Shown here: piece by piece, positions 1 to 64,000 of the stretch
Layout: each line of letters begins with the position of its first letter
Numbering within the stretch: position 1 is the first letter of the stretch
Source: Caulobacter sp. X
GTDB lineage: Bacteria; Pseudomonadota; Alphaproteobacteria; Caulobacterales; Caulobacteraceae
Length of the DNA: 64,000 nt
Direction: 5' to 3'
Assembly: GCF_002742635.1 (NCBI RefSeq)
Contig: NZ_PEGF01000001.1
Span: 1,054,001 to 1,118,000 of the forward strand
Made by a program: the position numbers and the translations under genes
Notes under the pieces: model-generated
Told to the model about the DNA's origin: nothing
Seen by the model: only the letters and a program-made list of their open reading frames with translations
Database searches by the model: none

Positions 1-66
1 CGCCCTACTCATCGCCTTAGCAGTGGGCCAAAGCGATGGCGGGAGCAAGCCGGGGCGCGCCGAGGA

Positions 67-561
67 TCAAGCGAACGTCGCCTTCAGGATCTTTTCCAAC
101 CAGACCTGGTCGGTCTCATCGAAGGCGGCGGGCTGGTCGGAGTCGACGTCGAACACGGCGATCAGTTGGCCCTGCGGGTCGAACACCGGAACGACGACCT
201 CGCTCTGGGAGCGGCTGTCGCAGGCGATGTGGCCGGGGAAGGCGTGGACGTCGGCGACCAGCTGGGTCTGGCCGGTCTCGGCGGCCGCGCCGCAGACGCC
301 GCGTCCGAACGCGATGCGCAGGCAGCCCAGCGTGCCCTGGTACGGGCCGACGACCAGCTCGCGCGGCTTGGCCGGGTCGACGACGTAGAAGCCCGTCCAG
401 AAATAGTGGTCGAAGCTGTTGGCCAGCATCGAGGCCACCGTCGCCATGCGGGCGGTCAGGTTGCTCTCGCCGTCCAGCACGGACGCGATCTCGTCGGCGA
501 CCTCGGCATAGCGGGTCGCCTTGTCGGCGGAGAGGGTGATGTCGTTGAACGCTTCGGCCAT
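67..561 (-). CDS. msrC: Free methionine-(R)-sulfoxide reductase (GAF domain)
   Basis: A 164-residue protein that is one GAF domain. The fRMsr family reduces free methionine-R-sulfoxide in the cytoplasm using thioredoxin. The three cysteines expected of the family are visible in GCLRIAFGRG, GVCGAAAE and HIACDSRS, followed by a VVVPVFDPQGQLIAVFDVDS strand pair typical of the fold. The reading frame stays open far upstream, but homology-like sequence begins at the MAEAFNDITLS start, so I chose this ATG even though its ribosome binding site is weak. It stands alone between the window edge and an unrelated gene pair. The assignment rests on motif and length and is confident. Confidence 0.88.
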   Translation of the reverse strand: MAEAFNDITLSADKATRYAEVADEIASVLDGESNLTARMATVASMLANSFDHYFWTGFYVVDPAKPRELVVGPYQGTLGCLRIAFGRGVCGAAAETGQTQLVADVHAFPGHIACDSRSQSEVVVPVFDPQGQLIAVFDVDSDQPAAFDETDQVWLEKILKATFA

Positions 562-632
562 GGCGGGGATATAGCGCGGCCGGCGCGGGATGCGAGGGGG
601 GAAGTCGCTTGGGGGCGTTACGAAACCGACGC

Positions 633-1262
633 CTACGCCGGCGGGCCCGCCGTCAGCAGCCAGCCGACAATCATGCGCTCGAAATCGACATAGGGCACGT
701 TTTCGGGGTCGAACTCGAGATCGGAGGCGAGGGCCGGCAGGTCGGCCATGAAGACCTGGAACAGCCGCGCGACGCGATCGGCGCTCGGCAATTGCCGCCG
801 CGAGACATTGGCCAGCCAGTCGCGGGTCTTCCGCAAGGCCTCGATGGCGTCGCCGCCATGGCCGTGAATGTCCATGCCGGCGAGGTCGGAAATGAAGCGC
901 TGATAGCGGTAGCGCTCGACGTCCAGGACCAGGAGGCGCTTGGCGCTCTGCGCCTTGCCGCCAAAGCGCTTGGCGCCCAGGAAGATCCCGAGCTCCAGAG
1001 GCATGTTGAAACGCGGAAGCTGGTGGGCGGCGTCCAGTTCGGTGCGCGACAGGTCGTGAATACCGTATCGGCACTCGCCGATCAGGCCGTAAAGCTTGTC
1101 GATACGCGTCTGGCCGCCATCATCGAGCTCCATCGCCGAGCGCGGGCGGAAGCCACAGGCATAGATGGCGAAGATCAGAGCCCTGAAGGTTGGCCTGTAG
1201 GCGTCGTCGAACGGGCAGTTGATGAACACGTCATCCGCCGATGTCCCCGACTTGGCGGCCAA
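633..1262 (-). CDS. Unrecognised conserved protein with FINCPFD motif (possible TIR-like fold)
   Basis: A 209-residue soluble protein. The N-terminal part reads DDVFINCPFDDAYRP, then a helix (ALIFAIYACGF), an acidic stretch MELDDGGQTR and ECRYGIHDLSR. This strand-loop-helix start, followed by a conserved acidic patch, recalls TIR or nucleoside-deoxyribosyltransferase-like folds that bind NAD or nucleotides, but that is inference and I do not know a function. The best start is a TTG four bases after the stop of the small upstream gene, so translation is probably coupled. I recall relatives scattered through accessory regions of other bacteria. It could be an effector of an uncharacterised two-gene module. 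Confidence 0.6.
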   Translation of the reverse strand: MAAKSGTSADDVFINCPFDDAYRPTFRALIFAIYACGFRPRSAMELDDGGQTRIDKLYGLIGECRYGIHDLSRTELDAAHQLPRFNMPLELGIFLGAKRFGGKAQSAKRLLVLDVERYRYQRFISDLAGMDIHGHGGDAIEALRKTRDWLANVSRRQLPSADRVARLFQVFMADLPALASDLEFDPENVPYVDFERMIVGWLLTAGPPA

Positions 1263-1265
1263 GCG

Positions 1266-1439
1266 CTATTTCTTCTTGCTCTGGACGTCCCTGGCGACCC
1301 GGCTGGCTTCGCGGATCGTGATCGAACTTCCCTTCGACGCGGGGTTCAGCACGAAACGCCCCGTGGCCGCGCTGCGGCCAGCCACGTGGCTGCCGGCCTT
1401 GCCCATCTTGGGGGACGCTGAGTTGGTCGAGGTCGCCAT
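1266..1439 (-). CDS. Small basic protein with TGRFV motif, partner of the FINCPFD gene
   Basis: A 57-residue lysine- and serine-rich protein. It carries SAATGRFVLNPASKGSS in the middle and ends in SKKK. The in-frame ORF extends to about position 1481, but the ATG at MATSTNSASP fits the usual size of such proteins. It is immediately upstream of the FINCPFD gene, with only three bases between its stop and the TTG of that gene, so the two are almost certainly one transcript and may act together. No membrane segment or enzyme motif is visible. The function is unknown. Confidence 0.55.
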   Translation of the reverse strand: MATSTNSASPKMGKAGSHVAGRSAATGRFVLNPASKGSSITIREASRVARDVQSKKK

Positions 1440-1493
1440 AGCGAGAATGTGCGTCTTCGCCCCTCGAAGGGCAAGGGACAAATCGCGAACGCC

Positions 1494-3005
1494 CTAGAAC
1501 TCCTCCCACTCCCCAGGTCGCGAGCTGGGCGCCACCTTCAGAGCGTTCGAGCCCTGGACGTAGCGTTGGCGGAAGCTCTCGCGGGTCGGGGCGGCCACCG
1601 TCGGGCGCTGCGGCGGCGCGGCCGGACGACGCTCGATGCGGGCCGGCATCTCGTGGATCTCGGCGCCGACCTGATAGCGGCCGACCAGACGCTCCAGCTC
1701 GGCGGCTTTGGCGGCCAGGGCGCGGCTGGCGGCGCTGGACTGCTGGACCATGGCCGCGTTCTGCTGGATCACCTGGTCCATCTGGTTCACCGCCTGGTTC
1801 ACCTCGGCCAGGCCCGTGGCCTGCTCCTTGGACGAGGCGGCGATGTCGCCGACCAGCTCGTTGATCTCGGCCACCTGGACCAGGATCTCGCGCAGGGTGT
1901 CGCCGGTCTCGCCCACCAGCTTGACGCCCTTGCCGACCTGATCGGTCGAGGCGGTGATCAGGCCCTTGATCTCCTTGGCCGCGTCGGCGGAGCGCTGGGC
2001 CAGGGCCCGAACTTCCTGGGCGACCACGGCGAAGCCGCGACCGGCCTCGCCCGCGCGGGCCGCCTCGACGCCGGCGTTGAGGGCCAGCAGGTTGGTCTGG
2101 AAGGCGATCTCGTCGATGACGCCGATGATCTGGGTGATCGACTGCGAGGATTTCTCGATGCCGCTCATGGCCTCGACGGCTTCGGTGACCACCGCGCCGC
2201 TGCGCTCGGCGGCGGCCTTGGCGGTGATGGTCACCTGTCGGGCCCGCTCAGCCCCTTCCGAGCTGCGCTTGACGGTGGCGGTGATCTGATCAAGCGACGC
2301 GGCGGTCTGGGCCAGGCCCGAGGCCTGCCGCTCGGTGCGCTGGGCCAGATCGTCGGCGGCGTCGCCGATCTCGATGCAGCCGCCCCGAATGTTACGCGCC
2401 GCGCCCAGAATGCCCGCCAGCGTGGCCTGCAGAGTCTCGACGGCGGCGTTGAAGTCGCGCGGCATCTGCACGGCGTCGCCCTGAAAAGCGTCCTCGCGCA
2501 TGCGCCAGATCAGGTCGCCCTCGGCCAGCCGCTCCAGCCCCTCGCCCAGCGCATCCTCGGCCCGGGCGTAGGCGTCGGCCTGCTCGGCGGCCTCCTGCGC
2601 CTGGCGGCGGTGCTCGGCCTCGGTCGCGGCCCACTGGGCCTCGCGCTCAGCCTTCTGGCGTTCGTTGTCGGCCAGGGTGTTGCGGAAGCCGTCTAGCGCA
2701 CGGGCGACCGTCCCGATCTCGTCGTTGCTCTCGGTCCCGTGGACGGCCTGGTCGTAGCGACCGGCGCTCAGCGCCTCGACCGAGCGCGACAGGCCGCCCA
2801 GCGGCTTCTTGACCACCGCCTTGGCGGTCATGGCGAGCGCGATCAGCACGGCGACGGTAAAGACCGCGCCAGCCGCCAGCAAGGTCAGCGCCACGCCGAA
2901 GCTGCCGGCCTGCAGCGCCACGCCGCCAGCGGCGGCGATCAGCAGCACGCCCATCGTCAGTCCGGTGGCGAGGATCAGCTTCCGGGCGATGGTCGATCGG
3001 GACAT
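1494..3005 (-). CDS. Methyl-accepting chemotaxis protein
   Basis: A 503-residue chemoreceptor. Two closely spaced hydrophobic segments lie at about residues 9-30 and 38-60 with almost no periplasmic loop, so it probably senses within the membrane or cytoplasm. HAMP-type linkers follow to about residue 210, one containing LEGLAEGDL-like sequence ([13 protein letters not shown]). The signalling hairpin contains the invariant tip [20 protein letters not shown]. The protein ends in EWEEF, which fits the xWxxF pentapeptide that tethers CheR/CheB. A TTG lies two codons upstream, but the ATG at MSRSTIA has a better-spaced GGAG. The gene is monocistronic. Confidence 0.92.
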
Positions 3006-3084
3006 GAACAAGGTCTCCGGCCAGAACTATGGCTGTTAACCCTGTCTTTGACGATCGATTCCTGAATCGCCCGTTAACCACGTT

Positions 3085-5409
3085 TCAGGGATGCCCGAAA
3101 CGGGCCTTCACCGGCGCGTAGCTGTCCCAAACCTGGCCGTCGCTGACCGAGCGCAGCAGCTTGACGTACTCGGCATGACTCCAGGCCAAGGGCGTCGCGG
3201 AATCGGTCCCCTCGCCGCGGTCGTAGCCGTGCGGGCTGGCCGCGCCGACGCCGTCCCAGACCTGCTCGGGGATCAGCAGGCCATCATTGGCGAACAGCTC
3301 CATGGCTCGGACATAGGTGTCACGGATCTTCTTGACCGCGGCCGCATCCGGTTTGCCCGAGACGCCGGCCAAGGCCAGTTCATAGTGGCCGCGCTCGCCG
3401 GTGAAAATCGGCCACACCCGGCCGCGCTGGCCGGCGCGCATTTGGCCGCCTTCGCCGTAGTTGGCGCCGGTCGCGACGTCCTCGCCATAGCCGTCGACGC
3501 CATAGCGCCGCCAGCCGGGGAAGGTCCCCCGCTCGCCCGGGAAAGTGAAGTCGTAGCGGACGCGATAGAGGTCCTCCATCGCCTGGTCGTCCAGCTTGGG
3601 CAGGGTCGCGACGATGGCCGGATCATCGGCGCGACGCACGCCGTAGCGGACCAGCTCGAGGAAGCCGGCGTCCAGCATCTTGTCCTCGGGGACCGCCGCC
3701 TGGCCGTTGCGTTCCTCGACTGGGCTCTTGTTGTCCGGATCCTGGTCGCTGTTCAGGCGCAGATAGTAGTGGCCGTCGCCGAACGATCCCTTGGTCGTGA
3801 CCATGCGGGCCTCAACCTTGGCCGAGTAATCATCGGCGGTCTTGCGGTAGGTCTCGGCCGAGGCCTTGTCGCCGGCCGCTTCGGCGATGTCTCCGGCGAC
3901 CACCAGGCCCGCGATCACGGCGGCGGTCGTCGAGGGCGAATAGCCGCCCTGCTCTTCCCAGCGCTCCTGCTGGGTGAACGGCGGGGTGATGGTGGCGCTG
4001 TTCCAGCCCAGTCCCACTTTGCCGCCCCTCACCAGGAAGTCGGCGGCGGGCTTCAGCATCCGACTGTAATAGGCCTTCAGCTCGGCCTCGGGCAGCCAGC
4101 CCAGCTTCCACAGCTTCCAGCCCAGCATGATCGGCATGGCGGTCTGGTCCAGCTGGACGCCGACCCATTCCGGCGTGCCGTCGACGTGCGACTTCTGCAG
4201 GAACCAGCCGCCGACGCCGGTATTGCCCGGAGTCTTCGGACCGACCTGCACGGTCGGCAGATAGTGGAAGGCGGCGAGAGGCGTCTGCTTGTCGCCCAGC
4301 GCCGCCAACGCCATGGCGCACTGGTAGAAGTCGCGCGGCCAGACGGCCTTGTAGCCGGTCGAGGACTGGGTGGCGTCCACCGTGTCGCCCCACGGGTTCG
4401 ACAGCGAGGCGATCAAGGCGCCGGCGTGGGTGCGGTCCTCCTGCACCTTCAGCATCAGGGCCGAGGCCTGGACCAGCTTGCCGCCGTCCTCGGACGCCTC
4501 GCGCAGGCGCGACAGCTCGCTCAGCGAGGCCAGATAGTCCTCCCAGCCCACCCGCGCGCCCTCGCCGTTGAAGCGGGCCAACACCTCGGCATAGCCGGTC
4601 TTCAAGGTGGCGGCGGCGCTCGCGTCGGCGGCCTTGGCGCCGGGGCCGAAGCCGATGGCGAAGTCGAAGGTCGCCTCCTTGGCCACCGCCGGCAGCTGGG
4701 CGGTCAGGACGATCGCGCCCTTGGCCGAGGTGGTCGTGGCCGTCAGTCCCGCCAGGGCGTCGCCGTCCTGCAGCGTGCTGGCCGACGCCTTGGCGAAGGG
4801 CTTCGCCCCCTTGAGGCTGAGGAAGGCCTTGCCCTCGTAGGCGGTCAGGGAGGTCGTCGAGGCCGCGCCCACATCGCCGCCGCCGGTGTTGGCCATGTGC
4901 GGCTCCAGCACAAGGGTCGGGGTCACCGGTCCCTTCAGCGCCCTGACCGTCACGCGTACGAACAAGCTGTTGCGGTCCGGATCTGTGAAGATCCGCTTCT
5001 CGATGACAAAGCGGCCTTGGCGATCGGCGGTGGTGATCTTGTAGGCCGGCGACAGCGGGCGGCCGGCGCTGTCGACGTGCAGATATTCGGTCTTGGCCGT
5101 GGTGTCCGCGCCCTCGACCGCGAGACCCGTCGCGGTCTGGACGGCGATGCGCATCTGCTTGATCTGGGCCTCGTGGATCAGGCCATACATCGTCTCGGTC
5201 AGAACGCCGTCGGCGATCGAGAACCAGACCTTGGACACCGCGCCCGTCGGGCCGCCCGGCTTGTAGGCGCCGTCGACATAGGCCTCGTAGGACGCGCCGA
5301 CGCCGGTCTTGGCCGAATAGGCCCAGGTCGTGGCCGGAGCCGCGGCGTGGGCGGCGCTGGCGAGAGCGGTGGCGGCCGAGGCCAGGGCGAGCAGTTTCAG
5401 GCGGCGCAT
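3085..5409 (-). CDS. Exported glucoamylase (GH15 glucan 1,4-alpha-glucosidase)
   Basis: A 774-residue enzyme with a Sec signal peptide (cleavage near ASAAHA, residue 22). A beta-sandwich domain runs to about residue 280 and a GH15 (alpha/alpha)6 barrel to the end. The general acid lies in QERWEEQGGY and the catalytic base in IPEQVWDG, and the substrate-binding VWPRDFYQ is also present. It should release glucose from non-reducing ends of maltodextrins in the periplasm. It is followed upstream by the sugar transporter gene with a 34-base gap in the same direction, so the two probably form an operon reading away from the LacI regulator. The length fits bacterial glucoamylases. Confidence 0.92.
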   Translation of the reverse strand: MRRLKLLALASAATALASAAHAAAPATTWAYSAKTGVGASYEAYVDGAYKPGGPTGAVSKVWFSIADGVLTETMYGLIHEAQIKQMRIAVQTATGLAVEGADTTAKTEYLHVDSAGRPLSPAYKITTADRQGRFVIEKRIFTDPDRNSLFVRVTVRALKGPVTPTLVLEPHMANTGGGDVGAASTTSLTAYEGKAFLSLKGAKPFAKASASTLQDGDALAGLTATTTSAKGAIVLTAQLPAVAKEATFDFAIGFGPGAKAADASAAATLKTGYAEVLARFNGEGARVGWEDYLASLSELSRLREASEDGGKLVQASALMLKVQEDRTHAGALIASLSNPWGDTVDATQSSTGYKAVWPRDFYQCAMALAALGDKQTPLAAFHYLPTVQVGPKTPGNTGVGGWFLQKSHVDGTPEWVGVQLDQTAMPIMLGWKLWKLGWLPEAELKAYYSRMLKPAADFLVRGGKVGLGWNSATITPPFTQQERWEEQGGYSPSTTAAVIAGLVVAGDIAEAAGDKASAETYRKTADDYSAKVEARMVTTKGSFGDGHYYLRLNSDQDPDNKSPVEERNGQAAVPEDKMLDAGFLELVRYGVRRADDPAIVATLPKLDDQAMEDLYRVRYDFTFPGERGTFPGWRRYGVDGYGEDVATGANYGEGGQMRAGQRGRVWPIFTGERGHYELALAGVSGKPDAAAVKKIRDTYVRAMELFANDGLLIPEQVWDGVGAASPHGYDRGEGTDSATPLAWSHAEYVKLLRSVSDGQVWDSYAPVKARFGHP

Positions 5410-5443
5410 GGCGAGGACCTCGTCAGGCTGGGGGAACAGGGGA

Positions 5444-6940
5444 TCAGGCCGGCTTGGCGTCGCGAACCGCGAAGGTCGCCAGGGCCGCGATGATCAGGGA
5501 GGCCGCGCCCAGGACGAGCGCGTAGATGGCCTGGCCGCCGAAGAAGGTTTTCAGCAGCAGGCCCAGCACCGTCGCCGCCAAGAGCTGCGGGATGACGATG
5601 AAGAAATTGAAGACGCCCATGTAGACGCCCATCTTCCGCGCCGGCAGGGCGCCGGCCAGGATCGAATACGGGGCCGAGAGGATCGAGCTCCAGGCGAAGC
5701 CCACGCCAATCATGCCGATCCAGAGCAGACTAGGCTGGCGGATCAGCAGGAAGGACAGCAGGCCCAGCGCGCCCAGCGTCAGGCAGACGGCGTGGCTGAC
5801 CTTGCGGCTCGAAACCTTGACCATCAGGGGGATCAGCAGGGCCGCCAGGGCCGCGACGCCATTGTAGACGGCGAACAGCACGCCCACCCAGTCGGCGCCC
5901 TGGTTATAGGCCTTCGACGCGGCGTCGGTGGCGTGGAAATGGACCGCCGCCACGGCGGGGGTCGTATAGATCCACATGGCGAACAGGCCAAACCACGAGA
6001 AGAACTGCACCACCGCCAACTGGCGCATGGTCACGGGCATGCGGAAGACGTCTTCGAGGACCTCGGAGAAGCCGTTGTCGGTGCGGCCCAGGCGCTTGAA
6101 CCTTGCTCCAGCCACGCCCGCGGCGCCGAACGCCAGCAGGAGCGCGGCCAGGACGTAGAGTTCCTTCTCCAGGCGGGCGAACCAGACGACCGCCGCCAGA
6201 GCCAAGCCCGCCAGCACGCCGCTGACGCCAAGGGCGATGTAGGCGTTGACCGAGGGGGCGGGCTCCTGGCGCGGACCAAAACCCCTCGCCTCTTCGGCCT
6301 CAAAGACCTGAAGCTGCTCGGGCGGATATTCGCGGGTCGTGAAGACCGTCCACATCACCGCCAGCAGCAGCCCCGCGCCGCCGACGTAGAAGGCGATCCT
6401 GACCGCGTCGGGGATCTGGCCCGGCGGCGCCGTGTTGGAGACGTGGAGCCAGTTGGTCAGCATCCACGGCAGGGCCGAGGCCAACACCGCGCCAAGCCCG
6501 ATGAAGAAGCTCTGCATGGCGTAGCCGGTCGCCCGCTGCTCGTCGGGCAGGTTGTCGCCGACGAAGGCCCGGAACGGCTCCATGGTCACGTTGATCGAGG
6601 CGTCCATGATCCACAGCGCCGCGGCCGCCACCCACAGGGTCGGCGAATTGGGCATGATCAAGAGGCCCAGGGTCGTCAGGATCGCGCCCCAGAAGAAATA
6701 TGGCCGCCGACGGCCCAAGCGTCCCCAGGTCTTGTCGCTGAAATGGCCGATGATCGGCTGGACCAAGAGGCCCGTGGCCGGCGCGGCGATCCACAGGATC
6801 GCCAGGTGGTTCACGTCCACGCCCAGGGTCTGGAAGATCCGGCTGGTGTTGGCGTTCTGCAGGCCGAAACCGATCTGGATTCCGAAGAACCCAAAGCACA
6901 TGTTCCAGATCTGCAGGAAAGTCAGCCTCTGCCTGGCCAT
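5444..6940 (-). CDS. malY: Maltose/maltodextrin inner-membrane transporter (MFS, MalY-like)
   Basis: A 498-residue polytopic membrane protein with about 12 helices. Cytoplasmic loop motifs [19 protein letters not shown] and [13 protein letters not shown] are typical of the proton-coupled sucrose/maltose branch (SLC45-like) of the major facilitator superfamily. In Caulobacter crescentus a transporter named MalY in the same kind of locus carries maltose across the inner membrane; the symbol is by that analogy. The frame is open 34 codons further upstream, but the ATG at MARQRLTF has a good GGAGACGG before it. It is divergent from the LacI gene and co-oriented with the glucoamylase. Confidence 0.88.
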
Positions 6941-7124
6941 CCGTCTCCGCCCCGTCGCGATCGGTTGAGCCCGATCCATTTTCGCAATATTTTGCACAAA
7001 CTGCGCGCGCCACATTTGCACATGGCGATCGACGCCTTGCAACGGGAAATACGGATAATTCTCGATTATTTGCGCTGACGCATGCGCGAGCGGGCAGGCG
7101 CAGCCGCAACCTCCTGCTCAAATC

Positions 7125-7139
7125 TTTGCATTATTTTTC
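7125..7139 (+). promoter_or_regulatory. Candidate operator TTTGCA-N2-ATTTTTC
   Basis: TTTGCATTATTTTTC matches TTTGCAGTAATTTTC at 12564-12578 and TTTGCAAGAATTTGC at 12377-12391. The shared pattern TTTGCA-N2-A-W-T-T-K-T-C-like occurs only in the two intergenic regions of the maltodextrin locus as far as I could see. It is proposed as a binding site of the LacI regulator. Confidence 0.45.
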
Positions 7140-7218
7140 AGCGCAGCCGAGCGCGCTGTGTTCGACCGCGCGCCGGTTGCAAATCTCGCCGAACATGGCC
7201 TTATGGCCAATGAAAAAC

Positions 7219-7236
7219 TTTGCAGAAATGTTTGCG
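7219..7236 (+). promoter_or_regulatory. Candidate operator just upstream of the LacI gene
   Basis: TTTGCAGAAATGTTTGCG lies 18 bases before the chosen GTG start of the regulator and resembles the sites at 7125 and 12377. Its position would allow autorepression. Confidence 0.4.
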
Positions 7237-7254
7237 TTGAGGGACGGGCGTTCG

Positions 7255-8265
7255 GTGAGCAGAGGCGCGACACGACTTGAGGACCTGGCCAAGCTGGCCG
7301 GAGTTTCGATCTCCACCGCCTCGCGGGCGCTGAATGACAGCCCGGCGGTCAACCAGCGCACCAAGCAGCTGATCTGGAAGCTGGCGCGCGAGATGGACTA
7401 TCCATTCCGCCGCTACATGCCCGCCGGCCCGATCGGCGCCGAGGCCACGATCGCTCTCGTCACCCCGCGCCCGCAGGGCCGCGACAGCGGCATGTCCGAC
7501 CCGTTCTTTCTCGAGTTGCTGGCCGGCGTCGGCGAGGCGGCCAAGGAGCGCGGCTGCGACGTGATCCTTAGCCACATCGCGCCGGCCAATTTCGAGGACC
7601 TGGCGGCGGCGATGAACACCAGCCGCGCCGAGGGGGTGATCTTCCTGGGCCAGAGCTCGCTGCACGCGGCCTTCAACCGGCTGGCCGAGACCGAGACCCG
7701 CTTCGTCGTCTGGGGCGCCCAGTTCCCGGACCAGAACTACTGCTCGGTCGGCTCGGACAACATCCAGGGCGGCCGTCGCGCGACGCTGCACCTGGCGCGC
7801 CTGGGCCGCAAGCGCATCGTCTTCCTGGGCGACACCGAGGCGCCCGAAGCCATGCACCGCCACCGCGGCTATCTGGAAGCCCTGGAGCAGGCCAAGCTGG
7901 GCGTCGATCCCGACCTGATCGTCCCAGCCCACTTCGAGGTCGAGTCGGCCGAGGCCGCCATCGACAGCCTGATCCACCATGGCATCCAGTTCGACGGCGT
8001 GGTCGCCGCGTCCGACCTAATCGCCCTGGGCGCCATCCGGGCGTTGAAGCACGCGGGCCTGTCGGTTCCCGGCGACGTTTCGGTCATGGGTTTCGACAAC
8101 GTGCCGTTCAGCCGTTACGCCAGCCCGGCCCTCTCGACCATCGCCCAGGACACCGCCAAGGCCGGCCGGCTGATGGTGTCCAAACTGCTCGACAGCGGCG
8201 AACGCGCCAGCCGCTCCGAGCGCGTGCCGACCGATCTGATCATCCGCGAGAGCTGCGGGGGGTAG
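7255..8265 (+). CDS. malI: LacI-family regulator of the maltodextrin locus
   Basis: A 336-residue repressor. The N-terminal helix-turn-helix and hinge read LEDLAKLAGVSISTASRALN then AREMDYPFRRY. A periplasmic-binding-protein-like effector domain follows from about residue 60 and ends with VSVMGFDNVPFSRYASPALS, the usual LacI signature. In-frame ATGs occur upstream at 7195, 7210 and 7228, but the GTG at 7255 has AGGGAC nine bases before it and gives normal family length; one or more candidate operators would then lie outside the coding region. By position it should sense maltose or a related sugar; in C. crescentus the analogous regulator is called MalI. Confidence 0.85.
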   Translation: MSRGATRLEDLAKLAGVSISTASRALNDSPAVNQRTKQLIWKLAREMDYPFRRYMPAGPIGAEATIALVTPRPQGRDSGMSDPFFLELLAGVGEAAKERGCDVILSHIAPANFEDLAAAMNTSRAEGVIFLGQSSLHAAFNRLAETETRFVVWGAQFPDQNYCSVGSDNIQGGRRATLHLARLGRKRIVFLGDTEAPEAMHRHRGYLEALEQAKLGVDPDLIVPAHFEVESAEAAIDSLIHHGIQFDGVVAASDLIALGAIRALKHAGLSVPGDVSVMGFDNVPFSRYASPALSTIAQDTAKAGRLMVSKLLDSGERASRSERVPTDLIIRESCGG

Positions 8266-8337
8266 AGCCCCCGCGGAGACCTTTCCCGCCCCGGAATCCA
8301 GCTGCCGAGGCCGCCGGCCGGCCGCGGCGCCAAATCA

Positions 8338-8811
8338 TCAGGGCGCCGGCGCGTGATCAATGCTGAACGTCCGCGCCATGCGCCATTGGCCGTCGGCGCC
8401 AAGACGCCACAGGATCGAGAACCGCGCCTTGCCGGCGAGGCGCTCTGCCCCCTCGCCCTTTCGCTCGTAGAAGAGGTGCGCTCCCTCCTCGACCGCGCCG
8501 AAACCAGGGATGGCATAGACCTTCAGCGTTTCGGGGACCAGCTCTCGACGAGACCGCCAGGCGTCCGGCGCGCGCTTGGCGGCGCAGCTCTTGGCGTAGT
8601 CGGCGACGAAGGCGTCGTGGTCCATCGCCCCGCCCTTGTCGTGGTAGAACTCCATGTCATCCGTCACGAGGCCCGCCAGCGCCGCAGGATCGCATTTTGC
8701 GAACATGACGTCGAACAACACGGCGTCGCGCGCCGCGATGGTCTGGGTGAGAGCGGGCTGCGCCGGCACGAGGACGGAAGTCGCGGCGAGCGCGGCGAGA
8801 AGGGCGAACAT
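8338..8811 (-). CDS. Exported NTF2-like/DUF4440 protein
   Basis: A 157-residue protein with a signal peptide (LLAALAATSVLVPAQPALTQ) and one SnoaL/NTF2-like domain: RDAVLFDVMFAKCDPAALAG, FYHDKGG and a terminal SILWRLGADGQWRMARTFS strand pair. Members of this superfamily have many roles and no catalytic identity can be assigned here. It has a GGAG ribosome binding site. It sits convergent with the LacI gene inside the maltodextrin locus but need not belong to it. Confidence 0.7.
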   Translation of the reverse strand: MFALLAALAATSVLVPAQPALTQTIAARDAVLFDVMFAKCDPAALAGLVTDDMEFYHDKGGAMDHDAFVADYAKSCAAKRAPDAWRSRRELVPETLKVYAIPGFGAVEEGAHLFYERKGEGAERLAGKARFSILWRLGADGQWRMARTFSIDHAPAP

Positions 8812-8905
8812 CGGACACTCCGAGACTTAGCGCGGACCTGGATCCCGCATTCGCCGAACAATGTCGCGTGAATTCGCGGTCATCCCGCAAACCGCTTGGC
8901 CGCCG

Positions 8906-10534
8906 CTAGGTCTCGTTAGCCCGTCGAGCGATCAGCCCCGCGCAGACCGGCATCTCGCCCTCGCCCCCCAGGTTGACGCCGTCGACCAGCCTCCAGCCGT
9001 CGGGCAGCGACCAGGCGACCGCCTCGTGCCCCAGGTTGAAGGCCAGCAGCAGCGCGTCCGCCCCCTCCCCGCGCTGGAAGATCAGCAGCGGGCTGTTGGT
9101 GTCGAGGAAGGTGATCGCGCCCGTGCGCAGCGCCGGGTGGCTGCGGCGCAAGGCGATCAGGCGGCGCGCGACATGCAGGGTCGAGTTCGGGTCCGCCTCC
9201 TGCGCGTCAACGGCCAGCGGCAGGTGCTCGGGATCGACCGGCAGCCAGGGCTCGACCGCCGAGAAGCCGGCGTTCAGAGAATGGGCCAGCCAGGGCATGG
9301 GCGTGCGAGCCCCGTCGCGACCTAGCGTCTGCGGCCAATTGGCGATGGCTTCGGGATCCTGCAGCCGCTCGAACGGCACATTGGCCTGAGGCAGGCCCAA
9401 TTCCTCGCCCTGATAGACGAAGACATTGCCCCGCAGGCCCATCAGCAGCAGCAGGGCCATCTCGGCGAAGGCCTTGCGGTCGCGGCCCTCGGCCCAACGC
9501 GACACCGCGCGCGGGGCGTCGTGGTTCGAGAAGGTCCAGGACGGCCAGCCCTCCCCGTCCGCGCCGGGCCACATGGCCGCGCCCTGCGGGATCATGTCGC
9601 CGGTCAGCTTGTCGGCGTAGAGATAGAGGAAGCCATAGGCGCTGTTCAGACGGTCCTCGCCCGCCGTGAACAGCTTCATCTCGCGGTCAGCGTGGTCGCC
9701 GCCCACCTCGGCGACCGAGAACCGGCCGCCCGCCGCGTCGGTCAGCGCCCGGATGCGCGACAGGAACTTCGGGATGTCGGCGTGGCTCTGGTTGTGGATC
9801 TTGTCCTGGAAATCGAACGGCCGCGTGCGTTTTCCGCCCGGCGGCAGCGGCGGATTGTCGGTCAGGGCCGGGTCGTGCATCGAGAAGTTGATGGCGTCGA
9901 AGCGGAAGCCGTCGACGCCCTTGTCGATCCAGAACTGGGTGACGGCCAGCAGCGCGTCCTGGACCGCCGGATTGTGCAGGTTCAGCTGCGGCTGGCTGCT
10001 GAGGAAATTGTGCATGTAGTACTGGCCGCGACGGGCGTCCCAGGTCCAGGCCGGGCCGCCGAACACCGACTGCCAGTTGCTGGGCGGGCTGCCGTCGGGC
10101 TTGGCGTCAGCCCAGACGAACCAGTCGGCCTTGGCGTTGGTCCGATCCTGCCGGCTCTCGGCGAACCAGGGGTGCTCCTCCGAGGTGTGCGAGAAGACGA
10201 GATCGATGATGATCTTCAGGTCCAGCGCGTGAGCCTTGGCGATCAGGGCGTCGAAGTCGGCCAAGGTCCCAAAGATCGGGTCGACATCGCGATAGTCCGA
10301 GACGTCGTAGCCGAAGTCCTTCATCGGCGACTTGAAGAACGGCGACAGCCACACGCCCTCGACGCCCAGCGAGGCGATGTGCTCGAGGCGGCCCGTGATC
10401 CCCGGCAGGTCGCCGACGCCATCGCCGTTCGAGTCGGCGAAGCTGCGCGGATAGACCTGATAGATCACCGCCCCGCGCCACCACTCGCTCATCAAGGTCT
10501 CCGCACGGGGCTTGGCTAGAACTTCAACGGTCAC
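8906..10534 (-). CDS. Alpha-glucosidase (GH13, oligo-1,6/maltose type)
   Basis: A 542-residue cytoplasmic-type enzyme without a signal peptide. GH13 conserved regions are visible: DLVFSHTSEEHPWF, GFRFDAINF with the nucleophile Asp, SVAEVGG with the acid Glu, and FSNHDAPR with the third carboxylate. The starting region WWRGAVIYQVYPRSFADSNG is that of alpha-glucosidases acting on maltose and short maltodextrins. The frame stays open for 314 more codons antisense to nothing real. I chose the GTG whose GTGA overlaps the stop of the upstream amylase and which has GAGGGACG before it, so the two are translationally coupled. Confidence 0.9.
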   Translation of the reverse strand: MTVEVLAKPRAETLMSEWWRGAVIYQVYPRSFADSNGDGVGDLPGITGRLEHIASLGVEGVWLSPFFKSPMKDFGYDVSDYRDVDPIFGTLADFDALIAKAHALDLKIIIDLVFSHTSEEHPWFAESRQDRTNAKADWFVWADAKPDGSPPSNWQSVFGGPAWTWDARRGQYYMHNFLSSQPQLNLHNPAVQDALLAVTQFWIDKGVDGFRFDAINFSMHDPALTDNPPLPPGGKRTRPFDFQDKIHNQSHADIPKFLSRIRALTDAAGGRFSVAEVGGDHADREMKLFTAGEDRLNSAYGFLYLYADKLTGDMIPQGAAMWPGADGEGWPSWTFSNHDAPRAVSRWAEGRDRKAFAEMALLLLMGLRGNVFVYQGEELGLPQANVPFERLQDPEAIANWPQTLGRDGARTPMPWLAHSLNAGFSAVEPWLPVDPEHLPLAVDAQEADPNSTLHVARRLIALRRSHPALRTGAITFLDTNSPLLIFQRGEGADALLLAFNLGHEAVAWSLPDGWRLVDGVNLGGEGEMPVCAGLIARRANET

Positions 10535-12330
10535 GGTCGTCCCTCGGAAACGCATAGCATGTAGTCGAGCGGCGCAAGCTCGACGGAATAGCTGCCCGGC
10601 GCGGCGGCGCTGGGCTGGCAGGCGCCGCGCAGAGCGCGCCAGGACGCCGAACCGGCCTCGACCTGGACATTCGCCCGGATCGGCTTGTCGCTGGTGTTGA
10701 AGACAGCCAGAACCTCGGTCCCCGCCAGCAGGCGCGAGAAGGCGAAGAGGCCCGGCTGCTGGTCGGCGACGCGCGTCACCTGACGGCCCTCGCGCAAGGC
10801 CGGCGTCGCGGCGCGCAGGCGGGCCAGCTCGGAGATCCGCCGGTAGAGGACGCCTTGCGGATCGAAGGCCGATCTCGGCCCGGTCGTCGCCGTGCCGATC
10901 AGACGATTGTCGTTGTAGCTGGCGACCTGGCTCGGGAACATGTCCTCGCGCGCGTCGGCATAGTCGCCATCGCCGGTGAAGCCCTGCTCGTCGCCATAAT
11001 AGATCGTCGGGACGCCGCGCGCGGTCAGCAGGATGGCGTTGGCCAGGGTCGCGCGCGCGAGGAGCTCCCCGTCGCCGATTCCTGGGCAGGCCTTCGCCAG
11101 GAACCAACCGATGCGCCCCATGTCGTGGTTGCCCAGGAAGGTCGGCAGCTGAAGAGCGCCCGCCGCGCCGCCCTCGTAGACGGAATCGGCCGCGAAGACC
11201 CGCGCCAACCGCTCCGGCCCCGCCCTGCCTGTGAGGACGTCGGTCACGGCCGCCTGAAAGGCGAAGTCCAGCACCGCCGGCAGCTTGTCGACGCGCGTGT
11301 GGCTGGCCAGGATCGCGGGGTCGGGATCGAACACCTCGCCGAAGATGTGGAAGTTCGGGATGCCCCTGGCCTTGGCGCGGGCCAGCATGGCCGGGACGAA
11401 GGCTTGCCAGAACTCGGGGTTCACATGGCGAGCGGTGTCGATGCGGAAGCCGTCGATCCCGAACTCGTCGATCCACTTTCCGTAGACGTGGATGAAGCCC
11501 CGCACGACGCGCGGATTCTCGGTGAAGACGTCGTCCAGGGTGGCGAAGTCACCGGTCAGCGAGCTCTCCCCCGCGAACGTGCTCTCGCCCCGGTTATGGT
11601 AGTAGATCGGATCGTTCAGCCATTCGGGCGTCTTGGCGCGCTCCTGGTCGCGCGGAACGAACGGCGTGTAGGCCCAGTCCGGCCGCGTCAGCTTGGCGAA
11701 GTCCTTGCCGTCGAAGCCGGCATTGATCGCCGGTCCGGCCGCCCCGCCCCTTCGCGTGTAGGGATAGTCGGCGACGCTCCGATAAGGACAATGCCCCTCC
11801 GGACATTCGCGGTACTGGATGACGTCGGCCGTGTGGTTCACGACGATGTCCATGTAGACCTTCAGCCCCCGCGCGTGGGCGGCGTCGACCAGGGCCTTGA
11901 AGTCGGCCTTGGTCCCGAAGTGCGGATCGACGTCGGTAAAGTCGGTGATCCAGTAGCCGTGATGCGCCGCCGACTCGTGGCCCGGCGCGCCCTGCACCGG
12001 CTTATTCGTGAAGATCGGCGCCAGCCAGATCGCCGTCGCGCCTAGGCCCTGGATGTAGTCCAGCCGGCGGGTCGCGCCCTTCAGGTCGCCGCCGTGATAG
12101 AAGCTGGCCCGCGTCGGATCGAAGCCGTCGACCAGCGCCCCCCGGTTCGGACCGCCATGGTCGTTGGCCAGGTCGCCATTCTCGAAGCGGTCGGGCAGCA
12201 GGAAGTAGATCACCTCATCCCGCGGCTTGCGCTGCAGATAAGGCGCGGGCGCGGAAAGCGCTGAGGCGGCGATGGCGCTCAAGCTCAAGGCGGCCAGCAG
12301 TGTGCGTCGCCAAGGCGTCATGATCGGCAT
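10531..12330 (-). CDS. Exported alpha-amylase family enzyme (GH13)
   Basis: A 599-residue secreted enzyme. The signal peptide covers about residues 1-26 (LLAALSLSAIAASALSA). Conserved regions are DIVVNHTADV, GFRIDTARH (nucleophile), HIFGEVFD (acid/base) and FLGNHDMGR. The opening YFLLPDRFENGD and a C-terminal beta domain are typical of cyclomaltodextrinase/neopullulanase-like members. The start has a strong GGAGGGAGCG site. It is the first gene of the operon that continues into the alpha-glucosidase, and it faces the TonB receptor across a shared promoter region. It probably shortens starch fragments in the periplasm or outside. Confidence 0.9.
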   Translation of the reverse strand: MPIMTPWRRTLLAALSLSAIAASALSAPAPYLQRKPRDEVIYFLLPDRFENGDLANDHGGPNRGALVDGFDPTRASFYHGGDLKGATRRLDYIQGLGATAIWLAPIFTNKPVQGAPGHESAAHHGYWITDFTDVDPHFGTKADFKALVDAAHARGLKVYMDIVVNHTADVIQYRECPEGHCPYRSVADYPYTRRGGAAGPAINAGFDGKDFAKLTRPDWAYTPFVPRDQERAKTPEWLNDPIYYHNRGESTFAGESSLTGDFATLDDVFTENPRVVRGFIHVYGKWIDEFGIDGFRIDTARHVNPEFWQAFVPAMLARAKARGIPNFHIFGEVFDPDPAILASHTRVDKLPAVLDFAFQAAVTDVLTGRAGPERLARVFAADSVYEGGAAGALQLPTFLGNHDMGRIGWFLAKACPGIGDGELLARATLANAILLTARGVPTIYYGDEQGFTGDGDYADAREDMFPSQVASYNDNRLIGTATTGPRSAFDPQGVLYRRISELARLRAATPALREGRQVTRVADQQPGLFAFSRLLAGTEVLAVFNTSDKPIRANVQVEAGSASWRALRGACQPSAAAPGSYSVELAPLDYMLCVSEGRP

Positions 12331-12367
12331 CGCTCCCTCCCCGCGCCCGGTTATCGCCGGACCTCCG

Positions 12368-12393
12368 CTGCAATTCTTTGCAAGAATTTGCAG
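12368..12393. promoter_or_regulatory. Near-palindromic candidate operator (TTTGCA core)
   Basis: A 26-base near-dyad centred on CTTTGCAAG, with arms CTGCAATT and AATTTGCAG. It differs from perfect symmetry by a one-base gap in the left arm. It lies 38 bases upstream of the amylase start and resembles the sites in the regulator's own promoter region. Confidence 0.5.
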
Positions 12394-12563
12394 GGCCGGA
12401 GCGAGCCTGTCAATCCGCGTTCTCAGGCCGATTTGCGGCGATTTTCCACCTACGTCCAGCGCGACAAGTGGGACAAATAGGCCACATATCGCCGAAACCA
12501 CGCGCAGGCGGGCATCCCACTCGCGCCGATTTGCACTTTTTTGGGTTGATTACATCGGATTAA

Positions 12564-12578
12564 TTTGCAGTAATTTTC
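12564..12578 (+). promoter_or_regulatory. Candidate operator upstream of the TonB receptor gene
   Basis: TTTGCAGTAATTTTC, 56 bases before the receptor ATG, matches the site at 7125-7139 at 12 of 15 positions. Confidence 0.4.
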
Positions 12579-12633
12579 ATCAACGGCCCGCCGCATCCAC
12601 AAAGCGCAGAGCCGGACAGGGAGGGCGAGACTC

Positions 12634-15360
12634 ATGAGCACTGCAATTTCGCGCCGCCGCGCCTGGCTGATGACCGGCGCAGCCACGGGCTTGGCGCTGA
12701 CCGTCGCGCTGGCCGGTTCGGCCCAGGCGCAGACCGCCGCCCCCGCGCCGCAAGACAACGCGCAAGTCGAAGAAGTCGTGGTCACCGGCATCCGTCGCGG
12801 CATCGAAGGCGCCATCTCGCTGAAGAAAAGCTCGACCTCGATCGTCGAAGCGGTCTCGGCCGAAGACATCGGCAAGCTGCCGGACATGTCGATCGCCGAG
12901 TCGATCGCGCGCCTGCCAGGGTTGACTGCACAGCGCCTGGACGGCCGCGGCCAGGTCATCTCGATCCGGGGCCTTGCGCCCGACTTCACCACCGCCCTGC
13001 TGAACGGCCGCGAGCAGGTCTCGACCGGCGACAACCGCGGGGTCGAGTTCGACCAGTATCCGTCGGAACTACTGAGCGCGGTCGTCGTCTACAAGACCCC
13101 GGACGCCGGCCTGATCGGCCAGGGCCTGGCCGGCACCGCCGACATGCGCACCGTCCGCCCGCTGGCCTTCGGCAAGCGCGCCCTCGCCGTCGGCGCCCGC
13201 TACGAGTGGAACGACATCGGCGCCCTGAACGCCGGGACCAAGTCGCACGGCAACCGCCTCAGCGTCTCGTACATCGACCAGTTCATGGACGGTAAGCTGG
13301 GCCTGGCCCTGGGCTACGCCCACATGGAGTCGCCCTATCAGGCCGAGCGCTGGAATAGCTGGGGCTACCCCACCGACGCGGCCGGCAATCTGGTGATCGG
13401 CGGCGCCAAGCCGTACGTCCAGTCCAGCATGCTCAAGCGCGACGGTTTCATCGGCGTGGTCGAGTTCGCGCCGACCGACCGCTTCACCTCATCGCTGGAC
13501 GTCTTCTATTCGGAGTTCAACAACCACCAGATCCAACGCGGCGTCGAACTGCCCTTGGTCTGGGGCGGCGTCCCGCTGACCAATTCCAAGGTCTCGAACG
13601 GCATGGTCGTCGGCGGCGCCTTCAACGGCGTCAAGGGCGTGGTGCGCAACGACGGCAACGACCGCGACGCCACGATCAAGTCCCTGGGCTGGAACAACAA
13701 GTGGGAGCTGGGCGACGCCTGGACCCTGGTGACCGACCTCTCCTGGTCCAAGGTCGAGCGCACCGACCAGGTCGTCGAGTCCTATTCGGGCACGGGCCGC
13801 GCCGGCGTCGGCGCCACCGACAACATGACCTTCATGATGGACGGCGACGGCAAGGCGATCTTCACCTCAACGCTGAACTACGCCGACGCCAACCAGATCA
13901 AGCTGACCAGCCCGCAAGGCTGGGGCGGCGACATCATCACCGGCGGCCAGGATGGCTATCTGAACCAGCCGACCATCGAGGACGAGCTGAAGACCGGCCG
14001 CTTCTCGATCACCCGCGACCTGGACAAGGGCCTCTCCAGCGTCGAGCTGGGCGCCAGCTACAGCGAACGCACCAAGGGCCTGGTCAACGACGAGTGGTTC
14101 CTGCGCGCCAAGGGCTCGCCGGCCAGCGTCACGATCCCCTCCTCGGCCATCGTCGGAACGACCTCGCTGGGCTTCATCGGCCTGGGCAATGTAATCAGCT
14201 ACGACCCGTTCGCGCTGATCAAGTCCGGCGCCTATGACCTGGTCCGCAACCCGAACGCCGATGTGCTGGTCAAGAGCTGGGACGTCGAGGAGAAGGTCGC
14301 GATTGGCTACCTGAAGGCCAATATCGACGCCGACCTGGGCGGCGTGCCGGTGACCGGCAACTTTGGCTTCCAGGTCGTGCACACCGACCAGGGCTCCACC
14401 GCCCTGGGCGCCAGCGGCACCGGCAGCGGCGTCGTTCGCGCCAACCTCTCGGGCGGCAAGAAGTACGTCGACTTCCTGCCCAGCGTGAACCTGCGCTTCG
14501 CCCTGCCGGGCGAGCAAAGCCTGCGCTTCGCGGTCGCCCGGACCTTGGCCCGTCCGCGCATGGACCAGATGCGCGCCAGCAAGACCTTCACCTACGACCA
14601 GGCCAAGGCTGGCAACAGCAACATCAACTTCTCGCCCTGGAGCGGGACCGGCGGCAATCCGGAGCTCGAGCCCTGGCGCGCCGACGCCTATGACGTCTCG
14701 TACGAGAAGTACTTCGGCCGTCAGGCCTACGTGTCGCTCGCCGCCTTCTACAAGGACCTGAAGACCTACGTTTACGACCAGAGCGTCATCTTCGACTTCA
14801 CCGGCTTCCCGATCGGCGGCGGGCCGGAGCCGGCGACGCGTCAGGGTCTCGTGACCACGCCGCAGAACGGCAAGGGCGGCTCGCTGAAGGGCGTCGAGTT
14901 CGCCGTCTCCATGCCGGGCGCGCTGCTGACCCCGATGCTGGACGGTTTCGGCGCGACCTTCAGCGCCTCCTACACCGACAGCTCGATCCAGCCGAACCCC
15001 AGCGACAAGACCCAGCCGATCCCGGGTCTCTCGAAGACCGTCGCCAACCTGACCGTCTATTACGAGAAGAACGGCTTCTCGTTCCGGATCAGCGACCGCT
15101 ATCGGTCCAAGTTCCTGGGCGAGGTCACCGGCTTCGGCAACGGCCGCAACTACCGGATGGTCAAGGGCGAGTCCGTCGTCGACAGCCAGATCGGCTACAC
15201 CTTCAACGAAGGTCCGATGCAGGGGCTGTCGGTGCTGGCCCAGGTCAACAACCTGACCGACGAGCCGTTCACCACCTACCAGAACAACGACACCCGCCAG
15301 GTGATCGACTACCAGCGCTACGGCCGCACCTACCTGATCGGCCTGTCGTACAAGTTCTAG
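12634..15360 (+). CDS. malA: TonB-dependent receptor for maltodextrins (MalA-like)
   Basis: A 908-residue outer-membrane receptor. It has a signal peptide ending near AGSAQAQ (about residue 33), a TonB box VEEVVVTG at about residues 45-52, a plug domain with SIAESIARLPGLTAQR and VISIRGLAPDFTTALLNGRE, and a 22-strand barrel ending in TYLIGLSYKF with a terminal aromatic. C. crescentus MalA, a receptor in the same kind of locus, takes up maltodextrins with ExbBD; the name is by analogy. It is monocistronic and followed by a good terminator. Three strong internal tandem features of a carbohydrate-type receptor (large plug N-terminus, no CarboxypepD domain) are consistent with this. Confidence 0.9.
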   Translation: MSTAISRRRAWLMTGAATGLALTVALAGSAQAQTAAPAPQDNAQVEEVVVTGIRRGIEGAISLKKSSTSIVEAVSAEDIGKLPDMSIAESIARLPGLTAQRLDGRGQVISIRGLAPDFTTALLNGREQVSTGDNRGVEFDQYPSELLSAVVVYKTPDAGLIGQGLAGTADMRTVRPLAFGKRALAVGARYEWNDIGALNAGTKSHGNRLSVSYIDQFMDGKLGLALGYAHMESPYQAERWNSWGYPTDAAGNLVIGGAKPYVQSSMLKRDGFIGVVEFAPTDRFTSSLDVFYSEFNNHQIQRGVELPLVWGGVPLTNSKVSNGMVVGGAFNGVKGVVRNDGNDRDATIKSLGWNNKWELGDAWTLVTDLSWSKVERTDQVVESYSGTGRAGVGATDNMTFMMDGDGKAIFTSTLNYADANQIKLTSPQGWGGDIITGGQDGYLNQPTIEDELKTGRFSITRDLDKGLSSVELGASYSERTKGLVNDEWFLRAKGSPASVTIPSSAIVGTTSLGFIGLGNVISYDPFALIKSGAYDLVRNPNADVLVKSWDVEEKVAIGYLKANIDADLGGVPVTGNFGFQVVHTDQGSTALGASGTGSGVVRANLSGGKKYVDFLPSVNLRFALPGEQSLRFAVARTLARPRMDQMRASKTFTYDQAKAGNSNINFSPWSGTGGNPELEPWRADAYDVSYEKYFGRQAYVSLAAFYKDLKTYVYDQSVIFDFTGFPIGGGPEPATRQGLVTTPQNGKGGSLKGVEFAVSMPGALLTPMLDGFGATFSASYTDSSIQPNPSDKTQPIPGLSKTVANLTVYYEKNGFSFRISDRYRSKFLGEVTGFGNGRNYRMVKGESVVDSQIGYTFNEGPMQGLSVLAQVNNLTDEPFTTYQNNDTRQVIDYQRYGRTYLIGLSYKF

Positions 15361-15377
15361 CCCCCTTTCCTTCCCCC

Positions 15378-15429
15378 GAGAGCCTGTCCGTTTCTGATGG
15401 CGACATCAGAAACGGGTCAACAGGCTCTC
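15378..15429. repeat. Long nested inverted repeat after the TonB receptor gene
   Basis: GAGAGCCTGT (15378-15387) pairs perfectly with ACAGGCTCTC (15420-15429), and inside it GTTTCTGAT pairs with ATCAGAAAC around a six-base loop. It begins 17 bases after the receptor stop. No T-run follows, so it may protect the mRNA end or be a repeat rather than a terminator. Confidence 0.6.
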
Positions 15430-15444
15430 TCACTTAGAGCGTTT

Positions 15445-15493
15445 GGAGCATGGCGGGCGGCGAAACCGCTCACACTTTCGCCTGCCATGCTCC
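15445..15493. repeat. Extragenic palindromic repeat, copy A
   Basis: GGAGCATGGC (15445-15454) pairs with GCCATGCTCC (15484-15493), and inner GGCGAAA pairs with TTTCGCC. The loop contains AACCGCTCACACT (15464-15476), which recurs exactly in a similar hairpin at 58831-58879. It is probably a dispersed intergenic repeat family of this genus. Confidence 0.6.
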
Positions 15494-15505
15494 AGGCGCC
15501 TTGAG

Positions 15506-15540
15506 CCCTCGCCGGTCCTGCCCGGCGAGGGTTTTCTTTT
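15506..15540 (+). terminator. Intrinsic terminator of the TonB receptor gene
   Basis: A perfect 10-bp stem CCCTCGCCGG / CCGGCGAGGG with a 6-base loop is followed by TTTTCTTTT. It separates the receptor gene from the convergent phage-tail locus. Confidence 0.85.
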
Positions 15541-15548
15541 GGCTGGCG

Positions 15549-15785
15549 CTAGGGCTTGGGCTCGGCCGAAACGGCTTGCGGCGCCGGGGGACAGGCGCGG
15601 GTCACCTTCAGCGCGCCGCCTCCGGGCTGGGCCTTGTCGAGGGTCAGGTCGACGGTGCGCTCGCAGCCCTCGTTCAGGATCTGGACCGCGCGCGCCAGGG
15701 TGACGGGATCGGCGGCCAGACCCGCGCAGCCAGACAGCATGACGGCCATGACGAGGCCCGCCATCGGGCCGATGATGTGTTTCAT
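15549..15785 (-). CDS. Small lipoprotein at the end of the tail locus (possible o-spanin)
   Basis: A 78-residue protein with a lipobox signal sequence (GLVMAVMLSGC, Cys about residue 20) and a short proline-rich tail. It is the last gene of the phage-tail cluster, 28 bases after the endolysin, with AGGGAG before its start. Outer-membrane spanins (Rz1) are small lipoproteins in just this setting, so it may complete lysis together with the coiled-coil protein two genes upstream. Only the lipoprotein nature is visible; the spanin role is inferred from context. Confidence 0.6.
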   Translation of the reverse strand: MKHIIGPMAGLVMAVMLSGCAGLAADPVTLARAVQILNEGCERTVDLTLDKAQPGGGALKVTRACPPAPQAVSAEPKP

Positions 15786-15813
15786 CGCAAAACTCCCTTT
15801 AAGGGTTTGGGGA

Positions 15814-16362
15814 TCAGGCCGCGTGACCCAGGAAGACGGCGCGCTCGGCCTCGCGGCGGGCGACCAGGCCCGGCAGCTCGCGGCCGCCGGCGAAGCGCCA
15901 CAGGCGGAAGGCGTCGGCCGCCCCCGCGACGTCGCCGGCGATCAGCTTTCGGCGCACGCTGCTGTCGGCGAAGTCGGGACCGCCGCCGACCTCCCCGACG
16001 CCGATGTTGTAGGCCAGGCTGACCATCGCCCCCAGCTGACCGTCGCTCAGCGGCGTGCGGGGAAACAGCGCGACGACCTTGTCGCAGACGGCCTGGGCGT
16101 CGGCCTTCAGCAAGGCGTCGGCGTCCGCCCGGACCATCCCCGCCGGCCAGCGCGCGCGCCACAGCCGATAGGCGGTCTCGCGGTCGCGGACAGGCTTGCC
16201 GGCGACGAACAGCGCATGGCCCCAGCCGACGGTGTAGAGGCCGACCGGATCGGCCTGAGGCTCCAGCACGGCGGTCGCCTTGTCGCCGTCGTGCAGCCCC
16301 TCGAACCGCTTGATCAGCGCGAGCGCGCAGGCGGGAACGCCCCGCGCCGAGGGCGTGGGCAT
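15814..16362 (-). CDS. Phage-type endolysin (GH24 lysozyme)
   Basis: A 182-residue muramidase with the T4/R21 lysozyme signature. The catalytic Glu is in LIKRFEGLHDG, and VGLYTVGWGHAL plus LSDGQLGAMVSLAYNIGVG follow as in GH24 enzymes. No cleavable signal peptide is evident, so release needs a holin or a SAR-like mechanism. It lies between a coiled-coil membrane-anchored protein and a small lipoprotein, giving a three-gene lysis cassette. It would cut host peptidoglycan to free particles made by the tail locus. Confidence 0.88.
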   Translation of the reverse strand: MPTPSARGVPACALALIKRFEGLHDGDKATAVLEPQADPVGLYTVGWGHALFVAGKPVRDRETAYRLWRARWPAGMVRADADALLKADAQAVCDKVVALFPRTPLSDGQLGAMVSLAYNIGVGEVGGGPDFADSSVRRKLIAGDVAGAADAFRLWRFAGGRELPGLVARREAERAVFLGHAA

Positions 16363-16396
16363 GGTTGGGGTCCTTTCGTGGGAGGTGGTTAGGCGG

Positions 16397-16828
16397 TCAG
16401 CCGACCGCGGGGGTGACGACCGGCTTGTCGCCGGCCGCCACTTCGAAGTGCTGGGACGAAGGCTCGTCGGCCAGGCCGTGGACGGCCAGGACGCGGCGAT
16501 AGGCCGAGACCTTAGCCTCCAGCTGGCGCTTCTCGCCCTCCAGGAGGGCGATGCGGGCGTCCTTGTCGAGGATCATGCGGCTATGCTCGCGGCGCAGGTC
16601 GCTCAGCTCGGCCTCGACCTGTTCGAGGCGCTGAGCCAGGCGTTCGGCCTCCTCGCGCAGGGTGTGGATCACCCCCGAGGCGGCGTCCTGCGCCATCTGC
16701 ATCAGATCCGCCTCGGCCCTGCGGGCCAGAGCCCGCCGGCCGAGGAGATCCTTGATCACCGCATAGACCCCCGGCGCGGCCACCACGGCGTAGGGCCACG
16801 TCTTGGCGAGGGCTGTGGGGAGGTCCAT
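16397..16828 (-). CDS. Membrane-anchored coiled-coil protein (holin or i-spanin candidate)
   Basis: A 143-residue protein with one weak N-terminal hydrophobic segment (WPYAVVAAPGVYAVI, residues 11-25). A long charged coiled coil follows at about residues 40-115 (EEAERLAQRLEQVEAELSD and similar heptads). One anchor plus coiled coil is the plan of inner-membrane spanins (Rz), and the next genes are an endolysin and a lipoprotein. Members described as phage holin-like share this layout too. No strong Shine-Dalgarno sequence is visible. Either reading keeps it in the lysis cassette. Confidence 0.5.
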   Translation of the reverse strand: MDLPTALAKTWPYAVVAAPGVYAVIKDLLGRRALARRAEADLMQMAQDAASGVIHTLREEAERLAQRLEQVEAELSDLRREHSRMILDKDARIALLEGEKRQLEAKVSAYRRVLAVHGLADEPSSQHFEVAAGDKPVVTPAVG

Positions 16829-16856
16829 GGGGGTTAGGGCTGGGCGTTAGACCCGC

Positions 16857-18005
16857 CTACCACTCCACGACGACGAGACCGTCGCCGCCCTGGGACGCGC
16901 CACTGCCAACGCCAGCACAGCCACCGCCGCCGCCGCCGTAGCCTGGCTTCTGAGCATAGGCACTCGAACTCGCTGTCACAGCTCCGCCAGCGCCGCCAAA
17001 TGCCCCACCGCCAGAGGCGAGGTAGGTGGTTCCGTTCGCATTTGCATGACCACCGCCGCCTGCGCCCGTACCGCCAGACCCCGAAGCGCCGCTCTGTCCG
17101 TAGGCCGGCCCACCGCCGCCACCCGCGAAGGCATCGCCGGGAAATCGGAAGATGGCGCTACTAGAATTGGCGACACCGTTGACGAATTGCTGTGATGCGC
17201 CGAACAGCAAGTCGAAGCCGCCCGTCAAGTTCGTTGAAGGGCCCGCTATACCAGCGCCACCTGTCGCGATAGAAGACCCAGATCGGGTAATTGAAAATGA
17301 AGCGGTGCCTCCAACGGCGCCGCCCCCTGTGGCCGCTGGTCCTGTCACGCCGTTAGACCCAGAGATCGAGCCGGAATCTCCACCAGTGCCTAGCTGCGAA
17401 CCAGCGCCGCCGCCGCCCGTGGCACTGAATGCCCCGTTTGCATCGATCGAACCCGACTTTCCGCCCGCGGCATTGATGATGGTACCGCCCGAACCAGAAC
17501 CACCTGCCGAGCCTGAAAGGGCGCCAGTGGTGGCGTACGTACCGCCCGCACCACCAGTTGCGGAGAGATAACTCCCGAATGAAGAGGTTCCGCCCGCTAT
17601 TCCGGAGGCGGAAGTGCCACTAGTTGACACCGCGCCCCCCTTGCCAACGGTAACTGTTACGGTTTGCCCTTGGGTTAGCCACACAAGACCCATTGCGTAT
17701 CCGCCGCCCCCACCACCGGTGGCGCGTCCTGGGTCGGTAGTCGAGAGCGCGCCGGAACCACCGCCGGCCAATACTCTGACACGGTAGTATCCAGCCACTG
17801 GCGCGGCGAATGTGGCCGCGTCAGTGAAGACAGAGTAACGCCCGGAACCGAAAACACCGAGCCATCCGACAGGTGGAACTGAGTTGCCGGTGAGAAAAGG
17901 CGGGGCGCTACTGGATTGGCCGGTTGGGGAGGGAGCAGCGCCCGCCCCCTGCGCCGACCCGATCCGCCCCAGCACACCTCGGTTGGAACTGCTTGGAATC
18001 GGCAT
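16857..18005 (-). CDS. Glycine-rich tail adhesin (receptor-binding candidate)
   Basis: A 382-residue protein. The N-terminal 60 residues are a linker; a short beta region follows (YYRVRVLAGGGSG), then about 250 residues of repeated GGxGG, GAGG and GGGGG runs. Such runs fold as stacked polyglycine-II helices in the gp38-type adhesins of T-even phages such as S16. Position at the end of the fibre genes supports a host-recognition tip. Its third codon positions are much richer in A and T than its neighbours, suggesting a separate origin or rapid exchange. It starts two bases after the preceding gene. Confidence 0.65.
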   Translation of the reverse strand: MPIPSSSNRGVLGRIGSAQGAGAAPSPTGQSSSAPPFLTGNSVPPVGWLGVFGSGRYSVFTDAATFAAPVAGYYRVRVLAGGGSGALSTTDPGRATGGGGGGYAMGLVWLTQGQTVTVTVGKGGAVSTSGTSASGIAGGTSSFGSYLSATGGAGGTYATTGALSGSAGGSGSGGTIINAAGGKSGSIDANGAFSATGGGGAGSQLGTGGDSGSISGSNGVTGPAATGGGAVGGTASFSITRSGSSIATGGAGIAGPSTNLTGGFDLLFGASQQFVNGVANSSSAIFRFPGDAFAGGGGGPAYGQSGASGSGGTGAGGGGHANANGTTYLASGGGAFGGAGGAVTASSSAYAQKPGYGGGGGGCAGVGSGASQGGDGLVVVEW

Positions 18006-18007
18006 GT

Positions 18008-18403
18008 TTACAGCCCCGCCTTGTGATGGATGATGTTGAAAGTTTCGGCGTTGTGCGTCGCCGCGTAGAGCTCGGTCGTCGCGCCCTGCAGCGTCAGACC
18101 GGTCAGCGCGTCGACGATCGTCGTGAAAGCCGGCGCCGTGCCGCTGGGCGTGGCGCCGAGCACCGCGACCTCGGTCAGGAAGAACTTCGATGCGCCGCCG
18201 TTCAGCGACAGGAAAAAGCGGATCATGCCGGACGTGGTGTTGCCGGTCGCGGTGACCCGGAGCTGTTCGGTGACGATGCCCGAGGCCGTGCCGGTGGCGA
18301 CCTTGACCATCGTGCCCGTACCGTCGCGGTTGGTGTTGGCGGCGGTCAGCTGGACGATGTCAGGCGCAAGCGGCGTGGACGCGAAATTGGGCGCGGTGGC
18401 CAT
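18008..18403 (-). CDS. Small tail-fibre-associated structural protein
   Basis: A 131-residue, probably all-beta protein rich in Thr, Ala and Gly (GTMVKVATGTASGIVTEQLR, RFFLSLNGGASKFFLTEVAV). It has no enzyme motif. It is packed between the fibre gene (two-base gap) and the glycine-rich adhesin (two-base gap), so it is probably a virion-type structural protein such as a fibre connector. I do not recognise the family. The in-frame ORF runs far upstream; the ATG at MATAPNF is chosen because it directly follows the previous stop. Confidence 0.55.
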   Translation of the reverse strand: MATAPNFASTPLAPDIVQLTAANTNRDGTGTMVKVATGTASGIVTEQLRVTATGNTTSGMIRFFLSLNGGASKFFLTEVAVLGATPSGTAPAFTTIVDALTGLTLQGATTELYAATHNAETFNIIHHKAGL

Positions 18404-18405
18404 GT

Positions 18406-19176
18406 TCAAATCCCTTGTTGTTGCCAGGAAAAGAGGTTGCCGCCGTTGTCCGGGACCCACTCGGTGTCGAAGTCGACGGCGGATTTCTTGCGGAACAGCT
18501 GGCCGGGCAGACCGCCGGCGGGGAAGCCTGCGCCCGGAACGCCCGGGACGCCGCCGATGCTGATGTCCCAGTTGCTGATCGTGCCAGTGGTCGCCGAGGT
18601 CTGGGTGACAGCGACAGTCAGCGTCGTTCCGGCGTACGAGGTGCAGACGCCGACCATGAACCGGCTGGGATCGCCGTGCGCGACGGCGTAGATCGGCATG
18701 CCCTCGACAAAACTCTCGCCGCTGCTGACGGTCCAAGTCTTGGTCCCAACGGCGATCGCGTTGGACGTGAGAGACGTGGTCGAGAACGAGACGCCCGACG
18801 CGACGTTCTGGACCTGCGCCAGGATCGCGGCGGCGTCGTTGGCCTTGGTGGTCGCGATGCCGGCCTGGGTGGTGGCGAGGGCCACCTGCCCCGCGGCCAA
18901 AGTCACCTGCCCGGCGGCCAGCGTGACTTGGTTAGCCGCCAGCCCCACCTGATCCGCCGCCTGCGTCGCCTTGGTGGTCGCCGTGGTCGCGGAGGCGGCG
19001 GCCGACGCCTTGTCCGCGGTGACCTGGACGGCTAGGCCGTTCACCTCCGTCGCCAGCGCGTTCGCCTGCGTCACGAAGGTCGGCATCTGGCCGAGGAAGG
19101 CGTCGGCGCGGGTGTTGAAGTTGGCGGGATCGTTGGTGGAGGGCGGCGTGGGAAGCGCCGTGATTTGTGCGGGCAC
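18406..19176 (-). CDS. Tail fibre-like protein with repeated coiled segment
   Basis: A 256-residue protein. Residues 1-45 are an N-terminal attachment-like region with NTRADAFLGQMPTFVTQANA, which is common in phage tail proteins. A helical stretch follows with near-identical units (NQVTLAAG, GQVTLAAG, GQVALATT), probably a trimeric coiled coil, then a beta-rich domain and a short collagen-like turn (GVPGVPGAGFPAGGLPG) near the end. The start is a GTG five bases after the stop of the upstream tail gene. The role as fibre or fibre shaft is inferred from this layout and from position. Confidence 0.6.
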   Translation of the reverse strand: MPAQITALPTPPSTNDPANFNTRADAFLGQMPTFVTQANALATEVNGLAVQVTADKASAAASATTATTKATQAADQVGLAANQVTLAAGQVTLAAGQVALATTQAGIATTKANDAAAILAQVQNVASGVSFSTTSLTSNAIAVGTKTWTVSSGESFVEGMPIYAVAHGDPSRFMVGVCTSYAGTTLTVAVTQTSATTGTISNWDISIGGVPGVPGAGFPAGGLPGQLFRKKSAVDFDTEWVPDNGGNLFSWQQQGI

Positions 19177-19181
19177 GGGGA

Positions 19182-20330
19182 TCAGACCTCTTCGAGTTCG
19201 AGGGAAATCAGGGCGTCCTCGGGCTGGTCCATCGTGATCGTGAACCGCTTGTAGACGCCGACGATGAGCAGGGCCGAGAAGTAGCCACTGTCCTGGTCGT
19301 CCAGGCCCGACCACAGCGCCGGCGCGGCGTTGAGGTCGTCGCGCAGCTGCAGGATCCGATCGACGTCGGACTTCTTGCAGCGCAGGGTCTGGACGGTGCG
19401 CGGCACCGAGCGGCGCGGCACGAGCGTGGCGGTCCCGAAGTCGTCGCGGTCGATCTTCGAGAAGTTCAGCGCGTCGCTCTCGGCCTCGTGCAGGGTGCGA
19501 CCCAGATAGACCGACGAGCCCACCACGACGCCGCCGCAGGCGACGTTCCCGTTCGCCCGGGTCAGGGTGATGGTGATGACCGCGCCGGTGTAGGGCGGCA
19601 GGTCGAAGCGCGCGAACTCCTGTTGGTAGCGGAACGCGCCGAAGAAGTAGTCGTACCAGCCGCTGGTCGGCCGCTTCAGCAGGTCGGCCGAGGCGGTGTA
19701 GACGGTGTTTCCGGCCACGCTGACCGTGACGGTCACGGTGTCGGCGACCATGCCGACGACACCGATCGAGTCCACCCGCTGGCCTGGCGTGAGCGACACG
19801 GTCAGCGGCGAGGCCGTCGTCGTACCGGTGTTGCGCAGCAGGTCGAACATCGCCCAGCGATTGGTCGGGCCGATGTCGATCCACCAGCTGTCGTCGGTCG
19901 CCGGGTCGTGGCCCAGGTTCGTGGTGACGATCGCCGTGTGCGAGCCACTTTGAGCGCCGCTGAACGCGATGGCGGACCCGCCGCTGGACGCCGCGACCTT
20001 GAAGGTGTTCGCTGTGTCCGAGAGCACGTAGTAGGTCGTTCCGGCGGTCAGGCCCGACGGCAAGGCGCCGGTCGTCGCGAAGCTGATCGGCGTATTGGCG
20101 ACAAGGCCATGATTGGCCCAGGTCACGAGGCCGGTTCCCGTCGCCAGGGTGACCGCCGCAACCTTGCTCGAGATCGACTCGTAGACGCGGTGGCTGGTCG
20201 TGCTGATCACACGGTCCCCACCCTTGTAGGCGGCGCCGGCGCTCCAGACGGTCTCCCCCGCCGAAGGCTCGGCGCAGGTCGTGCTGGTCAGCATGGCGGG
20301 CGTGATGGGAATGGGAGGAAGCGCGCGCAT
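19182..20330 (-). CDS. Distal tail/baseplate-type structural protein
   Basis: A 382-residue protein immediately downstream of the tape measure gene, overlapping it by one base (TGATG). The N-terminus carries a small aromatic module (VWSAGAAYKGGDRV) like carbohydrate-binding modules of phage tails. A Gly/Thr-rich insert follows (LTAGTTYYVLSDTANTFKVA) of the kind seen in many phage hub proteins, then a beta-rich body with GWYDYFFGAFRYQQEFARFD. The C-terminal part (RCKKSDVDRILQLRDDLNA, ALLIVGVYKRFTI) looks like a ring-forming domain. Family membership is uncertain; the structural role is supported by position. Confidence 0.6.
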   Translation of the reverse strand: MRALPPIPITPAMLTSTTCAEPSAGETVWSAGAAYKGGDRVISTTSHRVYESISSKVAAVTLATGTGLVTWANHGLVANTPISFATTGALPSGLTAGTTYYVLSDTANTFKVAASSGGSAIAFSGAQSGSHTAIVTTNLGHDPATDDSWWIDIGPTNRWAMFDLLRNTGTTTASPLTVSLTPGQRVDSIGVVGMVADTVTVTVSVAGNTVYTASADLLKRPTSGWYDYFFGAFRYQQEFARFDLPPYTGAVITITLTRANGNVACGGVVVGSSVYLGRTLHEAESDALNFSKIDRDDFGTATLVPRRSVPRTVQTLRCKKSDVDRILQLRDDLNAAPALWSGLDDQDSGYFSALLIVGVYKRFTITMDQPEDALISLELEEV

Positions 20331-23300
20331 CAGGCGGCCGCCTGGGTCTGCATGGCGCGGCCGCCCTCGGTGACGTTGGTCAAGGTGCGCTCCATCTTGT
20401 CGTTGGTGGTGGCGATGCGGGCGCTGGTGGCGCGCAGGTCGACGAGCTCCTCGCGCAGGCGTCGCAGTTCGTTGACGACGTTCTGGTCGCCGCTCTCGCC
20501 GCGCCGACGGACGTTCACAGCCTCGCCGGGGCTCAAAGCCAGGCTGAACAGCTTGGAGTCCGGAGGGCCGGAGCCGCCGACCTCGAAGCTGCCGCCGGTG
20601 GCGTACTTCAGAGAGCCCGATTGGAAATAGGACAGCTGCCCCGCCTCGACCAAGGCGTTCGCCTTTTCAATGCCGTAGGCGGACACGATGTCCATGTAGC
20701 CGGGATTGTAGCGAGCCGCCGTCTCCTTGGCGTACCGGGTGGCCTCCGTCTCAACCCCCGTGTCGTATCGGCCCATCTCGCTGTTGACCAATCCCCAGAA
20801 AAAGGAGGCGTTGTTCAGCGCCTTCTGGGCATCGGAAAGAGATGGCGTCGTGGTTGTCGCCGTCGGCGGAGTCGATGTCGCGCCAGGAACGGGTTGCCCG
20901 CCAACGGAGACCACCCCGGCCGCCGCAGCCGCCTGATTGGCCGCACGAAGCCCCGCGATCGCGTCCCGCACCGAGATCACGCTGGTGTTGATCTGGATCA
21001 GCCCCTCGACGGAGGCGTTCAAGGCCTTGAGCTGCTCCTCCGCGATCGAAGCTTGGCGGTCGGCGGTGTCGGCGGCCTCATCGACCGCCGAGCGGACCAG
21101 GCCGACGTCGCGCAGGTAGTCCTGGCTGGTCGCGACATAGTCCCGCGACGCGGCCGTGAACGCCTCGCCCTCGGTCTGAAGACGGCTCATGGCGTCGGGA
21201 TCGCCAAGGCGCGCCATGGCCGCCGTCGCCAGGAACGCCTGCCGGGTCGAGCGATAGCGCCCGGCCAGGTCCGAGCCCGCGATGGTCGCCGACAGACTGG
21301 CGCTGAAGCCGCGCAGCGACTTGGACAGCTCGGCGAACTTGTCCTTGGTCGCCTGGATGGCGTCGCGTTCTCGGTTGTAGGCTTCGGTCAGCACATCCCG
21401 CGCGGCCGAGACCTTCTCGGCGGCGTCCTGGGCGGCCCAGGTGCGCCGCATGTACTCCTTCTGGACCTCGTCCTCGACGTCGGCCAGGGCCAGGTCGCGC
21501 CGCATGGACTTGGCCAGATCCGTATGGCCCTGGGCGTCCAGAAGATCAGCCAGGGCGCTCGAGCGGTCCCTGGCCAGCGCCTTGGCCTTGGCCTCCTTCT
21601 CGGCGGCGTCCGCGGCGGCCTTGGCCGCGTCCTCCACAGCCCATAGGGACTTGAGCAGCGGCAGCAGCGAAGCATCCAACGCGCTGACGGCGTCTTCCTC
21701 GGCCTTACGCGACTTGGCCAGCTTCTGGGCGGGCGACAGGACGAGGTCGTCGATCTGGTCCTGCAGCGACGTGGCCTTGTCCTCGACCGCCGCCTTGGCG
21801 GCCTCCGCCGCCGTCGCGACCTTGTCGAAGGCCGGCGCCAACGCCATCAGCGCGGCGTACATCTTGGCGCCGTCCTCGGTGGAGAGGTTCTGCGAGAGGA
21901 CAAGACTCTTGAAGCCCTCGCGGTCCAGATCGGCGGGCAGCTTCAGCTCGGCCAGTTTGCCGGCGACCGCGTCCTTGACCGGCTTCAGCCGCTCTTCCTC
22001 GGTCAGGAAGTGCTCGGCGAAGAAGGACGCCTGGTCCGTCAGGGCGTCGAGGCCGCCGACCAGATCGACCAGACGCTCGCGGGCCTCCAGCGAGGCGACG
22101 CCGACCGCGCCGAACGTCATGCCGACCGACTTCAGCGTCGTGTCGATCACTTCGTACTGGCGGGCCACGCGAACCAGGGTCTCGAAGGCGCCCTCGCCCA
22201 CCTCCTGGAACTGGGCGATCGCCGGGACCGCCGCCTTGGCCATGTCATCGCCCAGCTTGCCGAAGACGGCGTTCAGCGCCTCTTCGATCTGGGCGCCGGT
22301 CATGTCCTTGAACGACAGCTTGCCCAGATCGACGGTGAAGCTGGCGAGAGTCTCCTCGATCCCGGTCGCCTGCAGCGCCTTGGCGGCGTCCTTGACGCCG
22401 TCGCCCAGCGCGCCGATCAGCTTGGTGACCTGCAGCAGGAAATCCGCGTCCAGCGCGCCCGTCTGCGTCGTCACCTTGCTCTTGTTCGAGGTGGTGATCC
22501 CGAAGGCCTTCTTCTTCGTCGTCTCCAGCACCTGTTGGTAGGTCGAGCCCGACAGGCCGCCGGCGACGATGTCGGCGAGGCTGGCGGCGTCGAACGCGAT
22601 GCCCTGGTCCTGCAGAGTGCGGGTCGTCGACTTGGAGAAGCCAAGGTTCGACAGCGTGGCCGACGTCCCGCTCTTGCCGAGATTCAGCCCCTCGGTGCTC
22701 AGCATGCCGCCCGCCCCGAACGAGCGCGCCAGGGCGGCGGCCACGGCGCCGATCTGGTCATCGATCGATTTCAGCGACCGGACCATGGCGTTACCGTATT
22801 CCAAGTCCTTGTTCTCGTAGGCCTGGGCGTGGGTCAGCGCCTTCTCCAGGCTCTCGGACTTGGCCTTGGAGTCGCCGAGGACCGAACCAGAGCCTTGGGC
22901 GTCCTGACGGGTCTTCATGTCGTTGGCGCCGGGGACGGAGCCGCCGCCGGGCTTGCCTTTGATCGCCGCGCCGACCTGGACTAGGGCCGCGAGCACCGCG
23001 GCGCCGGCCAGCAGGTTGAACGGAAATGGCAGGCTGCCCAGGATTTTAGCGTAGGCGGTGGCGGCATAGGCCGCTTGTTTCGGGGCTTCAGCGGCTGCGA
23101 CACTCGCCGTGTCAGCGCCGCGTAGCGCCATCGACTTGATCGTGTTCAGTGTCTCGATCGTGTGGAACGCGATCTCCGCGACCTGCATGGCCTTGTAGCC
23201 GTCGGAGCCTTCTTTGAAGAACCCCTTCGCAGCGCTGGCCATGGCCTCATAGCCTTTGACCCTGGCTTGATCGCGCTTGGCTTGTTCCTCGGCCGTCAGG

Positions 23301-25192
23301 GTGCGTCCGGCCGCCTCCCTGTCGATCTTCGCGACCTCCAACGAATAGGCTGAGAAGCTCGTCAGCAGACCGCCTAGCGCCTTACCGCTTTTGCCGAAGG
23401 CCGCCTCGAACTGTTTGCTGAGCTCGGGCGCCAGCGCATTGACGTCCGTGAGCTTCTTGATCAGCTCATCGAGGCTCTTGGTGATCGGATCGACAAAGGA
23501 CGTCAGTCCTTCGACGTTGGCGACAGCGGGCCGTACGCCCTCCAAAGGCGCCTCTTGAGAAGCCGAGATAGGCTCCTGAGAGACTGCGGCCGTTCGTGCT
23601 TCGGATTTGCCGGGTGCCTGGGTGTTCGTCCGCCGGACCGAATCTTCCGCGTCCTTCACGGACCCGCTGATTTTGCCGGCCTCATCCTCGATCCGGTCCT
23701 TGGCGATCTCGACGGCGCGGCCGGCGATCTCCGCCGGGATGTTCATGACGCCCTCGAAGCCGCCCTTGAAGCCGTTTCCGAAGGCGGCGCTGATCGCGCT
23801 GCCCGCCGACTTTGCCGCGCCCTCGAACTGGTTCGCCAACTTCCCGACCTGAACCTGGCCTAGATCGGGGAGCTTCAGCGACAGTCCAAGCTGCTTGGCC
23901 AACCAGTTGACCGTGCCGATCAGGCCGTTGGCGATGCCGATCGCGCCATTGACCATCCTGCCCACACCATCGAGCACGAAGTTGACGCCCGAGATGATGA
24001 TATCGCCCATCGCCGCTGGCAGCACCGACCAGGCCACGCGGATGGCCTGGACCGCGCCGGCAAAGGCGCCGACCGCAAAGGCGGCCGCCTTCAAGGCCAC
24101 GTCAGTCACGGTGTGATAGACGGCCATGAAGCCGTCCCCGATCGCCTTCAAACCAGGTCCGAACGCCGCCCGCAGCCGCTCGCCCAAGGCCTCGAATGTG
24201 GCCTTTGCGACATCGCCCATGGTGACGGACTTGTCTTTAACCCGCCCCATCTGCTCTTCGGTCAGGCCCATGTCCTTGGTGAGGTCGCCGGCCTTCTCGC
24301 CAATGTCGTGCGCGGCGATGGCGAAAACGGTCGCGACGCCCGCCGCCGCGACGGCGATGCCCGCGAGGATCGCCCCCAGGGGCGCTAGAGCGACGCTTTC
24401 CGCAGCCGCCAGTTCGCCCGCCGCGACGGTCTGAGCCTCCAGAGCCGCCGTCGCCATCGCGGCCGACACGGCGTTCACATCCTGGGCGGCGGCGGCGCCC
24501 GTCGTGGCCACCTGCAGAATCCCGGTCGCCAAGCCCAGCGACTTGAAGGTCTCGACGAGGCTGACGCCATCCATCCTGGCCTTAAGCAGCGTCTTGGCGA
24601 CGTCACCGCCCTTCTCGGTCAGGACCTTCATCGGCGCCTCGCCCGACGCCAGCGCCGACACCGTATCGATCATCGTTCCGCCGAGCGTCTGAGCGGTTTC
24701 GTGGACCTTCTTCAGCTTCTCCGCGCTCTTGCTGGCGGCCGCTTCGGTCCTGCCGAGGGCTTCCGAGACCGCGCCCTGACCTTCAGAAACCGACACGCCC
24801 GCCGATTGCATCTGAACCAGCGCCTGATTGTAAGTGTTGATAGCCACGCCGCTCTGCTGGATCACGATGGCGGTGGCCTGCAGGCGATCGCCCACATCCT
24901 TCAAAACGCTGCTGAGTGGGGTCAGCGCGCCTAGCAGGGCGGAGAACCGGCTATCCAGCTCCGCCACCCCGCCAACGGCCTTGGCCGCCTGCCGTGAGAA
25001 AAGACCCGTCTCGGTCGCCAGGCTCTCGATGTCCTTGGCCGCCCTGGCCGCCTGCTTGTCGAAGGCCCCGATGGTCGCGGTCAGCTGGTCAGTCGCCTTT
25101 TTGGTCGCCAATTGCGCGACCGTCAGGCCCGCGGTGGCGATGGCAGCCTTCTTCAGCCCCGCGGCCAGCTCATCCAGATCCTTGTCAGCCAC
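20330..25192 (-). CDS. Tail tape measure protein
   Basis: A 1620-residue, mostly helical protein with long coiled coils and a few hydrophobic segments (for example APLGAILAGIAVAAAGVATV and FNLLAGAAVLAALVQVG), the usual make-up of tape measure proteins. It is preceded by the two overlapping chaperone frames, as in nearly all long-tailed phages. By the rule of about 0.15 nm per residue it would set a tail of roughly 240 nm. The frame is open 85 codons further, but the GTG at VADKDLDEL has GGGAG upstream. No embedded lysozyme or peptidase domain was noticed. Confidence 0.88.
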   Translation of the reverse strand: MADKDLDELAAGLKKAAIATAGLTVAQLATKKATDQLTATIGAFDKQAARAAKDIESLATETGLFSRQAAKAVGGVAELDSRFSALLGALTPLSSVLKDVGDRLQATAIVIQQSGVAINTYNQALVQMQSAGVSVSEGQGAVSEALGRTEAAASKSAEKLKKVHETAQTLGGTMIDTVSALASGEAPMKVLTEKGGDVAKTLLKARMDGVSLVETFKSLGLATGILQVATTGAAAAQDVNAVSAAMATAALEAQTVAAGELAAAESVALAPLGAILAGIAVAAAGVATVFAIAAHDIGEKAGDLTKDMGLTEEQMGRVKDKSVTMGDVAKATFEALGERLRAAFGPGLKAIGDGFMAVYHTVTDVALKAAAFAVGAFAGAVQAIRVAWSVLPAAMGDIIISGVNFVLDGVGRMVNGAIGIANGLIGTVNWLAKQLGLSLKLPDLGQVQVGKLANQFEGAAKSAGSAISAAFGNGFKGGFEGVMNIPAEIAGRAVEIAKDRIEDEAGKISGSVKDAEDSVRRTNTQAPGKSEARTAAVSQEPISASQEAPLEGVRPAVANVEGLTSFVDPITKSLDELIKKLTDVNALAPELSKQFEAAFGKSGKALGGLLTSFSAYSLEVAKIDREAAGRTLTAEEQAKRDQARVKGYEAMASAAKGFFKEGSDGYKAMQVAEIAFHTIETLNTIKSMALRGADTASVAAAEAPKQAAYAATAYAKILGSLPFPFNLLAGAAVLAALVQVGAAIKGKPGGGSVPGANDMKTRQDAQGSGSVLGDSKAKSESLEKALTHAQAYENKDLEYGNAMVRSLKSIDDQIGAVAAALARSFGAGGMLSTEGLNLGKSGTSATLSNLGFSKSTTRTLQDQGIAFDAASLADIVAGGLSGSTYQQVLETTKKKAFGITTSNKSKVTTQTGALDADFLLQVTKLIGALGDGVKDAAKALQATGIEETLASFTVDLGKLSFKDMTGAQIEEALNAVFGKLGDDMAKAAVPAIAQFQEVGEGAFETLVRVARQYEVIDTTLKSVGMTFGAVGVASLEARERLVDLVGGLDALTDQASFFAEHFLTEEERLKPVKDAVAGKLAELKLPADLDREGFKSLVLSQNLSTEDGAKMYAALMALAPAFDKVATAAEAAKAAVEDKATSLQDQIDDLVLSPAQKLAKSRKAEEDAVSALDASLLPLLKSLWAVEDAAKAAADAAEKEAKAKALARDRSSALADLLDAQGHTDLAKSMRRDLALADVEDEVQKEYMRRTWAAQDAAEKVSAARDVLTEAYNRERDAIQATKDKFAELSKSLRGFSASLSATIAGSDLAGRYRSTRQAFLATAAMARLGDPDAMSRLQTEGEAFTAASRDYVATSQDYLRDVGLVRSAVDEAADTADRQASIAEEQLKALNASVEGLIQINTSVISVRDAIAGLRAANQAAAAAGVVSVGGQPVPGATSTPPTATTTTPSLSDAQKALNNASFFWGLVNSEMGRYDTGVETEATRYAKETAARYNPGYMDIVSAYGIEKANALVEAGQLSYFQSGSLKYATGGSFEVGGSGPPDSKLFSLALSPGEAVNVRRRGESGDQNVVNELRRLREELVDLRATSARIATTNDKMERTLTNVTEGGRAMQTQAAA

Positions 25193-25254
25193 AACGGCTC
25201 TCCCAAAAGGTTCGGGCCGCGCTCCGCCTGCGCGGAGCAACGGCCCGGTGGTGG

Positions 25255-25632
25255 TCAGCCGCCCTTGGCGGGGGCCGTCATCGTCAGAAGGTGTTCGGCG
25301 TCGAGGGCGACCAGGGCCCGGCGCTCCCACGGCTCCAGCCGCACGCCCTCGTCGCGCTCCCAGGCCTGGATCTCCAGGCGCGAGAGACGCGAGGGGCCAA
25401 AGCCGCCGCTCTGGCGGGTCTGGCAGAGGTCGGCGTACCAGGCCCATAGGTGGGCGACGTACGGCGACAGCGGCGGCGGGTTGGCGAGCCGCCAGGTCGC
25501 CTCGGGATCGCCCTGACGGGCCAGGCTCTCGAGGTGGACCCGCAGCGGCTCGCCGTCGTCCTGCCGCCCGGCGAGCTCGAACTGCTCGCGGGCGTGGGCG
25601 ATCAGGCCGCGGACTTGCCCGGCATAAAATTT
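25255..25632 (-). CDS. Tail assembly chaperone, -1 frameshift extension (GT-like)
   Basis: This frame adds about 125 residues to the upstream chaperone when ribosomes slip at AAATTTT (25626-25632). The joined protein would read NLGNF then YAGQVRGLIAHAREQ and continue through WRLANPPPLSPYVAHLWAWY to a stop at 25255. Lambda G/GT and most siphophage chaperone pairs use the same device just before the tape measure gene. No convincing independent start codon or ribosome binding site exists in this frame, which supports frameshift expression. The full fused product would span 26045 to 25255. Confidence 0.75.
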   Translation of the reverse strand, partial: KFYAGQVRGLIAHAREQFELAGRQDDGEPLRVHLESLARQGDPEATWRLANPPPLSPYVAHLWAWYADLCQTRQSGGFGPSRLSRLEIQAWERDEGVRLEPWERRALVALDAEHLLTMTAPAKGG

Positions 25633-26045
25633 CCGAGGTTGTTCGACGCCGTGGTGACCTGCTCGGCGATCTCGGAATTGCGGCTGACCAGGCGGTAGGC
25701 GTTCTCGGCCGACCACTCCTGCTTGATGCCGCGCCAGCCGACCAAGCGGACGGCGGTCAGGCGGTGGCCGAAGGCGATGTCATCCTCAATCGGCGTGAAG
25801 TCGGCCTTGTCGGGGTTGGCCCGGCCCTGCATGGCCGCGGCCACGGCCTGCTTCTTGCGGCGGTCGTTGACGAGGCGGTTGACCTCGGCCTGGACCTTCT
25901 CGGATTGGCCGCCCAGCACCAGCAGGAAGACGCCGGAGCCCGAGCCGTCGGCGCGGACGTATTCGATCTCGAAGGGGGTGTCTCCGGCCGAGACGGCGTC
26001 GAGGTCGTTCAGGTCGAAGAGGGTTTCGGTCGAGGTCTTGATCAT
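25602..26045 (-). CDS. Tail assembly chaperone (G-like)
   Basis: A 147-residue protein ending NNLGNFMPGKSAA. It has an acidic N-terminal half with EYVRADGSGSGVFLLVLGG and a lysine-rich helix. It lies between the tail tube gene and the tape measure gene, and its last 30 bases hold the slippery heptamer that feeds into the longer GT-like product. These chaperones keep the tape measure soluble and recruit tube subunits. The start ATG follows AAGGACAG. Sequence identity to named families is weak, so the call relies on order plus the frameshift. Confidence 0.75.
   Translation of the reverse strand: MIKTSTETLFDLNDLDAVSAGDTPFEIEYVRADGSGSGVFLLVLGGQSEKVQAEVNRLVNDRRKKQAVAAAMQGRANPDKADFTPIEDDIAFGHRLTAVRLVGWRGIKQEWSAENAYRLVSRNSEIAEQVTTASNNLGNFMPGKSAA
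25626..25632 (-). promoter_or_regulatory. Programmed -1 ribosomal slippery site AAATTTT
   Basis: Read on the minus strand in the zero frame as GGA AAT TTT ATG, this is the X-XXY-YYZ heptamer A-AAT-TTT. Slipping back one base gives AAA TTT TAT GCC, which joins the chaperone to the second frame exactly where its homology-like sequence begins. Confidence 0.8.
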
Positions 26046-26133
26046 GGATCTGTCCTTGAAAAGGACGGCCGGGCGCGACCCGGCCGCTAAGTTGAGGGGG
26101 ACTTCGGGAGAGAGGGAAAGAAGGACCGCGCCG

Positions 26134-27348
26134 CTAGGCGGCGCTGTCCTGGATCGCGACGATGGTCTGGTCGGTGGCCAGAGCCGCGCCGCCGTTTGCG
26201 TTGATCTGGGCCGTGAACGGATAGGTCCGGATCACAGCCTTCTCGCCGTCGTCGGGGGTGTCGCCGGTCAGCTTGATCATCGGCAGATTGATGACCACGA
26301 AGTCGGCGTTGGCGGTGGCGTCCTCGGTGACCGCCAGGACCAGGGAGGTGGTCGAGCGGCCTTCGAAGATCGTCTGCAGGGTCACGCCGTCGAACTTGGC
26401 GGTGAAGCTGCCCGACACGGCCAGGCGGCCGCGCTGGATGTCGTCGACCACGTTGGAGCCCACCACGGCGTCGCTGTGGGCGGCGTTGCCGTTGATGGTG
26501 ACCTGGGCGCCGGTGACGTTGGCGACCGGCGCGCCGTTGACCAGGATCACGCCGTTCACGGCCGTCAGGATGTCGGTCACCGTCTCGGCGGTCGGCGAGG
26601 TCAGCACCTGGGCGGCGCCCAGCGTGCGGGTGCGGCCGACGGTGTCGAGGCTGATCGTGGCGTTGCCCGTGGCCGGCAGGTTCAGCGCGGCCTGGCCCAC
26701 CTGCTGATCGGCGTAGATTTCCGAGCGGCCGAGGTCCGGATACCACTCTTCGAAGGTGTAGTAGTCGTTGGTGTGGCCGTTGAGCGGGACGAGCGACTTC
26801 TTGCCGGTGACGGCGAGCGTGGCGCTGGCGATGTTGCTCTCGGCGACCAGGGCCGAGCCGTTGACCACCCGTACGGTCGCCACGGTGGCGGTCAGGGCGA
26901 TGATCAGCAGGTTCTTCTGGCTGTTGGCGGCGTTGAACGAACCGGCTGTCAGGCGCACGACGTCGCCGATCTTGAAGCCGTCGGTCAGGTACGAGCCGGC
27001 GGCGCGGGTCAGGGTCCAGTTCTGGCCCGAGGCGGCGATGGTGATGGTGGCGCCGGTCGCCGAGACGCCTGTCGTCATGTCCTTGCGCAGCAGCGAAGCC
27101 AGCAGGGTGGCGTAGGTGCCGGGCGACAGCAGACCGTCGATCTTGCCCGCCGGCTTGACGACGCCCAGACCGACGCCGGTCGACTGCTGGTGGCCGACGA
27201 TCTCGTTGCTTTCGAAGGTGTCAGGCGGGGCCTGGAACACCGAGCTGGTGCGGCGGACGACCTGGCCGCCCGAACCGGCGGCGGCTGCGCCGAGGCCGGT
27301 CTGCTTCTTGTAGACGGTCTTCTTGTTGATGCCCTGGGCGACAGCCAT
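26134..27348 (-). CDS. Phage tail tube protein
   Basis: A 404-residue protein starting MAVAQGINKKTVYKKQTGLG, a typical beginning for tube proteins of long flexible tails. It is rich in Thr, Ala, Val and predicted beta strands (TGATITIAASGQNWTLTRAA; SAVTEDATANADFVVI-like C-terminus), with no cysteine. The gene lies between the tail terminator and chaperone genes and has AGGAG upstream. It is larger than the minimal 200-residue tube fold, so a decoration domain is likely. No contractile sheath gene exists nearby, so the tail should be non-contractile. Confidence 0.75.
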   Translation of the reverse strand: MAVAQGINKKTVYKKQTGLGAAAAGSGGQVVRRTSSVFQAPPDTFESNEIVGHQQSTGVGLGVVKPAGKIDGLLSPGTYATLLASLLRKDMTTGVSATGATITIAASGQNWTLTRAAGSYLTDGFKIGDVVRLTAGSFNAANSQKNLLIIALTATVATVRVVNGSALVAESNIASATLAVTGKKSLVPLNGHTNDYYTFEEWYPDLGRSEIYADQQVGQAALNLPATGNATISLDTVGRTRTLGAAQVLTSPTAETVTDILTAVNGVILVNGAPVANVTGAQVTINGNAAHSDAVVGSNVVDDIQRGRLAVSGSFTAKFDGVTLQTIFEGRSTTSLVLAVTEDATANADFVVINLPMIKLTGDTPDDGEKAVIRTYPFTAQINANGGAALATDQTIVAIQDSAA

Positions 27349-27430
27349 GGGGATCTGCTCCTTGGAAGTTATCGGGAGGGGTGGGGTCAGACGAGGCGGA
27401 AGGGCCCGTCCCTTCGGGCGGAGACCGCCG

Positions 27431-27835
27431 TCAGCTGGTGATCGTGGCCAGGAACGGGACCTGCACGGGGACGACGTAGCGGTCGCCCTCCAGGGTCGCG
27501 GCCAGGATGAGAGGCGTGCGGGCGATGGTCGTGGTCAGGCCGTCGGCCGTGAACGCCGCCCCGCGATAGAAGGCCGCGCGGAGCAGCTCGACGCGCGCGG
27601 CGATGTCGGCCACGCCGGCGCCCTGCGGCCAGCACAGCGAGACCACGAACATCCCGCCCTGCTGGAAGCCGCGCCCGTACTCGGTGTTGACCGGCTCGGC
27701 GAAGGTCATCGACACCCGCTGGTAAGGCGTCCCGGCCGTCGGTGCGTAGGCGGTGTTCTCCCAGGCCGTGGCGAGCGGCGGGGTCATCGCGGCCAGGGCG
27801 GTCTCCAGCGCGGCGCGGATCTTGGCGACGCTCAT
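27431..27835 (-). CDS. Tail terminator-like protein (DUF4128-like)
   Basis: A 134-residue protein: SVAKIRAALETALAAMTPPL, then GTPYQRVSMTFAEP, FVVSLCWPQGAGVADIAARV and a closing strand YVVPVQVPFLATIT. This arrangement matches small ring proteins that cap the tail end next to the head (gpU-like, DUF4128). It is the most upstream structural gene of the cluster: head-completion, portal and capsid genes that would normally precede it are missing. The ATG overlaps the TGA of a short upstream frame (ATGA), which may be chance. Confidence 0.65.
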   Translation of the reverse strand: MSVAKIRAALETALAAMTPPLATAWENTAYAPTAGTPYQRVSMTFAEPVNTEYGRGFQQGGMFVVSLCWPQGAGVADIAARVELLRAAFYRGAAFTADGLTTTIARTPLILAATLEGDRYVVPVQVPFLATITS

Positions 27836-28112
27836 GGGCGGCTCGCCTGAACCAGGGCGCACGGAGGCGGGCCGGAAGCCGCGCGGCTTCCGACGGGACG
27901 GATCAGGATCATGGGGTCGGTTCCCAAAAACGGGGGACGTGGAGGCCGCCTTCCAAAGACGACCGCGCGAAGCCTGCTCACGCCACCGCGTGAACAGGAT
28001 AAGGATTGGGAAGGGCTGGAAAGTCTTCGGGAGATCAAAGCGCTGTCAGAAGGCGCATCTCCGAGACTGACTGGATTAGACCTTTTACCGGCCCGACCGT
28101 CAATCCATTTGT
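27836..28112. other. Gap between regulators and tail structural genes
   Basis: This 277-base stretch has lower G+C than its flanks and no convincing gene. A 26-codon frame (27832-27912, minus) ends in an ATGA overlap with the terminator gene but has no good ribosome binding site. In a phage this is where head genes would join the tail module. It is a plausible place for a late promoter or an antitermination site acting on the minus strand. Confidence 0.4.
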
Positions 28113-28790
28113 TCATGAAATGTTCTTTTCTTTGCGGTCGCGGGCGATCTGCCTGGAAAGGTTCGCGACCAGTGACATCGCCTCGATGAAGACTTGCCGG
28201 TTCTGAACGAGGGCGCGGCCGGCGCCGAACGCGGACAGGCTCGTCCCCTCCCCAGCCACGGCGCGCAGGAGGCGCAGGGCCATGGGCTTGTCGGCCAGAC
28301 ACATGGCGACGGCGCGGTCGGCGCGGATCACGAAGTCCAGGCTGCGCGCCCGCCGCAAACGCGCGGCGACAAAGCGGTCGTTGTCATGCCCCCCGCCCCG
28401 GCCAGGCTCGAGGCTGGCGGCGCGCAGGTCGCGGCCCCGCGCCTCGAACCCCAGGCGATACAGTAGACCGACGGCGTACTGCGCCTCGTCGATATGGCCA
28501 GCCTCCCGCAGACTGCGCAGGCCGTCGCGGCTGGAGACCCTCAGCTTGCCGGCCGAGGTCTCGACGCGCTCTCCCCGCGCGCGGGCCAGGGCGAAGGTCT
28601 CGACCAGGCCGGCGGCGACGTTCGCCTCGCCGCGTCGGGCCGCCTGGGCGCCAACGATGCGCTGCATGGTCTCGCGCGCGGCCTGGCGGGCGGCGGGACT
28701 GAGCGCCAGCGCGGCCGCGCGATCGGCGCGGGCCAGGTCGCGCAGCTCGGCCGAGGTGAGCCCTTCCGGGCGGAGGACTTGGGCGGAAAT
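28113..28790 (-). CDS. DUF6456-like (GafZ-like) regulator candidate of the tail locus
   Basis: A protein of about 225 residues, basic and helical. A block with LREAGHIDEAQYAVGLLYRL is followed by a charged linker, a helix RFVAARLRRARSLDFVIRAD and a C-terminal block LRAVAGEGTSLSAFGAGRAL. This two-block plan resembles DUF6456, found in GafA/GafZ activators of gene transfer agents; the match is by eye only. No ATG, GTG or TTG lies at a sensible place. The best start is an ATT at 28790 with AAGGGG seven bases before it, 29 bases after the previous gene; otherwise the first ATG is 41 codons later. It may switch on the tail genes. Confidence 0.5.
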   Translation of the reverse strand: MSAQVLRPEGLTSAELRDLARADRAAALALSPAARQAARETMQRIVGAQAARRGEANVAAGLVETFALARARGERVETSAGKLRVSSRDGLRSLREAGHIDEAQYAVGLLYRLGFEARGRDLRAASLEPGRGGGHDNDRFVAARLRRARSLDFVIRADRAVAMCLADKPMALRLLRAVAGEGTSLSAFGAGRALVQNRQVFIEAMSLVANLSRQIARDRKEKNIS

Positions 28791-28818
28791 GGTCGATCCC
28801 CTTGTGCTCGAAGATGGG

Positions 28819-29034
28819 TCAGCGCCCGAAGCGGACGCCGCGTCGGTTCTGGGCCAGGGCGTGGCGGCGAGCCTCGCCGGCGCAGACCTGGGCGACGAAG
28901 TCGTGGCCTTCGCTCTCGGCCAGCATCCGGCCGGCGGCGCGGATGATGGCGCACAGCATCGGCCTGCGCGGACCACAGGCGCGGACGGCCTGGTCGATCG
29001 CGCCCTCGGCGACCTCGTCCTGAAGGCCAGTCAC
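28819..29034 (-). CDS. Small hypothetical protein of the regulator operon
   Basis: A 71-residue helical protein with three cysteines (VRACGPRRPMLCAIIRAAGR, AQVCAGEARRH). The start is a GTG that overlaps the upstream stop as GTGA, so it is coupled to the preceding gene. It precedes the DUF6456-like gene. No family is recognised. Confidence 0.6.
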   Translation of the reverse strand: MTGLQDEVAEGAIDQAVRACGPRRPMLCAIIRAAGRMLAESEGHDFVAQVCAGEARRHALAQNRRGVRFGR

Positions 29035-29456
29035 CCGCCCGCCGCCTCCAGGGCGGCGTGGCCGGCGGCCGTCAGGCGGACGCGGCAAGGGCGGCCGGCC
29101 AGGCGCTCGACCAGGCCCAACCCGCGCGCCGCCTGCGCCCGGTCGCTGCCGGCCGACAGGCTGACCGCCATCTCGTCAGCCAGATCCGCCAGGGTCAGGG
29201 CGCCGTCGGACAGCGCCTCCAGCACCGCCAGGACCTTGGCGGGAACGACGGGTTCGTCCGGCAGCGCGCCGCACAGCCTGGCGCGGAGGGCGTCGGACAG
29301 GGCAAAGCGATCGGGCCGCGGGTCGCCCATCAGCCGGGCGGTCAGCACCGCGCGCGGGCGTCGCCGGTCCGCCTCGGTGCGCCGGGCGACATAAGCGTGG
29401 AGCGAGGCGCGCGCGGGCGCATGACCGGGCGAACCGGTCGCGAGGATCGGAATCAT
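29031..29456 (-). CDS. Winged-helix-like regulator of the tail locus
   Basis: A 141-residue protein. The second half (VVPAKVLAVLEALSDGALTL, ADLADEMAVSLSAGSDRAQA, RGLGLVERLAGRPCRVRLTA) has the helix-helix-helix-wing layout of MarR/wHTH DNA-binding proteins. It is the first gene of the leftward operon and has AGGAA seven bases before its ATG. It faces an XRE regulator across a 180-base region with two inverted repeats. It could be an activator acting together with the downstream genes; no exact family is recognised. Confidence 0.55.
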   Translation of the reverse strand: MIPILATGSPGHAPARASLHAYVARRTEADRRRPRAVLTARLMGDPRPDRFALSDALRARLCGALPDEPVVPAKVLAVLEALSDGALTLADLADEMAVSLSAGSDRAQAARGLGLVERLAGRPCRVRLTAAGHAALEAAGG

Positions 29457-29550
29457 CTGGAATTTCCTGCGGCTTGCAGCCGATGGAGGGGAATTGGGCG
29501 GGAAGCCCAGCTTGGCTCGCGGGGCCAAGGGCGCAACTTCCGGAATATCC

Positions 29551-29571
29551 AATTTGTACCAAATACAAATT
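29551..29571. promoter_or_regulatory. Inverted repeat 1, candidate XRE operator
   Basis: AATTTGTA and TACAAATT are perfect 8-base arms around CCAAA. The site lies in the AT-rich divergent region between the leftward tail operon and the XRE gene and overlaps the next repeat. Confidence 0.6.
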
Positions 29572-29589
29572 TGCATGGCAAGCAAATTT
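29567..29589. promoter_or_regulatory. Inverted repeat 2, candidate XRE operator
   Basis: AAATTTGC and GCAAATTT are perfect 8-base arms around ATGGCAA, sharing five bases with repeat 1. A further half-site AATTTGC occurs at 29630, just at the XRE start. Overlapping dyads suggest cooperative or alternative binding that controls both directions. Confidence 0.6.
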
Positions 29590-29636
29590 TGTGTTTAATG
29601 CGTGGATATTCCCCCTTCGCTCCCGTTGGAATTTGC

Positions 29637-29981
29637 ATGACGACCGATCGGCAGGCCAAGGCGCAGCGGCGCGGCAAGACCTTCATCCGCGCCTGGCGCA
29701 AACACCGCGGCATGAACCTGGAGCAGGCCGTCGAGCGCTTGGAGCTCGAGGTGGGCTACCCCTATTCCGTCGCCCAGCTCTCACGGGTCGAGCGCGGCGA
29801 GACCGGCTATTCGCAGGACGTGCTGGAGGCCTTGGCGACCATCTATCGCTGCGAACCGGCCGACCTGATCATGCGCGATCCGGAGGCCTCCGAGGCGATC
29901 TGGTCGATCTGGGACCAGCTGCAGCCCGTCCAACGGATCCAGCTAGTCGAGATCGGTCAAACCCTTAAAAAGACCGGATAA
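29637..29981 (+). CDS. XRE-family repressor of the tail locus
   Basis: A 114-residue Cro/CI-type protein. The helix-turn-helix spans about residues 17-75 (FIRAWRKHRGMNLEQAVERL, YSVAQLSRVERGETGYSQDV, LEALATIYRCEPADLIMRD). There is no C-terminal peptidase domain, so LexA-like self-cleavage is not expected. It is transcribed away from the tail operon and is the only gene of this locus on the plus strand. By position it should repress the tail genes, much as RogA represses the GTA activators in C. crescentus, but that parallel is inference. The frame is open for 190 codons upstream; this ATG is the one matching the domain. Confidence 0.8.
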   Translation: MTTDRQAKAQRRGKTFIRAWRKHRGMNLEQAVERLELEVGYPYSVAQLSRVERGETGYSQDVLEALATIYRCEPADLIMRDPEASEAIWSIWDQLQPVQRIQLVEIGQTLKKTG

Positions 29982-29989
29982 ATCTTGGC

Positions 29990-30250
29990 CTAATCCAGCG
30001 CCAGGATCTCACCTTGGCGCGCGATCAGCCTGGGATTTTCCCAGAGCCCCGACAGCGGCTCGCCGCGCACGCGATACAGCGCCACGCCCGACGAACGCCG
30101 GGCCAGGACCTCCATCTCACGCCGCGCATCCTCCTCGAAATAACACTCCCTCACCTCGGTCGGCGTCAGCGTTCCGCCCCGCCTTCCGAAGGCCTGCACG
30201 CAGAACCGCGTCACCGCGAACACGACAACCTCCGCCTCCAACGCGCTCAC
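29990..30250 (-). CDS. Hypothetical protein at the edge of the tail locus
   Basis: An 86-residue protein beginning with a GTG at VSALEAEVVVF. It contains one cysteine-bearing strand (VTRFCVQAF), ECYFEEDARREMEVLARRSS and a closing RVRGEPLSGLWENPRLIA. It has no family that I recognise. It is convergent with the XRE gene (nine-base gap) and may or may not belong to the locus. Confidence 0.5.
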   Translation of the reverse strand: MSALEAEVVVFAVTRFCVQAFGRRGGTLTPTEVRECYFEEDARREMEVLARRSSGVALYRVRGEPLSGLWENPRLIARQGEILALD

Positions 30251-30404
30251 TCTGCACGCGTCCTTGGCGAGAGTCGATCGGCGCGCTCGCCCAATGCGTC
30301 CGCTTCTGACGCATGTTAACTTTTGTGCCTAGGGAGAATTTCGCCGGAGGCGAACTTGTGCACAGCACAAATAAAGCCCGATGAGGTGAGGCTTATAGAG
30401 GCGT

Positions 30405-30480
30405 TGGTAGGCCTGGAGGGACTCGAACCCCCAACCAGACCGTTATGAGCGGTCGGCTCTAACCATTGAGCTACAGGCCC
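30405..30480 (-). tRNA. tRNA with anticodon CAU, probably tRNA-Ile2
   Basis: A complete cloverleaf of 76 bases with encoded CCA. The acceptor stem GGGCCTG pairs with CAGGCCT (one G-U), and the anticodon stem GACCG/CGGTC holds loop CTCATAA, so the anticodon is CAT. The acceptor stem and general sequence resemble the alphaproteobacterial isoleucine tRNA whose wobble C is changed to lysidine rather than the elongator methionine tRNA, but this distinction is by memory. Confidence 0.85.
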
Positions 30481-30629
30481 GCGCGGAGTCGCCTCGAAGC
30501 GCACGCGAGCCGGCGGATTAGCACGGGCCGAACGCGGCTTAAAGGTCCGGTTCAGGTTCGAGCTGTCATCAGGGAACCATAGCTTTCCGGCCACGCTTCG
30601 ACCGAGCCGGACAGCCTTGGAGAAAAACG

Positions 30630-31394
30630 ATGACCCACACCGCCCGCCGCCCCGCCAATCGCCTGATGGCCGCCTTCGCCGCCCCCGCCCTGATCGGCGG
30701 CGCCTTGCTGATGGGCGCGGTCGCCCCGGCCCTGGCCCAGACCAGCGCCGAGAGCGCCTTCAAGGCCACGACCTTCAACCTGTCGGCCTATGGCGAGACC
30801 CGCGTGGCGCCGGACATGGCCACCATCACCCTGGGCGTGCAGACCGAAGCCCCGACCGCCGGCGAGGCCCTGAAGGCCAACGGGGCGCGGATGAACCAGG
30901 CCCTGGCGGCGCTGAAGAAGGCCGGGATCGCCGAGCGCGACATCCAGACCTCGAACCTGAACCTGAACGCCCAGTACGCCTATGAGCAGAACCAGCCGCC
31001 GAAGCTGACCGGCTACCAGGCATCGAACCAGGTGACGATCACGGTCCGCGACCTCGCCAAGCTGGGCGCGACCGTGGACGCGGCCGTCGGCGCCGGCGCC
31101 AACACGGTCAATGGCATCAGCTTTGGCCTGACGAATCCGCAGGCGGCCGAGGACGCCGCGCGGCTGGAGGCGGTGAAGGCCCTGCAGGCCAAGGCCGAGC
31201 TGTATGGCCGCGCCACGGGCTACAAGGCCGTGCGCCTGGTCAATCTCAGCGAAGGCGGCGGCTATACGCCCCCCTCCCCGCCGATGCCGGTGTTCGCCAT
31301 GGCCAAGCGCGAGATGGCTGACTCGACCAGCATCTCGGCCGGCGAACTGAAGGTGCGGGTGGACGTCAGCGCCGTCTATGAGGCGGCGAAGTAG
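30630..31394 (+). CDS. Exported SIMPL-domain protein (DUF541)
   Basis: A 254-residue protein with a signal peptide (GGALLMGAVAPALAQ, cleavage about residue 37). One SIMPL domain follows: NLSAYGETRVAPDMATITLG, ALKKAGIAERDIQTSNLNLN, LTGYQASNQVTITVRDLAKL and GINGISFGLTNPQ-like sequence (TVNGISFGLTNPQAAED). Family members form periplasmic or outer-membrane assemblies linked to oxidative stress in other bacteria, but the exact activity is unknown. The start follows GGAGAAAAACG. It is monocistronic and ends in a bidirectional hairpin. Confidence 0.88.
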   Translation: MTHTARRPANRLMAAFAAPALIGGALLMGAVAPALAQTSAESAFKATTFNLSAYGETRVAPDMATITLGVQTEAPTAGEALKANGARMNQALAALKKAGIAERDIQTSNLNLNAQYAYEQNQPPKLTGYQASNQVTITVRDLAKLGATVDAAVGAGANTVNGISFGLTNPQAAEDAARLEAVKALQAKAELYGRATGYKAVRLVNLSEGGGYTPPSPPMPVFAMAKREMADSTSISAGELKVRVDVSAVYEAAK

Positions 31395-31404
31395 CGAAGG
31401 CGAG

Positions 31405-31429
31405 GCCGCCGCCCCTGGTGGGCGGCGGC
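31405..31429. terminator. Hairpin between convergent genes
   Basis: GCCGCCGCCC and GGGCGGCGGC form a perfect 10-bp stem around a 5-base loop between the SIMPL gene and the convergent lipoprotein gene. There is no T-run, so termination strength is uncertain. Confidence 0.55.
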
Positions 31430-31890
31430 TAGAACCCCGCCTTCTCGAAGGCGTGCTCCGCCCGTTCCTTGATCTCCAGGCCCGGCAGGGCGCGCTCGCC
31501 CTCCATGACCGCCACGTAGCTCAGACCGCGCGAAGGCTTGCCCTCGCCGGTCGGCACGGGACCGACGGCCCAACCGACGGTGTTGGCGCCGGTCGTCGGG
31601 CAGCTGGCGAAGCGGGCCGGCTTGCCCAGCCCCGCCTTCAGGACGGCCTCGGCCGTCGTGGTCTCGCCGCCCTGGCAGGTCGGCAGGTTGCGCGAGCAGG
31701 TGATATAGCCGCCGCCGCGCCAGACGGTCCGACCCTTGTCGTCCGCGACGATCACGCAGGTCGAGGGCGAGCCGATGGACTTGCCGATCGCCTGGGTCAG
31801 GACGGCTTCGTCGATGCCGGCCGGCAGCTTCGGAGAACAGGCCGACAGGCCCGCGGCGGCGATGGCGACCAGGACCAGGCGATGGGCCAT
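31429..31890 (-). CDS. Hypothetical lipoprotein
   Basis: A 153-residue protein with a lipobox (AAAGLSAC, Cys about residue 18). Four further cysteines, in STCVIVAD, ITCSRNLPTC and ASCPTTG, suggest two disulfides in the periplasm. The family is not recognised. It starts three bases after panD and is probably co-transcribed with it. Confidence 0.65.
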   Translation of the reverse strand: MAHRLVLVAIAAAGLSACSPKLPAGIDEAVLTQAIGKSIGSPSTCVIVADDKGRTVWRGGGYITCSRNLPTCQGGETTTAEAVLKAGLGKPARFASCPTTGANTVGWAVGPVPTGEGKPSRGLSYVAVMEGERALPGLEIKERAEHAFEKAGF

Positions 31891-31893
31891 GCG

Positions 31894-32250
31894 TCAGGCC
31901 GCCTTCTTGATCAGGTTGCCTTCGTCCAGCAGCACGACGGTGGGGGCGTAGTTGCGCGCCTCCTCGGCCGGCATCTGGCAGTAGGTGACGACGATGACGA
32001 GGTCATTCTTCTGCACCAGGCGCGCGGCGGCGCCGTTGACGCCGATGACCTTGGAGCCCCGCGGGGCCTCGATGGCGTAGGTCGTGAAACGCGCGCCATT
32101 GGTGATGTTCAGCACGTCGACCTGCTCGTTCGGCAGGATGCCCGAAGCGTCCAGCAGGTCGCGGTCAATGGCGATCGAGCCTTCGTAATCGAGGTCGGCC
32201 TGGGTCACCGTGGCGCGGTGCAGCTTGGCCTTCAGCATCGTAAGCAGCAT
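31894..32250 (-). CDS. panD: Aspartate 1-decarboxylase (proenzyme)
   Basis: A 118-residue pyruvoyl enzyme that makes beta-alanine from L-aspartate for pantothenate and CoA synthesis. The self-cleavage site Gly-Ser is in [13 protein letters not shown], which creates the pyruvoyl cofactor. [20 protein letters not shown] and [20 protein letters not shown] complete the barrel. Two ATGs are possible, at MLLTMLKAK and at MLKAK four codons later; neither has a strong ribosome binding site and I list the longer. It precedes a small lipoprotein gene in the same transcript. Confidence 0.93.
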
Positions 32251-32418
32251 GGCGGTTAGGCCTATCCCTATGATTGGAATGAGATTTTCAGGGCACGCCA
32301 CACACAAGGCCCGACGATCAGCTCCCGCCATATAGCCATGACGCCAGCGCGATTCAATCGCACCGCAACATGACGTAGCGGCAGATGGAGCGGCGGATCG
32401 GGCGAGCGGCCCGTTGCC

Positions 32419-34209
32419 CTACAGCTTGTAGCCGCCCGCCTGGAGCTTGGCGAAGACCGCCTTGGTGATCTTCACGTAGCCCTTGTTTGGATCGCGGAAG
32501 TACAGCGGGTCCTTGGTCCGCGTGGGGTCGAACCCGTCGCCGACCAAGTCGACCTTGCGATACTTGAAGGTGCCGGTCGTCTCGATCGCCTGCTGCAGCC
32601 GCAGGAAGATCGGCCGCGCATAGCTGGGCAGATGCTCGTCGACATATTGGGCGAACGCGGCGAGATCGAATTCCGGATCAGCCACCAGGGCCGCCATGCC
32701 CGCCTTACCGTCCAGGTCGCCGACCGGGACGCCATAGACATTGACCTCGAGCACATGCTCGATGGCGGCCAGACGCTCGGCCACCTCGCTGGTGGCGACG
32801 TTCTCGCCCTTCCAGCGGAAGGTGTCGCCGATGCGATCGACGAAATAGATGTAGCCGTCGCTGTCCACCCGCATCAGGTCGCCGGTGCGGAACCACGAGT
32901 CGCCCTTCTGGAAGACGTCGTGCAGCACCTTCTTCTCGGTGGCGGCCTTGTCGGCGTAGCCGACATAGTTGGAACGGGCGTCATTGGCGATATGGCCGAT
33001 GCACTCGCCGACCTCGCCCGGCGCGCACTCGATGCAGCAGCCGTCGGGGCCGCGCACCGGCGTCTCGGTCTCGACGTCGAACTTGACGACGCGGATGTTG
33101 AACTTGCCGCGCAGATAGCCCGGCACCCGGCCGATCGCGCCGCGCTTGCCGTCGAAGTTGAACAGCGAGACGTTGCCCTCGGTCGCGCCGTAGAATTCCA
33201 GCACCTCGCCGACCTTGAAGCGGTCCAGCATCTCGTCCCAGACGTCTGGCCGCAGGCCGTTGCCGAAGATCAGGCGGATCTTGTGGGCGCGCTCCAGCTC
33301 ATGCTCGGGCTGGTTCGCCAGATAGCGGCACAGCTCGCCGATATAGACGAACATGGTGCAGTTCTCGGCCACCACCTCGGGCCAGAAATGGGTGGTCGAG
33401 AACTTCTTGCGCAGCACGATCGAGCCGCCGTTCAAGAAGGCCGCGCCCAGGGCGCAGAGACCGCCGGTGGCGTGATAAAGCGGCAAGGTCACATAGATGC
33501 GGTCGCTCTCCTTGGCTCCGGTCGAGCCGGCGAAGCCGCGCATGTAGAGCTGGGCGCGCATGTGGGTGATGCGCGCGGCCTTGGGCATGCCCGTCGTGCC
33601 GCTCGTGAAGATGTAGAGCGCGGTGTCCCGGGCGGTGATGCCTTCCCGCGCGGTGACGCGGTCGGGCCGCAGCTGGCTGCAGCTCTTCAGCGCCTTGACC
33701 AGATCGCGCTGCTCGCCATGGACCGGCCCCAGCACCCATTGCTGCATGTGGCGGTCCAGCTGGCCCTTCACGTCCTCGAAGCAGGGCGAGGTCTCGGGAT
33801 CGACGATGCAGTGCAGGGCCTGGGAGATGTTCAGGCAGTGGGCCAGGGCCGCGCCGGTCAGCTGGTTGTTGATCAGGGCCGTGGCGACCCCGACCTTGGT
33901 CAGGCCGTACCAGACCGCGAAATATTCCAGGCGGTTGGGCATGAACAGCGCGACCGTCTGGCCGCGGGTCAGCCCCTGCCCCTTGGCCCAGTGGGCGTAG
34001 CGGTTGGCCATGGCGTCCAGCTCGGCGTAGCTGACCGTCTTGCCTTCGAAGGTGATGGCGGGGCGATCGCTCCACTTGTCAACGGCCGCCTCGAGGTCGT
34101 CGCAGATCAGATTGGCGCTATCGGGAGCGATGGAGTTCACGCGCTTCAGCGTCCGGACCAACCCCTTCAGGAACTTGACCTCTCGACGGATCTTCTGGCG
34201 CAAACGCAT
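32419..34209 (-). CDS. Long-chain acyl-CoA synthetase (FATP/VLACS type)
   Basis: A 596-residue AMP-forming enzyme of the ANL superfamily. The P-loop-like motif is YIFTSGTTGMPKAARITH (about residue 195), with FYGATEGNVSLFN and DRIGDTFRWKGENVATSEVA further on. The C-terminal FKYRKVDLVGDGFDP and LQAGGYKL are characteristic of fatty-acid-transport-protein-like synthetases, which activate long or very long fatty acids. GGGAG precedes the ATG. It is a single gene on the membrane-lipid side of metabolism. Confidence 0.92.
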   Translation of the reverse strand: MRLRQKIRREVKFLKGLVRTLKRVNSIAPDSANLICDDLEAAVDKWSDRPAITFEGKTVSYAELDAMANRYAHWAKGQGLTRGQTVALFMPNRLEYFAVWYGLTKVGVATALINNQLTGAALAHCLNISQALHCIVDPETSPCFEDVKGQLDRHMQQWVLGPVHGEQRDLVKALKSCSQLRPDRVTAREGITARDTALYIFTSGTTGMPKAARITHMRAQLYMRGFAGSTGAKESDRIYVTLPLYHATGGLCALGAAFLNGGSIVLRKKFSTTHFWPEVVAENCTMFVYIGELCRYLANQPEHELERAHKIRLIFGNGLRPDVWDEMLDRFKVGEVLEFYGATEGNVSLFNFDGKRGAIGRVPGYLRGKFNIRVVKFDVETETPVRGPDGCCIECAPGEVGECIGHIANDARSNYVGYADKAATEKKVLHDVFQKGDSWFRTGDLMRVDSDGYIYFVDRIGDTFRWKGENVATSEVAERLAAIEHVLEVNVYGVPVGDLDGKAGMAALVADPEFDLAAFAQYVDEHLPSYARPIFLRLQQAIETTGTFKYRKVDLVGDGFDPTRTKDPLYFRDPNKGYVKITKAVFAKLQAGGYKL

Positions 34210-34305
34210 TCGGCTCTCCCTTCAAACAACCATTGGAGAGCGCCGCGCGAGCGGTCAAGCGGCCGTTCGCCGCATCGCAAACCGAACGCCGTTATGGGTT
34301 TGCGG

Positions 34306-35217
34306 TCACCGCCCGATCCTGAACCGCACCTCGTTTCGCTTCAGGTCGATGGCGACGGAGTCGAACGTGCGCAGCACGTCCGCGCCGATGACGACGGCCG
34401 GGCGATCCTGAAGGCCCCAATATTTGAAGGTGTGGATGTCGCCGATAACGACGGCCAGATTGCGCAACGTCATCGGCCCCAGCGTCAGGCGCGAGAGCAC
34501 GGCCGAACGCCCCGCCAGGACCTGTCCCGTCACGCTGAACAGCTCCGTTGGTCCCGAACCGCCGATCAGCGCCTGGGCCCGGCTGGCGGCCTCCATCAGG
34601 GCCTGATTGCCGGCGCTCGTCGTCGAGCCGCTGTCGATGAAGGCGATGACCCTTTGACGCGGGATCGCGGCGTCGATCAGAATCAGGCCGCTGCGTTCGA
34701 TCTTCGATTTCACGGCCACGGTCTGGTCGTCGGGAATCGGCAGAGCCTCGCCGATCACCATGCGCCGACGGCGGAAATCCAGCAGCAGACTGGCGTTGCC
34801 CAGCCATTCCAGCCCCAGGATCCCGTCCATGCGCAGTTGGGACTTGGGCAGGACGGCGACGGCGACGTCCCGGCGCTCATGCTTGCCGACCGCCAGCCTG
34901 GAGACGCGCGACATCGTCACGGCCTGGACGCCGGCGATGCTGTGAAGCCGGCCGCTCTCCTGGCGCGCCAGACCCAGCTGATCGGCGAGCTCGGTGGTGA
35001 TCACCGACGTCGTAGAGCCCGTATCCACGAGAAAGGCGAACGGCCCTTGCCCGTTGACGAAGGTCTCGACGGTCAGGCGATTGGCGGCGTCCAGATAGCG
35101 GAGCGGATCGGCGTCATCGGCGCTGGGCCGTTGCAGCGCGCAGGCCGCGCCGCCGGGCAGCGCCGCCGCCGCCAAGCCCCCGATCAGCGCGCGGCGCGCC
35201 GCATCCTGCAAATCCAT
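34306..35217 (-). CDS. Retropepsin-like aspartic protease family protein, two DTG/DSG repeats
   Basis: A 303-residue protein with an N-terminal signal-like stretch (RRALIGGLAAAALPGGAAC; possibly a Tat signal or lipoprotein). Two homologous halves follow. The first has FAFLVDTGSTTSVI and GILGLEWLG; the second has VIAFIDSGSTTSAG and VVIGADVLRTFDSV. Both halves carry the aspartyl D-[TS]-G triad and the distal hydrophobic-Gly motif, so the pair could form an intramolecular dimer like pepsin. The catalytic activity and substrate are unknown. AGAGGAAG precedes the ATG. Confidence 0.8.
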   Translation of the reverse strand: MDLQDAARRALIGGLAAAALPGGAACALQRPSADDADPLRYLDAANRLTVETFVNGQGPFAFLVDTGSTTSVITTELADQLGLARQESGRLHSIAGVQAVTMSRVSRLAVGKHERRDVAVAVLPKSQLRMDGILGLEWLGNASLLLDFRRRRMVIGEALPIPDDQTVAVKSKIERSGLILIDAAIPRQRVIAFIDSGSTTSAGNQALMEAASRAQALIGGSGPTELFSVTGQVLAGRSAVLSRLTLGPMTLRNLAVVIGDIHTFKYWGLQDRPAVVIGADVLRTFDSVAIDLKRNEVRFRIGR

Positions 35218-35280
35218 GCGCTTCCTCCAAAGAGGAAGCTATCGTCCCGAAACGGACGACGCCAGATAGCGCCGTTCGCC

Positions 35281-36660
35281 CTAGCCGGCGGCGAGGCGGC
35301 GCTGGTCGTCGCGAGCGGCCTTCAGCTTCTCGGCCACCAGGAACGCCAGCTCCAGCGCCTGTTCGCCGTTCAGGCGCGGGTCGCAGTGGGTGTGGTAGCG
35401 GTCGGCGAGTTCAGTCTCCGAGACCGCGCGGGCGCCGCCCAGGCATTCGGTGACGTTCTGGCCGGTCATCTCCAGGTGGACGCCGCCGGGGTGCACGCCC
35501 TCGGCCTGGGCGATCTCCACGAAGCTCTTCACTTCCGAGAGGATCCGGTCGAACGGGCGGGTCTTGTAACCGGTCGAGGCCTTCAGCGTGTTGCCGTGCA
35601 TCGGGTCGGTGGCCCAGACCACCGAGCGGCCGGCGCTCTTGGTCGCGCGCATCAGGCGCGGCAGGCGGTCGGCGATCTTGTCCGAGCCGAAGCGGCCGTA
35701 CAGGGTCAAGCGGCCCGGCTCGTTGTTGGGGTTCAACACATCGATCAGGCGCAGCAGATCGTCACCTTCCATGGTCGGGCCGCACTTCAAGCCGATCGGG
35801 TTCTTCACCCCGCGCATGAACTCGACATGGGCGCCGTCCAGCTGGCGAGTGCGCTCGCCGATCCACAGCAGGTGGGCGCTGGTGTCGTACCAGTCGCCCG
35901 AGGTGCTATCGACGCGCGTCATGGCTTCCTCGAAGCCCAGCAACAGGGCCTCGTGGCTGGTGAAGAACTCGACGCGGCGCAGGTCGGGCTGGGTGTCGGG
36001 CGTGACGCCGACGGCCGCCATGAAGGTCAGGGCTTCGCTGATCTTCTCCGACAGCTCGCGGTAGCGCGCGCCCTGCGGGCTGTCGCCGACAAAGCCCAGG
36101 GTCCAGCGGTGGATATTGTAGAGGTCGGCGTAACCGCCGCTGGCGAAAGCGCGCAGCAGGTTCAGCGTCGCGGCCGACTGGCCGTAGGCCTTCAGCAAGC
36201 GATCCGGGTCGGGAATCCGCTCGGCCTCGTTGAAGTCCATGCCGTTGATGATGTCGCCGCGATAGGACGGCAGGGTCACGTCGCCCTGCACTTCCGTCGG
36301 CTCCGAGCGCGGCTTGGCGAACTGGCCGGCGATGCGGCCCACCTTCACGACCGGCTTGCCGCCGGCGAAGGTCAGCACCACCGCCATCTGCAGGATCAGG
36401 CGGAAGGTGTCGCGGATGTTGTCGGCGTGGAATTCCTTGAAGCTCTCGGCGCAGTCGCCGCCCTGCAGCAGGAAGGCGCGGCCCTCGGCCACATCGCCCA
36501 GCAGGCTCTTCAAGCGGCGCGCCTCGCCGGCGAAGACCAGCGGCGGCATCTGGCGCAGCGTCTGCTCGACCCGCTCGACAGCGCCCGCGTCCGGATAGTC
36601 GGCGGGGATGTGCTTGGCGGGTTTGGCTCTCCAGGCGGCGGGGGTCCAACGGGCGGTCAT
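35281..36660 (-). CDS. aroG: 3-deoxy-7-phosphoheptulonate synthase, class II
   Basis: A 459-residue DAHP synthase. It joins phosphoenolpyruvate and erythrose-4-phosphate, the first step to aromatic amino acids. It is the plant/Mycobacterium-like class II type: [45 protein letters not shown] and [15 protein letters not shown] are its conserved blocks, including the metal-binding Cys and His. The ORF is open 48 codons further; the ATG at [10 protein letters not shown] fits family length. It is monocistronic; its upstream region was not found to hold a leader peptide. Confidence 0.94.
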
Positions 36661-36772
36661 GACAGGCTCAACAGCAACAAGGGGCGGCGTAGATACCGCG
36701 AATGGAACCGAAAGGCAAAATCGTGCGAATGATGCGCGCCGATCCGCCAAGGTGAGGAATTTCGTTATCGCC

Positions 36773-38008
36773 CTACCGCGACGAAGCGCTGGTTTTTTGC
36801 GCAACGCCGCAGGCGATGACGGCCAAGGCGCCGAGGGCCAGCCACCACTCCTGCCAGACCCCGAAGCTGAAACCGCTGACCACCAGATAGGACACCAAGG
36901 CGCCGGCCGCCATGGCGCCGTCGCGCCGGTTCGCTTCGGTCCAACTCAAAACGCCATACAGGATCCAGGCGTAGAAGGCGGCCGCCATGGCCGCGCCGAA
37001 CGCGCCCAGCTCCAGCCAGATTTGCAGGGGGGCGTTGTGCGTGTGCAGCGGGATGGCCGCGCCGAACGTGCGGCTGGCGTCGATGCCCCACCCGCGCATC
37101 GGGTGCTCCAGGATGCGGTCTGCGGCGAAGGCCCAGATGTTCAGGCGATGATCCCACGAGGGCGGGACCAGCGCATGCAGCCAGGCGACGAAGCCGGACT
37201 TCTCGCCCCACAGCATCGCCATGGGCGCGAAGATGAAGGCGGCCGAGACCAGCGGAATCAGAACCCGCACGACCGGCTTGCCGATGACCCGCACGCCTAG
37301 CCAGACCAGCCCCCCCAGCACCAGGGCCACAACCGGCGCGTCGGCGCCGGTCAGGTGCGCCCCGGCCAGGATCATGGCGAACAGGACCGCCGTCAGGATG
37401 TTGCGCCCCTTGAGGTTCGAGGCGCCGAGCACGCGCGCGCAGGGCCACAGCAAAAGGACCAACGGATAGGTCCCCATCGACACCTTCACCATCGCAAGAT
37501 CCGGCGTCAGGGGATCCCCGCCGGCCTTGCGGAGCGCCTGATAGATCTTGGCGCCCAGCAGGCCGTCCAGGCAGGTGACCAGCGCCAACAGCGCGGCGCA
37601 GACCAGCATCACCTGAGACGCGAGCCGCGCCGAACGGCTCGACATCTGGCCCAGCATGGCGACCGCGGCGCCATAGAGTCCCAGTTGCAGGAACAGCTTG
37701 ATCGCCGTGAAGGCCTCGACAGCGCCGAACTTCTTGAGCTTGGCCGGGTCAGGCAGGGCCGGCGTCCAGCTCAGGCTGATCAGCGCCCACAGCGCCAGCA
37801 GCGCCAAGGCGAACATCGGCAGCAGCGGCCGTCGCGACCGGAAGAGGCCCGGCGCGGCCAGCAGGCCGACCAGGCTGAGCAGCGCCGCGAACTGCTTGGG
37901 CGCCAGATAGCCCAGCAACGGCGTCATCACCATCATGAAGACGGCGAGGCCGCCCAGCCAGCGGGTGCGGCGCTCCGAAGCGTCCGTCAGGACGCCCGCC
38001 TCAATCAT
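36773..38008 (-). CDS. O-antigen ligase/polymerase-like membrane protein
   Basis: A 411-residue polytopic protein with about 11 helices. A large periplasmic loop reads [29 protein letters not shown] followed by [14 protein letters not shown], the Wzy_C/WaaL signature with the arginine and histidine thought to act in sugar transfer. It should join or polymerise undecaprenyl-linked glycans in the inner membrane. Its ATG overlaps the stop of the glutathione reductase gene as ATGA, so it closes the operon glmU-rpiA-gor. Confidence 0.8.
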
Positions 38009-39405
38009 CCCACGCCACCGACTTCGACCGGCACGTACTTCTCGCGCATCGTCACCAGCTCTTCGGCCAGGGTCGGGTGGACCGCGCAGGTGGAGTCCCA
38101 CTGCGGCTTGGTCACGCCCATCTTCACGGCGATCGCGGCCATCTGGATGATCTCGGGAGAGTCCGGCCCCACGACGTGGACGCCGACCACCTTCTGATCG
38201 TCAGCCTTGACAACCAGCTTGATCAGGCACCGCTCCTGGCCGCCGTAGAAGGTGATCTTCATCGGGCGGAACACCGAGCGATAGATGTCGACCGCGCCGA
38301 ACGCGTGGCGGGCCTCGGCCTCGGTCATGCCGACCGCGCCAACCGGCGGCTGCGAGAACACCGCCGAGGCGACCATGTCGTGATCAAAGGTCGTCGGGTT
38401 GTTGTAGAATTCGGTCTGGGCGAAGGCCGCGCCCTCGCGGATCGCGACCGGCGTCAGGTTGATCCGGTCAGTGACGTCGCCCACGGCCCAGATGCTGTCG
38501 ACATTGGTCTTGGAGTAGGCGTCGACCGCGATCGCGCCGCGCTCGTTCAGCTTTACCCCGGCCTTTTCGAGACCCAGCCCCTGGACGTACGGCTCGCGGC
38601 CCGTAGCGAACATCACAGCCTCGGTCTCGAAGGTCAGGTCGTTGTTCAGGACGCTGAGCAGGGTCCCGTCCTCCTGCTTCGCGATGCGGGTGTGCGAGCA
38701 GCCCAGCACGACCTTGATTCCGCGCTTGCCCAGCTCATCGGCCAGGTGCGCGCGGACGTCGTCGTCGAAGCCGCGCAGGATGTTGGCCCCGCGATAAAGC
38801 AGCGTCGTCTCGACACCCAGCCCGGCGAAGATGCCGGCGAACTCGACGGCGATATAACCGCCGCCGACGATCATGATGCTCTTCGGCAGCTTGGGCAGAT
38901 GGAAGGCTTCGTCCGAGGTGATGCCGAACTCCGCGCCGGGGAAGTCAGGCTTCACCGGCCGTCCGCCGGTGGCGATCAGGATCTTGCGAGCGGTGTAGGT
39001 CCCCGCGTCGTTCGAACCGTCTTTGGGCAGGACCTCGACGGTATGGGCGTCGGCGACCTGGGCGCGACCGTGCAGCAGGTGCGCGCCGGCCTTCTGCAGG
39101 TTGGTGACATAGATGCCCGACAGCCGAGCGATCTCGACGTCCTTGTCGTGCAGGAACTTCTTCCAGTCGAACTTGGCGCCCTCGAAGGTCCAGCCATAGC
39201 CGTTAGCCGTCTTCAGCTGGCTGGTGACCTCGCTGGCGTAGACCATGAACTTCTTGGGCACGCAGCCGCGGATCACGCAGGTGCCGCCAACCCGATACTC
39301 CTCGGCGACGCCGACCTTGGCGCCGCTCATGGCCGCCACGCGCGCCGCCCGCACGCCGCCAGAGCCCGCGCCGATGACGAAGAGATCGTAGTCGTAGTCA
39401 GCCAT
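38005..39405 (-). CDS. gor: Glutathione-disulfide reductase
   Basis: A 466-residue flavoprotein that regenerates reduced glutathione with NADPH. It has the FAD site FVIGAGSGGVRAAR, the redox disulfide GGTCVIRGCVPKK, the NADPH site MIVGGGYIAVEFAG, the second FAD motif WAVGDVTDRINLTP and the C-terminal catalytic CAVHPTLAEE. Two adjacent ATGs exist; the second has GGAGG at six bases and is used here. It sits between rpiA, which feeds the pentose-phosphate pathway, and an O-antigen ligase-like gene. Confidence 0.94.
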   Translation of the reverse strand: MADYDYDLFVIGAGSGGVRAARVAAMSGAKVGVAEEYRVGGTCVIRGCVPKKFMVYASEVTSQLKTANGYGWTFEGAKFDWKKFLHDKDVEIARLSGIYVTNLQKAGAHLLHGRAQVADAHTVEVLPKDGSNDAGTYTARKILIATGGRPVKPDFPGAEFGITSDEAFHLPKLPKSIMIVGGGYIAVEFAGIFAGLGVETTLLYRGANILRGFDDDVRAHLADELGKRGIKVVLGCSHTRIAKQEDGTLLSVLNNDLTFETEAVMFATGREPYVQGLGLEKAGVKLNERGAIAVDAYSKTNVDSIWAVGDVTDRINLTPVAIREGAAFAQTEFYNNPTTFDHDMVASAVFSQPPVGAVGMTEAEARHAFGAVDIYRSVFRPMKITFYGGQERCLIKLVVKADDQKVVGVHVVGPDSPEIIQMAAIAVKMGVTKPQWDSTCAVHPTLAEELVTMREKYVPVEVGGVG

Positions 39406-39447
39406 CATCGGCCTCCGAACCTAAAGCGTGGGGCTCTATGTAGGACG

Positions 39448-40134
39448 TCAGGGGACCAGGCGCACCACGCCCTCGTCCGTGCCGACGAGCGCCTCGTCGG
39501 CCAGATCGAGGAACAGGCCGTGGTCGACCACGCCGGTCACGCTCTTCAGCGCGGTCGCCAGGGCGGCCGGCTCGTCGATGCGGCCCGAGGCCATGTCGTA
39601 GATCAGGTTGCCGCCGTCGGTGACGACGACGCCGCGCTCGGCCGTGCGCAGGCGCGGCGGCGGCAGGTCGAACTCGGCGGCGATGTCGGCCAAGCGATGG
39701 CCGGTGTGGACGTGGCCGAAGCGGACGACCTCGATCGGCAGCGGAAACTTGCCCAGCGCCGGCACGCGCTTGGCCGCGTCGGCGATGACCACGCAGCGGG
39801 TCGAGGCTTCCCAGACCAGCTTTTCGCGCAGCAGGGCCGCGCCGCCGCCTTTGATCAGCGACAGTCCGGGACCGATCTCGTCGGCGCCGTCCACGGTCAG
39901 GTCGATCGTCTTGACGTCGTCCAGCGCCACCAGCGGGATGCCCAACTCTCGCGCCAGGGCGGCGGTGGCGTCCGAGGTCGGCACGCCCTTGATGTCGCTC
40001 AGCTTGCGAGCGGCCAGCGCCTTGACGAACCAAGCGGCGGTCGAGCCGGTGCCCAAGCCCACCACCATGCCGTCTTCAACGAGTTGCGCGGCGGCCTCGC
40101 CCGAGGCGCGCTTCTGATCGTCGGCGCTGCTCAT
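39448..40134 (-). CDS. rpiA: Ribose-5-phosphate isomerase A
   Basis: A 228-residue enzyme that interconverts ribose-5-phosphate and ribulose-5-phosphate. The phosphate-binding [15 protein letters not shown], the catalytic [20 protein letters not shown] and REKLVWEAS, and DGGNLIYDM are all present. The ATG overlaps the glmU stop as ATGA. The open frame upstream is antisense-free but not homologous. Confidence 0.95.
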
Positions 40135-41513
40135 TTCGTCTTCGCGTCCTTCTTCTTGGCTTGCTTGAGGGCGCGAAACTTGGTCGCCCACCCCGCCTTG
40201 ATCGTCTGTTCCGGACGCGCCAGGGCCAGCGCCCCATCCTCCACGTCCTTGGTGATCACCGAGCCCGAGCCGGTCATCGCCCCGTCGCCGACCCGCACGG
40301 GCGCGACCAGGGCGCTGTTGGAGCCGATGAAGGCGCCATTGCCGACATGGGTCTCGAACTTCTCGAAGCCGTCGTAATTGCAGAAGATCGTGCCGGCGCC
40401 GATGTTGGCCTTCTCGCCGATCGAACCATCGCCCAGATAGCTCAGGTGATTGGCCTTGGCGCCCTTGCCGACCTTGACCTTCTTGACCTCGACGAAGTTG
40501 CCGATGTGGGCCTCGGGGCCGATCTCGGCGCCGGGCCGCAGTCGGGCGTAGGGGCCGATCAGGGCGCCTTCGCCCACGTGAGCGCCTTCCAGGTGGCTGA
40601 AAGCCTTGATCACCGCGCCGCTCTCGACGCTGACACCCGAACCGAAGACCACGAACTGCTCGACCACCGCGCCGCCGGCGATCTTCGTGTCCCAGGACAG
40701 GTGGACGGTGTCGGGCGCGGGCATGGTGACGCCCTCGACCATCAGGGCGTTGCGGCGCGTCTTCTGCCAGACGGCCTCGGCGGCGGCGAGCTCGGCCTGG
40801 GAGTTGACGCCCTGCACGGACGGCTCGGGCGCGAAGGCGGCGCGGGTGACGAGCTTGCGGTCGTGCGCCAGGCCGACAACGTCGGTCAGGTAGTACTCGC
40901 CCTTGGCGTTGTCGTTGCGGACGTTGGCCAGCAGGTCGAACAGGACGGCGCGGTCGGCGGCCAGGACGCCGGAATTGCAGTGCTTGACCTGCTTTGTCGC
41001 GAGATCGGCTTCCTTCTCCTCGACGATGCGCAGCAGCACGTGGCCCGGCGCCAGGATCAGGCGGCCATAGCCGGTCGGGTTGTGGGCCTCGAAGCCCAGC
41101 ACCGCCACATGGGCGCCGCCGGTGATCAGGTCGAACAGCGGCGCAATCACGCCGGCGGTGGTCAGCGGGCAGTCGGCGTAGGTGACGACCACGTCGCCGT
41201 TGAAGTCCGCCAGGGCGTCCTTCGCGGCCAGCACGGCGTGGCCGGTGCCCAGCGGCGGATCCTGAATGACGGTGGCGTTGGGGCCGAGCCGCTTGCGGGC
41301 GGCTTCGCCGACCTGCGGGCTGTGTGCGCCGACCACGACGATGATCCGCTCGCAGCCCAGACCCTCGGCCGCGTCGATGGCGTGGTCCAGCAGGGTCCGG
41401 CCGGCCAGCTTGTGCAGCACCTTGGGCGTAGGGGACTTCATCCGCGTGCCCTGGCCGGCGGCCAGGATCACGGCGGCGCGCGGGCGGACAGGCTTTACGG
41501 CGGGGTCAGTCAT
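40131..41513 (-). CDS. glmU: Bifunctional GlmU (GlcNAc-1-P uridyltransferase / GlcN-1-P acetyltransferase)
   Basis: A 460-residue enzyme giving UDP-GlcNAc for peptidoglycan and lipid A. The N-terminal pyrophosphorylase domain has [20 protein letters not shown] and [10 protein letters not shown]. From about residue 265 a left-handed beta helix of hexapeptide repeats follows, with [39 protein letters not shown] and [14 protein letters not shown], the acetyltransferase part. It is the first gene of the operon with rpiA, gor and the ligase-like gene, and diverges from gph. Confidence 0.95.
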
Positions 41514-41582
41514 GGCTCTCGCGACTCCCTAGAGGCGAACCAAAGTTGCATTAGCCGCGCAATTGGCGGAAAGGCCAGACCC

Positions 41583-42296
41583 ATGCACGCGCTTCATGAC
41601 CTGAACGGGGCGACCATCGCCTTCGATCTCGACGGCACGCTGGTCGACACCGCGCCCGACCTGGTGGGCTCGCTGAACGCCATCCTGGCCGAGGAATCCC
41701 TGCCCGCACTGCCCTTCGACGAGGTCAGGCTGATGGTCGGTCGCGGCGCCCGGGCCCTGCTGGAGCGCGGCTTCGCCGCCGCCGGCGCGCCACTCGACAC
41801 AGAGCACGCGCCGGCCCTCGTCCAGCGCTTCATCGACCTCTATCTGACCCGCATCGCCGATGAGAGCGCGCCCTTCCCAGGCGTGGTCGAGACCCTGACC
41901 GATCTGAAAGCCGCCGGCGCGCGGCTCGTGGTCTGCACCAACAAGCTGACCCACCTGTCGGTCGCCCTGCTGGACGCCACGGGCCTGACGCCCTTCTTCG
42001 ACGCGGTGGTCGGCGCCGACAGCGCCCCGGCCGCCAAGCCCGACGGCCGCCACGTCGCCGCCGCCGTGGCCGCGGTCGGCGGCGAGGTCGCCCGCGCGGT
42101 GATGGTCGGCGACAGCATCAACGACGCCCTCGGCGCCCGGAACGCGGGGGTGCCCAGCGTGCTGGTGTCGTTCGGCTACACCGAGGATCCGGTCGAAACG
42201 CTGGGCGGCGATCTGGTCGTCCACAGCTTTTTGGACGTGCCGAACGCCTGCCTGACGCTTTTGGCCTCTTGCCCCGCGCCGAACACCGGGCTATAG
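41583..42296 (+). CDS. gph: Phosphoglycolate phosphatase (HAD family)
   Basis: A 237-residue HAD hydrolase that removes 2-phosphoglycolate formed in DNA repair. Motif I is FDLDGTLVDTAPDL, motif II VVCTNKLTHLS, and motifs III/IV are AAKPDGRHV and VMVGDSINDALGARNAGVP. The cap domain is helical (RLMVGRGARALLERGFAAAG-like). It is divergent from glmU. Another HAD sugar-phosphatase role cannot be excluded. Confidence 0.88.
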   Translation: MHALHDLNGATIAFDLDGTLVDTAPDLVGSLNAILAEESLPALPFDEVRLMVGRGARALLERGFAAAGAPLDTEHAPALVQRFIDLYLTRIADESAPFPGVVETLTDLKAAGARLVVCTNKLTHLSVALLDATGLTPFFDAVVGADSAPAAKPDGRHVAAAVAAVGGEVARAVMVGDSINDALGARNAGVPSVLVSFGYTEDPVETLGGDLVVHSFLDVPNACLTLLASCPAPNTGL

Positions 42297-42343
42297 GCCC
42301 CCTCCTCTCGCGGATCGGTCCGTTTCGGACCCCTCCACACGGC

Positions 42344-42418
42344 GGATGCGTAGCTCAGCGGGAGAGCACCTCGTTCACACCGAGGGGGTCACAGGTTCAA
42401 TCCCTGTCGCATCCACCA
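42344..42418 (+). tRNA. tRNA-Val (anticodon CAC)
   Basis: A complete 75-base cloverleaf with CCA encoded. Acceptor GGATGCG pairs with CGCATCC; the anticodon stem CCTCG/CGAGG holds the loop TTCACAC, so the anticodon is CAC; the T loop reads GGTTCAATCC. Confidence 0.95.
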
Positions 42419-42552
42419 TTCCCCTTCATTCAGACCTATCGGCTCGCGCGTTCGGCGGTTTCGCCGCGCGTCCGGTCATCCGATCGCATCGACAGCCCGT
42501 ATCTCCCGCTCAAGCGCCAGCCGCGCGCTTGGTCCGAGGGAGCGGGAGAAAG

Positions 42553-43029
42553 ATGTCGCACGCGCAAGAGATCGGCCAGGCGCGATCCCAGGCGAAGCTG
42601 ATGACATGGCTTGGAGGCCTGGGCCTGATCCCGTTCCTCGCGCCGCCCGTTCTGCGGATCGACTGGTTCGAGCCCGTTCTCAGCTGGAGCAGCCTGCAGG
42701 TCGTCTACGCCGCCGCCATTCTGTCCTTCCTGGGCGGCGTGCGGGCGGCGCAGGCGGTGTTCAGCGAGGACTGCCGCTCGGACACCCTGATCCTGGCGAT
42801 GGCCCCGCCCCTGGTCGGCTGGGCGCTCGCCGCCGTCGGCGTCATGGGTCAGACCGAACCAAAGCTGGCGGCCGACGCCCTGCTCGGCATGGCCGCCGCC
42901 TTGGCCGCGCAAGGCGTCTGGGACGTCACCTCCAAATCCCTTCCCGAGTGGTACCGGCAGCTTCGCCTGCCGCTGACCGCCATGGCCTGCGTCGGCCTGG
43001 TGATCGGCGCGGCGGTGGCGGGCGGCTGA
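42553..43029 (+). CDS. DUF3429 inner-membrane protein
   Basis: A 158-residue protein with four to five hydrophobic helices. GGLGLIPFLAPPVL, YAAAILSFLGGVRAAQAV and AMAPPLVGWALAAVGV are conserved DUF3429 blocks. The function is unknown. GGGAGAAAG precedes the ATG. The stop is one base before the start of the SDR gene, so the two are co-transcribed. Confidence 0.82.
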   Translation: MSHAQEIGQARSQAKLMTWLGGLGLIPFLAPPVLRIDWFEPVLSWSSLQVVYAAAILSFLGGVRAAQAVFSEDCRSDTLILAMAPPLVGWALAAVGVMGQTEPKLAADALLGMAAALAAQGVWDVTSKSLPEWYRQLRLPLTAMACVGLVIGAAVAGG

Positions 43030-43030
43030 G

Positions 43031-43771
43031 ATGGCGCTCGATCAAGAGCCAGACCAACGCATCGCGGTCGTGGTCGGCGCTGGCGGCGGCTTGGGCCGCG
43101 CCTTCGTCGAGGAACTTCGCGGCGAGCCAGGCTGGGCCAAGGTTGTGGGCGTCGGTCGGCGGCGACCTACGGATTGGCCGGACGATCCTCGCCTGCCCTT
43201 CCTGGTCGCCGACCTGCTGGACGAGCAGGCCCTGGCCGAACTGGCTAGCGCGCTCGCCAAGCTCGGCGCGCCCGGCCTGATCCTGATCGCCACGGGCCTG
43301 CTGCACGAACCCGGCCTCACCCCCGAAAAGGCGATGAAGGCGGTGACGGCCGCCAGCCTCTCGCGCCTGTTCGAGGTCAACGCCGTGCTGCCGGCCCTGA
43401 TCTGCAAGCACCTGACGCCGCTGCTGCCGCGCCATGAGCGCGCGGTGATCGCGGCGCTCTCGGCCCGCGTCGGCAGTATCGGTGACAACCGCCTGGGCGG
43501 CTGGCACGCCTATCGCGCCAGCAAGGCGGCGCTGAACATGCTGATCCGTTGCCAAGCGATCGAGCTGTCGCGCGAGCGGCCGCTAGCGATCTGCGCCGCC
43601 CTGCATCCGGGGACCGTGGACACGCCGCTAAGCACCCCGTTCGCGCGCGGCGCTCGATCGATCGCGACGCCGCGCGAGGCCGCCGCCAAGCTTCTCAAGG
43701 TCGTCCATCGTCTGGAGGCGGCCGACAGCGGCGGCTTCTTCGACTACGACGGCGCGGCCGTTCCCTGGTGA
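43031..43771 (+). CDS. Short-chain dehydrogenase/reductase
   Basis: A 246-residue classical-type SDR. The cofactor motif is VVVGAGGGLGRAFVEEL; the catalytic Ser is in ALSARVGSIGD and the Tyr-Lys pair in WHAYRASKAALNM. The body matches the C-factor (CsgA)-like branch, and the substrate is unknown. It follows the DUF3429 gene by one base. Confidence 0.88.
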   Translation: MALDQEPDQRIAVVVGAGGGLGRAFVEELRGEPGWAKVVGVGRRRPTDWPDDPRLPFLVADLLDEQALAELASALAKLGAPGLILIATGLLHEPGLTPEKAMKAVTAASLSRLFEVNAVLPALICKHLTPLLPRHERAVIAALSARVGSIGDNRLGGWHAYRASKAALNMLIRCQAIELSRERPLAICAALHPGTVDTPLSTPFARGARSIATPREAAAKLLKVVHRLEAADSGGFFDYDGAAVPW

Positions 43772-43851
43772 GCTGACAGCTCCGTAGCCGCCCGCGCTGC
43801 GCGCGCCCCGCGCGATCTGCTACCGCTGCCTCAATCATCAAGGAGCGGACC

Positions 43852-44868
43852 ATGCGGGTCGCGATGTTCTCGGCCAAGGCCTACGACCGGCGGTTCTTCG
43901 ACGCCGCCAACGGCGCGTTCGGCCATCGCATCGACTACTTCGAGGCCCGCCTGGACGCCTCCTCGGCGCCGCTGGCGGTGGGCTATCCGGCGGTCTGCGT
44001 CTTCGTCAACGACCGCCTCGACGCGGCGACGCTGGAGGCCTTGGCGACCGGTGGAACCCGGACCGTGGCGCTGCGATGCGCCGGCTTCAACAATGTCGAC
44101 CTGGCGGCCGCCCAGCGACTGGGAGTCACCGTCGTCCGCGTGCCGGCCTATTCGCCCGAGGCGGTCGCCGAGTTCACCTTGGGTTTGCTGCTGGCGCTGG
44201 ATCGCAACATCCCGCGCGCCTACGCCCGGGTCCGCGAGAACAACTTCGCGCTCGACGGCCTGATCGGCCGCAACCTGGCCGGACGCACGGCGGGCGTCGT
44301 CGGCACGGGCCGTATCGGGGCGCTGGTGGCGCGGATGCTGCGCCTGGGTTTCGGCTGCGAGGTGCTTGCCAGCGATGTCGTCCAAGATCCGGCGCTGGTG
44401 GCCGTCGGCGTCCGCTATGTCCCGGTCAAGACGCTGCTGCGCGAGGCCGAGCTGATATCGCTGCATTGTCCGCTGACGCCGGAGACGCGGCACCTGATCG
44501 ACGACGCCGCCATCGCGGCGGCCAAGCCCGGCGTGCTGATCATCAACACCAGCCGGGGCGCTCTGATCGACACCACCGCCCTGATCGCGGGCCTGAAGTC
44601 ACGGCAGGTGGGCGGCGTCGCGCTGGATGTCTATGAACAGGAGGCGGACCTCTTCTTCGAGGACCTCTCGAACGAGATCATCCAGGACGACCTGTTCCAG
44701 CGCCTGCTGACCTTCCCGAACGTGCTGGTGACCGGGCACCAAGCCTTCCTCACCGAGGAGGCGCTGACCGCGATCGCCGAAACGACGCTGGGCAATCTGG
44801 CGGATGTCGAAGCCGGACGGCCGTCGGCGCACGCGGTGTCCGCGGACGCCGTCCGGCCGTCTCACTGA
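43852..44868 (+). CDS. ldhA: D-lactate dehydrogenase (2-hydroxyacid dehydrogenase)
   Basis: A 338-residue NAD-dependent enzyme reducing pyruvate to D-lactate. The N-terminal half has RCAGFNNVDLAAA with the substrate Arg-like region, the nucleotide fold has VGTGRIGALVARML, and the C-terminal catalytic block includes LINTSRGALIDT-like sequence (IINTSRGALIDTTAL) and GHQAFLTEEALTAIAETT with the catalytic His. This pattern and length fit fermentative LdhA. It is monocistronic. Confidence 0.9.
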   Translation: MRVAMFSAKAYDRRFFDAANGAFGHRIDYFEARLDASSAPLAVGYPAVCVFVNDRLDAATLEALATGGTRTVALRCAGFNNVDLAAAQRLGVTVVRVPAYSPEAVAEFTLGLLLALDRNIPRAYARVRENNFALDGLIGRNLAGRTAGVVGTGRIGALVARMLRLGFGCEVLASDVVQDPALVAVGVRYVPVKTLLREAELISLHCPLTPETRHLIDDAAIAAAKPGVLIINTSRGALIDTTALIAGLKSRQVGGVALDVYEQEADLFFEDLSNEIIQDDLFQRLLTFPNVLVTGHQAFLTEEALTAIAETTLGNLADVEAGRPSAHAVSADAVRPSH

Positions 44869-44875
44869 GGGTGTC

Positions 44876-45211
44876 CTAGCCTGCCTTGGCTTGCAGCGAG
44901 GCGCGCAGGCGGGCGGCGACGTCGCCCAGGGTGATCGCGTTCAGGGCGTCATTGACCTCGAGGCGACCGGTGTGATGGCTCTCGTGCAGCACGCGACCGG
45001 TGAAGTCGGTGATGGCGGTGATGTGCTGAGCCAGCATGTCGACCATGTGCAGCTCATGCATCACGGCCAGCCGATGCTCGGCCGGCACGACCTCGAGAAT
45101 CTTGCCCAGCGCCACGTCCAGATGCCCGCACGCCACGGCCGCGATCGACATCTCCGTCGAGATCGCTTCCAGCACCGTCTCAACTTCCACCGGCGCCAAA
45201 GTCTCAGACAT
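44876..45211 (-). CDS. Hypothetical small helical protein
   Basis: A 111-residue soluble protein, alpha-helical and acidic (EVETVLEAISTEMSIAAVAC, MVDMLAQHITAITDFTGRVL). It has many histidines in HRLAVMHELHMV and VLHESHHTGRL. No domain is recognised. It is convergent with the ldhA gene, seven bases apart. AGGGGG precedes the chosen ATG. Confidence 0.55.
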   Translation of the reverse strand: MSETLAPVEVETVLEAISTEMSIAAVACGHLDVALGKILEVVPAEHRLAVMHELHMVDMLAQHITAITDFTGRVLHESHHTGRLEVNDALNAITLGDVAARLRASLQAKAG

Positions 45212-45406
45212 CCCATACCCCCTGTTTTGAAGGCCGCAAAACAGCACACGCTCGCCGCGAGGGGCAAGACCTGGACATGTGCGGCCAATGATCGCGCCAA
45301 AGCGAGGTCATTGGCCGTCAACAACGTCAGATCGAAACAAGATGCAACCGTTGATCGCAACCTGAAACGGGTTCACCTAGACTTAGGTTGGGGATAGCCG
45401 AGGTCC

Positions 45407-46135
45407 TCAGGCCGCTTGCCGCAGACCCCAGGGGTGAGCGGGATAGAACTGGCTCATCATTCGGCCGACATAGGCCACCAGCCGCGGATAGCTTTCCGCC
45501 TCGCGCCGCAGCGGCGAGTCGAAGAACGGCGTCAGGATCGCGGCCAGCATGGCGAAGGCGATGGCGTCGACGCCGACGGGGTGCGTATCGCGCATCAGGT
45601 AGGTCTTGTCCTCGAGCAACTCGTCCAGCGATCGCAGCGACAGACTGCCCAGCCAAGCCACCTCCTCGCGGAGGTGACGCCCAACGCCGACGGCCCGCAC
45701 ATTTGTCGTCACCGCCTCGAGCAGTCCCTTACGGAGGCCCTCCCGCAGATGCTCGGGCGCCTGGTCGAACCAGCGCGCCGGCCCTTTGGCGAAGTTGGCG
45801 GGCTCCAGGAAACGGAAATAACCGGAGACCCAGCCCAACTGGTTCTCGATCATCCGCTCGATCGCCCAGGCCTGGGCGCGCTCCTTGGCGGTCAGGCCGA
45901 TGTCCAGGTCGACGTTGTACTTCTGCTCGATGTGGGCCCGGATGAAGGTCGAATCGCCGATCGCCTGGGCGGCGTCCTCGATCCACGGCAGCTGTCCCTT
46001 CGGCGCGGTCTCGCGGCTGCCGACGGTCTTGCGATAGTCGAGGCCGGCCATCATCAGCTGGACCTCGGTCTTGGTGACATAGGGGCTGATCTCGGGCAGC
46101 CCGAACCCGGCTCCGGCGGCGAACAGCGTGATCAT
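45407..46135 (-). CDS. Glutathione S-transferase family protein
   Basis: A 242-residue protein. The thioredoxin-like N-domain reads LPEISPYVTKTEVQLMMAGL and PKGQLPWIEDAAQAIGDSTF, with the cis-Pro and Ser of the glutathione site, and an all-helical C-domain follows. The layout is closest to the Fax/metaxin-like GST branch. It is divergent from a WYL-type regulator, and a nearly perfect 24-base dyad lies between them, so its expression is probably controlled by that regulator. Confidence 0.82.
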   Translation of the reverse strand: MITLFAAGAGFGLPEISPYVTKTEVQLMMAGLDYRKTVGSRETAPKGQLPWIEDAAQAIGDSTFIRAHIEQKYNVDLDIGLTAKERAQAWAIERMIENQLGWVSGYFRFLEPANFAKGPARWFDQAPEHLREGLRKGLLEAVTTNVRAVGVGRHLREEVAWLGSLSLRSLDELLEDKTYLMRDTHPVGVDAIAFAMLAAILTPFFDSPLRREAESYPRLVAYVGRMMSQFYPAHPWGLRQAA

Positions 46136-46184
46136 GGTCCCTCTCCGATCTCGAATGTCGTGATGACCACTTGCTACCGCCACC

Positions 46185-46208
46185 CTACTGCCAGCATGCT
46201 GTCAGTAG
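46185..46208. promoter_or_regulatory. Nearly perfect 24-bp dyad, candidate operator
   Basis: CTACTG, then C, CAGCATGCTG, T, then CAGTAG: symmetric except for one base pair. It lies 20 bases before the regulator start and 49 bases upstream of the GST start. It is the obvious binding site for the YafY/WYL regulator. Confidence 0.65.
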
Positions 46209-46228
46209 CGATCGCCGATATGTGAGCC

Positions 46229-46954
46229 ATGAGACGCGCCGAACGCCTTTTCCAGATCATCCAGATCCTGCGCCGCAGCCGTGCGCCGGTGACGGCCGAC
46301 GCCATCGCCGCCGAGCTGGAGACCTCCAAGCGCAGCGTCTACCGCGATATCGCCGCCCTGGTCGGCCAGCGCGCGCCAATCCGCGGAGAGGCGGGCGTCG
46401 GCTATGTGCTGGAGGCCGGCTTCGACATGCCGCCGCTGATGCTGACGCCCGACGAGATCGAGGCGGCGGTGCTGGGGGCGCAGTGGGTGGCTGGCCGCGG
46501 CGATCCTGTCCTGGCCAAGGCGGCCAAGGACCTGATCAGCAAGATCGCCTCGGCCGTGCCCGATCGCCTGCGCCCTTATGTGCTGGAGCCCGCGACCGGG
46601 GCCGCGCCGGCCTGGAAGCCGCAGACTGATCGCATCGACGTCGCCCAGGTCCGCGCCTGGATTCACGCTGGGCGTAAGATTCGCCTCGACTACAGCGACG
46701 AGGCCGGCGCGATCAGCAACCGGGTGATATGGCCGGTCACGGTCGGCTATCGCGAGACCATCCGCATGATCATCGCCTGGTGCGAGCTGCGCGAGGCCTT
46801 CCGCACCTTCCGCACCGACCGCGTCGTCGGCGCCGAGTTCCTGGACGAGCGCCATGGCAAGCGGCCGGCGGTGCTGCGGGCCGAGTGGATCAAGTTCCGC
46901 GACGCCGAGATCGCCGCCTGGAACCTCCGGCAAAAAGAGGCTTGCTGCCCCTAG
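46229..46954 (+). CDS. YafY-type regulator (HTH + WYL domain)
   Basis: A 241-residue protein. The N-terminal winged helix is RLFQIIQILRRSRAPVTADAI, then ELETSKRSVYRDIAALVGQ. A WYL-like sensor domain follows from about residue 140 (IRLDYSDEAGAISNRVIWPV, IIAWCELREAFRTFRTDRV). Such proteins bind ligands or nucleic acid to regulate neighbours, often adjacent metabolic or stress genes. It is divergent from the GST gene. It overlaps the convergent esterase gene by four bases at its 3' end. Confidence 0.85.
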   Translation: MRRAERLFQIIQILRRSRAPVTADAIAAELETSKRSVYRDIAALVGQRAPIRGEAGVGYVLEAGFDMPPLMLTPDEIEAAVLGAQWVAGRGDPVLAKAAKDLISKIASAVPDRLRPYVLEPATGAAPAWKPQTDRIDVAQVRAWIHAGRKIRLDYSDEAGAISNRVIWPVTVGYRETIRMIIAWCELREAFRTFRTDRVVGAEFLDERHGKRPAVLRAEWIKFRDAEIAAWNLRQKEACCP

Positions 46955-47949
46955 ATCCCGTGTCGCTTGGCGAAAGCCTCGAACAGGCTGGGCCAGGCCG
47001 AGACCGGCTTGTCCGAAGTGAAGCGCAGGCCAAAGCCGTGGCCGCCCTCCTCGAAGACGTGCAGCTCGGCCGGAACGGCCTTGGCCTTCAGCGCCGTGAA
47101 CATGGTCAGGGAATTGGCGACCGGCACGGTCTTGTCGTCGGCGGCGTGCAGCAGGAACACCGGCGAAAGCCCTTCGCGCACCTGCTTGTCCGGCGACAGC
47201 ACCGTCTCACGATCGGGCGAACCGTCGCGGGTCAGCAGCTGCTTGCGCGAGCCGCCGTGAGCGATCGACAGATCCAGGCTGATCACCGGATAGATCAGGG
47301 CCGACAGGCTCGGCTTGGCCGATAGCTGGTCGGCGGCGTCGATCGGGTCATAGGTCGGCGCGTCGAACCGCACCGTCAGATTGGCCGCCAGGTGCCCGCC
47401 GGCCGAGAAGCCCATGATCGCCACGCGGTCCGGAGAAAAGCCCATGGCCGAGGCCTTAGACCGCACCAGGCGGATGGCGCGCTGGGCGTCCTGCAGCGGC
47501 GCGTCGCCGCCCGCCGCCCAGCCGTCGCCGGGCATCCGGTAGAAGAGAACAAAGCAGGTGTAGCCGCTGTCGTTCAGCCGCCGGGCGGTCTCGTAGCCTT
47601 CCTTGTCCAGCACCACCCGCTCGTAGCCGCCGCCCGGGATCAGCATCACCGCCGCGCCGTTCGGCTTCTTGGGGCGGAAGACCGCCAGGGTCGGCTTGCG
47701 CGTGTGCGTCAGGGCGCGGTCGCGCGGACCGCCGGCGGTGGTGCGATCGATGATCTGCTCCTCGACCGTCACGCCCTCCCCGCCCGGCGCGCTGTTCGGC
47801 CAGAGGGTGATGATCTCGGTGGGGTCGGCCAGAGCTGATTTTGGATGGGCTGACTTGGACTGCTCCACGGCCGCCTCCGCCTTTCGCGCCGCCAGGGATC
47901 CCAGGACGCCAGTGACAAAGGCCGCAAGGGCGCCGCGACGGTTCAGCAT
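46951..47949 (-). CDS. Exported alpha/beta-hydrolase (acetyl-xylan-esterase-like)
   Basis: A 332-residue esterase with a signal peptide (RRGALAAFVTGVLGSLAARK, possibly Tat). The oxyanion motif MLIPGGGYERVV, nucleophile elbow AIMGFSAGGHLAANL and C-terminal acid/His region (LLHAADDKTVPVANS, GGHGFGLRF) are present. The resemblance is to BD-FAE/acetyl-xylan esterases acting on plant cell wall polysaccharides. A perfect 14-base dyad of LacI type lies about 60 bases upstream. Confidence 0.82.
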   Translation of the reverse strand: MLNRRGALAAFVTGVLGSLAARKAEAAVEQSKSAHPKSALADPTEIITLWPNSAPGGEGVTVEEQIIDRTTAGGPRDRALTHTRKPTLAVFRPKKPNGAAVMLIPGGGYERVVLDKEGYETARRLNDSGYTCFVLFYRMPGDGWAAGGDAPLQDAQRAIRLVRSKASAMGFSPDRVAIMGFSAGGHLAANLTVRFDAPTYDPIDAADQLSAKPSLSALIYPVISLDLSIAHGGSRKQLLTRDGSPDRETVLSPDKQVREGLSPVFLLHAADDKTVPVANSLTMFTALKAKAVPAELHVFEEGGHGFGLRFTSDKPVSAWPSLFEAFAKRHGI

Positions 47950-48009
47950 GGGATCGAAGCCTTCTGACGGGATGTTGTGGACGGACCCTAAAGCGGCTTC
48001 CGCCGATTT

Positions 48010-48023
48010 GGAAACCGGTTTCC
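48010..48023. promoter_or_regulatory. Perfect 14-bp palindrome GGAAACCGGTTTCC
   Basis: GGAAACCGGTTTCC is typical of LacI/GalR operators. It lies between the esterase start and the 3' end of the RNA methyltransferase gene. A LacI regulator is encoded at 50333-51385. Confidence 0.6.
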
Positions 48024-48031
48024 GCGCTGGC

Positions 48032-48838
48032 CTACCCTTTGGCGAACCGCAGGTGGTGCAGCACGATCCCGCTTGTGGTGGCGACGTTCAGCGAGTCGAA
48101 GCCGTTGGCCATCGGGATGCCGACGGTCCGGGCGCGCGCCATGACCTGCGGCGACAGGCCTGGCCCCTCAGCGCCCAGCAGGACGGCGGTGCGCGGCGCC
48201 GGCTTCAGGCGGGCCAGGATCTCGGACGCCGAAGGGCTGAGCGCCAGGGCCTCGAAGCCTGTCCGCGCCAAGAGGTCGGCGATGTCTTCGCCGCGTTCGA
48301 GGCGCGCGGTCGGGACCGATAGCGCCGCGCCGACCGAGACGCGGATCGCCTTGCGGTACAGCGGATCGCAGCAATCGGCGTCCAGGATGACGGCGTCCGC
48401 GCCGAAGGCGGCGGCGTTGCGATAGATGCCGCCGATGTTGTCGTGATTGGCGATGCCGCACAGCACCAGCACCATCGCCCGGGCGGGAAGGCCAGCCAGC
48501 AGGTCGGCGGCCGCGACCGGCTCGGGCTTGCGCCCGACGGCCAGCACGCCGCGATGCAGGTGGAAGCCGGCGATGGCGTCGAGCACCGCCTGGTCGGCGA
48601 GATGCACCGGAACATCCTCGGGCAAGCCCGCGAAGACATCCTCCAGCTTGTCTCGACGCTTGGGATCGATCAGCAGCGAAACCACGCGCTCGGGCGCGTC
48701 GCGCACGAACGCCCGCAACACCGTCTCGCCCTCGGCGATGAACAGGCCTTCGCGCCCGACCAGGTCGCGTTCCTTGATCGACCGGAATGGGGCTACGGCG
48801 GGATCGTCAGGATCGGTGACGACGCGGAACTGCGGCAA
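48032..48838 (-). CDS. SpoU/TrmH-family RNA methyltransferase
   Basis: A 268-residue SPOUT methyltransferase. Motif 1 is IANHDNIGGIYRNAAAFGAD, motif 2 AVLLGAEGPGLS and motif 3 PMANGFDSLNVATTSGIVLH. An N-terminal substrate-binding part (EGLFIAEGETVLRAFV) fits rRNA or tRNA ribose methylation, and the target base is unknown. Not obviously linked to its neighbours. Confidence 0.9.
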   Translation of the reverse strand: MPQFRVVTDPDDPAVAPFRSIKERDLVGREGLFIAEGETVLRAFVRDAPERVVSLLIDPKRRDKLEDVFAGLPEDVPVHLADQAVLDAIAGFHLHRGVLAVGRKPEPVAAADLLAGLPARAMVLVLCGIANHDNIGGIYRNAAAFGADAVILDADCCDPLYRKAIRVSVGAALSVPTARLERGEDIADLLARTGFEALALSPSASEILARLKPAPRTAVLLGAEGPGLSPQVMARARTVGIPMANGFDSLNVATTSGIVLHHLRFAKG

Positions 48839-48856
48839 GGCGGCCTCGGCTGAGAG

Positions 48857-50113
48857 TTAACGCACCCCTCGTATCGGCAGGATCGCCAGACCGCCAGCCA
48901 GGGCCAGCGCCGCCGCCGTCAGAAAGAAGACCTGATAGTTCATCTGGGTGGGCCCCAGCGCCCACACGGCCAGGCCCGGCGCCAGCGCCTGGGGCAAGGT
49001 GTTGGCCAGGTTGATGACGCCCAGGTCCTTGCCCGCGTCGCGTTGCGAAGGCAGCACCTGGGTCACCAGGGCGATGTCGACGGCGTAGAAGCATCCCGCG
49101 CCGCAACCCAGCACAAGATAGGTCGCCAGCAGCAGCGGCCAGCTCGGCGACATCGAGAAGACCGCCATGGTCCCGGCGATCGTCAGCGCGGCGCCGAAGG
49201 CGAACAGCTTGCGCCGTCGCAGCCGGTCGGACAGCACCCCGCCCAGCATGGCGAAGGCGACGTTGGAGACGGTGGACACCGTCGTCAGGATCGCCAGCCC
49301 CTCCTCCGCGCGATGGCCGGGGAACAGCCTCGGGTAGTCCAGCACGTCCTGCAGGAAATAGAGCATGTAGTTCTGGGTCAGGCACAGGGCGACCAGCACC
49401 ATGAACCGCCCGGCCCACGCAAAGGCGAAGTCCGGATGCTCGCGCGGATTCACCCAGAGGCCGGAGAGAAAGGCGCCGAGGCGAAAGGGCGGCACGCTGC
49501 TCTTGGGCTGCGGCGGGTCGCGCAGGCTGACCACAAGCGGCAGGAGCCCGATCAGCAGCGCCGCCGAAATCGCCGCATAGCGCTGGCCCTCCACGACCAG
49601 GAAGCCGCCGATCAAGATCGCGCCAGCCGCGGTCCCCAACGGGTTGCCCAGGCTCTGGAACGCCGCGACCAGGCCCTTCTGGCCGTCGGGAACGCGATCG
49701 GGCATCACCGCCACCAGCGCCGAGAAACAGAGGTTGAAGGTCAGCTGGAACAGGATCATGCCGCCGACCAGGGCCATCGGGGTCGTGGCGCGCATGATCG
49801 CCAGATAGGCCAGGGAAGCGCCAATGGCGCCGACCACGATCCAGGGCCGTCGCCGCCCGAAGCGCGAGGTGGTCCGGTCGCTGATCGCGCCCGCCAGCAG
49901 GTTGGCGATGCTGGCGACGATCGCGCCGTAGAAGGCGACCTGGCTCAAGACCACCGCCTTGCCCGCCGGATCGATCGCCTCGGCCTTCAGCGGCAACAGC
50001 ACCTGCAGCAAGGGCTGGAACGACACGAACGCCCCGATCTGCGCCAGGGTGTAGGCCGCGATAAAACCCGCGCGCACCGGCTCCTTGGGCCGGGCCCGAT
50101 CCTCTGGCCGCAT
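48857..50113 (-). CDS. MFS transporter, sugar-type
   Basis: A 418-residue protein with 12 membrane helices. Loop 2-3 motif GAISDRTTSRFGRRRPWIVV and helix 4 IMRATTPMALVGGMILFQLTFN resemble glycoside-cation symporters and SLC45-like permeases. The ATG is preceded by GGGGGGAGATGAT. The frame is open 41 codons further but without homology. It is divergent from the LacI gene at 50333, which probably controls it, and may import products released by the nearby esterase. Confidence 0.85.
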   Translation of the reverse strand: MRPEDRARPKEPVRAGFIAAYTLAQIGAFVSFQPLLQVLLPLKAEAIDPAGKAVVLSQVAFYGAIVASIANLLAGAISDRTTSRFGRRRPWIVVGAIGASLAYLAIMRATTPMALVGGMILFQLTFNLCFSALVAVMPDRVPDGQKGLVAAFQSLGNPLGTAAGAILIGGFLVVEGQRYAAISAALLIGLLPLVVSLRDPPQPKSSVPPFRLGAFLSGLWVNPREHPDFAFAWAGRFMVLVALCLTQNYMLYFLQDVLDYPRLFPGHRAEEGLAILTTVSTVSNVAFAMLGGVLSDRLRRRKLFAFGAALTIAGTMAVFSMSPSWPLLLATYLVLGCGAGCFYAVDIALVTQVLPSQRDAGKDLGVINLANTLPQALAPGLAVWALGPTQMNYQVFFLTAAALALAGGLAILPIRGVR

Positions 50114-50332
50114 ATCATCTCCCCCCGAGCGACCGATCGGCTTCGGCCGCTCAGATTCTTGAACCGGACCCGGACAGGTCCGCGCGGTCTGCGCCGCGTC
50201 TGGCCGCACAGTGGCGGGGGCGGCCTTGCCGCACAAGAGCCGCTATGCTGTCGTCCAGTGGTTTCCATCCGGCATACCCAGGCACTACGGTGGGCGGATT
50301 GGCGTGAGTCTCTCGAGGGGGCGAGGCGAAGT

Positions 50333-51385
50333 ATGGCTTCGGTGACGATCTACGACGTCGCCGCGCGGGCGGGCGTCTCGATCAAGACCGTCTCGCGGGT
50401 GATGAACAAGGAGCCGAACGTCCGGCCCGCCATGCGCGACCGCGTGCTGCAGGCCGCCGGCGAGCTGGGCTACAGCCCAAACCTTTCGGCACGCAGTCTG
50501 GCCGGCTCCCGCTCGTTCGTGATCGCCGTCTTCGTCGACGCCGCCCTGACCATCGATCACTGGCGCAGCGAGCGCGGCGCGGACTATCTGAGCCGCATCC
50601 AGCTGGGCGCGACGCTGGAATGCCGGGCGGCCGGCTATCACCTGCTGATCGAACTGATCGACCATGAAGGCCCGCAGGTCCGACAGGAGGTCGCGGCCCT
50701 GCTGGCCGCGTTGAAGCCCGACGGCGTGATCCTGACCCCGCCGTCGTCAGACAACGCGGTGGTGCTGGAACTGCTCGACAAGGCCGGCACGCCCTATGTG
50801 CGCGTCGGCCCCGAACGCGCCGAGGGGCTGGGCCCTCGCGTGCACATGGACGACGTCGCCGCCGCCCGCGAGATGACCGAGCATCTGATCGGCCTAGGCC
50901 ACAAGCGGATTGGTTTCATCGTCGGCGAGCCGCGCTACGGCGCCAGCCAGGCGCGGCGCGAAGGCTACCTGGCGGCGATGAAGGCCCATGGCCTGCCGGT
51001 CTCGGAGGGCTTGGTGCGCCAGGGCGACTTCACCTTCCAGTCCGGCATGGACGAGGCCAAGGCGCTGCTGGCCCTGCCTGATCGGCCAACCGCGATCTTC
51101 GCCAGCAACGACGACATGGCGCTCGGTTGCGTCGCCGCCATCGCCGAGGCCGGATTGATGACGCCGGGCGACGTGTCGGTGGCCGGCTTCGACGACAGCC
51201 CCAGCGCCCGCTTCAGCCGCCCTCAGCTGACGACCGTGCGCCAGCCTGTGGCGGAGATGTCGTCGGTCGCCGCGAAACTGCTGATCGCCCAGGCCAAGAC
51301 GAACGAGACCGCGGAGCGCCCGGAAGACATTCTGCTTCCGTTCGAGCTAATCCACCGCGCCTCGACAGCGCCGCCCCCGCGTTAA
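50333..51385 (+). CDS. LacI-family transcriptional regulator
   Basis: A 350-residue repressor. The DNA-binding head reads TIYDVAARAGVSIKTVSRVM and NVRPAMRDRVLQAAGELGYS, and the effector domain carries PTAIFASNDDMALGCVAAIA and SVAGFDDSPSARFSRPQLTT. GAGGCGAAG precedes the ATG. It diverges from the MFS gene and may bind the 14-base palindrome upstream of the esterase. The ligand is unknown. Confidence 0.88.
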   Translation: MASVTIYDVAARAGVSIKTVSRVMNKEPNVRPAMRDRVLQAAGELGYSPNLSARSLAGSRSFVIAVFVDAALTIDHWRSERGADYLSRIQLGATLECRAAGYHLLIELIDHEGPQVRQEVAALLAALKPDGVILTPPSSDNAVVLELLDKAGTPYVRVGPERAEGLGPRVHMDDVAAAREMTEHLIGLGHKRIGFIVGEPRYGASQARREGYLAAMKAHGLPVSEGLVRQGDFTFQSGMDEAKALLALPDRPTAIFASNDDMALGCVAAIAEAGLMTPGDVSVAGFDDSPSARFSRPQLTTVRQPVAEMSSVAAKLLIAQAKTNETAERPEDILLPFELIHRASTAPPPR

Positions 51386-51419
51386 AGGGCTTTAGGGGCG
51401 AGCCTGGGCTGGAACCCGC

Positions 51420-52979
51420 TCAGCGCCCCGGTCGGGCGAAGGCCGCCACGCGCGCCTGAGCGGTGTGGACCGCGTTGTCGGCGAACGCGTCCCCGACGGC
51501 GACCTCGCCGCGCGGCCGGGCTGGCTCGCCGGCCAGGCGGAAGGCCCCCACATGCTCCGACAGGTCGGACGCCTCGCCCCTGAGGGCCTGTGTGGCCTGG
51601 GTGGATTGAGCCACCATGGCCGCATTGCGCTGGGTGACCTGATCCAGCTGGTTCACGGCCGCATTGACCTGACCCAGAGCCGAGGCCTGCTCGCTGGTGG
51701 ACGCCGCGATCGCCGTGATCATCTCGCCGATGCCGCCGACCTTCTCGACAATGCCGCGCAGCGCTCCGCCGGTCCGGCCCACGAGCTCGACGCCCTCGCC
51801 CACCTGGCGGCTCGACTCGGTGATCAGCGACTTGATCTCCTTGGCGGCCTCGGCCGAGCGCTGAGCCAAGGCCCGAACCTCTTGCGCGACGACCGCGAAG
51901 CCCTTGCCGGCGTCACCCGCTCGCGCCGCCTCGACACCCGCGTTCAGGGCCAGGAGGTTGGTCTGGAAGGCGATCTCGTCGATCACGCCCAGGATCTGGT
52001 TCACCTGCTGCGACTGGGCCTCGATCTTGGTCATGGCCTCGGCGGCGCGGCTGACCACGTCCCCCGATCGCTTGGCCTCGGCGCTAGCCTCCTCGACGCG
52101 CAACGTCACTTCTTGGGCGTTCTGAGCCGTCTTGCCGACGGCGGTGGTCAGCTCCTCGACCGCTGCGGCGGTCTGCTCAAGGGTCGCGGCCTGCTGCTCG
52201 GTGCGTTGGGACAGGTCCTCGGCGCTGCGGGCGATCTGCTCGGCGCCCGAGAGGATGCCGCCCGCGGAGCGCTCGACCGCGTGCATGGCCGCGTCCAGCG
52301 CGCCCACCGCCTTCTCGAAGTCGGCTTTAAGGCTCTGGAACTCCGGCGAGAGGTCCCCATCGACGCGCGTCGACAGATCGCCCTCCGCCAGGCGGGCCAG
52401 CGCCACGCCCAAGGCCTTGACCGCTTCGGCCTGGCGACGCTGGCCAGCCTCGCGCTCGACCTCCAGCGTCCGGCGCTGCTCGTCCATGAAGGCGATGTAG
52501 CTCGAGATGGCCAGATCCATGTCCAGGAAGATCGCCTTGACCATGGCCGACAGGCCGTCGGCCAGCGCCTGGTCGGACTTGCCGGCGTTGAGCAGCCCCT
52601 TGGCCCGCTTGGAGATCACCGAGCGGATCAATTCCTCGGCGACCACGGCGTAGCCGCCGATGTACCAGCGCGGCTCGAGCTCGACGCGGACGTGGGCGCG
52701 GCCGATCCGCTCCACGTCGTTGACATAGCTGTCGCCGTAGTCCGCTCGGGCGATGCGACGCCAGTGCGTCGCCTGGGCGCGCTCGGCGGCGGCGATATGG
52801 GCCTCGTCGCGGAACTTGCCGCGGGTCTCGGGGAAGGCGCGGACCTGATCGTAGAACTGCCCGAGGGCGGCGTTGATCTCGGCGTCGATCAACGGCTGGA
52901 TCGCCCGCAGCGCCGAGCAAGCGCGCTCGTCGAACCGCATGAAGGCCATCCGCTGGTCCAATTTCGCGTCCGAGCCCAT
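51420..52979 (-). CDS. Globin-coupled chemoreceptor (cytoplasmic MCP)
   Basis: A 519-residue soluble receptor without membrane segments. The first 165 residues form a protoglobin-type sensor: [52 protein letters not shown] with the likely heme-proximal His. A HAMP-like linker and MCP signalling domain with [20 protein letters not shown] follow. Such proteins are oxygen sensors like HemAT. The C-terminus lacks the xWxxF tail seen in the receptor at 1494. It is convergent with the LacI gene. Confidence 0.88.
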
Positions 52980-53195
52980 GCCGCCAACTCCTAACTAAAC
53001 ACTGTTCTGTTGGCCCGTTGGTGACCCCAATGTCTTAACCGAAGTTAAATCAACAGCCTGAACATCACCCACTTTTCACGAGGCTGACGCCTCAACGTCA
53101 CCTCGCGTCGAAACAAGCTGCGCTTTGACGCGTTTTGGACTTGTCAGGTCCATGGCCGGGCTTGGATATAGCGAGAGCTCACCCTCAAGGACCTC

Positions 53196-54311
53196 ATGGC
53201 GCTTCCTGCGGACTTCACCTTGGCCGAACAGGATGGCCGCGCGACGGCGGTGCTGTCAGGGGACTGGACCGCACGCGGCCTGTTCGACGCCGGCATACGC
53301 CTGGCTAAAGCCCTGGAGGGCGCGGACCGGCCCGCCTTCGACCTGATGGGCGTCAACCGCTGCGACACGGCCGGCGCCTATGCGATCCTGCGTGCGGCCG
53401 GCGAGGATTTTAACCCCGAGGGCGTCAAGGCGCGCCACGGGATTCTCCGACTGCTGGAGCTAGTCTCGGCCGCCATCAAGGTCCAGACCGAGCCCGCCGT
53501 GCCGCCCGGGGGCTTCAAAGCCCTGCTCGAACGGATCGGACGCGGCGTCTTCGGCCTCTTCCACGACGCCTACAGCACCATGGCCTTCTTGGGCCACCTG
53601 CTCACCGCTCTGGGGCGCAGCCTGGTCAGGCCGAGCCGCATCCGGTGGACGCCGATCGTCGCCCTGTGCGAGCGCGCCGGTCTCGACGCCATGCCGATCG
53701 TGGCGACCACGACCTTCTTCATCGGGGCGGTGGTGGCCCTGCTGGGCGCCAACATGCTCACCGACTTCGGCGCCCAGGTCTATTCGGTGGAGCTGATCGG
53801 CATCTCGGTGATGCGCGAGTTCAACATCCTGATCACCGCGATCCTGCTGGCGGGCCGCTCGGCGTCCAGCTTCGCGGCCGAGATCGGCTCGATGAAGATG
53901 AACCAGGAGATCGACGCCATGCAGGTCATGGGGGTCGATCCGTACGAAGCGCTGGTGCTGCCCAGGTTCGCCGCCCTGCTGCTGACCATCCCGATCCTGA
54001 CCTTCGTGGCCACCCTCGCGGGTCTCGCCGGCGGCATGCTGGTCGTCTGGATCGTGCTGGACCTGTCGCCGACCTTCTTCCTGCAGCGGATCGTCGACTA
54101 TGTCGGCGCCACCCACTTCTGGATCGGCATGTCCAAGGCGCCGGTCATGGCCGCGGTGATCGCCGCCATCGGCTGCCGACAGGGCATGGAGGTCGGTCAG
54201 GATGTCGAGGCGCTGGGTCGACGCGTCACCGCTTCGGTGGTGCACGCCATCTTCGCCATCATCCTGATCGATGCGGTGTTCGCCCTGCTCTACATGGAGC
54301 TGGACATATGA
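53196..54311 (+). CDS. mlaE: MlaE-type ABC permease fused to an N-terminal STAS domain
   Basis: A 371-residue membrane protein. A STAS domain (about residues 8-95; FDLMGVNRCDTAGAYAILRA) is fused to the MlaE permease, whose conserved parts are MPIVATTTFFIGAVVALLGA, MREFNILITAILLAGRSASS and FAAEIGSMKMNQEIDAMQV. It transports phospholipids between membranes with the following ATPase, MCE protein and lipoprotein. AAGGA precedes the start. The STAS part replaces the separate MlaB of Escherichia coli. First gene of a four-gene operon. Confidence 0.9.
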   Translation: MALPADFTLAEQDGRATAVLSGDWTARGLFDAGIRLAKALEGADRPAFDLMGVNRCDTAGAYAILRAAGEDFNPEGVKARHGILRLLELVSAAIKVQTEPAVPPGGFKALLERIGRGVFGLFHDAYSTMAFLGHLLTALGRSLVRPSRIRWTPIVALCERAGLDAMPIVATTTFFIGAVVALLGANMLTDFGAQVYSVELIGISVMREFNILITAILLAGRSASSFAAEIGSMKMNQEIDAMQVMGVDPYEALVLPRFAALLLTIPILTFVATLAGLAGGMLVVWIVLDLSPTFFLQRIVDYVGATHFWIGMSKAPVMAAVIAAIGCRQGMEVGQDVEALGRRVTASVVHAIFAIILIDAVFALLYMELDI

Positions 54312-55141
54312 GCGCGCCCGAGATCGAAGAGCCCGCCGTCGAAACGGCCGACAGCGAAAAGTATCCGATCGAGGTCCGCGGCCTCGTCTCCCGTTTTGGC
54401 GAACATGTCGTCCACGACGGCCTGGACCTGAAGGTCGAGCGCGGCGAGGTGCTGGGCGTGGTCGGCGGTTCAGGCACCGGCAAGTCGGTGCTGCTAAACA
54501 CCATCATCGGCCTCAAGGCGCCCGACGGCGGCCATGTGCGGCTGTTCGGCGGCGACATGCGCACGGCTTCGCGCCGCCGCTGGTCGTCGATCGAGCGCCG
54601 CTGGGGGGTCCTGTTCCAACAGGGCGCCCTGTTCTCGAACCTGACCGTGCGCGAGAACGTGGCCGCGCCGCTGCACGAGCACACCCGCCTGCCCCGTCGC
54701 GAGATCGACGAGATCGCCGACCTGAAGATCGCCATGGTCGGCCTTCCCGCCCACGCCGCCCTGCTGAAGCCAGCCGAGCTCTCGGGCGGCATGCGCAAGC
54801 GCGCGGGCCTGGCCCGCGCCCTGGCGATGGATCCCGAGCTATTGTTCCTGGACGAGCCCACCGCCGGGCTTGACCCGATCAGCGCCGGGGCCTTCGACGA
54901 ATTGATCAACGACCTTTCGGAAAGCCTGGATCTGACGGTGTTCATGATCACCCACGATCTGGACACCCTCTACGCCATCACCGATCGCGTGGCGGTTCTG
55001 GCCGACAAGAAGGTCGTCGCCGTGGCGCCGGTTCATGAGCTCGAGCGTTCGGATCATCCCTGGATCAAGAAATACTTCCTGGGTCCGCGAGGACGCGCCG
55101 CCGCGTCCGCCATGTCCCAGGCCGAGGCGAGGATCGACTGA
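54308..55141 (+). CDS. mlaF: MlaF-type ABC ATPase
   Basis: A 277-residue ATP-binding subunit. Walker A is GVVGGSGTGKSVLLN, the Q-loop FQQGALFSNLTVREN, the signature LSGGMRKRAGLARALA and Walker B LLFLDEPTAGLDP; the switch His is in FMITHDLDTL. These features fit the phospholipid-importer branch. It overlaps the permease stop by ATGA and the next gene by TGATG. Confidence 0.92.
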   Translation: MSAPEIEEPAVETADSEKYPIEVRGLVSRFGEHVVHDGLDLKVERGEVLGVVGGSGTGKSVLLNTIIGLKAPDGGHVRLFGGDMRTASRRRWSSIERRWGVLFQQGALFSNLTVRENVAAPLHEHTRLPRREIDEIADLKIAMVGLPAHAALLKPAELSGGMRKRAGLARALAMDPELLFLDEPTAGLDPISAGAFDELINDLSESLDLTVFMITHDLDTLYAITDRVAVLADKKVVAVAPVHELERSDHPWIKKYFLGPRGRAAASAMSQAEARID

Positions 55142-56079
55142 TGGAAAGAAACGCCAACTACGCGGTGGTCGGCGCGATCACGCTGGCCCTTTTCATGGGG
55201 CTGATCGTCTTCGCCGTCTGGCTGGCCAAGATCAGCTTCAATCGCGACTACGACCTGTATGACGTGCTGTTCGTCGGTCCCGTCCGCGGTCTCTCGCAAG
55301 GCGGGGAAGTCCACTTCAACGGCATCAAGGTCGGCGAGGTCACGCGCATCGAGCTGGACAAGAGCGACCCCAACCGGGTGATCGCGCGCATCCGCGTCAC
55401 CTCGGACGTGCCGATCAAGGTCGACAGCTACGCCACGCTGGAGCCGCAGGGCATCACGGGCGTGAACTACATCCAGATCACCGCCGGCTCGCCGAACAAG
55501 GAGTTGCTGAAGGATACGGTGAAGGGCGGCCGCGTGCCCGTCCTGCGCAGCCAGCGCAGCACCCTCTCCGACCTGCTGGAAGGCGGCGGCACGGTGCTGA
55601 CCCGCACGATCGAGGCGCTGGACCGCGTCAACCGCGTGCTCTCCGACAAGAACATCAAGACCTTCAGCGCCACGCTCAGCGACGTCCAGGCCGTCACGGC
55701 CGAGCTGCGCGAGCGCAAGGAGGTCATCGCCGACGCCCAGAAGGCGCTGCAGAGCATCGACCAGACGGCCCAGTCGATCACCCAGCTGGCCAATAGCGCC
55801 GACGGGGTCGTCAACGGCGACGCCAAGCGCACGCTGAAGGAGCTGGGCGACGCCGCCGCCGAGCTGCGCGCCGCCGCCAAGGACGCCCGCGGCATGGTCA
55901 GCAAGCTGGAAGGCCCGACCAGCGACTTCGCCAACACCGGCCTGCCTCAGCTGTCGGCGGCTATCGTCACCCTGCAATCGGCCGCCGAGTCCTTGGACCG
56001 TCTGGTCGGCGAGGTCGAGCAGAACCCTCGCGGCGCGCTCAGCAAGGCGCCTGCCAAGGAAGTGGAGGTCAAACCATGA
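55141..56079 (+). CDS. mlaD: MlaD-type MCE domain protein
   Basis: A 312-residue protein with one N-terminal membrane anchor (YAVVGAITLALFMGLIVFAV). An MCE domain follows (YDVLFVGPVRGLSQGGEVHF, NGIKVGEVTRIEL), then a long helical tail (about residues 150-300). It forms a periplasmic ring that carries lipid between the permease and the outer membrane, as MlaD does. Overlaps mlaF by one base and the lipoprotein gene by four. Confidence 0.9.
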   Translation: MERNANYAVVGAITLALFMGLIVFAVWLAKISFNRDYDLYDVLFVGPVRGLSQGGEVHFNGIKVGEVTRIELDKSDPNRVIARIRVTSDVPIKVDSYATLEPQGITGVNYIQITAGSPNKELLKDTVKGGRVPVLRSQRSTLSDLLEGGGTVLTRTIEALDRVNRVLSDKNIKTFSATLSDVQAVTAELRERKEVIADAQKALQSIDQTAQSITQLANSADGVVNGDAKRTLKELGDAAAELRAAAKDARGMVSKLEGPTSDFANTGLPQLSAAIVTLQSAAESLDRLVGEVEQNPRGALSKAPAKEVEVKP

Positions 56080-56711
56080 GCCGCATCCGCAACTTCGCCC
56101 GCCTCACGGCGGTCGCGGCGCTCGCCATGGGCCTCTCGGCCTGCATCAGCGTCTTCCCCAAGACCAAGCCGGTGGGTCTCTATCGCTTTGGCGAGGCCGA
56201 GGTCAGCGCGCCCAAGGGACCGCCTGGGGCGATGTTCGGCGTGCTGAAGGCGCCGACGGTCTTCACCCGCGCCGCCGCCAGCGACCGGATCCTGACCAGC
56301 AGCCAAGGTCAGGTGGCCTATATCGCCGACGCGCGTTGGGTCTCGGCGGCCTCGGTGCTGTTCGAGGAGGCGGTGGCTCGCGCGTTCGAGAACGATCCCG
56401 GCCGCGCCCGCCTGATCGGCCGCGGCGAGGTGGCCAAGGTCGACCTCGTTCTGCGGCTGGAGGTGCGGACCTTCGAGGCCGACTACGTCAACGGCCCCAA
56501 GGCCGCGCCCGAAGTCGTGGTGCGCGTGCGCGGCGTCCTGAACCGCAACACCGACCGCGCGCTTGTCGGCGATCAGGTCTTCGAGGCGCGCGTGAAGGCG
56601 GCGGATAATCGCGTCTCGGCGATCGTGCCGGCCTATGACAAGGCCGTCGCCCAGGTGCTGGGCGAGATCGTCGCCTGGGCCAATGCGGCCGGACCGGGGA
56701 TCGCGGGCTAA
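56076..56711 (+). CDS. Lipoprotein of the Mla-type system (PqiC-like)
   Basis: A 211-residue lipoprotein with lipobox AMGLSAC (Cys about residue 23). A PqiC/DUF330-like body follows: YRFGEAEVSAPKG, ADARWVSAASVLFEEAVARA and VVVRVRGVLNRNTDRALVGD. Such auxiliary lipoproteins anchor the transport bridge in the outer membrane. It ends the operon, its ATG overlapping the mlaD stop. Confidence 0.83.
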   Translation: MSRIRNFARLTAVAALAMGLSACISVFPKTKPVGLYRFGEAEVSAPKGPPGAMFGVLKAPTVFTRAAASDRILTSSQGQVAYIADARWVSAASVLFEEAVARAFENDPGRARLIGRGEVAKVDLVLRLEVRTFEADYVNGPKAAPEVVVRVRGVLNRNTDRALVGDQVFEARVKAADNRVSAIVPAYDKAVAQVLGEIVAWANAAGPGIAG

Positions 56712-57472
56712 AGCGCGGCCAAGGGCTCGGTCACCGCGCCGTAGCCCGCCTCGGCCGGGATGCGGAGAACCTCCCCGTCCACCCACGGCTCGACCGTGAC
56801 GAGTTCGCGCGCCGCCGCACGCCTGACGGCGTCCGCGGGATCGGCGCTCTCGGCCAGCAGTTGAAGGTTCATGCGCGTGGGGAAAATCACCTTGCGCGCC
56901 CCCGACGCGGCCAATTCAAGAGCCTTTCCAGGCGCGATCCACTCGGCGTCGACGGCCTCGTGGCCGTCACAGATCGCCTGCTGCGCCGCGGGCGCGTGGG
57001 CGACATAGAACCAGGTGTCGAACCGCTTGGGCATCAGCTTCGGCGTGATCCAGCGCGCGAAGACCGTCAGGGCGGAGAGATCCAGGCGCAGGCCCAGGTC
57101 CGCCACCACGTCCAGGAAGGGAACCTGATCCTCGGCCACCGCGGCGCGAACGTCCTTGGCCGCTTCGCCCGCATAGACCGCGCCGTCGCGGTCGCGCGCC
57201 AGCAGGACCCCGGCCTCCTCGTAGGCCTCCCGCAAGGCGGCGATCCGCAAGGCCGCGTCGTCGGCCTCCACCGCGTCAAATCCCAGTGCGTGATCGCGCC
57301 AGCGAGGGTCGCTGTCGCCCGCGTGGCTCTTGCCGCCGGGAAAGACCAAGGCGCCGGCGGCGAAGTCTATCTGGTGGTGGCGCTTGACCATCAGCACTTC
57401 GAAATCCGGAGCGTCTCGAAGCAGCAGTATGGTCGCGGCCGGGCGGATTGCGCCCTGCGAAGAGTCGGACAT
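56708..57472 (-). CDS. Nudix hydrolase (NUDT19-like)
   Basis: A 254-residue hydrolase. The Nudix box is split by a long insertion: FPGGKSHAGD, then ALREAYEEAGVLLARD about 35 residues later, as in CoA-diphosphatase-like NUDT19 proteins. The N-terminus reads RPAATILLLRDAPDFEVLMV. It probably cleaves CoA or acyl-CoA pyrophosphates. It overlaps the convergent lipoprotein gene by four bases. Confidence 0.83.
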   Translation of the reverse strand: MSDSSQGAIRPAATILLLRDAPDFEVLMVKRHHQIDFAAGALVFPGGKSHAGDSDPRWRDHALGFDAVEADDAALRIAALREAYEEAGVLLARDRDGAVYAGEAAKDVRAAVAEDQVPFLDVVADLGLRLDLSALTVFARWITPKLMPKRFDTWFYVAHAPAAQQAICDGHEAVDAEWIAPGKALELAASGARKVIFPTRMNLQLLAESADPADAVRRAAARELVTVEPWVDGEVLRIPAEAGYGAVTEPLAAL

Positions 57473-57532
57473 GCCGATAGTCTGGCGCCGCTGAAGCGCC
57501 GCCGCCAGCCTAGATTCGAACGACCGTTCGAC

Positions 57533-58753
57533 TCAGGCTGAGGCGGATCGCCGCCGTTCGGCGCTGCGATCCATGCGCTCAAGCAGATAGTCGGTGTCGT
57601 CGCGCGAGGCCGTGTGGCTAGAGGTCAGGAAGCGCTGGATCATGTGCTCCTGGAACCGCTCGCGATCGTGATCCCCGCCATCGAACTCCAGGCTGTGGAA
57701 CGCGTCCACCCCGGCTCGGAAGGCCGAGTAGAGACGCTCAGGCAGGCCCGCCCGCTCGCAGATGGCCTTCAGGCCCAGCGAGCCGGCGTCGTGGATCATC
57801 AGCCAAGCGCGGTGGTGGGGGACGCCCGCCAGCTCGGCCACGCCCCACTCGAAGAAGGCCATGTGGCCGTGCGCCAGGGCCCGCAACAGCAGCGATGGCG
57901 AGAGGCGACCGACGCTGTTGAGGTGCGCCACGAACGCCTTCGGATCGGCGGTCCGCCCGGCCTGATCCACCAGGTCGACCGTCGCCCGCTCCTTGGCGTC
58001 GACGATCAGCTCCAGCGTCAGCTCGGCCGACAGGGCATGGTGCGTCAGGATGTGGTCGCGCAGCTGGTCGCCGACCATGTCGATCAAGCGCTCGGCCACG
58101 GCCATTGGAAGGGTCGCGCGATAGGCGACGGCCTGCAGCACCTGCTCGGACCTGGCGAAGCGAGACAGCGCCTTCTTCAGCGAGACCTCGGAGAAGCGGG
58201 CGTTGTCGTTGGCGCAGGCGGCGGCGACAGCCTCCTCCCCGGCCTCCTCCACCAGCTGAGCCGTTATCCGGCTGGAGAGCTTTGGACGCTTGGCCACCGC
58301 CAGTTGGCGCGCGGGCCCGCCAACGCGGATGATCTCGGCCAGATCCGCGTCGGTGAAGACCGGCGAGAAGGCGATGATCGGCAAGCTGACCAGCTCGATG
58401 TCGCGGGCCAGCCGCATGGCGACGTCGTGCGGCAGGATTTTCGAGCTCTTCAGCGTCACCGCCATGGCCCGACGCACCAGCTCGGCGGCGTCGGCGGCCA
58501 TCACCCGCAGGATGTCGTGGGCGACCTGGCGGTCTTCTTCGCTGAGTTCGGCGCGGTCGATCTTGCGGCACAGTTTGTGAGCGGCCAGCGCCCGCTCATC
58601 GGCGGTCGCGCCCTTCACGAGCATCCGGATGTCGGATTCGGTCAGTGCTGCGCGCGTCGTGGCCAAGGGCGTCCGTCCGGACCGGGGGTTGTGTCGAAGC
58701 CTGTCGTGCCTATCAGCGAGCCGCCCCGGGAGCGTTTCGCGAGTCACGATCAT
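57533..58753 (-). CDS. DUF2336 protein
   Basis: A protein of about 370-406 residues, all helical, with repeated two-helix units (ADAAELVRRAMAVTL, RSVAKRPKLSSRITAQLVEE-like) resembling HEAT repeats. The DUF2336 family is common in alphaproteobacteria with unknown function, probably protein binding. The start is uncertain: the listed ATG has no ribosome binding site, and a later TTG or ATG at MLVKGATADER are possible. Confidence 0.75.
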   Translation of the reverse strand: MIVTRETLPGRLADRHDRLRHNPRSGRTPLATTRAALTESDIRMLVKGATADERALAAHKLCRKIDRAELSEEDRQVAHDILRVMAADAAELVRRAMAVTLKSSKILPHDVAMRLARDIELVSLPIIAFSPVFTDADLAEIIRVGGPARQLAVAKRPKLSSRITAQLVEEAGEEAVAAACANDNARFSEVSLKKALSRFARSEQVLQAVAYRATLPMAVAERLIDMVGDQLRDHILTHHALSAELTLELIVDAKERATVDLVDQAGRTADPKAFVAHLNSVGRLSPSLLLRALAHGHMAFFEWGVAELAGVPHHRAWLMIHDAGSLGLKAICERAGLPERLYSAFRAGVDAFHSLEFDGGDHDRERFQEHMIQRFLTSSHTASRDDTDYLLERMDRSAERRRSASA

Positions 58754-58830
58754 CAGTTGTTAGGCTTAACGATTGTTTGCGCCGCGAGGCCAGAGCCCCC
58801 GCGCTTGCGCGGGCTCAATCTTTTGCAAAT

Positions 58831-58879
58831 GGAGCGCGTTCGAGCGGTTCAACCGCTCACACTCAAACCTACGCGCTCC
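58831..58879. repeat. Extragenic palindromic repeat, copy B
   Basis: GGAGCGCGT pairs with ACGCGCTCC at the ends, and GAGCGGTT pairs with AACCGCTC inside. It shares the loop AACCGCTCACACT (58851-58863) exactly with the hairpin at 15445-15493. It lies between the DUF2336 gene and the histidine kinase gene. Confidence 0.6.
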
Positions 58880-58956
58880 AGCGATTAACGATGTGACGTA
58901 ACGCCGAGCAAAGGACACCCGCCTAAGGTGCCCGGCCCATCACGAGGAGCGCGCCT

Positions 58957-60747
58957 TTGCTCGCCGAGCGCCGCCAGACCGAAGATTCCGCGGGAAGCGC
59001 GCAGTTGGCCAAGGCTCTCGACGCCCAGGCTGCCCTGCTGCCTTACGCGCTGGGCGTCTTCGCCGTCAGCTTGCCGCTGTTCGTCTGGGTGGCCTCGTTC
59101 GCGACCAACAGCATCTGGATGACGGCCAGCTTCGCGATCTTCGCGATCAACTGGGGCGCCTTCTATCTGGCGGTGAACTGGCTGCGCGACGACCGGTCGC
59201 GGGACCTGGGACGCCGCGCCCGCATTCACGTGGCCTGCGGGGCGCTGTGGGCCATGGCGGTCGCGCAGATCTCGGCCTTCGCGGCTGGCGCTGGTCCGGC
59301 GCGCGAGACCCTGCTGATGCTGGCGACGGCCGGAGCGGTGCTGTGCGCGTTCTTTTCGGCGCCCTACCTGCCCGCCCTCCTGATCGTCACGCCTCTGGCG
59401 GCCGCCGGCCCGCTGATCGCCCAGTTCATGGGGCCCGCCCCTCGTTCGGGCTTGGAGCTGACCTGGGGCGCCACGGCGCTGGCCCTGGCGCTGGCCATGA
59501 TCCACAACCGCGCCCTGCGTCGGCAACACGGTCTTGCGGTCGAGCACGAGCGGCTGGTCGACGAACGCCTGCGCGTGCTCGAGACCGCCGAACGCACGGC
59601 GCGTTCCAAGTCCGACATCGTCGCCACGCTGAGCCACGAAATCCGCAACGGCCTGACCGGGGTCACCCACGTCCTGGCCGCCGCCGCCGGCCGCGGCGGG
59701 CGCGCCGCGCCCTCGCGCGAACAGCTGAACGCCGCGCTGGACGCCGCCCAGGACCTGATCGCGGTGCTGAACGCCACGCTCGACTCCGAGACAGCCGAAT
59801 CCGGCCGCCTCAGCGTCGAAACCCAGCCGTTCGATCCCGTCCGCCTCATCCAGGATCTCGTGCTGCTGGAGAAGCCGCACGCCGGCGCCAAGGGCCTGGA
59901 GCTCTCGGTTCATATCGACCCGCTGCTGCTGAGCCGCGAGCGCGGCGCGACGGTCGCCGACCCGCTACGCACGCGCCAGATCATGTCCAACCTGCTCGGC
60001 AACGCGGTGAAGTACACCGTGCGCGGCCGGATCGAGGTTCGCCTTGAGCTTCGCGACGATCACGTGGCGGTGGAAGTCGCCGACACGGGCCCTGGCCTGA
60101 CGCCAGAGGAACTGGAACTGGCCTTCGAGCCGTTCCGTCGCGTGGAGCGCACCGGGGCGGGCGTCAACGGCGCGGGCCTGGGCCTGTCTCTGTCGCGCCA
60201 GCTGTCCCGGCTGATGGGCGGCGCTCTGGACGCCAGCAGCGCCATGGGCGTCGGCAGTTGCTTCACCCTGCGCCTCCCGTTCGATCCCCTGGCCGAGCGC
60301 GGACCTCACGAAGCCTCGTCGCCCGCCGATCCTCTGGGCGCGCCCCGCGCGATGCGCGTGCTGATCGCCGAGGACGACGCCCTGAACGCCGCCATGCTGC
60401 GCGCCATTCTTGAGCAGCTGGGCCACCAGGTCGTCCACGCCCAGAACGGCCGACGCGCCTTGGACCTGGCCCGGATCGCCGAGTTCGACCTTTTGATGCT
60501 GGACGGTCGCATGCCGGTGATGGACGGCCCCTCGGCCGCCAAGGCCCTGCGCGAGAACGACGGCCCCAACCGGCGCGCGCCGATCATCGCCATGATCGAC
60601 GGCGACGCCGACGAGGCCCGCGAGAGCCTCGACGCCGGCGCCGACATCGTGCTGCGCAAGCCGGTCAGCGTGGCCGGCGTGGCGCGGGCCGTCGCCGACG
60701 CGGCGGCGCTCGAGCGCCCCGACGCCGTCCGCACCGCCGCGGCCTGA
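58957..60747 (+). CDS. Hybrid histidine kinase with receiver domain
   Basis: A 596-residue membrane kinase starting with a TTG (GAGGAG eight bases before). About six helices form an N-terminal sensor up to residue 185. The H-box is ATLSHEIRNGLTGVTHVL; an HATPase domain follows (MSNLLGNAVKYTV, VADTGPGLTPEEL, GAGLGLSLSRQLSRLMGG). A C-terminal receiver has IAEDDALNAAML, LLMLDGRMPVMDGPS with the phospho-Asp and DIVLRKPVSVAGV with the Lys. The Gly after Asn in the H-box replaces the usual Pro. The pathway is unknown. Confidence 0.88.
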   Translation: MLAERRQTEDSAGSAQLAKALDAQAALLPYALGVFAVSLPLFVWVASFATNSIWMTASFAIFAINWGAFYLAVNWLRDDRSRDLGRRARIHVACGALWAMAVAQISAFAAGAGPARETLLMLATAGAVLCAFFSAPYLPALLIVTPLAAAGPLIAQFMGPAPRSGLELTWGATALALALAMIHNRALRRQHGLAVEHERLVDERLRVLETAERTARSKSDIVATLSHEIRNGLTGVTHVLAAAAGRGGRAAPSREQLNAALDAAQDLIAVLNATLDSETAESGRLSVETQPFDPVRLIQDLVLLEKPHAGAKGLELSVHIDPLLLSRERGATVADPLRTRQIMSNLLGNAVKYTVRGRIEVRLELRDDHVAVEVADTGPGLTPEELELAFEPFRRVERTGAGVNGAGLGLSLSRQLSRLMGGALDASSAMGVGSCFTLRLPFDPLAERGPHEASSPADPLGAPRAMRVLIAEDDALNAAMLRAILEQLGHQVVHAQNGRRALDLARIAEFDLLMLDGRMPVMDGPSAAKALRENDGPNRRAPIIAMIDGDADEARESLDAGADIVLRKPVSVAGVARAVADAAALERPDAVRTAAA

Positions 60748-60828
60748 TCCTTCTGCCGTAAGGTAAGCCTTTCGCCCTCCTTCGCCCTCCCCCATGGTTC
60801 TGGAAAGAACAGAAAAAGGGAGGACGCG

Positions 60829-62019
60829 ATGCTGGAAGGTCTGCGGGTCGTCGAGCTGGCGACCTATATCGCCGCGCCTGGCGCGGCCGGGATCATGGCC
60901 GACTGGGGCGCGGACGTGATCAAGGTCGAGTCGCCGGAGGGCGATCCGATGCGACGCTTCTTCGACACCATTGGCTCGGACCAGGACGCCAACCCCGTCT
61001 TCGAACTCGACAACCGGGGTAAACGCGCCGTGGTGCTGGACATCCGCAGCGACCTGGGCCGCGAGGCTCTGAAGGCGCTGGCCGCCACCGCCGACATCTT
61101 CCTGACCAATGTCCGCCCCGCCGCCCTGGCCCGCGCCGGGCTGGACTACGAAGCGCTGAAGGCCGTCAATCCGCGCCTGATCTACGCCAGCCTGACCGGC
61201 TATGGCTTGACCGGGCCCGACGCTGACAAGCCGGGCATGGACGTCGCCGCCTTCTGGTCGCGCGCGGGCGTCGGATCGATCACCGCGCCAAAGGGCTCGG
61301 AGCCCTTTCCGATCCGCACCGGCATGGGCGACCACGTTACCTCGCTGGCGACTGTGTCGGCGATCCTCGCGGCGGTGTACGAGCGCCAACACACCGGCGT
61401 CGGCCGCCTGGTCGAGACCTCGCTTCTCCGCACGGGCGTCTATGCGATCGGCTCGGACATGGCGATCCAGCTGCGCTTGGGGAAACTGGCCTCGACGCGG
61501 GGCCGGCGCGAGGCCGTTCAGCCGCTGGCCAACTTCTACAAGACCGCCGATGGGCGCTGGATCTGCCTGCTGCCCCGTCAGGGCTCCGTCGACTGGCCGC
61601 GCATCGCGGCGGCCGCCGGTCACCCCGAGCTGGTTGAAGACCCGCGTTTCTCCTCGGCCAAGGCCCGGCGCGAGCACGGCGAGGCGCTGGTCGACATCCT
61701 GGACGCCGCCTTCGGGGCCATGACCTACGCCAAGGCGGCCGAAGCGCTCGACGCGGGCGACATCACCTGGGCGCCCTACCAGACACCCCGCGAACTGGCC
61801 GAAGACGCCCAGGCCGAGGCGGCGGGCTGCTTCGTCCAGACGCCGGACGGACGCGGCGGGACCTTCAGAGCTCCAGCCGCACCGGCCCGCTTCCCCGGCG
61901 CGGCGGATGGGCCACGGGGTCCCGCGCCGGCGCTGGGCGCGGACACGGCGGCGGTGTTCCGGGAACTGGGCTGGGACGAGGAAAGGGTCGCGGCGCTGAC
62001 GGCGGTCAGCGCTGCTTGA
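60829..62019 (+). CDS. CaiB/BaiF family III CoA transferase
   Basis: A 396-residue enzyme that moves CoA between carboxylic acids. The N-terminal GLRVVELATYIAAPGAAGIM and ADWGADVIKVESPEGDPMR, the catalytic Asp in KPGMDVAAFWSRAG, and GMGDHVTSLATVSAILAAVY match the family. It has AGGGAGGACGCG before the ATG. The substrate is unknown; a partial acyl-CoA dehydrogenase lies nearby but is not in the same operon. Confidence 0.88.
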   Translation: MLEGLRVVELATYIAAPGAAGIMADWGADVIKVESPEGDPMRRFFDTIGSDQDANPVFELDNRGKRAVVLDIRSDLGREALKALAATADIFLTNVRPAALARAGLDYEALKAVNPRLIYASLTGYGLTGPDADKPGMDVAAFWSRAGVGSITAPKGSEPFPIRTGMGDHVTSLATVSAILAAVYERQHTGVGRLVETSLLRTGVYAIGSDMAIQLRLGKLASTRGRREAVQPLANFYKTADGRWICLLPRQGSVDWPRIAAAAGHPELVEDPRFSSAKARREHGEALVDILDAAFGAMTYAKAAEALDAGDITWAPYQTPRELAEDAQAEAAGCFVQTPDGRGGTFRAPAAPARFPGAADGPRGPAPALGADTAAVFRELGWDEERVAALTAVSAA

Positions 62020-62884
62020 TCTTGTCGTTGGCGTCGGCCAGCACGCGCAGCATCTCGGCCGAGAACATCGAGCTAGCCAGGCGCTGGCCCGCGCCCATGC
62101 TGGAAGAGCCGGAAGAGCCCGCCCCGCCGAAGGGATCGCCGACATCCTGCGAGCCTCGCAGGATCAGGTCCATAACCGCCTCCTGCTGGCGGATGCGCTC
62201 AAGGCGCCGGCCGCTGGCGTACTGCATGAAGCCCTGGTCTTCGTCGGCCGCGCGGGAGGGGGCTGGATCAGGGACCTGAGCCGCGCCGCCGGTCTTGGTC
62301 AGGTTGGCATAGAGCTCGCCGACGGTGGTCGGACGGCCGTCACGATAGAAGATCGAGCGGTTGGCCTGGGCGGCCTCGGGGAACATCGCCGCGGCGTTGG
62401 CGCCGGGCGAGGCGTTCGCCGCCTGGATCAGCTTGGCCGAGCCCTGCGGCCCTAGAAAGTGGGCGGCGTAGAGTTCGCCGGCGGTGGGCGAGCGCCCCAC
62501 CCGGCCGCGCAGATACGAGGCGTGATCCGAGGTCAGCTCGCCAGCCATCAGCGAGGCGGCGTGAGGATCCATCTTCAGTCCCAGCACCGCCTTGCGCGCC
62601 TCGTCGCCATCGACCCGATAGCGACCGTCGGATCCCTGGGTGATCAGGTCGGCATAGCGGGCGTAACCGTATTTGGAGCCATGCTTCTTCAGCGTGGCAA
62701 GCCACGTCTGGTCGACGAACTGGAACAGGCCCGAGGCCGACGACGTCCGCGCCCTGGCGGCCGGATTGAAGCCGCTCTCGCGCTTGGCCGCGCCCATCAG
62801 GAACGAAAAATCGACTCCCGTCGCGCTGGAGGCGCGCTGGATCGCCGACTCGACGACGCTGCGAATGGAACCTACGGCGGGCAT
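62006..62884 (-). CDS. Lytic transglycosylase (SLT domain)
   Basis: A 292-residue protein. An SLT-type domain has the catalytic Glu in AAKRESGFNPAARARTSSAS, then GLFQFVDQTWLATLKKHG and LTSDHASYLRGRVGRSPTAG, ELYAAHFLGP. The N-terminus (SIRSVVESAIQRASSATG) shows no signal peptide, so the route to the cell wall is unclear. A Ser/Gly-rich linker and a helical C-terminus (SMFSAEMLRVLADANDKIKQ) follow and might bind a partner. It might be analogous to C. crescentus PleA, needed for flagella and pili, but I cannot show that. Confidence 0.8.
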   Translation of the reverse strand: MPAVGSIRSVVESAIQRASSATGVDFSFLMGAAKRESGFNPAARARTSSASGLFQFVDQTWLATLKKHGSKYGYARYADLITQGSDGRYRVDGDEARKAVLGLKMDPHAASLMAGELTSDHASYLRGRVGRSPTAGELYAAHFLGPQGSAKLIQAANASPGANAAAMFPEAAQANRSIFYRDGRPTTVGELYANLTKTGGAAQVPDPAPSRAADEDQGFMQYASGRRLERIRQQEAVMDLILRGSQDVGDPFGGAGSSGSSSMGAGQRLASSMFSAEMLRVLADANDKIKQR

Positions 62885-62969
62885 GGCCTCAGGAGTCGGC
62901 GATCATGGTTAATTCGGAATTAACCACGTTCCATGCCGCGCGTCCGGGGACGAGATGCCGCAGGCGATC

Positions 62970-63056
62970 TTACGATTGTAAGAAAAATCGGCAAGGGATT
63001 ACGATTGTCAATTTACAGGATTGCGCGCCCATGCTGATCTGATCCTACGAATGTAA
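62970..63056. promoter_or_regulatory. Three 12-bp dyad sites upstream of the TonB gene
   Basis: TTACGATTGTAA (62970-62981), TTACGATTGTCA (62999-63010) and CTACGAATGTAA (63045-63056). Each has TAC and GTA half-sites about a 4-base spacer, resembling BlaI/MecI-type operators. The last ends 20 bases before the TonB start. Confidence 0.55.
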
Positions 63057-63076
63057 TTTCCGCTAGGGAGATCGAT

Positions 63077-63787
63077 ATGGCTCTGGCCCTGAATCCCAAT
63101 GGCTCCGGCATTCCGGGCCTGGACGAGACGCAGCGCAAGCTATCGCCCGTGCTGATCGTGGGCCTCGGGGTTTCGGCCGCCGCGCACCTGATGCTGATCG
63201 GCTACCTGGCCTATCAGAAGTGGAACCAGCCACTGCCTACAGCGGAGCCTGAAAATCCGTTCGTGATCGAGCAGGTCTACACGCCCAAGCCCCCGCCTCC
63301 CCCGCCGCCGCAACAGCCGACCACGCCGAGGCAGAATCAGATTCGGCTGCACACGCCGGTCCTGACGCCGCTGCCGACGCCCGATCCGCTACCGTTGAAG
63401 CCCGTGGAGGTCGACACGCCGCCAACACCGGGTCCGGTGGCCCTGCCGACCGCGCCGGCCGGTCCCGCGATGCCGCCCGCCCCACCGCCCAAGGTGATCA
63501 CTCGCGCCAACTGGCTGCGAATACCGTCCGGCGAGGAGATGGCGCGGTACTATCCCGAACGGGCCCAACAGCTGGGCGTCTCGGGCTCGGCGACGCTGAG
63601 CTGCACGGTGGCGGTGAATGGAACGGTGCGCGACTGCTCGGTGATCGCCGAGACGCCCGCCAGCCAGGGCTTCGGCGCCGCCGCCCTGAAGATCTCGCGC
63701 TTCTTCAGGATGAGACCGCAGATGGAGAACGGCGAGCCGGTCGACGGCGCCAGCATCAGCATCCCGATCCGGTTCAACGCGGGCTGA
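63077..63787 (+). CDS. tonB: TonB energy-transducing protein
   Basis: A 236-residue TonB. One N-terminal membrane helix ([20 protein letters not shown]) includes the conserved His; a proline-rich spacer follows (about residues 70-135: [22 protein letters not shown]). The C-terminal domain has [20 protein letters not shown] and [20 protein letters not shown]. It transfers membrane energy to TonB-dependent receptors. AGGGAG lies before the ATG. ExbB and ExbD are not in the window. Confidence 0.88.
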
Positions 63788-63814
63788 CCCGCCCTCCTCT
63801 GGCGTTGAAACGGC

Positions 63815-63850
63815 GGCCGGGTCGCGCCTTCCAGCGACCCGGCCATCTTT
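63815..63850 (+). terminator. Intrinsic terminator after tonB
   Basis: GGCCGGGTCGC and GCGACCCGGCC form a perfect 11-bp stem with an 8-base loop, followed by ATCTTT. It may serve both the tonB gene and the convergent acyl-CoA dehydrogenase gene. Confidence 0.75.
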
Positions 63851-63856
63851 GTTGGC

Positions 63857-64000
63857 TCAATAGCTCTTGGGCAGACCCAGCACGCGCTCGGCGATGTAGT
63901 TCAGGATCATCTCGCGGCTGATCGGCGCGATGCGGGCGATCATCGCCTCGCGGAAGTAGCGCTCGACGTCGTACTCCTTGGCGTAGCCCATGCCACCGTG
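63857..64000 (-). CDS. Acyl-CoA dehydrogenase, C-terminal fragment
   Basis: The last 47 residues of a gene that continues past the window: HGGMGYAKEYDVERYFREAM then IAPISREMILNYIAERVLGL. The Gly-Gly-x-Gly-Tyr and YFRE-type end are those of acyl-CoA dehydrogenases, FAD enzymes of beta-oxidation. The start lies outside the window. Confidence 0.8.
   Translation of the reverse strand, partial: HGGMGYAKEYDVERYFREAMIARIAPISREMILNYIAERVLGLPKSY

Follow-up and report, generated by a model that had tools for sequence, protein, structure and literature searches.

The window, a 64-kb stretch of Caulobacter DNA, carries a set of phage tail genes that is not accompanied by head genes, which raises the question what such a tail is for and what controls it. 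An earlier note on this DNA had proposed a headless phage tail that was either tailocin-like or otherwise domesticated. We followed this up by ORF and codon-position analysis, HMM scans, structure prediction and comparison with 75 genomes of the genus and with environmental contigs. By analogy with known systems the locus most probably encodes an F-type tailocin, that is, a flexible, non-contractile, headless siphophage tail that would be released by lysis under direct control of the host LexA. We estimate the probability of this reading at about 0.8.

Gene content of the tail locus

The operon is read leftward from the minus strand (window positions 15549-29456) next to a divergent XRE gene (29637-29981). 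HMM scans identified the flanking genes as encoding a TonB receptor (12634-15360) and a SIMPL-domain protein (SIMPL gene, 30630-31394). Most genes were backed by open reading frames and codon-position bias. For the fibre and adhesin genes, in which the usual codon bias is missing, the calls depend on homology. The divergent orientation of the XRE gene given in the earlier note was correct, while its count of about 14 leftward genes becomes 15 products when the GT frameshift product is included. The features are:

15549-15785, minus: small lipoprotein, 78 aa, final gene of the operon (ORF/codon analysis)
15814-16362, minus: GH24 endolysin (PF00959, 6e-26; phrog_7, endolysin)
16397-16828, minus: membrane-anchored coiled-coil protein of the lysis region (weak match to phrog_2658, 'hol-like')
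16857-18005, minus: glycine-rich fibre/adhesin, C-terminal part unconserved (phrog_863, 1e-16)
18008-18403, minus: fibre 2, in some relatives only (homology)
18406-19176, minus: fibre 1, N-terminus conserved, C-terminus swapped (comparison of relatives)
19182-20330, minus: distal tail/tip protein (phrog_6278, 3e-66)
20330-25192, minus: tape measure, 1620 aa, GTG start at 25192 (phrog_7740, 2e-44)
25255-25634, minus: GT extension of the chaperone, via −1 frameshift (PF23812, 5e-13)
25626-25632, minus: slippery heptamer AAATTTT for the −1 frameshift (sequence)
25602-26045, minus: tail assembly chaperone G (phrog_313, 8e-9)
26134-27348, minus: tail tube protein, 404 aa (PF18906, 4e-21; phrog_290, 9e-43)
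27431-27835, minus: tail terminator (PF13554, 2e-21; phrog_179)
28113-28790, minus: R3, 225 aa, conserved, fold unassigned (comparison of relatives)
28819-29034, minus: R2, 71 aa, conserved small protein (comparison of relatives)
29031-29456, minus: R1, 141 aa, weak winged-helix/HTH match (PF12840, 2e-4, below cut-off)
29637-29981, plus: divergent XRE regulator, 114 aa (PF13560, 4e-8)

The ORF/codon analysis and HMM scans confirmed the terminator, tube, frameshifted chaperones, tip, fibres, GH24 endolysin and lipoprotein that had been read earlier from the sequence. The tape measure length of 1620 residues was also right, and at 0.15 nm per residue it corresponds to a tail of ~243 nm, in agreement with the ~240 nm predicted in the note. 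Absent from that first reading were R1, R2 and R3 (28113-29456), the LexA box described below, and the slippery site. The chaperone pair overlaps at AAATTTT in the correct frame for a −1 shift, and the heptamer is unchanged in seven syntenic loci and in Caulobacter sp. BP25 (G101). The tube profile matched a solved major tail protein (8xan_B, 4e-7). The distal protein, for which structure prediction was of low confidence (pLDDT 66), is homologous to positions 13357-14262 of phage DMCA (PQ480021). Alignment revealed a conserved ATG upstream of the terminator gene, which may begin a ~26-residue leader peptide running to the terminator start codon (~27836-27912, minus strand).

As the earlier note had claimed, HMM scans detected no head, packaging, integrase or replication genes between the TonB receptor gene and the SIMPL gene. 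No sheath family match was found there either, in line with the expectation of an F-type-like tail. In the lysis region the coiled-coil membrane protein may be holin- or i-spanin-like. The lipoprotein is 69-77% identical in relatives, gave no family match passing the cut-off, and can be called o-spanin-like by layout only. A clear holin was not found at the window locus; G201 and G101 hold two small membrane proteins in the lysis region instead, one of them a weak holin match. A strong terminator-like hairpin of 13 pairs (15503-15534) separates the operon end from the convergent TonB receptor gene, and a tRNA-Met gene (30405-30480) is located between the tail locus and the SIMPL gene.

Copies of the locus and control of the tail operon

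The tube gene was found in 12 of 75 genomes of the genus. In seven genomes the tail, XRE and R1-R3 genes occupy the site between the same flanking genes, namely the window genome, G134 (Caulobacter sp. 602-1), G167, G194 (Root343), G202, G207 and G213 (MAG BIN43); the G167 contig stops before the TonB receptor side. The locus genes are intact in all seven species. In G101 a headless tail sits elsewhere and the TonB-receptor/SIMPL site is empty; the short, empty site also occurs in G182, G130 and G071. G220, represented by a short contig, appears headless as well. Genome G201 contains a scar in which the lipoprotein, R3, R1, XRE and two small membrane proteins are kept and the tail genes are gone. 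Headed prophages with tubes 46-54% identical occur in G150, G132, G212 and G210, and a headed version of the window locus itself was found in no relative. Since carriers are a minority (7 of the 75 genomes searched, plus G101 and probably G220) and the tail genes are missing in G201, the locus is dispensable. Environmental copies of the headless locus are filed as viruses in IMG/VR (L149, L150, L153, L154, L155 and L156), and the L150 record takes in bacterial flank genes. L153 and L154 are nearly identical, which leaves five distinct environmental copies. Together with the seven syntenic loci these form the set of 12 headless loci used for comparison of the control region, where two features precede the terminator gene:

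28075-28103, minus: inferred tail-operon promoter (−35 TTGACG, 28103-28098; 17-nt spacer; −10 TCTAAT, 28080-28075)
28111-28125, minus: LexA box GAACATTTCATGAAC, 7 bp upstream of the −35 hexamer, spanning the R3 stop codon

The box is a perfect direct repeat GTTC-N7-GTTC (GAAC-N7-GAAC on the other reading) and the sole one in the window, the chance expectation for a perfect box being 1.45 per 64 kb and 0.008 per 350-bp gap. The published Caulobacter LexA consensus is GTTC-N7-GTTC (PMC12700426), and the same motif precedes the window genome's own lexA (GAACACAGGGGGAAC). Of the 12 headless loci, 11 have a perfect box at the corresponding site and the twelfth, G213, matches 7 of 8 positions. The 7-bp spacer within the box, which holds the R3 stop codon, differs among loci. 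The 12 boxes share descent and therefore do not represent 12 independent events. The geometry is the same in all 12: the box, exactly 7 bp, TTGAC (TTTAC in G207), a 17-bp spacer and TYTAAT. A generic promoter scan did not report the tail-operon promoter because it accepts only second hexamers with A as their second base. The conserved box and promoter geometry predict that the tail operon would be SOS-inducible.

No LexA box was found at the tail start of the related phages L151, L157 and L158, nor a perfect one directly upstream of the terminator and tube genes in DMCA. The headless loci of G101 and G220 also have no perfect box at the corresponding spot; they carry a divergent S24-type repressor there (phrog_4, E ~1e-11), in which the LexA/CI-family Ser (GHSM) and Lys (VKRL/LKRL) motifs are present. 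The simplest inference from these sequences is that the syntenic lineage appears to have exchanged a phage S24 repressor for direct control by the host LexA; the reverse order would be a less simple reading. For the wider proposal of a vertically inherited Caulobacter tailocin lineage that discarded the S24 repressor and brought its tail operon under host LexA, with BP25 and G220 as sisters that keep the phage-type repressor, we consider the odds even. If it is true, the regulatory steps of domestication are readable from living relatives.

The divergent XRE gene and R1-R3 probably give a second control layer. The R1-XRE intergenic region (29460-29636) contains an AT-rich stretch, AATTTGTACCAAATACAAATTTGCATGGCAAGCAAATTTTGTGTTTAATG, that is near-invariant in four genomes and is a likely operator for XRE. 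R3 has a probable start at a rare ATT codon (28788-28790, minus strand) behind a strong AAGGGG ribosome site; the codon is ATT in 10 of 12 loci and ATC in one, and ATG solely in the tail-less scar G201. No PDB structure matched an AlphaFold model of R3 (pLDDT 79) at E below 0.7. A role of R3 as sigma-like activator was set aside, the G220 homologue giving just a weak Sigma70_r4 match (0.005, below cut-off). R3 alone also was discarded as a marker of wider tailocin spread because distant homologues sit in ordinary prophages (L074, L076) and in other chromosomal settings.

In the six syntenic relatives the tube, G, GT and terminator proteins are 83-96% identical to those of the window. Fibre 1 combines a constant N-terminus with a replaced C-terminus. 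Fibre 2 and the adhesin occur in few relatives: fibre 2 is 85% identical in G207 and 92% in L153 and was undetected in the others, and the glycine-rich fibre/adhesin was found in G207 and one environmental copy only. Conserved structure with variable receptor binding has been described for tailocins (PMC12090994), and by these alignments the window locus displays that pattern of conserved structural genes and variable fibres.

If the locus encodes an F-type tailocin, DNA damage would activate RecA, LexA would be cleaved and the tail operon transcribed. Tubes of ~240 nm would then assemble, capped by the terminator where a head would sit, and the endolysin and membrane proteins would lyse a fraction of the cells. 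The freed tails would bind related Caulobacter via the variable fibres and kill them, presumably through envelope permeabilisation. We infer SOS induction, particle assembly and lysis release from the genes, and killing of relatives by analogy with characterized tailocins.

The lysis genes and SOS control would equally suit a headless tail that does not kill, such as an effector-injecting or contact device, or a programme whose true product is SOS-linked lysis; several genes of the fibre region are without known function. However, HMM scans gave no effector-like or toxin family matches within the tail locus, a sheath and contractile baseplate are absent, and the hypervariable fibres suit target recognition. 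The contact device or injection apparatus suggested in the earlier note gained no positive support in the analysis, and we regard a non-killing role as unlikely.

Selection on the tail genes and their phage origin

The dN/dS of the tube, G, GT and terminator genes was ~0.10-0.33, comparable to that of flanking genes, and XRE showed the strongest purifying selection in the locus (~0.04-0.08); these ratios are approximate, being simple Nei-Gojobori counts with the window as reference, and the one obtained for the tape measure of G167 should not be relied on. The tape measure itself is strongly diverged (43-61% identity) and mosaic. Core tail and flank distances were correlated (r = 0.87), and two well-supported sister pairs, G134/G207 and G167/G213, are present in both the tail and the flank trees.

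These data bear on the possibility that the locus is a decaying prophage remnant which lost its head genes by chance and is now functionless. Such decay would explain the scar without tail genes in G201, and it fits the patchy distribution and the clear phage derivation. It is difficult to reconcile with genes that are intact in seven species and core tail dN/dS values of 0.1-0.33, with the conservation of the slippery site, LexA box and promoter, and with tail divergence that follows the flanks. A remnant is therefore quite improbable.

The closest named phage is DMCA, with a tube 66% identical to that of the window. The DMCA head proteins match the prophages of G150, G132 and G212 and gave zero matches in the headless loci. 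Whole-genome searches found DMCA capsid and portal absent from the window genome and from seven other headless genomes, while the positive controls G150 and G212 gave DMCA-type capsid/portal matches. A split prophage, with matching head genes elsewhere in the genome, was rejected on this basis, the earlier note having asked for such a search to exclude it. The terminase-family matches in the window genome include one prophage and one gene-transfer-agent-type cluster. A prophage at G000:C2:1303000-1322900 (L041) has a terminase, a head-tail adaptor (phrog_332) and a major head protein (phrog_3437) and is unrelated to the window tail; a gene-transfer-agent-type cluster at G000:C2:875000-890000 (L042) has its own portal, capsid and major tail protein. 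The tail locus was not considered a gene transfer agent itself, as it has no capsid, portal or terminase and the cluster of that type elsewhere has its own tail. That the window tails serve to complete heads supplied by a resident phage or gene transfer agent (the genome does offer head genes in such a cluster and in another prophage) is highly improbable since the cluster comes with its own tail genes, the capsid and connector of the other prophage show no relation to those paired with the window tail type, and DMCA-type capsid and portal are absent.

Closer tail homologues were found in the uncultivated IMG/VR phages L151 (tube 87%, GT 86% identical to window) and L157 (tube 83%, GT 71%), with terminators just 48-50% identical. 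In both, terminase, portal and capsid genes are located directly upstream of the terminator gene; HMM matches to terminase, portal and major head protein confirmed the L151 head, and that of L157 was recognized from gene order and protein sequence. Judged from these similarities, the tail is descended from a headed siphophage resembling L151 and L157. In the tube tree the headless loci cluster with L151 adjacent. A single origin of the headless loci is not proven because the support is moderate and one row, G132, was unusable (wrong frame).

The sequence comparisons establish a headless siphophage tail module that is conserved and under selection, accompanied by lysis genes, with a LexA site conserved at the inferred promoter. 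Seven intact syntenic copies, purifying selection, lysis genes, swapped fibres and the LexA site bear out the idea of a headless domesticated tail.

Relation to known tailocins and phages

No reports of Caulobacter tailocins were found in the open-access literature, subscription papers and preprints being outside the scope of the search. Tailocins are known from few Alphaproteobacteria, and within the open literature searched this one would be the first from Caulobacter, a genus that is a major model for cell biology. The locus is present in the named isolates Root343, 602-1 and BP25 and is therefore directly testable. Taken in sequence, headed phages, headless loci under an S24 repressor, those under LexA and the scar without a tail would document the conversion of a phage tail into a host weapon, with control handed over to the host SOS system.

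The F-pyocins of Pseudomonas aeruginosa are under PrtN/PrtR control. They resemble the predicted product in being flexible, headless siphophage-type tails directed against relatives (PMC12090994, PMC10811719). The F-pyocin tail is described as Lambda-related whereas the window tail is of the DMCA type. DMCA itself shares a homologous terminator, tube, chaperones, distal protein and fibre N-terminus, but is a complete phage with terminase, integrase and head genes. L151 and L157, for all the similarity of tube and GT, differ from the window locus in having head modules and in lacking a LexA box at the tail start.

F-type tailocins also occur outside Pseudomonas, the genus from which the earlier note knew them: rhizoviticin of Allorhizobium vitis VAR03-1 is an F-type tailocin with demonstrated activity against relatives and was reported as the first alphaproteobacterial tailocin (PMC10811719). 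The window locus, as far as its genes tell, shares with rhizoviticin the alphaproteobacterial host and a headless non-contractile tail with lysis genes, and it would be expected to share the SOS-linked induction. Rhizoviticin retains a phage early region with an integrase remnant, replication genes and a LexA-family (CI-like) repressor, whereas the window locus has none of these and has a host LexA box right at its tail promoter. New here is this LexA box at a fixed distance from the tail-operon promoter, which predicts direct LexA control.
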